Under the pieces are notes generated by a model. It searched no databases. It was not told where the DNA came from and saw nothing but the letters and a program-made list of their open reading frames with translations. From a virus: a stretch of 22,884 bases of DNA. This document shows, one piece after another, positions 1 to 22,884 of this stretch; the stretch's first letter is position 1; the number at the start of each line of letters is the position of its first letter. Position numbers and translations under genes: made by a program. The stretch is taken from positions 1-22,884 of the IMG/VR virus record IMGVR_UViG_3300006802_000621; one strand, written 5' to 3'.

Positions 1-65
1 TCGCTGTCGGTCTTGACGCCCTTGATCGTCACCATGCGGGTCACGTTGCCGGTGCAGTTGGTCAT
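1..65 (-). CDS. Partial small protein of unknown function (N-terminus only)
   Basis: Leftward gene whose first 21 codons are in the window and whose 3' end is cut off by the window edge. It starts at an ATG with GGAGGA six bases upstream and begins MTNCTGNVTRMVTIKG. I recognise no domain in so short a piece. It lies 29 nt downstream of the next leftward gene and probably shares its transcript. Its ribosome-binding region and first codons are part of a 21-base direct repeat also found at the start of that neighbour (57-77 and 341-361), so the translation start region of one may derive from the other. Confidence 0.6.
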   Translation of the reverse strand, partial: MTNCTGNVTRMVTIKGVKTDS

Positions 66-94
66 GTGGTTCCTCCTTGTGTTGGTGTCGGTGG

Positions 95-349
95 TCACTT
101 GCGGGCGCAGAGAACCTTGTAGTCCCATTCCCCGTCGGGATCAAGTTCGCCGAGGTAGCCGATCATCTCGACGCCGAGAGCGGCGATCGCATCTTCGATG
201 GTGTCGGCTCCAGCCATCGCCTCTTCGCCATAGAGGTCGAGGTACTTCGCGGTGTAGGTGGTGCGACCGTCGGTGATGTCGGACCGGACCAGAACGAAGG
301 TCTCGTAGTCCACGAGATGTCGGTTCATGTAGTTGCGCTTGTTGGTCAT
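95..349 (-). CDS. Small acidic protein, possibly HicB-like fold, function unknown
   Basis: 84-aa protein starting MTNKRNYMNRH behind GAGGAGG. It is first in a leftward unit driven by the operator-promoter at 383-410. From about residue 31 the pattern YTAKYLDL, then a Gly/Asp-rich turn, then DTIEDAIAALGVEMIGYL resembles the beta-strand plus helix core of HicB-like (DUF1902-type) proteins, in which a strand ending in an aromatic is followed by a T.E.A..A helix. That resemblance is my inference from pattern alone; no HicA-like toxin lies beside it in the window. It could equally be an unrelated small early protein. I am confident that it is a gene because of its start site, codon pattern and promoter, but not of its function. 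Confidence 0.75.
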   Translation of the reverse strand: MTNKRNYMNRHLVDYETFVLVRSDITDGRTTYTAKYLDLYGEEAMAGADTIEDAIAALGVEMIGYLGELDPDGEWDYKVLCARK

Positions 350-382
350 GTGGTTCCTCCTCTTGGTTGGTTGGTCAAGGAC

Positions 383-410
383 AGTGTACAGGATTGATCG
401 AGCAATCCAA
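383..410 (-). promoter_or_regulatory. Leftward promoter with operator palindrome in the spacer (site A)
   Basis: Read on the minus strand: a -35-like TTGGAT (410-405), a 16-nt spacer, then TACACT (388-383) as -10. The near-palindrome GGATTG-N6-CAATCC (408-391) fills the spacer. Initiation would fall about 27 nt before the ATG at 349, giving a short C/A-rich leader that ends in GAGGAGG. The same design occurs at four other unit starts. Confidence 0.65.
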
Positions 411-418
411 CATCGGCG

Positions 419-1123
419 TCACAACCCGAGCGCAGCTTCGAGTGCTGCCTCGGCGGCTTCGAGCTTCTCCTCGGCCCGGGCCAGTTCCTTGCGGCGCTTG
501 GGCAGCGTGGCCTCGGCTTTCGCTGCGTCGTTGGCCATCCACTCGGGAGCGTCGTCTCCCCACTCGGCGAACCGTGTGAGCGCCAACTCGAACCACTCGA
601 TCGAGCGGGCCTTCTTGTTGACGAGTTCCCGGGCCGACTTGACCTTCTTGCCCTCGGGCGAGCGCTCGATGGCCACGAGAGCCTTGTGCAAGTCGCGCTC
701 GGCAGCGAGCTTCTTGTTGGCACCGTTCGTCCACTCGACCGGAGCGGACGGGTAGCAGATCGAGCAGAGGATCTCGCCGTACTCGGCGACCGCCTCGGCC
801 TCGGTCAGACCCGAGAGTTCCGTGAGCCAGGCGAAGCTCGTGTCCCACCGGCAGGTCGAGCAGTTCATCGAGGAGTGGATGTGGCCATTGGTGTTGGTCA
901 CGATCCAGAAGCGGCTCCAGCCGCCATACTCGGCCTCGGCAGCTTCGAGCTTCTCGGTTGCCAGCCGGAGTGCCTCGCGGGCCTCGGCCATCTCGACCTC
1001 GCTGTAGTGGCCAGGGTTCCTCTCGCCGAAGTCGACTACCCGCTTGGCCTTGTTGGCCTCGCTGAGTGCCTCGAAGATCGCCGTGTCGACGACTACTTCG
1101 TGTCGGAGTTCGGTGTTGGTCAT
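419..1123 (-). CDS. Actinophage-type protein with Cys/His putative zinc-binding core and coiled coils
   Basis: 234-aa protein starting MTNTELRHEVV with GGAGGA upstream. The middle (about residues 69-130) reads WSRFWIVTNTNGHIHSS, MNCSTCRWDT, then CSICYPSAPVEW. This gives the His and four Cys expected of a structural zinc site, two CxxC pairs about 30 residues apart. I know this arrangement (a W.R..LV.N.NGH.H.S..CSTC block followed by C..CYPSAPV) from uncharacterised proteins common in actinobacteriophages. Both flanks are Ala/Glu/Lys-rich and look helical or coiled-coil: residues 42-65, and the last 35 residues with EEKLEAAEAALEAAL. The gene has its own operator-promoter (1154-1181). Function is unknown; a nucleic-acid or protein-binding adaptor is possible. 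Confidence 0.85.
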   Translation of the reverse strand: MTNTELRHEVVVDTAIFEALSEANKAKRVVDFGERNPGHYSEVEMAEAREALRLATEKLEAAEAEYGGWSRFWIVTNTNGHIHSSMNCSTCRWDTSFAWLTELSGLTEAEAVAEYGEILCSICYPSAPVEWTNGANKKLAAERDLHKALVAIERSPEGKKVKSARELVNKKARSIEWFELALTRFAEWGDDAPEWMANDAAKAEATLPKRRKELARAEEKLEAAEAALEAALGL

Positions 1124-1153
1124 CTTGTTCCTCCTTCTCTTCCTGTCAAGGCC

Positions 1154-1181
1154 AGTGTATCAGATTGATCCATCAATCCAT
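1154..1181 (-). promoter_or_regulatory. Leftward promoter with operator palindrome (site B)
   Basis: On the minus strand ATGGAT (1181-1176), a 16-nt spacer and TACACT (1159-1154). The spacer holds the perfect inverted repeat GATTGAT-GG-ATCAATC (1178-1163). It drives the 234-aa leftward gene through a short leader ending AGAAGGAGGAACAAG. The palindrome also contains the stop codon (1175-1173) of the upstream leftward 51-aa gene. Confidence 0.65.
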
Positions 1182-1328
1182 GTCATCGGACCAATCCCAC
1201 TCGTCCTCGCCCGGTCCCTCGAACCGTCGGCCAGGGATGGACGAGGCTCGAAGTCGAGCCGTCGAAAACTCGAATCGATCGCGCTCGTTCCACTTGACCT
1301 TGGTAGTCTTCCTGCCTTCGCTCCTCAT
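1173..1328 (-). CDS. Small 51-aa basic-to-acidic protein, unknown
   Basis: Short leftward gene that fills the gap between the 234-aa gene and the divergent helicase unit. The product begins MRSEGRKTTKVKWNERDR, continues with the basic stretch RLRASSIPGRRFEG, and ends in a highly acidic, Trp-rich tail GEDEWDWSDDMD. No Shine-Dalgarno sequence precedes the ATG. Instead an extended -10 (TGC TACAAT) ends 8 nt before it, which suggests a leaderless mRNA, a mode common in actinobacteria. The stop codon lies inside operator B. The basic-then-acidic layout and the lack of any other occupant support a real gene, but I recognise no family. Confidence 0.55.
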   Translation of the reverse strand: MRSEGRKTTKVKWNERDRFEFSTARLRASSIPGRRFEGPGEDEWDWSDDMD

Positions 1329-1336
1329 GAGATGCC

Positions 1337-1347
1337 ATTGTAGCATC
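1337..1347 (-). promoter_or_regulatory. Extended -10 promoter, probably giving a leaderless transcript
   Basis: Minus strand TGC-TACAAT, the extended -10 consensus, placed 8 nt before the ATG of the 51-aa gene, so transcription should start at or next to the A of ATG. The -10 is flanked by a 5-bp inverted repeat, GATGC/GCATC (1347-1343 and 1335-1331), which may be a separate control site. A TTGATG at 1367-1362 could be a -35, but its 19-nt spacing is long. Confidence 0.45.
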
Positions 1348-1449
1348 AATCATGGACCAGTCATCAACTCCAAGAGTTCGTCAAGATGACAGGACAAGGT
1401 TGTTCCAAGGGTAGCTTCGGAAGAGGGTCGTTGTTGGTAGCAGTTACTA

Positions 1450-1465
1450 CGGCCGCTTGCGGCCG
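1450..1465 (+). other. GC-rich hairpin just upstream of the helicase ribosome site
   Basis: CGGCCG-CTTG-CGGCCG forms a 6-bp all-GC stem closed on a CTTG tetraloop, a known stable loop class. It ends about 8 nt before the AAGGAGG of the helicase gene. No T-run follows, so it is not a typical terminator; it may stabilise or modulate the 5' end of the helicase-primase mRNA. I saw no convincing rightward promoter in 1348-1449. Confidence 0.5.
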
Positions 1466-1486
1466 GACGGAAGAAGGAGGATGGAC

Positions 1487-2764
1487 ATGAGTCTCAAAAC
1501 CGAAACTCTTCTCATCTCAGCAATCCTGAGACAAGAAGATTCGATCTCTCCGGTGCTTGCAGGAGTTGAGAAGAAGTGGTTCGCCGCTTGCGGCGATCAG
1601 TGGGAGTGGATAGAGAGATACATCTCAAGACACCGCAAGACTCCCTCGAAAACTCTCTTCCGGTCGAAGTTCCCCGACTTCCAGTTGGTGCAATCTGATG
1701 ACGTTGAGTACTGCATCAACGAGTTGAGAGACGAGTACCTCGTCCGCTCCTTCGTCGCGATGGTTGACGATTCACTCGATGCCATCAAAGACGGTCGAGA
1801 CATCGAGTCGATCATCAACAGTTGCCAAAGCAACATCGTGAAGCTCCAAGGAGATGCTCTCGGTAACTCGAACGAGTCGAGCATCATCGATGACTGGGAG
1901 CCGATCTACAACGAAGTGTCGAGGCGGTACGAGCGTGCCAACGAAAGAGGCATCTCTGGTATCCCGACTGGGTTCTCGACTTTGGACAAGGTCACGTCTG
2001 GTCCACAACCCGGGGACTACTGGATCGTCGCTGCTCGACTTGGCCAGGGTAAGACCTGGGCACTGATCCGCATGGCAACGATGGCGGTCTATCAAGGACA
2101 CACTGTGCAGTACGACGCACTCGAACAGTCGAGAGCACAGATCGCCATGAGAGCGCACTCCTTCCTGTCGGCGTCGTCGACCAAAGAGGGCATTCGGTCA
2201 TCGGCACTCATCAGTGGCAAGGGGTTCGATCTTGCCGCCTACAAAAGATTCTTGTCCGGCTTGCGTAATGGCGAGCTAGGCAACTTCATCGTCAACGACA
2301 CGAGTCGAGGTCGAGTGTCGCCAGGGTCGATCGCTGCACAGATCGAGCGCAACCGGCCGGACGTTGTGTTCATCGACTACCTCACCCTGATGAATTCGCA
2401 AGCAGGCGACTGGCAAGCCATTGCTGCACTGTCATCGGAGTTGAAAGGCATCGCGATGCGCTATGAGGTTCCGATCGTTGCGGCTGCACAGATCAACCGC
2501 ATGGCGATCGGCAGTGACGTACCCGGTGCCGAACACTTGGCCGGAGCAGATGCGATCGGGCAAGATGCCGACTGTGTTGTCACGATGCGCCAGGTCAGTC
2601 GGCGAGTCACGAAGATGAAGCTCGCGAAGTACCGGCATGGTCAAGATGGCATGGAGTGGTTCAACGAGTTCCGGCCAGGTGTCGGAGTCTTCCGCGAGAT
2701 CAGTGGCGACATCGCTTCCGACCTCATCTCCGAGGACAAGCTCGAAGACATGCAGAAGCCGTGA
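1487..2764 (+). CDS. DnaB-like replicative DNA helicase
   Basis: 425-aa RecA-fold hexameric helicase that unwinds the phage replication fork in the cytoplasm. The N-terminal ~150 residues are the helical partner-binding region. The motor begins at GIPTGFSTLDKVTSG (about residue 158), the usual DnaB entry. Walker A is AARLGQGKTW (182-191), with the Ala-Ala-Arg start normal for DnaB. Walker B is PDVVFIDYL (Asp297), the motif-3 glutamine is in VPIVAAAQINR (Gln335), and the C-terminal KYRHGQDG (381-388) carries the arginine-finger region. I chose the ATG at 1487 because AAGGAGG ends 6 nt before it; the ATG at 1481 abuts that site and the TTG at 1457 lies in the hairpin. The stop overlaps the primase start (TGATG), so the two are translationally coupled. 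Confidence 0.95.
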   Translation: MSLKTETLLISAILRQEDSISPVLAGVEKKWFAACGDQWEWIERYISRHRKTPSKTLFRSKFPDFQLVQSDDVEYCINELRDEYLVRSFVAMVDDSLDAIKDGRDIESIINSCQSNIVKLQGDALGNSNESSIIDDWEPIYNEVSRRYERANERGISGIPTGFSTLDKVTSGPQPGDYWIVAARLGQGKTWALIRMATMAVYQGHTVQYDALEQSRAQIAMRAHSFLSASSTKEGIRSSALISGKGFDLAAYKRFLSGLRNGELGNFIVNDTSRGRVSPGSIAAQIERNRPDVVFIDYLTLMNSQAGDWQAIAALSSELKGIAMRYEVPIVAAAQINRMAIGSDVPGAEHLAGADAIGQDADCVVTMRQVSRRVTKMKLAKYRHGQDGMEWFNEFRPGVGVFREISGDIASDLISEDKLEDMQKP

Positions 2765-3654
2765 TGAAGTACGCGCAGTTCATCGAGCGGCACATGCAAG
2801 TCGTCACTCGATCGGGAGACGAGTGGTCGTGCATCTGCCCATTCCACCGGGACACTGCGCCGTCTCTCAGTGTCAACGTCCGCAGTGGCCTGTGGGTCTG
2901 CTATGCCTGCGGAGCGAAGGGTTCGGCCAACACGCTTGCCACTCGATTCGACGCAGAGGTCGACTCCCTTGGCACGAGATCCATTGACGATGTCAAAGCG
3001 AAAGTGGCGGCCGTCGGCAAGCCAGTTGCAAATGCAACGATCTCGCTCGATGTTGTCGAGCACTGGAAGTCGTCGTTGCAAAAGGAGGGCGGGTGGTCGG
3101 CGAGAGGAATCTCGGCCGATGTCATCGAAGAGTTCGACCTCGGCTTCGACGATCTCGAAGACGCCTTGGCCATTCCCATCCACCACCCGATGTCAGGTCG
3201 TCCGGTCAGTGTGATCAAGAGGTTGTTGCAACCGGAACCAGGCTCTCCGAAGTATCGATATGCGCGAGGCTTCCGTGTCAGTGACCATCTGTACGGCGCT
3301 TGGCACGTCCAGCGCCAAGCTCCGCTAGCGGTTGCAGTGACAGAGGGTTCGATCGATGCCCTGAGCATGTGGTCGGTTGGCATCCCTGCCGTCGCTTTGC
3401 TCGGGGCGAGAGTGTCGCGGGCACAAGGCTCTCTTCTTCGATCGCTCGACGTACGGACGCTTGTTGTCATGACGGACAACGACGAAGCAGGTCGTCGTGC
3501 GGCCGAAGCGCTCGAATCGATCCAGGGGTCAGGGGTCAGGTGCCACAGGCCGTCGTGGTGGCCCTCGAAAGTGAAAGATCCTGGCGAGATGTCAGATGCC
3601 GACAAGGTTGGAGTTTTTGACTCAGCACTGTCGCGACGACGTAGCGCGGTGTAG
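2764..3654 (+). CDS. DnaG-like primase (CHC2 zinc finger plus TOPRIM)
   Basis: 296-aa primase that makes RNA primers for the phage fork. The N-terminal zinc-binding domain shows CPFH (Cys25, His28) and CYAC (Cys46, Cys49), the CHC2 pattern. The TOPRIM catalytic core follows: AVTEGSIDAL supplies the conserved glutamate, VVMTDNDEAGRRAAE the DxD metal site, and KDPGEM the trailing conserved loop. It lacks a long C-terminal helicase-binding domain, as is usual for phage primases of about 300 residues. The ATG overlaps the helicase stop by one base, so the pair is made together. An inverted repeat matching the phage operator half-sites lies inside the gene (3025-3038). Confidence 0.93.
   Translation: MKYAQFIERHMQVVTRSGDEWSCICPFHRDTAPSLSVNVRSGLWVCYACGAKGSANTLATRFDAEVDSLGTRSIDDVKAKVAAVGKPVANATISLDVVEHWKSSLQKEGGWSARGISADVIEEFDLGFDDLEDALAIPIHHPMSGRPVSVIKRLLQPEPGSPKYRYARGFRVSDHLYGAWHVQRQAPLAVAVTEGSIDALSMWSVGIPAVALLGARVSRAQGSLLRSLDVRTLVVMTDNDEAGRRAAEALESIQGSGVRCHRPSWWPSKVKDPGEMSDADKVGVFDSALSRRRSAV
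3025..3038. promoter_or_regulatory. Intragenic operator-like inverted repeat GTTGCA-AA-TGCAAC
   Basis: Perfect 6-2-6 inverted repeat inside the primase gene. It matches the repeat at 3769-3782 (GTTGCA-AG-TGCAAC) and the outer arms of the operator at 7577-7595. No -10 box adjoins it, so if bound it would be a roadblock or accessory site. It could be a chance codon coincidence (Val-Ala-Asn-Ala). Confidence 0.35.
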
Positions 3655-3663
3655 CCTTTCGAG

Positions 3664-3688
3664 AGTTGCTTGTGTCCGTCAGGCAACT
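3664..3688. repeat. Inverted repeat AGTTGC/GCAACT in the helicase-primase 3' region
   Basis: Six-base arms AGTTGC (3664-3669) and GCAACT (3683-3688) separated by 13 nt, just after the primase stop. The arms contain the same GTTGC/GCAAC half-sites as the operator-like repeats at 3769 and 7577, but at wider spacing. It could be a weak RNA hairpin or an accessory binding site. Confidence 0.35.
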
Positions 3689-3697
3689 GCTATCCCC

Positions 3698-3752
3698 TAG
3701 CGAACGGCCCGGCTCAGGTCCACCTCCTTCCTTAGAGCCGGGCCGTTTGCTA
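3698..3752 (+). terminator. Long stem-loop closing the helicase-primase unit
   Basis: Arms 3698-3715 and 3735-3752 form an 18-bp stem with one G-U pair (core AACGGCCCGGCTC / GAGCCGGGCCGTT) and a 19-nt loop. It lies between the primase stop and the promoter of the next unit, as expected for a terminator. No long T-tract follows (only TTT inside the stem end), so it would be an actinobacterial-style hairpin terminator, and it could act in both directions. The loop contains CACCTCCTT, identical to the anti-Shine-Dalgarno end of 16S rRNA (see findings). Confidence 0.6.
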
Positions 3753-3768
3753 TGTAAGCGAAGAAGTA

Positions 3769-3782
3769 GTTGCAAGTGCAAC
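3769..3782. promoter_or_regulatory. Operator-like inverted repeat GTTGCA-AG-TGCAAC (site F)
   Basis: Perfect 6-2-6 inverted repeat ending 11 nt before the -35 region of promoter C. It shares the GTTGCA/TGCAAC arms with the operator at 7577-7595 and the repeat at 3025-3038. Its position suggests a second regulator-binding site upstream of promoter C. Confidence 0.5.
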
Positions 3783-3793
3783 GACCCTTCGAG

Positions 3794-3821
3794 TGGTTGA
3801 TTGAACAATCTTGTGTATACT
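3794..3821 (+). promoter_or_regulatory. Rightward promoter with operator palindrome (site C)
   Basis: TGGTTG (3794-3799), 16-nt spacer, then TATACT (3816-3821), the best -10 of the family. The spacer contains the inverted repeat GATTG-AA-CAATC (3799-3810). The leader to the ATG at 3852 is about 24 nt, C/A-rich and ends in AAGGAGGAG. It drives the ArdA-like gene and the two small genes after it. Confidence 0.65.
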
Positions 3822-3851
3822 GGCGTTCCACCCACTACCAAGGAGGAGCAC

Positions 3852-4169
3852 ATGACCGACGAGTTCTTTGCGGAGATGGAGGAGACGCTCGGTATCCCGG
3901 CTCGGGCGATCGAGTTGTACTGCGACAACCATCACATCGATTCCGAGGACGGCCTTCTGGAGTTCGCCAAGCACCTGACCGAGTCCTACCTCGGCTGGTA
4001 CGAGTCGGGTGTCTGGGAGTTCGCCTCGATGTTGATCGAGGACATGCTCTTCGAGGGCGGCTTCAACGAGCACCCGTTGTCGAAGTACGTCGACGTGGAT
4101 GCCTACACCAACGACTTGGAGCACGAGGGCTACCACGCCATCGAGGGCTACGTCTTCGGCCCGGCTTGA
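3852..4169 (+). CDS. ArdA-like antirestriction protein
   Basis: 105-aa very acidic protein. The segment ESYLGWYESGVWEFASMLI (residues about 42-60) followed by LSKYVDVDAYTNDLEHEG and ending EGYVF matches the C-terminal ArdA signature: a Y.G.Y.S...FA block, L..Y.DY.AY..DL, and a terminal GYVF. ArdA proteins mimic the shape and charge of bent B-DNA and block type I restriction enzymes. At 105 residues it is shorter than the usual ~165, lacking most of the first ArdA lobe. Being first behind a strong operator-promoter fits early expression against host restriction. The ATG at 3852 has AAGGAGGAG 3-4 nt upstream. Family assignment is by motif recognition, without a search. Confidence 0.7.
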   Translation: MTDEFFAEMEETLGIPARAIELYCDNHHIDSEDGLLEFAKHLTESYLGWYESGVWEFASMLIEDMLFEGGFNEHPLSKYVDVDAYTNDLEHEGYHAIEGYVFGPA

Positions 4170-4179
4170 GGAGGAGTTC

Positions 4180-4422
4180 ATGCTCAAACTGCCCAACAAC
4201 CGCACCCTCGAAGAGGGCGATGAGTTCACGGTCGTTCGGTCAGCCCGCTATGCCCACCACGACACCGGCCGCTACCGCTTCATTCGAGTGCGCGACAACG
4301 GCGTCGAGGTGGACGCATGGGGTCCGATCGACAAAGGTGGCAATGCCCCGTATGGCCGGACCCGGTCGTTCAAGATCGAGGACATCGATCGAGTTCACAA
4401 CAAGAAGAAGGAGCGCCCGTGA
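4180..4422 (+). CDS. Small basic protein of unknown function
   Basis: 80-aa protein following the ArdA-like gene by 10 nt, with GAGGAG before its ATG. It has a strand-rich pattern (GDEFTVVRSARYA, GRYRFIRVRDNGVEVDAWG, then RSFKIEDIDRV) that suggests a small beta-barrel, with a lysine-rich C-terminal tail (HNKKKERP). The repeated charged strands could suit nucleic-acid or protein binding, but I recognise no family. Its last codons overlap the GTG of the next gene by 4 nt, so the three genes 3852-4673 form one operon. Confidence 0.75.
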   Translation: MLKLPNNRTLEEGDEFTVVRSARYAHHDTGRYRFIRVRDNGVEVDAWGPIDKGGNAPYGRTRSFKIEDIDRVHNKKKERP

Positions 4423-4673
4423 TCGACATCACGATCTACCATCCTGTGCCAGAGTTGAACACTCGCAAGTTCGAGCTTGAGATCGACACAGGCGAGGGGC
4501 TTCGGTGCAGCGCCCACGTCTCGTGGCAGGCAGCGGTCAAGGCCGCCAAGAGGTGGTGCTCTGACCGAGGAGTCGCCAAGGCCACCATCTTCGACATGCG
4601 CCCTGCCCGCATGGGCGGCGCTCGCCATGTCGACTTGTCAGGAGAAGAAATCTGCACCGCAGTGTTGGATTGA
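4419..4673 (+). CDS. Small protein of unknown function ending inside the next promoter
   Basis: 84-aa product starting at GTG in a GTGA overlap with the preceding stop, with AAGAAGGAG upstream. It begins MIDITIYHPVPELNTRK and has a strand-helix-strand outline: strand FELEID, helix SWQAAVKAAKRWCSDRG, strand KATIFDMRP. I see no catalytic motif and recognise no family. The stop (4671-4673) lies inside operator palindrome D, so this coding end and the next promoter evolved together in the same bases. Confidence 0.7.
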   Translation: MIDITIYHPVPELNTRKFELEIDTGEGLRCSAHVSWQAAVKAAKRWCSDRGVAKATIFDMRPARMGGARHVDLSGEEICTAVLD

Positions 4674-4692
4674 TCAATCAACCTGCTATCGT
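4665..4692 (+). promoter_or_regulatory. Rightward promoter with operator palindrome (site D)
   Basis: TTGGAT (4665-4670), 16-nt spacer, then TATCGT (4687-4692) preceded by TGC, giving an extended -10. The perfect palindrome GATTGATCAATC (4668-4679) overlaps the -35 and fills the spacer. The C/A-rich leader (CACAACCACAAGGAGG) leads to the GTG at 4723. It drives the MoxR ATPase and VWA pair. Confidence 0.65.
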
Positions 4693-4722
4693 CACCCACT
4701 GTCACAACCACAAGGAGGAAGC

Positions 4723-5616
4723 GTGACCACCACACAGACCCACCCACTTGAGTCGTTCACTCCCGATCGGTCGTTCGCGATCGAGTACGTCTCTCGCGAT
4801 GTCAACGGCGTTCGCGATCTCGACGTGCTGGCCGAGGCCCACCGGCTCCGCCGCAACGTCATTCTCGAAGGCCCGACCGGCTCCTCGAAGACGAGCTTCG
4901 TTTACGCTTATGCGGCCGCCCACAACCTCCCGCTCGTCAACGTCCCCTGCAACGGCGGGGTCGACATCAAGCAGTTGATCGGCGGGTGGCACCCCGCTCG
5001 AAACGGCGGCTACGACTTCACGCCGGGCGACCTAGTGCTCGGCGCCTATCACGGTGCCGTGATCCTGTTCAACGAGATCAACTTCTTGCCGCAAAAGATC
5101 GCGAGCTTTGTGTACGGCTTGCTCGACAAGCGCCGCACGGTTTACATCCCCGACGCGTCCGGCTCCGATTTCCCTACGCAGTTTGTCGCACATCCGACGA
5201 CATTCATCGTCGCCGACTACAACCCGGGGTACATCGGCACTCGTCCTCTCAACGAGGCTCTGCGTAATCGTTTCTCGATCCCGCTGGTCTGGGACTACGA
5301 TCGCAAGGTCGAGGAGCAGTTGGTCGTGAGCAAGTCGTTGCTCGACATGGCAGACAAGCTCCGTGCTCGTGCGGCCGTGGGCGACATCCACACTCCGGTG
5401 GCTACCAACGCCTTGATGGAGTTCGAGGAGTTCGCCTGGTCGAAGCTGGGTCTTCGGTTCGCTGCCGACAACTTCGTCCGTCGGTTTGCCGCTGATGAGC
5501 GCAAGATCGTGTCCGAGGTCGTGGGGCTGCACATGGAGAAGATCGAGGAAGAGTTGGCAGGCAGTAAGGTCGACGGCGAGACCCAGGACCATCCTGAGTT
5601 TGCGGGGGCTTTCTGA
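4723..5616 (+). CDS. MoxR/CobS-type AAA+ ATPase
   Basis: 297-aa AAA+ ATPase of the MoxR branch (MoxR, CbbQ, GvpN, CobS), proteins that work as ATP-driven remodelling rings with a VWA partner. Walker A is EGPTGSSKTS (49-58), in which the Gly before Lys56 is replaced by Ser. Walker B is AVILFNEIN (112-120), with Asn in place of the first Asp but the catalytic Glu118 kept. Sensor 1 is VADYNPGY and the arginine finger is in LRNRFSIPLVWDY. The GTG start has AAGGAGG 6 nt upstream; longer starts would run back through the promoter and the preceding gene. The stop overlaps the next ATG (TGATG), coupling it to the VWA protein. Its phage target is unknown. Confidence 0.9.
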   Translation: MTTTQTHPLESFTPDRSFAIEYVSRDVNGVRDLDVLAEAHRLRRNVILEGPTGSSKTSFVYAYAAAHNLPLVNVPCNGGVDIKQLIGGWHPARNGGYDFTPGDLVLGAYHGAVILFNEINFLPQKIASFVYGLLDKRRTVYIPDASGSDFPTQFVAHPTTFIVADYNPGYIGTRPLNEALRNRFSIPLVWDYDRKVEEQLVVSKSLLDMADKLRARAAVGDIHTPVATNALMEFEEFAWSKLGLRFAADNFVRRFAADERKIVSEVVGLHMEKIEEELAGSKVDGETQDHPEFAGAF

Positions 5617-7574
5617 TGACTGCGATGACAAAAGACGCCAAGGTCGAGAGTGCCTCGCGCACCGAGATCATCGACGCTGTCGAGAAGTGGTGCAGGGCCA
5701 ACGGAAAAGTCGGCGATATGGAGAGCGAGTTGCGTCGGGTCGAGCAGTGGCGTGACGCTTCGGCGTCCGTCGTTGCCAAAGTCGCCTCGGTGTTGGCCGG
5801 TCGCTCGATTGACACGCGCTGGACGATGTCGGTGCCGATCGCTGCAACTGACGGCGAAGACATCCTTGTGTCGCCCAGTTGGTTTGCCAACAACATCGTC
5901 CCAAGCCTGTTGCAGCGCGACGCATCGGCATCGGTCTTGCACTGGGCTGACCTCAAGGCTGTGGCCTACCACGAGCTTTCGCACATCATGTGGACGCCGC
6001 GATCGACACACCTGCCGCTCAAGACGATCGCTGCGCTCGACGACACAGACGAGCGCGACAGCCTCTTCCGGTGGTGGAATCTGCTGGAAGACCAGAGGAT
6101 CGAGAGCCTGTTCGTGGCGAGGTATCGCCCAGCAGGAACCTTGTTTACCGGCATGGTGCTCCGGCATGTTGTGTCTTCCCGAGGTGCGGAAGACCTGACT
6201 CACTTGTGGGTGCATGGACGGAAGTATCTGCCGTCCAACATCCGCAGTGCATACCGTCAAGCGTTTGCCTCCGAGTGGGGCGAGGCATTGACGGTGCAGT
6301 TCGACAGCTTGATCGATCGATACCGGAAGTTCGTCTTCCCGACCGATTCTGAAGAATCGATCGAGTTGATTCGTGAGTTTGCTCGACTTGTCGAGTTGAT
6401 TGAGGGCCGTCAGATTTCGCTGCGAGCTAAGGCAGACCAGTGGGAGAACTCTCACGGCCTTCACAAGACGGGCCGACCAGTCCCAGTTGCAGATTCCCGC
6501 GAGGCTCGCGACCAAATGGTCGAGGAGGACAAGCTGGACGAATCCGGTGGCGACACCAAAGTTAGCGCCGGAACCTCGGGTTCGAGCGACGACTCTGTCG
6601 AGGAGTCGAGCGCAGGTTCGGGTTCGACTCCTGGCACGAGCGATTCCGATTCCGAGTCCCAGCCCCAGTTCGAGGACATTCGCGACATGGTCGAAGAAGC
6701 GTTGGAGGAAGTCGAGAGCGTCGAGGCTCACGAGGGAGCAGAGATACTCAAGGCTGTTGCAGCGTCGGCGGCTGAGTCTCAAGCTGCTTCGATCCCTCGC
6801 GTCCCCAACACCTGGGGTCGATTGACAAGGCCGATTCGGCCTTGGATGACGGTGGCGGCAAACTCGCTTCGGAACGAGTTGATGCAGTTGACGACTGACC
6901 AATCGGAGAACTGGGATCGAGGCCACACGAGCGGGCGATTGAATGTCCGAGATGCGATGGACGCTCGTGGTATGCACTGCAACATCTTCGATGCGTGGAG
7001 CGACATCGACGAGGACGAGATGTCGTTCGAGGTTTCGGTTCTGATCGACAGGTCAGGATCGATGGAAGGCTCGCGACAGCACGTTGCTTCGCAAGCCCTT
7101 TGGGTTGTGCGTCGTGCGCTCGACCAACTCGACATTCCTGTGACGGTCTACGGCTACGATCACGAGTCCAGGCTGGAGGCCAGCCCTGCACTTCTGGCGT
7201 CTGCCACCGAATACGACTTCTACAAGTCTGGCGGTAACACCAATCCCTACCAGGCTCTCTTGTGGACCAGAGAGTTGATGAAGAGCACGAGGGCGGCCAA
7301 CAAGCTGCTCGTGTCGATCACTGATGGCCAGTGGTATTGCCGGAGAGGCAGTTACAACTGGCACGCGATGAACGGAATCCGTGCGGCCGGAGTAGACACA
7401 CTGCTCGTCCTGATTGACATGGACACGAGGGATGTCGACCGTAACGGCGGACGCTGGAACGGCCACGATTCTGTCGTGTCACTCACAACGAATTCGTTGG
7501 CTAGGCTGCCTGTCGAAATTGGTGGCCAGGTCGCCAGGATGATCAACGACCGCCTATCTCAAATGACGGTCTGA
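5616..7574 (+). CDS. HExxH metallopeptidase-like and VWA domain protein, MoxR partner (CobT/DUF2201-like)
   Basis: 652-aa two-domain protein. The N-terminal half has HELSH (119-123) and, about 35 residues later, NLLEDQRIE. This HExxH...EDxRIE pair is typical of the metallopeptidase-like domain of CobT/DUF2201-type VWA proteins and predicts zinc binding. A Ser/Gly/Asp/Glu linker (about 309-348) follows, then helices and a VWA domain with a full MIDAS: DRSGS (Asp478, Ser480, Ser482), the Thr in SGGNTNPYQ and the Asp in SITDGQW. MIDAS proteins bind Mg2+ and a client; here the AAA+ partner is encoded just upstream with a TGATG overlap. In chelatases such a pair inserts metal; with no tetrapyrrole gene nearby I infer protein remodelling or processing instead. 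An alternative is CobT-like support of host cobalamin synthesis. Confidence 0.85.
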   Translation: MTAMTKDAKVESASRTEIIDAVEKWCRANGKVGDMESELRRVEQWRDASASVVAKVASVLAGRSIDTRWTMSVPIAATDGEDILVSPSWFANNIVPSLLQRDASASVLHWADLKAVAYHELSHIMWTPRSTHLPLKTIAALDDTDERDSLFRWWNLLEDQRIESLFVARYRPAGTLFTGMVLRHVVSSRGAEDLTHLWVHGRKYLPSNIRSAYRQAFASEWGEALTVQFDSLIDRYRKFVFPTDSEESIELIREFARLVELIEGRQISLRAKADQWENSHGLHKTGRPVPVADSREARDQMVEEDKLDESGGDTKVSAGTSGSSDDSVEESSAGSGSTPGTSDSDSESQPQFEDIRDMVEEALEEVESVEAHEGAEILKAVAASAAESQAASIPRVPNTWGRLTRPIRPWMTVAANSLRNELMQLTTDQSENWDRGHTSGRLNVRDAMDARGMHCNIFDAWSDIDEDEMSFEVSVLIDRSGSMEGSRQHVASQALWVVRRALDQLDIPVTVYGYDHESRLEASPALLASATEYDFYKSGGNTNPYQALLWTRELMKSTRAANKLLVSITDGQWYCRRGSYNWHAMNGIRAAGVDTLLVLIDMDTRDVDRNGGRWNGHDSVVSLTTNSLARLPVEIGGQVARMINDRLSQMTV

Positions 7575-7576
7575 CA

Positions 7577-7604
7577 GTTGCATTGCCAATGCAACCTGTA
7601 CACT
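7577..7604 (+). promoter_or_regulatory. Rightward promoter with 9-1-9 operator palindrome (site E)
   Basis: The perfect inverted repeat GTTGCATTG-C-CAATGCAAC (7577-7595) ends 3 nt before TACACT (7599-7604). GTTGCA at 7577 lies 16 nt before the -10, and TTGCAT 15 nt before it. The C/A-rich leader (ACAACCAACAAGCCACAAGG) reaches the ATG at 7637. It lies 3 nt after the VWA stop and drives the ssDNA-binding and replication genes. Confidence 0.7.
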
Positions 7605-7636
7605 TCCCACAACCAACAAGCCACAAGGAGGCAAGC

Positions 7637-8374
7637 ATGAAATTGGCAGCACGCGAGATGGGGAGCATCCAAGCTCTCAAAGCGTCGCTCAAGCGGGGCG
7701 GTAGCAACGGCGAGACGTGGATCAAGGGAATCCCGTCCGACGGCATCACGGTCCGGTTCCTCACCGAGCCGGAGATGTGGTTCGGCTTTTACGAGTACTT
7801 CGACCGTGACAACAAGCAGTTCATTCCGATGGTCGAGGGCGAGATCCTGCCCGACGGAGTCAAGCCGAGCTTCCGCTATTTGACCGTTGCGGTTGACATG
7901 GAGTCGGACCGAGTCATCCCGCTCAAACTGCCGAAGACGGCAGCCAACAGCCTGATCCTCAAGTACGACAAGTACGGCACCCTGGGCGATCGGTGCTACG
8001 AGCTTGAGAAGTTCGGCGAGGGACTCGATACGACCTACGATGTCTCCCCGCAGGCGCCGACCGAGTTCGCTGCCGAAAAGTACGAACTCCTCGACTTGGA
8101 GGCCATCCTCGTTGCCGCTCGAAGCAAGGCATTGGGTGAGGCAGTCGAAGACGAGCCGTTCCCCGAGTCTGACATCGACGACGATGTCACGACGGCCGCT
8201 GCTCCGGCGGATGACTCCGACATCGACGATGAAGAGTCTGAGGCAGGCGAGGTCGACTTGTTCGAGATGACCATCCGAGAGTTGCGGGTGGCTGCGATCA
8301 CGCACAACATCGATCCTCGTGGCAAGACTCGGGCGCAGTTGATCGACGAGTTGGTCGATGCCCTCGAAGACTGA
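7637..8374 (+). CDS. gp32-like single-stranded DNA-binding protein with C-terminal SAP/Rho-N-like motif
   Basis: 245-aa protein opening the replication block behind operator-promoter E; the ATG at 7637 has AAGGAGG upstream. The core (residues 20-160) contains GETWIKGIP, GITVRFLTEPEMWFGFYEY, KPSFRYLTVAVD, LKLPKTAANSLILKYDKYGT and GEGLDTTYDVSP. I recognise this order from T4 gp32-like phage ssDNA-binding proteins, including the KYDKYGT and LDTTYDV blocks. The zinc-binding Cys/His cluster found in many relatives is absent here. A very acidic linker (about 170-205), typical of SSB tails that recruit partners, leads to an unusual end, FEMTIRELRVAA...IDPRGKTRAQLIDELV, a SAP/Rho-N-like helix-extended-helix. 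It should coat unwound DNA for the polymerase and RecA encoded downstream. Confidence 0.65.
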   Translation: MKLAAREMGSIQALKASLKRGGSNGETWIKGIPSDGITVRFLTEPEMWFGFYEYFDRDNKQFIPMVEGEILPDGVKPSFRYLTVAVDMESDRVIPLKLPKTAANSLILKYDKYGTLGDRCYELEKFGEGLDTTYDVSPQAPTEFAAEKYELLDLEAILVAARSKALGEAVEDEPFPESDIDDDVTTAAAPADDSDIDDEESEAGEVDLFEMTIRELRVAAITHNIDPRGKTRAQLIDELVDALED

Positions 8375-8759
8375 CAGCACTGACAGCCTGCCCGAACTGC
8401 TTGCTCAGGTCGACAGCCTCAAGTCTCAGATTGCCGCACTGGAGGCGACCAAGTCTGAGCTTGAGGCGTCGGCAATCAGTGAGATGCAAAAGGCAGGAGT
8501 TGCTCGCCACCAAACGTCCGAGCCGGGCCGAGGGGCGACCCTTGTTTCTGGTTCGACCGTCGTCGTTGACGAGCGAGAGTTGCTGCGTCGCTTGACTCCT
8601 GAGCAAGCGGACCTCGTCATGGTCACTGCGCTCGACCGCAAGCTGCTTGAGCAGGCAGTGGCCGATGGCCACATCGACATTGACATCGTGGCGTCTTGCT
8701 CTGACGAGAAGCCTCGCAAACCACACATTCGGTTCGGGCCTTACCGGGGCGAAGAATGA
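8358..8759 (+). CDS. Unknown protein with N-terminal coiled coil
   Basis: 133-aa protein whose ATG overlaps the end of the SSB gene by 17 nt, with only a weak ribosome site, so it is probably translated by coupling. Residues about 12-42 (LPELLAQVDSLKSQIAALEA and following) form a heptad-type coiled coil. The second half has a basic-acidic helix ERELLRRLTPEQADLVMV and an AVADGHIDIDIVAS strand, ending in a basic HIRFGPYRGEE tail. I recognise no family. Its location between SSB and small zinc proteins suggests a DNA-metabolism accessory role, which is only inferred. Confidence 0.75.
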   Translation: MPSKTDSTDSLPELLAQVDSLKSQIAALEATKSELEASAISEMQKAGVARHQTSEPGRGATLVSGSTVVVDERELLRRLTPEQADLVMVTALDRKLLEQAVADGHIDIDIVASCSDEKPRKPHIRFGPYRGEE

Positions 8760-8777
8760 TCGACTACGGTGGCTGCC

Positions 8778-8930
8778 GTGAGTCGCTCCTACTGCGCCTG
8801 GTGCCGAGAACCTGACGACACTGGAATTGGCATCTGCAAAGATTGCCTGATCGAAGAAGGAAGTCTTTTTGATGACTCACACAAACCCATTCAACGCAAT
8901 GACCGACGAGAAGAAGCATCAAGTGGCTAG
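8778..8930 (+). CDS. 50-aa CxxC...CxxC zinc-ribbon microprotein
   Basis: Short gene starting at GTG; the product begins MSRSYCAWCREPDDTG and continues GICKDCLIEEGSLFDD. The two CxxC pairs (Cys6, Cys9 and Cys20, Cys23) are 11 residues apart and form a minimal treble-clef or zinc-ribbon site. The acidic middle is followed by a polar tail. The ribosome site is weak and the end overlaps the next gene by 59 nt in another frame, so the tail may be shorter in function than in sequence. The four correctly spaced cysteines in an otherwise empty gap are the main support for a real gene. Confidence 0.55.
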   Translation: MSRSYCAWCREPDDTGIGICKDCLIEEGSLFDDSHKPIQRNDRREEASSG

Positions 8931-9195
8931 TCTGCTGCTGTCCGGCGACACGGTGTCGTGGACCGATCTGAGTGAGCGCGTCGGCGCCCTGAGTCCCAGA
9001 ACAATGGGCGCCGTGTTGCGTGCCCTCGAAGGTGGCGGTGCAACGATCTTGCGCCTGCGCCATCCCGAGCACGGGACGTTGTACCGCTACGATCCTCACT
9101 GCGAGTTCGACCCGCGCTACCGAGTCTCTCGGCCAGACGGGCCTGACGCATTGCGGGAACAGCGTGGCTCTCAACCGCACTCAGAAACGGCGTGA
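8872..9195 (+). CDS. Winged helix-turn-helix-like small protein
   Basis: 107-aa protein starting MTHTNPFNAMTDEKKHQ; AGAAGGAAG lies about 9 nt before this ATG. Residues 15-75 fit a winged helix: a first helix EKKHQVASLLLSG, then VSWTDLSERVG, a recognition-type helix SPRTMGAVLRALEGGG, and a wing ILRLRHPEHGTLYRY. That pattern is common in DNA-binding regulators and also in replication adaptors. It sits inside the replication operon and has no promoter of its own. It may be a transcription regulator of the early genes, but I cannot tell from sequence whether it recognises the palindromes seen here. Confidence 0.7.
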   Translation: MTHTNPFNAMTDEKKHQVASLLLSGDTVSWTDLSERVGALSPRTMGAVLRALEGGGATILRLRHPEHGTLYRYDPHCEFDPRYRVSRPDGPDALREQRGSQPHSETA

Positions 9196-9448
9196 GCCAA
9201 TCTTCTGCGGCCGATGCGGACGCTTGACGTTCGCCGACCTGCCTGAGTTCGAGTGGTGGTTGCACGGACCTGATTACGGCTCGACCGTAATCCGGTGCCC
9301 TGCCCACATCACTGAGTGGACACTCCGCACATCGGGCAAAGGCAGGTCGAAGGCCGCTTGGAGGTTTCGGCGGCTTGCCCAAGAGAACGACCAGTTCACG
9401 CCGGACTTGGCGGGGATCGAGCCGTTGTTCGTCGAAGACGACATCTGA
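9164..9448 (+). CDS. Small zinc-ribbon protein upstream of the polymerase
   Basis: 94-aa product from a GTG that overlaps the preceding gene by 32 nt. It opens with a basic stretch (VALNRTQKRREP), then FCGRCGRL and, about 30 residues on, IRCPAH, giving a CxxC/CxxH zinc site. Aromatic EFEWWLHGPDYG separates the two. A basic helix (KGRSKAAWRFRRLAQEN) and an acidic end (FVEDDI) follow. Longer in-frame starts exist up to 9020 but would read a low-quality Ser/Thr/Ala-rich shadow of the winged-helix gene. The zinc site plus basic helix suggests nucleic-acid binding. No family recognised. Confidence 0.65.
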   Translation: MALNRTQKRREPIFCGRCGRLTFADLPEFEWWLHGPDYGSTVIRCPAHITEWTLRTSGKGRSKAAWRFRRLAQENDQFTPDLAGIEPLFVEDDI

Positions 9449-9462
9449 CTGAGGAGGAGCAG

Positions 9463-12129
9463 TTGTTCTTTCACACCCACGTCCACTCTGAGTTCAGTTG
9501 CCTTGACGGCATGGCCGACATTGGCAGGATGGTTGCCAAAGCCGTGCAGCTTGGCCAGCCAGGCATCGCACTGACGGACCACGGCAACATGAGTGGTGTG
9601 TTCACACTGTACTCCGCCGCGCGGAAGCATGGCATCAAGCCTTACCTGGGCGTCGAGGCATACGTTGTCTCTGACATCGAGGACAAGGCTGCTGCCCGAT
9701 ACCACCTGACCTTGGTTGCGTACACAACAGTTGGCTACCAGAACCTTGTTCGTCTTTCCTCGCTGAGTCATCGCCGTGACCACTACCACTTCAAGCCTCG
9801 GATCTCTTCGACAGACTTGATTGCCGCTAAGGCTGCGGGAGCGTCAAGTGGGATCGCGTGCTTGACAGGGTGCTACTTCGGCGAGGTTTGCCAAACCATT
9901 GTGTCTGAGCCAACAGAAGATGTCGGCATCGCCAAAGCCAAGCGGCTTGTGCGTTTCTACCAGTCGATCTTCGACCGTGTGTTCGTCGAGGTGCAACACC
10001 ATCGCACCCAGCACGACGTGTGGGACGACGATCGTTTGGCGCGTGCTCTGCACCGTCTGTCGATCGAGACGGGTGTGCCGCCTATCATCACGAACGACTG
10101 CCACTATTGCGACAAGGGCGAGAAACACTTGCACAACGCGATGAAGTCGATCGCGTATTCGGCTGACCCCGGCGACGTGGCCTTCCCAGGAGATGCGTAC
10201 CATCTTGCTTCGGAAGACTGGGTGCGCTCTCACTATGTCGGACACGACGAGCTATGGGCGGATGCTCAGTCGAGCTACACGGAGTTGCTCGAAGCACATG
10301 AGCTTCGCATCCCTCCGCTCGACAAGTACCGATATCACGTCCCGATATTTGCCGCCGACCCACTCGACCAACTGAAGCATCTGGTCGAAGATGAGTTAGA
10401 GCGACGAGGTCTTGGCGACGACTACCGGGAGCGAGTCGACTATGAGCTTGGAGTGATCTCCGACCTCGGATTCGCCGATTACTTCTTGCTCGTCCACGAC
10501 TATGTGCAGTGGTGCCACAACGAGGGGATCATGGTCATGGCCCGAGGCAGCGCGGCAGGCTCCTTGGTCTGTTGGCTCCTGGGCTTCACGCAGGTCGACC
10601 CGATCAAGTGGACGCTTACATTCGATCGGTTCCTGACACCTGACCGAGTTCGACCGCCGGACATCGACCTCGACATCGAGGACGTGCGCCGGTCTGATGT
10701 CGTCGACTACTTGGGTTCAAAGTTCGACGTGGTTCAGATCGGGACGTACAACCGTTTGTCAGTCGACGAAGATACGGGGCGGGGCGGCGTGTTCGTCCAG
10801 TTCCTAGCGGCGCAACGCAAGCTGCTCGGCGACCAGTTCAAGGCCAAGTACGGCAGCATCAAGACCCTTCACGACCTAGAGGAGGTCGACGCTGAGTCGG
10901 CCGCATTGGTGCGTAATTTGGCGTCTGTGCCCTTGAGACGGTCGCCGGGTGCCCATGCCGCAGGGTTCGTGGTTTCGGCGCCGCCAAGCCATTCCATCGC
11001 AGACTGGCTTCCGACCATGCTCATCCCGTCCTCTGACACGACGGTCACACAGATGATGATGGACGATGTCGAGGATGCCGGGTACATCAAGGTCGACCTT
11101 CTCGGCTTGCGCTCGCTGACCACTGTCAGGCGGTGCCTGGAGTTGTTGGGTCGAGAAGGTTTGAGTTGGATTCCGCTCGACGACAAGGCCACATTCAAGG
11201 AATTGCGGAAGGGGCGTACTGGCACTGGCCTGTTTCAGGTCGAGGGGTACACCGCGGCGAAGGGGTGCCGGGAAATGAAGGTCAAGTCCGTGCATGACTT
11301 GATCCTTGTCAACGCGTTGTACCGGCCTGCCACCATCGACAGTGGATACACGAGCCAGTTCTTAGCCAACCGGCAAGACCCATCACAGGTGTCCTACCCG
11401 CACCCGATCTTTGAGCGTCACCTCGCAGAGACCCACGGAGTTCCGTGCTTTCAAGAGCAAGTGCTCGCCATCCTGCGCGACCTGGGGATGCCAGTCGTCG
11501 AACTGAACGCCTTTCTCAAGGCCGTCAAGGGCAAGCACGCTGTAGGAGGAGTGTCGGCTGAGTCCACTGCGATCTTCGATCGAAACAGGGCGCGGTTCGG
11601 CGGATTGTGCGAGGCAGTTGGCATGAGCGATCAAGCAATCGAGGTGGCGTGGGAGTTGGTCGAGGGCTTTGCGTCGTACGGTTTCAATCGCGCCCACGCC
11701 ACGGCCTATTCACTCCTGGGGTATCAGATGGGATACCTGAAGACTCACCACCCGGTCGAGTTCCATGCGGCCTTGCTTGAAACGTCTGTCGGGTCGCCGA
11801 AGGAAGACGCGTATGTCGCAGAGACACGTCGCTGCGGTGTCCCGGTCCTCGGCGCTTGTGTCAACAAGTCGAAGGAGTTGTGGGCGATCGACCCAACGGG
11901 TAAAGCAGTTCGACGTGGAATCGCATCGATCAAGGGCGTTGGCATCAAGGCGGCTTCAGCCGTTGTGGCAGAGCAACCGTTCGAGTCCATCGAAGACTTG
12001 ATTGAAAGGACGCCTGCGCGGGCAGTGACGGGCGGTCGGCAGTGGCCTAAAGACCAGACCTTGACTGGTACGATGGCATCCATGCGCCAGGCCGGAGCGT
12101 TGAAGAGTTTGGGTTTGGACCCGCTGTGA
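9463..12129 (+). CDS. dnaE: DNA polymerase III alpha subunit (DnaE-like), compact phage form
   Basis: 888-aa replicative polymerase of family C. I place the start at TTG 9463: GAGGAGGAG lies just upstream and the protein then opens with FFHTHVHSEFSCLDG, the canonical DnaE N-terminus. The PHP domain keeps HxH, TDHGN and the later VEVQHH and NDCHY motifs, so metal-dependent proofreading is plausible. The polymerase core has RGSAAGSLVCWLLGFTQVDP, the catalytic pair in PDIDLDIE (Asp402, Asp404) and the third aspartate in KVDLLGLRSL (Asp545). SPGAHAAGFVVS, GLFQVEG, CFQEQVL and FNRAHATAYSLLGYQ follow. The end around 795-830 (GIASIKGVGIKAA) is the helix-hairpin-helix. Compared with ~1160-aa bacterial DnaE it lacks the OB-fold and tau-binding C-terminus, so it may work without the host clamp loader. 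Confidence 0.95.
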   Translation: MFFHTHVHSEFSCLDGMADIGRMVAKAVQLGQPGIALTDHGNMSGVFTLYSAARKHGIKPYLGVEAYVVSDIEDKAAARYHLTLVAYTTVGYQNLVRLSSLSHRRDHYHFKPRISSTDLIAAKAAGASSGIACLTGCYFGEVCQTIVSEPTEDVGIAKAKRLVRFYQSIFDRVFVEVQHHRTQHDVWDDDRLARALHRLSIETGVPPIITNDCHYCDKGEKHLHNAMKSIAYSADPGDVAFPGDAYHLASEDWVRSHYVGHDELWADAQSSYTELLEAHELRIPPLDKYRYHVPIFAADPLDQLKHLVEDELERRGLGDDYRERVDYELGVISDLGFADYFLLVHDYVQWCHNEGIMVMARGSAAGSLVCWLLGFTQVDPIKWTLTFDRFLTPDRVRPPDIDLDIEDVRRSDVVDYLGSKFDVVQIGTYNRLSVDEDTGRGGVFVQFLAAQRKLLGDQFKAKYGSIKTLHDLEEVDAESAALVRNLASVPLRRSPGAHAAGFVVSAPPSHSIADWLPTMLIPSSDTTVTQMMMDDVEDAGYIKVDLLGLRSLTTVRRCLELLGREGLSWIPLDDKATFKELRKGRTGTGLFQVEGYTAAKGCREMKVKSVHDLILVNALYRPATIDSGYTSQFLANRQDPSQVSYPHPIFERHLAETHGVPCFQEQVLAILRDLGMPVVELNAFLKAVKGKHAVGGVSAESTAIFDRNRARFGGLCEAVGMSDQAIEVAWELVEGFASYGFNRAHATAYSLLGYQMGYLKTHHPVEFHAALLETSVGSPKEDAYVAETRRCGVPVLGACVNKSKELWAIDPTGKAVRRGIASIKGVGIKAASAVVAEQPFESIEDLIERTPARAVTGGRQWPKDQTLTGTMASMRQAGALKSLGLDPL

Positions 12130-12401
12130 CCACCCAGAGAGAAAGTGCGATCGACTTTCTTCATTCGCTTGTCAGCTTCCTCGCGACGACTGACCTGCAT
12201 GAGACGCAAGATGTGGAGCAGATCAATTCGGTTCTGGTCGCTCTGTACACAACCGCATTTTTGCTTGAGCGTGATGGCCAGTTGCTTGAGGCAATGGCAT
12301 CTGTGTTGATGCAAGCAATCGTTGACGATGAGTTGGACCAAGACAGTGCCCTAACAGTGCTGCGCGTTTGGAAGGAGACCAAAGATGCACCAGAGCAATG
12401 A
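12126..12401 (+). CDS. Small helical protein of unknown function
   Basis: 91-aa product starting at GTG in a 4-nt GTGA overlap with the polymerase stop, so it is translationally coupled. It is almost entirely predicted helix, with hydrophobic heptads (SAIDFLHSLVSFLATTD, INSVLVALYTTAFLLERDG, LLEAMASVLMQAIVDDE) and an acidic bias. It has no Cys, His clusters or signal peptide. The small, acidic, helical form beside a DnaE missing its C-terminus would fit a polymerase accessory subunit; that is speculation from position only. Confidence 0.75.
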   Translation: MTTQRESAIDFLHSLVSFLATTDLHETQDVEQINSVLVALYTTAFLLERDGQLLEAMASVLMQAIVDDELDQDSALTVLRVWKETKDAPEQ

Positions 12402-12528
12402 TTCTTACGAACAACTGCGTCTGTTCAACCCTGACAATATGGAGGATGTGATCCGTGTCCAAGGCACACCAACTCATGGCGGAGATCAACAAGGCTCTCG
12501 GTGCCGGGACGGTCAAGCTCGGAAGTGA
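12385..12528 (+). CDS. Possible 47-aa small protein overlapping the recA start
   Basis: ATG with a strong GGAAGGAG 8 nt upstream. It overlaps the previous gene by 17 nt and runs 74 nt into recA in another frame. The first half (MHQSNDSYEQLRLFNPDNM, then EDVIRVQG) looks like normal protein sequence; the second half, within recA, is Gly/Gln/Arg-rich and looks imposed by the recA frame. It may serve mainly to carry ribosomes to the recA GTG (coupling), with GGAGG inside it acting as the recA ribosome site. No family recognised. Confidence 0.4.
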   Translation: MHQSNDSYEQLRLFNPDNMEDVIRVQGTPTHGGDQQGSRCRDGQARK

Positions 12529-13489
12529 CGAGTCGCTCGTAGTCGGCAGGCTTCCGACCGGCATCTTGCCGATCGATCACATCCTCGACGGGGGAGTTCC
12601 GACCGGCCGCTTCACAGAAATCTTCGGGGCATACAGCACGCTCAAGAGCTACATCGCCCTGTCGTGCATCGCTCAGACACAAGCCTCCGGCGGTGTGTGT
12701 GCCATCGTCGACACTGAGCACGCTTTCGATCGCGGGTGGGCGGAGTCAATCGGGGTCAACACAAACGAGTTGATCTACCAGTCGCCGCAAACTGGCGAAG
12801 AAGCGGTCGACGTTACCGAGGTGCTCGTCCGCAACGATGTCGACCTCATCGTCTGGGACTCAGTTGCTGCGACCCTCCCGCAGACCGAGTCCAACAAGAG
12901 GCTTTCCAACGAAACAGTTCAACCAGCCCGGCTGGCGGCACTGATGTCGCTCGGGATGCGGAAGTTGACGGCGGCCAACAAGAAGACAGCGATCGTGTTC
13001 ATCAACCAAACTCGGCTCAATGTCGGCGTTGTGTTTGGCGACCCTGAGACAGTTCCAGGCGGCAAGGCGCTCCCGTACTACGCGTCATACCGCTTGGCTC
13101 TTCGCAAAGCAGGCAAAGAGAAGGAGTCGACAGACACCTATGATTCGGCGGGCAAGAAGGTGAGTGTCAACACGGTGGTCGCTCATAAGATCCGTGCCAC
13201 GCTTGAGAAGTCAAAGCTGTCGGCTCCATCCAAAGACGTTCTGTTCACGTTCGATCTCCGCACTGGGAAAGTCGACGAGATCGGCTATGCCGCAGCGGCA
13301 GGACTTGAGTGTGGCATTGTCAAACATGAAGGTAGGTCGTGGTGGATCGACGAGAACCAGAAGGTCGTGGGGGCAGAGAAGTTCCGTGGCTGGCTAGCGG
13401 ACAACCCAGAGCAGATCGAGAGGATCAAGCTGGCGGTCTTGGGACAAGATGGAAGCCCAGGACCAGACAGCAAGACGGAAGAGTCGTAG
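12455..13489 (+). CDS. recA: RecA-like recombinase with non-canonical Walker A
   Basis: 344-aa strand-exchange ATPase that pairs single strands with duplex DNA. The GTG start has GGAGG 9 nt upstream. Core signatures are LPTGILPIDHILDGGVPTGR, DTEHAFDRGWAESIG (catalytic Glu88), Walker B DLIVWDSVAA (Asp135), the L1-side LPQTESNKRLSNE, and the L2 loop FINQTRLNVGVVFGDPETVPG, followed by GGKALPYYASYRLAL. The P-loop reads EIFGAYSTLKSYIAL: Gly58 and Lys64-Ser65 are kept, but the glycine before the lysine is Leu63, unlike GPESSGKTT in bacterial RecA. The C-terminus has the usual acidic end (PDSKTEES). The neighbours are nucleases and a resolvase, consistent with recombination-dependent replication or repair. 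Confidence 0.92.
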   Translation: MSKAHQLMAEINKALGAGTVKLGSDESLVVGRLPTGILPIDHILDGGVPTGRFTEIFGAYSTLKSYIALSCIAQTQASGGVCAIVDTEHAFDRGWAESIGVNTNELIYQSPQTGEEAVDVTEVLVRNDVDLIVWDSVAATLPQTESNKRLSNETVQPARLAALMSLGMRKLTAANKKTAIVFINQTRLNVGVVFGDPETVPGGKALPYYASYRLALRKAGKEKESTDTYDSAGKKVSVNTVVAHKIRATLEKSKLSAPSKDVLFTFDLRTGKVDEIGYAAAAGLECGIVKHEGRSWWIDENQKVVGAEKFRGWLADNPEQIERIKLAVLGQDGSPGPDSKTEES

Positions 13490-13509
13490 AGAAGCAGATT
13501 GCGAAGAAG

Positions 13510-13761
13510 ATGGGTGCTCGGCTGCACCCAAACTCTGGCGCTCTTCGCATCAAGCACGACGCCTCAACGGACGATTGCCTCATCGAGATCAAGTCGGCGA
13601 GAAAGAGCTACGCGCTCAAGTCGGTTGACCTTGACGAGTTGTGGGTCAGGGCTGCCAGACAAGGCAAAGATCCTTTGTTCGTAGTCGAGTTCGAGCATCT
13701 CGGCGTAACGGCCAGCATCACGATCACGAAAGATGTCAGGAGGAAGAGTGAGTCTGTCTAA
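13510..13761 (+). CDS. PD-(D/E)XK nuclease, Holliday-junction-resolvase-like
   Basis: At least 83 aa, starting at the ATG within KKMGARLHPNSG. The pattern RLHPNSGALRIKHDASTDD then CLIEIKSARKSYALKSVDLDELWVRAARQGK and PLFVVEFEHL matches small phage RecB-type nucleases and resolvases: the Asp of KHD, the E-x-K of IEIK, and a helix with W..AA..GK. In relatives a helix with a conserved Glu precedes the G-x-R-x-H-P block. The matching residues EKQIAKK lie upstream at 13489-13509, before this ATG and directly after the recA stop, with no ATG, GTG or TTG in frame nearer than 13339-13344. The true start is therefore unresolved. The 3' end overlaps the next gene by 14 nt. Confidence 0.7.
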   Translation: MGARLHPNSGALRIKHDASTDDCLIEIKSARKSYALKSVDLDELWVRAARQGKDPLFVVEFEHLGVTASITITKDVRRKSESV

Positions 13762-14551
13762 GCACATCAAGATCGCCAAGCGGAATTCGACGATCACACC
13801 CAGGTTGATGGGTTGGCTGTCGTCGCACGGCGAGGTCAAGCTCGAAGACCCAGTGACGACAGAGCGCGTCCTCCAGATCCTTGCGCCGTCGGATCATGAC
13901 AGGTCGGGTGTGTTTCATCCGTCGCAACTGTACGAGTGCGAGCGAAAGCAGTTGTTCGAGTTCGACGGCCTGCCCAAGTTACGCAAGTATGACCCGACGC
14001 TCCAGAACCTGTTCAACGACGGGCACTTCCGACATTTGCGGTGGCAGGTCATGCTGCTCAACGCTGGGATCTTGACCGACATCGAGGTGGCCGTGTCGAT
14101 TCCCGAGTTGCGTTTGGCCGGATCGATGGACGGTGCCAACTTTGTCGACGGATGGATGTTCGAGTTGAAGGGCACGAGCCAATTCAACACGGTCATGCAA
14201 AAGGGCGCGATGCCCGCCCACATCCAGCAGGTCCACGCCTACCTGTTGGCGTCTGGCCTTGAGAAGGCAATCATCGTCTACGAGGACAAGTCGTCACAGC
14301 AGTGGCAAGAGATCGAGGTCATCCGAGACGAGGAGAAGATCGAGGAAATCTTGTCGATCTTGAAGCGTCTCAACACAGCTATAGACAGCGACCAACTACC
14401 GGAGATGCTCGATGAGTGCAAGAATCAAACGGGCCGATTTGCTCGGTGCCCATACGCCACAGTGTGCAGTGGGTTTGAGCGCCGAAGCGAAGTCGTTGAG
14501 GCCGTTGCAGCTTCCAGGGGGATTGCCGACGGTCTCGGAGATGAGGGATGA
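13748..14551 (+). CDS. Cas4-like PD-(D/E)XK exonuclease with Fe-S cluster
   Basis: 267-aa nuclease starting at GTG with AGGAGGAAGA upstream. Domain order matches Cas4/AddB-type exonucleases: first cysteine in HPSQLYECERKQ (Cys64), a helix with GHFRHLRWQ (His94), then GSMDGAN (Asp128), the E-x-K in FELKGTS (Glu139, Lys141), QQVHAYLLASG (Gln161, Tyr165), and a C-terminal trio Cys224, Cys234, Cys240 in DECKN and ARCPYATVC. The four cysteines would hold a [4Fe-4S] cluster that pins the nuclease ends together. No cas1 or cas2 is nearby, so this is a phage recombination nuclease acting with RecA and the resolvase rather than part of CRISPR adaptation, though phage Cas4-like proteins have been linked to interference with host spacer acquisition. 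Confidence 0.88.
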   Translation: MSLSKHIKIAKRNSTITPRLMGWLSSHGEVKLEDPVTTERVLQILAPSDHDRSGVFHPSQLYECERKQLFEFDGLPKLRKYDPTLQNLFNDGHFRHLRWQVMLLNAGILTDIEVAVSIPELRLAGSMDGANFVDGWMFELKGTSQFNTVMQKGAMPAHIQQVHAYLLASGLEKAIIVYEDKSSQQWQEIEVIRDEEKIEEILSILKRLNTAIDSDQLPEMLDECKNQTGRFARCPYATVCSGFERRSEVVEAVAASRGIADGLGDEG

Positions 14552-14840
14552 AGTCGATGGGTATCTAGCCGTGCTCTTGGGCCACACGCCTCCCCCGTTC
14601 GACAATGGCGTGATGACGCTGCTGGAGTACGCCGGGGCAGTCCATGCCAGAGGTGTCGAGCTATCGATGTACCTGTCGCGAGCCGAAGCCGACGGCGTCG
14701 TGTCTCGTGGCAGTAAGGCGTACAAATTCCGCACTGGCGAGTTGCGGAGCTTCATTGAGTTGGCAAGTCGCGCAATTGATCTCGGGAGTAGGAGGCTGAC
14801 GGCAGCAAAGCTCGATTATGATCAAGCGGGTGGAGCATGA
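14541..14840 (+). CDS. Unknown small helical protein
   Basis: 99-aa product beginning MRDEVDGYLAVLLGH, overlapping the Cas4-like gene by 11 nt and the RuvC-like gene by 23 nt. A Pro-rich turn (GHTPPPFDNG) leads to helices MTLLEYAGAVHARGVELSMYLSR and ELRSFIELASRAIDLGSRRL with many conserved-looking Ala/Arg residues; the end is basic-polar. No catalytic motif is visible and I recognise no family. The nominal ribosome site GGAG abuts the ATG, so translation probably depends on coupling to the upstream gene. The in-frame extension back to 14412 is mostly a shadow of the Cas4-like frame. Confidence 0.65.
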   Translation: MRDEVDGYLAVLLGHTPPPFDNGVMTLLEYAGAVHARGVELSMYLSRAEADGVVSRGSKAYKFRTGELRSFIELASRAIDLGSRRLTAAKLDYDQAGGA

Positions 14841-15348
14841 GCCAGTGGTAATAGGAGTCGACCCAGCTTCTACTAAGCTGGCGTTCGTCGCCCTGTTTCA
14901 TGGGCAGCACCGAGTTGCTTTTTACAACCGAATCGGCAGTTCAGGTGCGGGAGCTAGTGCCGCTGGTTGGGGTCACGCTCAATACTTCGTCGAGACAATC
15001 AAGTCAGTCTGGCCAAACTCAGACATTGTTTGCTTTGTCGAGCAGCCTGTCCTGGGGCGTGGGGGAGTACGAGCTACAATGGTTCAGGCATTCACTTCAG
15101 GAGCAGTTCAAGGCGCTCTTTACGATGCTGGTTGCGATGTGCATTTAGCTAACCCTTCCACATGGAAGAAGCGCGTTGTTGGAAAAGGGAACGCCACGAA
15201 AGATGATGTATCCAAGTGGTTACGATCCAGATGGCCTTCTCTCCACACCCAAGCAGGAGGAAATCAGGACATCGTTGACGCTTCCTGCATTGCCATCTAC
15301 GGCCAACAGATTTGCCGAGAAAGAATGGGCGAATCTAGCGGCATGTAA
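14818..15348 (+). CDS. RuvC-like Holliday junction resolvase
   Basis: 176-aa RNase H-fold endonuclease that resolves four-way junctions, useful for debranching phage DNA before packaging. The acidic metal sites are visible: GVDPASTKLAF (Asp15), CFVEQPV (Glu75), and QDIVDASCIAIYG (Asp151, Asp154). A basic loop, WKKRVVGKGNATKDDVSKW, matches the usual RuvC K-x-x-V-x-G-x-G-x-A-x-K block. Length is normal for RuvC. It overlaps the previous gene by 23 nt and has no clear ribosome site. From here to about 15600 the sequence is more A/T-rich than the replication genes, hinting at a different origin for this gene and the WhiB gene. Confidence 0.88.
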   Translation: MIKRVEHEPVVIGVDPASTKLAFVALFHGQHRVAFYNRIGSSGAGASAAGWGHAQYFVETIKSVWPNSDIVCFVEQPVLGRGGVRATMVQAFTSGAVQGALYDAGCDVHLANPSTWKKRVVGKGNATKDDVSKWLRSRWPSLHTQAGGNQDIVDASCIAIYGQQICRERMGESSGM

Positions 15349-15598
15349 AGGGCAGACCGTCGTCTTCTTCAGGCATTCCTGCAATTCGCAGTGCAAGACA
15401 CACGCGGCGGGGTGCGACAGAATCAAGACTGTCAGGAAGTGCAGGGCTGTCTGCGCCTCTTGCCCAGTGTTAGTTCACTGCCGGATATGGGCAGTCAACA
15501 ACGCCGGAGACGTTCCATTCGGCATGTTTGGCGGGATGACAGAACGAGAGCGGCTTATTCTGGCTCAAGTCCTGGAGGTTGATTGCAGCGTCAACTAA
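15275..15598 (+). CDS. WhiB-family Fe-S transcriptional regulator
   Basis: 107-aa protein (TTG start proposed, GGAGG 14 nt upstream; other starts lie inside the RuvC-like gene). WhiB features: WANLAACKG with Cys24, then CASCPVLVHC giving Cys60, Cys63 and Cys69, the C..C.....C ligands of a redox-sensitive [4Fe-4S] cluster. Next comes WAVNNAG and the beta-turn FGMFGGMTERER, the WhiB G-[VI]-W-G-G turn with Phe for Trp. WhiB proteins bind the primary sigma factor region 4 and steer promoter choice; a mycobacteriophage WhiB (TM4) is known to block the host WhiB2. Odd here is an insertion with four extra cysteines (Cys36, 40, 47, 56) between the first and second ligands. Sitting just before the head genes, it could switch on late transcription. 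Confidence 0.85.
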   Translation: MTLPALPSTANRFAEKEWANLAACKGQTVVFFRHSCNSQCKTHAAGCDRIKTVRKCRAVCASCPVLVHCRIWAVNNAGDVPFGMFGGMTERERLILAQVLEVDCSVN

Positions 15599-15629
15599 GC
15601 TGGGCCGCAATCTTGTCGAGGAGTCTCTG

Positions 15630-17072
15630 ATGGCAGAAACTGGCCGCAACTTGTTTAGCGAAGCAGGCGTCACTGGCTTGCGCCGTAGCGGCGGCTACAT
15701 TCAAGAGGAGTTCTTGCCGCAGCTTGCCGGTTACCGCGCTATTCAGGTTTTCCGAGAAATGCGCGACAACGACCCGGTAGTAGGTGCGATCCTCTACGCG
15801 ATCGACAAGCTCGTGCGCCAAGTTCCCTGGCGAGTTCAACCGGCCTCGACCAAACTCGAAGACCAGAAGGCCGCGAAATTCTTGGAGTCGTGTCTCATCG
15901 ACATGAGCACGACCTGGGAAGACACGATCTCAGAAATCCTCTCGATGCTTGCCTACGGCTGGTCCTTTCACGAGATTGTGTACAAGCGTCGACTTGGGGA
16001 CAGTCGAGATTCGACCAAGAAGTCGAAGTACGACGACGGTCTTATTGGCTGGCGCAAGTTGCCCATTCGTGCTCAAGAGACACGCCAAGAGTGGCAGTTC
16101 GACGAAACCGGCGGCATCCAAGCGCTCATTCAGTCGGCTCCGCCGTCGTATGACCTGACCGTCATTCCAATCGAGAAAGGACTGCTCTTCCGAACGACCA
16201 CGATGAAGAACAACCCAGAGGGTCGTTCGGTGCTGCGTAACGCTTACCGCCCGTGGTATTTCAAGAAGCGGTTGGAAGAGATCGAAGCCATTGGAGTCGA
16301 GCGTGACCTCGCCGGTTTCCCTATCATGTACGTTGATCCTGATATCATGCGCGATGACGCGCCTGGTTGGAAGCAGATGATCTTCAACGACTACAAGGAC
16401 GCCGTGGTCAACATCCGCCGGGACCAACAGGAAGGACTGATCCTTCCGGCGATCTACGACGACAGTGGCCACCCGCTGTATCGCCTAGAACTTCTGTCTG
16501 CTGGCGGTTCTCGCCAGTTCGACACGAACACGATCATCACTCGCTACGACCAGCGGATTGCCACCACAGTCCTGGCGGACTTCATCTTGCTCGGGCAAGC
16601 CAATCACGGCTCGTACGCTTTGAGTTCGGACAAGACCAACTTGTTCGCAGTGTCGATCCGTACATGGCTGGAGATCATCAAGAACGTCATGAACCAACAT
16701 GCCGTTCCTCGCCTCTTCTCGGTCAACAAGATGAAGCTCCAGAAGCTCCCTGAGTTGGCTTATGGCGACATCGAGACTCCGCCGTTGACTGAGATTGGCA
16801 CGTTCATCCAGCAGTTGGCCGGAGCAGGCGCACCTCTGTTCCCAGACGACTTGCTCGAAAACCACCTTCGCAAGATGGCACATCTGCCAGAAAGACGGGA
16901 GTCCGCAGAAGGAGCGGTCGAGGATGCAGCCAAGCAGCAGCAGCAGAAGACAGTTGCTGCCAACCCTCAGACAGAAAGTGCCCCGAAGACACCCGAGGGT
17001 GTCAAGCAGCAACCGCAGCCGAAGCAGCAACCGAAGCAGCAGCCTGCCGAAGGTCTGAAGCCAAAGGGCTGA
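15630..17072 (+). CDS. Portal protein, DUF935/Mu gp29-like
   Basis: 480-aa portal subunit, the dodecameric ring through which DNA enters and leaves the capsid. The ATG at 15630 has GAGGAG 6 nt upstream. Residues about 40-130 (RAIQVFREMRDNDPVVGAIL, then DKLVRQVPWRVQPA, then EILSMLAYGWSFHEIVYKRR) match the DUF935 portals of Mu-like phages, followed by WRKLPIRAQET and a central clip/stem region with YRPWYFKKRLEEIEAIGVER. It is followed directly by the MuF gene, the usual order. The last ~60 residues are low-complexity Gln/Pro/Lys (QQPQPKQQPKQQP), likely a disordered tail. A TTG/GTG extension upstream to 15579 would overlap the WhiB end and is less likely. Confidence 0.88.
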   Translation: MAETGRNLFSEAGVTGLRRSGGYIQEEFLPQLAGYRAIQVFREMRDNDPVVGAILYAIDKLVRQVPWRVQPASTKLEDQKAAKFLESCLIDMSTTWEDTISEILSMLAYGWSFHEIVYKRRLGDSRDSTKKSKYDDGLIGWRKLPIRAQETRQEWQFDETGGIQALIQSAPPSYDLTVIPIEKGLLFRTTTMKNNPEGRSVLRNAYRPWYFKKRLEEIEAIGVERDLAGFPIMYVDPDIMRDDAPGWKQMIFNDYKDAVVNIRRDQQEGLILPAIYDDSGHPLYRLELLSAGGSRQFDTNTIITRYDQRIATTVLADFILLGQANHGSYALSSDKTNLFAVSIRTWLEIIKNVMNQHAVPRLFSVNKMKLQKLPELAYGDIETPPLTEIGTFIQQLAGAGAPLFPDDLLENHLRKMAHLPERRESAEGAVEDAAKQQQQKTVAANPQTESAPKTPEGVKQQPQPKQQPKQQPAEGLKPKG

Positions 17073-17076
17073 CGAC

Positions 17077-20000
17077 GTGCCTACATTCGAAGACTTCTCA
17101 TCTGAGCAGTTGCTAGAGGATGTCATTACGGCCGCCCTGGAATACGAGGGAGACTTCAAGAGCAAGTTCTTGGAATTGCTGGAAGAGGCAGCCGAGAACC
17201 CCGTCATGCTTGACCTTTTGCGCGACATCGCCGACGGCGTGTACATCGAATACACGCCGGGCATCGAGGAAGAGCTAGCCAAGATCGACATCACGATCGA
17301 CCAGCTTGGAGAAATCCTCAATGAGGCTATGACATCGGTCGGGCAGAAGACGATTGACTCGATCGGATTCGACATCCAGTTCGACATGACTAGCCCCGAG
17401 GCGATTGATTACGCCGGTCGTATGAGCGCCAGGCTTGTAACGAATGTCGGGCAGGCGATCAAAGACTCGATCCGTGACGTGGTGCAGGAAGTCCTCAGAA
17501 ACGACATGACGCTCTCGCAGATGCGCCGGTTCGTGAAGCAGCGTGTCGGGCTATTGCCTTCTCACTCAAGGGCCGTCACGAACCTCTACAACAACCTGAT
17601 CTCGACATCGGGGCCGCAGACCGCCGCCAAGAGGGCAAACGAGTACGCCAATCGACTCCGCAATTACCGAGCCGACATGATCACTCGGACGGAGATCGCT
17701 ACCGCCCAGAGCTACGGCCAGTTGGCAACGTGGCAGCAGTTCCTCCGCGATCGTGTCATCCCACCGGACAGTGTCCGAATCTGGATGACCGCGCAGGACG
17801 AGCGGGTGTGCGAATTCTGCGGGCCGATGCACCTGGCCACCGCCCCAGTCGACGGGGAGTGGGTTGTGCCGCTCCAGAGTGGCGGCATGGGGTCAGTCAG
17901 TGTGCCGACTGACATCCACCCGAATTGCCGATGCGCCTCGGGCCTGACCTTCCCGGTCGGTCGGATGAACGAGTTCTTGTCCAAGCACGGTGTGTCCGGC
18001 TTCGAGATTTGGAACCTCAAGAAGCACTACAAGGGCACCAAGTTCGACCACGACCAAGGGTCGCACGCAGGCACACGCCGCAAGGAACGCAACGTGGCGA
18101 ACGCTACCGCCACAGGTTTCGCCCCTGTCTGGAAGGCTTTCTTGGAGCACGCCGACGCTGTCAAGTTCATCAACGAGAAGTACGGCGGCAAGTTCGACAT
18201 CCCCGACATGGATGATGTCTATTCAGTAAAATTTAGAGGCGACCCGTCGGCCGGAGAACTTGCCAAGGAAGCGCTGGCAGAAGAAATCGGCAAAGCCATT
18301 CTCGAACAAATGACACCAGAAGAGCTTCAAGAAGCGTACCAACAGTTTGCTCTGCTTACGAAAGACATTGGGGCTTTCGGCACCGTGCAACTAGACGAAA
18401 TCGTTAGCCCTCATTACACGAGCCATCTCGACATTCTTGAGTTCTTGGGGCCGGACAAAACTTGGTCTTTAGGAAGATACGGTGTTGAAAGCTTAGGGCC
18501 AGATCAAACTGCTGCACTAATCAATCTAATGGAAGAGGCTGGAATAAAGCCAGGAGGTCTTACCTCTAACCCAGGGGCACATCAAAACAGTGTTGTTGTA
18601 GTGTGGCCAGAAGACTTGAGCGGCAATATTCAGTTGTTAGACCCAATTACTATGGACGAGTTAGCAAACGTCCCAGCATTGCCTAGATCCAGCGATTCTT
18701 TTATAGACGAATCCTATAGGGTGGTTGCTTACTTTGGGTTATTGAGCCAAGCCAATAGATTGACAGTCAAGCAGACTGTTGACGCGTTCAGGTCTAACCC
18801 AGAGCTTCTACAGGCGTTCAATGACGCTGGGTTCCGCATCGGACGAACAATGCACGAAACTAACACGGTGACTGTAGACATCAACAGATCCAGGCCCGCT
18901 CACACGCTGGAGCCAGGCATACACAAGGCCATCGGGTCAGGCATTGTCAACGCATGGGCTATCTCGTCGCAGTCGATTGGCAGCCGCTTGTTGGGTCGAG
19001 CAGTAATAAGCGAGTTTGGCGCATCTAACAAGCTTGACCCTGACGACACAACAGAGCGTGCAATCAACAATCGCCAAGCTAGTGGCGAAACAGATTCGCT
19101 TGAGAAGCTCTTCCGAATTGCTGCCGTGCGACAGTACGAGATGACTCAAAGAGCACTCAAAGCCGCTGGAATCACACACGTCGATCTTGTTCGGGGTATG
19201 TCAATCAGTCAACCCGTGAAGGGTGTGCGGGAGTCGGAAATGCGCGCTCTCTCTTCGTGGTCGACTGAAATGAAAACTACTAGGTCGTTTGCCGGTTGGC
19301 TCGGCGATGGTCAACCAACCTATGTCAGTGCTCGATTCCCAATTGAACGAATTTTCGCAACCCCGTTGACGGGCATTGGCTGTTTCCATGAAGCCGAGTT
19401 TGTGGTGCTAGGGGTGCCTGGAACTGACAATGTGTTCTTCATACCTGAACGTGAAATCGAAGAACTCAAGTACTATGGGTCAATGGACGGGAGAGAGAAA
19501 GTCATCTTCAAGGAAATGGAGTTCCCTGAAGCGACCGTACTCGGCACAGTGACCAAGGCCATCGTGAAGCCGATCTGGATCGACGAAGACATCATCAACG
19601 CTGACTGGATCAAGGTTGCGGGAGTTGATCTGCCCGGGGTCGAGACGGCCGAGGACTACATCGAATACTACGGCCTCGATACCGACGAGGCGCTTGCCGC
19701 CCATATCAACGAGGTCAAGTCGCTCCCGTACTGGGTGGGTGTCCCGTCCGAGATCAAGGATGGCCTTGCTAGCGTCCGCCTCTCCAAGCACTTAGACGGT
19801 CAGCACGACCAAAAGAAGCACGGCAAATGGGCGAAGAGCTACACGGGTCATCCGGCGCTAGACGATGTGATCGCCAGTTTCCTTGACTCCTCTTTGTCTT
19901 GGGATGAGCAGTGCAAGATTGGGAACACCTCTGCTGCGGATATAGCAGGGTATTGCGCCGTAATAGCAGACGAGTTTACGGCTTACGCCAAAGAGCGACT

Positions 20001-21774
20001 GCCTGAAGGTTGGCGTGTCTACACCACACACACCAATATTGAAGAGATGGGATATACGCCGTCCGGCGATCCTAGCGGCTATGTGTTGGACGAAAACGGG
20101 AATGAAGTTTTGGGATTCTACTTTGAGCACGCCGTAAATTCGGTGTACCCGCCTGGTGCTAATTTCCCGATCGAGATTGATTTCACTGCCAAGCAGTACG
20201 GATATGACGCACCTGTCTTGGTTCACAAATCCATCAAGAAGCACGCCGAGCACAACCAAGACGATCACGGAAATTGGGCGAGGGGTGTAGTAAGTGGGTG
20301 GACACGCGGCCAAAGAAGCGCTGCAAAGATTGCCGTCATCAAAGAGTGGAATCGGCTAGTGGCAGTAGCCAAGAAAAACGGCGAGTACATCGGGTTTATG
20401 TACGGCTCGTTGAAGTCAGAGGTTTACCAAGACTCCACAATCGAAACGGCTTATGTCGTAGGCAAGTATCGCCGCCAAGGTGTAGCTGCCGATATGCGCG
20501 AAGCCCTAGTGGCGGCGGCGGGTGACGAGTTCTCAGGAACACCTTCAAACATGAGTCGTGATGGGGCAGCGTTTATGTCTGCCGTGTCTGGGAAGCAGTA
20601 CAAGCCCACTGATGATGTTCAGAGTGGAGAGTTTGGATACCTGCTTGAGTCGTATGGGGAGAAGGCAAGCGAGCTTCTATCCAAGCACGCCGAGCACAAC
20701 CAAGACGATCACGGAAACTGGGCCAGAGGCGGCAACAGGTATCCATACGACAAACAGTTCATTAGAGACTCGTCGTTTGTCGCTAGCCAATTCGGGTCAG
20801 ACCTCCCCACATCCAAGGATGTCATGGAGGCGATGTTCAGTGGCGATGACCCGGTCACATCCGAGGAGTTGGATGCAGCCGTCCACCAGTTGAGCTTTGA
20901 GCTTGCTTACGCTGGAGAGCCATACGTCAACTTCTCGTTCGACTACTGGTCGGCTGACAGCGAGCAGGACATCGCTCAAGCAGTCGTTGAGGCAGTCAAT
21001 CAAGACTGGGCGGGCGATGTCAGCGATCCAGGTCCGATCTTCTATTCGCAGCTTGCTGCCGAAACGATCAGTGAATTGACAGGCATCAAGTTCGACACAA
21101 GGCACCTGACCGAGGAGCAAGTCAAGGTCTACTCGGACATCGTCAACAACCCTGAGAAAGCGAAGGCCGTTAGCTTCTTTCGCAAGGTGGCAATCGCCCA
21201 GTACAAGTTGACGCAGCAGATGTTCGAGCGTTCTGGCATCACTCACTTGCAGGTGTGGCGCGGTGTGTCAGCCAAGAAGGATTCGCCATTCCTCTCTAAC
21301 CAAAGCGACGGCAAGCCGTTCTTGCAGGCCGAAATCGAAGACAGGGCGTTGAGCAGTTGGTCGACCAACTACAGCATCGCCAAGCGATTCGGGTGGATCA
21401 ATTCGCCATCGTACAAGCAACTAATCATGCACCAGATTGTTCCTGTTGAGTTCGTCTTCTCGATGGCAGGGCAGCGCGGAGGCACTACGACTCTTGGTGC
21501 AGCATTGGAGGACGAGGTCGTCCTGTTTGGAGGCTTCGGAGAAGTGAACGTGTTTGTCGACTGGAAGACGTACGACGAGACTCGTGTTCGCGACATCCTT
21601 ACCGGCAAGAAGGTCTTTGAGAAAGTCCCCTCGAAAGTCGTGTCGGGGTCAGGCGATCCATTGATGCATTGGGGCTTGGTCGACAAAGCCAACAAGCTCA
21701 AGAGGCAGAAGGTCGATCTGACCGACGACAAGAACGCCAACTGGATCAAGTCGCTTGCGGAAAGGGACCAATGA
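17077..21774 (+). CDS. Giant MuF minor head protein carrying ART, papain-like, GNAT-like and second ART modules
   Basis: 1565 aa, against roughly 300-500 for a plain MuF protein. The GTG start lies 4 nt after the portal stop. Residues 201-290 are the MuF domain (RTEIATAQSYG, CEFCGPMH at 245-252, HPNCRC at 281-286). Four related linkers follow (316, 904, 1055, 1203), each leading into a module. Module 1 ends in an ADP-ribosyltransferase: Arg706 in VRGMS, SSWST 726-730, and ExE at Glu772/Glu774. Module 2 is papain-like with Cys960, His1018, Asp1035 (IEIDFTAKQYG). Module 3 is GNAT-like (YRRQGVAADM, about 1131). Module 4 is a second ART: Arg1395, SSWST 1426-1430, ExE at Glu1478/Glu1480. Catalytic calls are motif-based. 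MuF-linked toxins are known in phages; several in tandem is unusual. Confidence 0.85.
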   Translation: MPTFEDFSSEQLLEDVITAALEYEGDFKSKFLELLEEAAENPVMLDLLRDIADGVYIEYTPGIEEELAKIDITIDQLGEILNEAMTSVGQKTIDSIGFDIQFDMTSPEAIDYAGRMSARLVTNVGQAIKDSIRDVVQEVLRNDMTLSQMRRFVKQRVGLLPSHSRAVTNLYNNLISTSGPQTAAKRANEYANRLRNYRADMITRTEIATAQSYGQLATWQQFLRDRVIPPDSVRIWMTAQDERVCEFCGPMHLATAPVDGEWVVPLQSGGMGSVSVPTDIHPNCRCASGLTFPVGRMNEFLSKHGVSGFEIWNLKKHYKGTKFDHDQGSHAGTRRKERNVANATATGFAPVWKAFLEHADAVKFINEKYGGKFDIPDMDDVYSVKFRGDPSAGELAKEALAEEIGKAILEQMTPEELQEAYQQFALLTKDIGAFGTVQLDEIVSPHYTSHLDILEFLGPDKTWSLGRYGVESLGPDQTAALINLMEEAGIKPGGLTSNPGAHQNSVVVVWPEDLSGNIQLLDPITMDELANVPALPRSSDSFIDESYRVVAYFGLLSQANRLTVKQTVDAFRSNPELLQAFNDAGFRIGRTMHETNTVTVDINRSRPAHTLEPGIHKAIGSGIVNAWAISSQSIGSRLLGRAVISEFGASNKLDPDDTTERAINNRQASGETDSLEKLFRIAAVRQYEMTQRALKAAGITHVDLVRGMSISQPVKGVRESEMRALSSWSTEMKTTRSFAGWLGDGQPTYVSARFPIERIFATPLTGIGCFHEAEFVVLGVPGTDNVFFIPEREIEELKYYGSMDGREKVIFKEMEFPEATVLGTVTKAIVKPIWIDEDIINADWIKVAGVDLPGVETAEDYIEYYGLDTDEALAAHINEVKSLPYWVGVPSEIKDGLASVRLSKHLDGQHDQKKHGKWAKSYTGHPALDDVIASFLDSSLSWDEQCKIGNTSAADIAGYCAVIADEFTAYAKERLPEGWRVYTTHTNIEEMGYTPSGDPSGYVLDENGNEVLGFYFEHAVNSVYPPGANFPIEIDFTAKQYGYDAPVLVHKSIKKHAEHNQDDHGNWARGVVSGWTRGQRSAAKIAVIKEWNRLVAVAKKNGEYIGFMYGSLKSEVYQDSTIETAYVVGKYRRQGVAADMREALVAAAGDEFSGTPSNMSRDGAAFMSAVSGKQYKPTDDVQSGEFGYLLESYGEKASELLSKHAEHNQDDHGNWARGGNRYPYDKQFIRDSSFVASQFGSDLPTSKDVMEAMFSGDDPVTSEELDAAVHQLSFELAYAGEPYVNFSFDYWSADSEQDIAQAVVEAVNQDWAGDVSDPGPIFYSQLAAETISELTGIKFDTRHLTEEQVKVYSDIVNNPEKAKAVSFFRKVAIAQYKLTQQMFERSGITHLQVWRGVSAKKDSPFLSNQSDGKPFLQAEIEDRALSSWSTNYSIAKRFGWINSPSYKQLIMHQIVPVEFVFSMAGQRGGTTTLGAALEDEVVLFGGFGEVNVFVDWKTYDETRVRDILTGKKVFEKVPSKVVSGSGDPLMHWGLVDKANKLKRQKVDLTDDKNANWIKSLAERDQ
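18022..18069 (+). repeat. Linker motif 1 (divergent) after the MuF domain
   Basis: Encodes KHYKGTKFDHDQGSHAG (residues 316-331 region): the His-Asp-Gln then His-Gly/Ala spacing of the other linkers, but more diverged. It marks the junction between the MuF domain and the first module. Confidence 0.5.
19786..19839 (+). repeat. Linker motif 2 before the papain-like module
   Basis: Encodes KHLDGQHDQKKHGKWAKS (904-921). The H-D-Q-x-x-H-G-x-W core is shared with the two later linkers and resembles HDQ..HG motifs common in phage head proteins. Confidence 0.65.
20239..20284 (+). repeat. Linker motif 3 and first copy of a 35-bp direct repeat
   Basis: Encodes KHAEHNQDDHGNWARG (1055-1070) before the GNAT-like module. 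Bases 20239-20273 are identical to 20683-20717. Confidence 0.8.
20683..20730 (+). repeat. Linker motif 4 and second copy of the 35-bp direct repeat
   Basis: Encodes the same KHAEHNQDDHGNWARG (1203-1218) before the second ART module. The copies start 444 nt apart, an exact 148 codons. Confidence 0.8.
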
Positions 21775-21995
21775 TAATCCACACCGACCAGATGGTCCCT
21801 CCGGCTGTCACTGATGCTTGGCCGGACATGGTCCCGTCGCACGGACTTTCGATTGTCACGGGGCTGTGTCCAGATGGCTCCGAGCGATTGATGGTCGCGT
21901 GCTCAACTCACACGCCACCTTGGGTGCTACTTGGATTGCTTGAGGCAGCAATCATGCAGGTCACCGACTACATCGATGCCATCCCAGATTCGTGA
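21771..21995 (+). CDS. 74-aa protein of unknown function between MuF and XkdF-like genes
   Basis: Starts at an ATG overlapping the MuF stop (ATGA), with GAAAGGGACC upstream, so it is coupled to the minor head gene. The product begins MIIHTDQMVPPAVTDAWPD, has the strand-turn-strand segment GLSIVTGLCPDGSERLMVACS, and then the helix PPWVLLGLLEAAIMQVTDYI. It has the size and position of a small structural or regulatory accessory protein, but I recognise no family. No transmembrane segment or signal peptide is evident; the Leu/Ile-rich helix is short and carries acidic residues. Confidence 0.7.
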   Translation: MIIHTDQMVPPAVTDAWPDMVPSHGLSIVTGLCPDGSERLMVACSTHTPPWVLLGLLEAAIMQVTDYIDAIPDS

Positions 21996-22037
21996 CGGCT
22001 ATTGGCGGCTGCGAGTTGCCTCACTAATATCGCCGGA

Positions 22038-22884
22038 GTGAAGCGCGCTGTCGGGCAGATTACCAAAGTCGATGAAGACCAACGCTTGGTGTTCGGGTGG
22101 GCCTCGATCATCAAGGACGAGGTCGGCAAAGTTCTTCTCGATCGACAAGACGATTACATCGACGACGAGGCCGAGTTGGAGAAGGCGGCTTACTCGTACG
22201 TCTTGCATTCTCGTGACGGCGGCGAGATGCACATTCGTAAAGGTGTGTCGACAATGGTCGAGTCCATTGTCTTGACCAAGGAGAAGCAGGCAGCCCTCGG
22301 AGTCCCTGAAGGCTCCATGCCAGTCGGATGGTGGATTGGCTTCCGAGTCAATGACGACCGTGTGTGGAACCAAGTCAAGAAGGGCGAGTACATCGGCTTC
22401 TCAGTGCATGGGACTGGCCAGCGCAAGCGCCAGCAGATTGCGATGTCTGATTTCACTGAAGTCGAGAAGAAAGATGGAGACATGACGGTGTGCAAAGAGT
22501 GCGGTGCGAAAGTCCGCAAGGGCGAAGCGTGCAAGCGGTGTGGCGCGATGGAGAAGAGCGGAGACTGCGGGTGCGGGTGTGGCGGTTCAGTCCAAAAGGG
22601 TGGAGTCGCTGTGTCGAAGCGGATTCTGTCTGTCATGTCCAAGGCGCAGTCCGCCAAGCAGGGCAAGGTGTCGAGAGTCATGCGCGAGTTCGAGGCGGGA
22701 ACGCTAAAGACCTCTAGCGGCAAGCGTGTGACCAATCGCCGTCAGGCAATGGCGATTGCAATGTCTGAAGCGGGCATGTCGAAGGGCGACTGTGCCGGTC
22801 ACCCGTTCCGCGGCAACCAGCACACTGGCGGCAAGCCGGGTCAGGGAGGCTGTGGCACTTCCGGCGGTGGAAAGGGCGGCAAGA
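22038..22884 (+). CDS. XkdF-like putative head protease/scaffold-region protein with zinc ribbon (3' end cut off)
   Basis: At least 282 codons, open to the window end. GTG 22038 is chosen because the protein then reads VKRAVGQITKVDEDQRLVFG WASI, like other XkdF-family N-termini; the ribosome site is weak. Family features: LLDRQDDYIDDEAELEKAAY, an early His after LHSRDGGEMH, VESIVLTKEK, then PVGWWIGFRVNDDRVWNQVK and GEYIGFSVHG. XkdF-like proteins sit between MuF and capsid genes and are annotated as putative head-maturation proteases; that activity is not proven by this sequence. An added zinc ribbon (CKECGAK...CKRCGA) and a Cys/Gly cluster follow. Then comes a segment KRVTNRRQAMAIAMSEAG known from phage head proteins, and a Gly-rich tail with GHPFRGNQHTGGK, related in composition to the MuF linkers. 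Confidence 0.75.
   Translation, partial: MKRAVGQITKVDEDQRLVFGWASIIKDEVGKVLLDRQDDYIDDEAELEKAAYSYVLHSRDGGEMHIRKGVSTMVESIVLTKEKQAALGVPEGSMPVGWWIGFRVNDDRVWNQVKKGEYIGFSVHGTGQRKRQQIAMSDFTEVEKKDGDMTVCKECGAKVRKGEACKRCGAMEKSGDCGCGCGGSVQKGGVAVSKRILSVMSKAQSAKQGKVSRVMREFEAGTLKTSSGKRVTNRRQAMAIAMSEAGMSKGDCAGHPFRGNQHTGGKPGQGGCGTSGGGKGGK

Follow-up and report, generated by a model that had tools for sequence, protein, structure and literature searches.

A single 14-bp palindrome, RTTG-N6-CAAY, lies 3-6 nt ahead of the -10 box at five promoters of the phage DNA analysed here. Seven related IMG/VR contigs add 21 promoters of this type, which makes 26 in 8 contigs. The palindrome is very likely the binding site, as predicted from sequence, of a phage regulator. 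The stretch analysed, called the window below, is the entire IMG/VR virus record IMGVR_UViG_3300006802_000621 (22,884 bp, G+C 57.5%); it comes from an uncultured actinobacterial phage and is probably a fragment of a larger genome. Besides the genes listed below, it carries genes for a DnaE-type polymerase, UvsX, an exonuclease, RuvC and a portal protein. The nearest cultured phages are the Gordonia phages (Chidieberevirus, GMA6) and Brevibacterium phage Cantare, with polymerase identities of ~40%. Closer relatives, at 58-72% polymerase identity, exist as IMG/VR contigs only, and querying IMG/VR with the MoxR, VWA and gene-419 proteins returned no closer relatives of the window. The sites and the genes around them are as follows.

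95-349: gene with no assigned function, behind operator A
393-406, minus strand: operator A, ATTGCTCGATCAAT, 4 nt ahead of the -10 box TACACT (388-383)
419-1123: gene with no assigned function (phrog_2433), behind operator B
1164-1177, minus strand: operator B, ATTGATGGATCAAT, 4 nt ahead of the extended -10 TGA-TACACT (1159-1154)
1173-1328, minus strand: leaderless gene of 51 aa, with its ATG start 8 nt past the -10 box
1337-1361, minus strand: degenerate operator region ahead of the leaderless gene, with ACTGGTCCATGATT at 1361-1348
1487-2764: DnaB helicase
2764-3654: DnaG primase
3769-3782, plus strand: auxiliary site 27 bp ahead of operator C, with the sequence GTTGCAAGTGCAAC
3796-3809, plus strand: operator C, GTTGATTGAACAAT, 6 nt ahead of the -10 box TATACT (3816-3821); the unit behind it comprises ardA and two small genes (4180-4422, 4419-4673)
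3852-4169: ArdA-like protein (26.2 bits, slightly below the Pfam cut-off)
4180-4422, plus strand: small gene of the operator C unit, assigned to phrog_1338 and DUF7246-like
4669-4682, plus strand: operator D, ATTGATCAATCAAC, 4 nt ahead of the extended -10 TGC-TATCGT (4687-4692)
4723-5616, plus strand: MoxR-type AAA ATPase (moxR), behind operator D
5616-7574, plus strand: VWA/CobT-like protein, behind operator D
7577-7595, plus strand: site E, a 19-bp palindrome GTTGCATTGCCAATGCAAC that contains ATTGCCAATGCAAC (7582-7595)
7599-7604, plus strand: -10 box TACACT of site E, 3 nt past the operator
7637-8374, plus strand: ssb, behind site E
8869-9195: predicted winged-helix protein

The preliminary description of this DNA had reported five palindromes with their -10 boxes, and all of them are present at the coordinates and on the strands given there. 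It had also sorted the shared operator into two types of palindrome; the shared operator stands, but the two types do not, since all five sites, when aligned on their -10 boxes, follow one motif of fixed spacing. ATTG-N1-6-CAAT is found at six places in the window, five of which are the promoter sites and the sixth of which (1337-1350) overlaps the -10 box of another promoter-like region. RTTG-N6-CAAY has 14 sites in the window against 1.2 expected from dinucleotide shuffles, and these 14 copies compare with a mean of 2.85 at other spacings. Among ~32,000 degenerate combinations of half-site and spacing the N6 motif ranked first, with a p value of 1.9e-6 that is uncorrected and becomes borderline after correction. 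When TANNNT is required 3-6 nt downstream, five matches are left in the window, and these are precisely the five sites (0.03 in shuffles), so that the same short site recurs at five separate early promoters of one genome. Several of the sites lie directly 3' of a stop codon.

Independent support comes from the relatives, in which the operator and the -10 box recur as a unit. G005 (the full contig of relative L011) has four operator-promoters, as have L061 and L068. Three of those in G005 carry ATTGGNGCNCCAAT 4-5 nt ahead of TACGCT, TACAGT and TACAAT, and the fourth copy, at 185, is slightly degenerate. L061, which is ~94% identical to G005, was located by a DNA-pattern scan, and a terminase-based scan contributed L064, L066, L067, L068 and L070. 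A matrix built from these seven contigs only (G005, L061, L064, L066, L067, L068 and L070) was then applied to the window. Operators B (best match, score 29.1), A (23.7), C and D all fall in the top five, the remaining one being B read on the opposite strand; the promoter region of the leaderless gene is also in the top nine, and E comes ninth. Site E is the weakest member and, taken alone, is uncertain, because its score of 12.2 is reached about once per shuffled window. In the reverse direction, the matrix of the five window sites recovered operator-promoters in all seven other contigs, and they were the top matches in six of the seven once opposite-strand echoes were set aside; in G005 their ranking is interrupted by one other place, which is matched on both strands. 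The site is thus conserved across 8 contigs with matrices that cross-validate both ways, and the 21 further promoters back the earlier proposal of a phage regulon whose regulator is not recognised within the window.

The promoter of the leaderless gene provides independent support for the assignment of the -10 boxes. In the window, an ATTG-N6-CAAT copy at 1350-1337 on the minus strand covers the -10 box TACAAT (1342-1337) of this gene, and relatives have a perfect operator, ATTGGAGCACCAAT, at the same position. The homologues in G005 and L061 begin 6 nt past their -10 boxes, so that start codons 6-8 nt past the -10 box back the promoter assignment. Between these two contigs, the operator and -10 box are identical at 30 of 30 positions within a region that otherwise contains gaps.

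The genes under the operator differ from phage to phage. The preliminary description had expected the palindrome upstream of the same genes in relatives, and this holds for some shared units, namely gene 4180-4422 and the leaderless gene, but not for moxR and ssb. The first operator-promoter (p1) directly precedes the homologue of gene 4180-4422 in G005, L061, L064, L066-L068 and L070, and the L061 operator at this place, ATTGATTGACCAAT, is similar to operator C (GTTGATTGAACAAT). In contrast, the operator is absent from those moxR and ssb promoters of relatives that were examined, and TTGACA, exact or with one mismatch, is found at the moxR promoters of L008/L011 and at the ssb promoters of several relatives. 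A regulon fixed to the genes it serves in the window can therefore not be maintained: relatives have the operator at other early units and plain TTGACA at moxR and mostly at ssb. Since the operator is kept at some shared units and missing at others, predicted regulon membership varies between phages. No operator-promoter was found in L089/L090, relatives with a DnaB identity of 70%. The ssb promoters of other relatives have palindromes of their own (TGCCGATAGGCA in L007/L011, AGGGG..CCCCT in L013), neither of which was seen at other promoters of the same contigs. CCTTAT-N3-ATAAGG in G011 was ruled out as a promoter motif, being a local repeat cluster. A scan with the window-type pattern GATTGNTNNANCAATCNNNTANACT matched 14 unrelated phage contigs, mostly through homologous copies of a few promoters; distant DnaB similarity aside, none of them is related to the window.

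The position of the operator relative to the -10 box is nearly fixed. The gap is 4 nt at 17 of the 26 promoters and 5 nt at seven, with one promoter each at 3 and 6 nt, so that the operator spans about -30 to -17 when the first -10 base is counted as -12; it usually lies 40-60 nt upstream of the start codon. An extended -10 (TGN directly ahead of TANNNT), which defines the sigma-A extended -10 class, is present at 20 of the 26 promoters; those without TGN are A, C and E of the window, p4 of G005 and of L061, and p2 of L070. The earlier view that one shared operator sits within the -35/-10 spacer is upheld by the relatives' promoters. The -35-like hexamer that had been placed 16 nt from each -10 box fares less well, as it matches TTGACA at only 2-3 of six positions in all five window sites, and a standard -35/-10 scan recovers none of the five window promoters. 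At spacings of 16-18 bp the best -35 match is 2-4 of six in 24 of the 26 operator-promoters, the exceptions being p1 of L061 and of L064 (TTGACA-17-TACAAT), while most non-operator promoters observed in relatives do have TTGACA.

The operator itself behaves as a symmetric site. Its arms are nearly invariant and 91% of arm cells pair, and five of the six operator substitutions between G005 and L061 fall in the centre. Pair 5/10 changes in a compensating manner (G.C in 8, A.T in 5 and C.G in 1 of 20 distinct operators); promoter p2, for example, has G.C in G005, L061 and L064 and A.T in L066 and L067. The covariation score of this pair is 0.145 against 0.079 in shuffles, with 1 of 500 shuffles as high, although the matrix-based selection of sites may add a small bias to this value. 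In addition, an auxiliary palindrome, GTTGC-N4-GCAAC, stands exactly 30 bp upstream of the operator at eight promoters in seven contigs, and GTTGCAAGTGCAAC ahead of operator C is of the same class as the p2 auxiliary sites of G005, L061, L064, L066, L067, L068 and L070.

From these features we favour, with a probability of roughly 60%, the reading that the phage encodes a helix-turn-helix protein which binds as a dimer within the spacer of extended -10 promoters, most likely as a repressor, and sets the timing of early genes. RTTG-N6-CAAY would be the operator of this one protein. Its two 4-bp half-sites have centres 10 bp apart, which is one helical turn, and a 4-6-4 palindrome with covarying half-sites at this distance points, by established operator geometry, to a dimeric DNA-binding protein. 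At promoters with an extended -10 but no good -35, the dimer would occupy about -30 to -17 and would most likely repress by competing with sigma/RNA polymerase, with the consequence that several separately transcribed early units would be timed, or shut off, together. The auxiliary site, ~53 bp upstream of the start in one promoter type, would probably allow cooperative binding. Repression is favoured because an activator is required neither with an extended -10, which most of the promoters have, nor with the full TTGACA present in two of them. Several points count against this reading: searches for HTH_3 domains and integrases found no candidate repressor gene and no integrase in the contigs searched, the cultured relative GMA6 is reported to lack lysogeny genes, simple repression has no need of a fixed operator position, which would also suit an activator working with polymerase, and site E is weakly supported.

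An activator acting from the spacer of early or middle promoters, either in MerR-like geometry or by replacing the -35 as T4 MotA does, is possible but rather unlikely. It would account for the poor -35 matches (2-4 of six) at 24 of 26 operator-promoters when most non-operator promoters of the same phage family have TTGACA, for the operator being held at 4-5 nt from the -10 box, and for an auxiliary site near -53. However, an expected -35 would lie 16-18 bp from the -10 rather than at the 19-20 bp of MerR promoters, the 20 extended -10 promoters would be able to work without a -35, and p1 of L061 and L064 pairs the operator with a perfect TTGACA-17-TACAAT that needs no activator. A bolder form of activation is improbable: a dimeric regulator would fill the spacer at a fixed register, co-occupy the promoter with polymerase, take the place of the -35 and switch on early promoters in an uncultured, apparently non-temperate group. 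To our knowledge, no such class of activated promoter has been described for phages.

The regulator might also bind the RTTG-N6-CAAY copies inside genes and block elongation there, as stoperators do. The window has six coding copies, those at 1821, 3025, 5878 and 21356 among them, where synonymous-codon shuffles have 1.0-2.5 (p about 0.005-0.0075), yet G005 and L061 have one or two, near expectation, and the window copies are not found at matching places in either contig; moreover, stoperators of the L5 type lack symmetry and lie between genes (PMC9283540, PMC5559632). Because the excess of coding copies is not shared by G005 and L061, such a role is not established, and we consider it distinctly improbable.

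That a host regulator binds the operator and is exploited by the phages is more doubtful still. It would fit with the finding that no cognate phage gene was recognised in the contigs examined, but the inner operator bases and the regulon membership differ among closely related phages. When 84,980 bacterial and archaeal genomes were scanned for the G005-type operator with its -10 box, one match was obtained, in a Chitinophagaceae MAG, fewer than expected by chance; the pattern is narrow, so that this test is a weak one. Finally, little credence is due to the notion that the inverted repeats form terminator hairpins in the RNA of upstream genes and stand ahead of promoters by chance: several sites do follow directly on a stop codon and site E folds at -10 kcal/mol (z -2.7), but A-D fold weakly (z -1.6 to +0.3), the U-tract is missing, and neither a fixed distance to the -10 box nor conserved 4-bp arms with variable centres would be expected of terminators.

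The regulator that we favour would be encoded outside the contigs examined or be unrecognised within them; no repressor-like or cognate regulator gene was recognised in the window or in these contigs. Searches of the window and of G005/G003-type contigs, which are fragments, gave no HTH_3 domain, and no tyrosine integrase (PF00589) turned up in any searched contig, the window and G005 included, these contigs being incomplete. Both searches covered contigs other than L061 and L064-L070; in L061, L066, L068, L069 and L070 the open reading frames were read instead. The protein at 8869-9195 is predicted with good confidence to be a winged helix (mean pLDDT 83) whose PDB matches are ArsR/MarR/TFE-like with E values of 0.03 or worse. 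It is an unlikely cognate regulator, and the window's WhiB protein is a poor candidate, because both occur in essentially all relatives, including some in which no operator was found; even the putative recognition segment of the winged helix (about residues 42-55) is largely conserved there. The 4180-4422 protein, predicted as all-beta in a modest model, has no helix-turn-helix and was likewise rejected. Among the cultured relatives assessed in print, GMA6 is the nearest, and it is reported to lack an integrase, parABS and a repressor (PMC5559632). As GMA6 is reported to be without lysogeny genes, and as the window and G005 yielded neither HTH_3 nor a tyrosine integrase, an immunity repressor is no more likely than a regulator of lytic timing.

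Several known systems resemble the present one in part, the phiC31 CIRs, L5 stoperators and cluster K ESAS most closely. The temperate Streptomyces phage phiC31 has conserved inverted repeats (CIRs) that are bound by its repressor. In both cases palindromic operators stand at many early promoters of a phage of actinobacterial hosts and a single regulator would serve separate units, so that the kind is already known. The CIRs differ in sequence and length, and the operator described here fills the spacer almost invariably 4-5 nt from the -10 box. The operators of the 434/lambda-type Cro-CI proteins, ACAA-N6-TTGT, share the 4-6-4 geometry, the length of 14 bp, half-sites one turn apart and an overlap with early promoters, but their half-site is different, and no HTH_3 protein was found in the window or G005, both fragments. 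MerR-family operators are palindromes between -35 and -10, like ours, in spacers of 19-20 bp next to a -35 that can be recognised; the promoters described here mostly have no -35, the distance is about 16-18 bp, and the two promoters with TTGACA have it at 17 bp. Mycobacteriophage L5 and its cluster A relatives likewise have a short site that recurs many times in each genome, at promoters and perhaps in other places, and thus offer another instance of one phage regulator with many early operators (PMC9283540). However, the L5 site is an asymmetric 13-bp sequence that depends on orientation and is bound by a monomer (PMC9283540), whereas the present site is a symmetric, promoter-anchored 14-bp palindrome that is not an asymmetric 13-mer oriented with transcription, and no related repressor was recognised in these incomplete contigs. 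Phages with the L5 system are temperate and have an integrase or parABS and a cluster A repressor; PF00589 had no match in any contig searched, all of which are incomplete. The ESAS of cluster K mycobacteriophages, whose regulator is unproven (PMC3203893), comprise two imperfect 17-bp repeats with a variable spacer beside the start codon (PMC3203893, PMC12699233). They too recur as inverted repeats ahead of some of the non-structural genes and are conserved among related phages. In contrast, we found a single 14-bp palindrome at a fixed distance from the -10 box and usually 40-60 nt before the start codon, and no 17-bp repeats beside a SAS such as GGGATAGGAGCCC, since no such 13-mer precedes the starts. 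What differs here is the sequence, the symmetry, the nearly fixed register to the -10 box and the phage group.

These results give a cross-validated operator motif and a promoter map for a phage group that is known from metagenomes only, and whose distant cultured cousins GMA6, Chidiebere and Cantare share replication genes with it. The operator matrix could be used to locate the missing regulator in a complete genome. A standing question, how the many early units that are transcribed separately are coordinated in phages with no recognised lysogeny genes, would thereby become open to test.

Besides its promoter copies, the proposed operator palindrome RTTG-N6-CAAY occurs six times within genes of the window, more often than in synonymous shuffles, and five of these six copies have the GTTG-N6-CAAC form.

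1821, 3025, 5878, 9715, 15582 and 21356: intragenic RTTG-N6-CAAY copies

The window also encodes a WhiB-family and a winged-helix protein.

15176-15598, plus strand: WhiB-family protein (PF02467, E 1e-11)
8869-9195, plus strand: small winged-helix protein (AlphaFold mean pLDDT 83)

The WhiB-family gene lies in the interval between ruvC and the portal gene, which holds such a gene in most relatives too; several relatives have a second WhiB-like gene. The winged-helix protein is strongly conserved among IMG/VR relatives, and searches of Pfam and PHROG with it returned no match.

In relatives, the ssb promoter spacer holds different palindromes, namely AGGGG-N8-CCCCT (L013, about 795-822) and TGCC-GATA-GGCA (L007, L008, L010 and L011), neither of which was seen at other promoters of those relatives. 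A compact cluster in the relative L017 (contig G011, 17478-17605) contains four copies of CCTTAT-N3-ATAAGG in 130 bp. Within the MuF-like gene of the window (17077-21774, 1565 aa), a 47-nt segment occurs three times about 445 bp apart (19792-20729).

The divergent block of leaderless gene and helicase-primase genes (window 1173-3654; 2398-5535 in G005, the full contig of relative L011) is inverted between the two relative to moxR and its downstream genes, with RTTG-N6-CAAY sites located around the junctions. In the relative L089, helicase-primase genes are partly duplicated in tandem (659-4223), which may be real or an assembly artefact.

Unrelated phages (L031-L044) carry GATTG-N6-CAATC-type palindromes immediately 5' of the -10. 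Behind these stand either primase/helicase-type genes, with a DnaB-like match nearby, or a leaderless gene whose product resembles a small Cro/YdaS-type protein.
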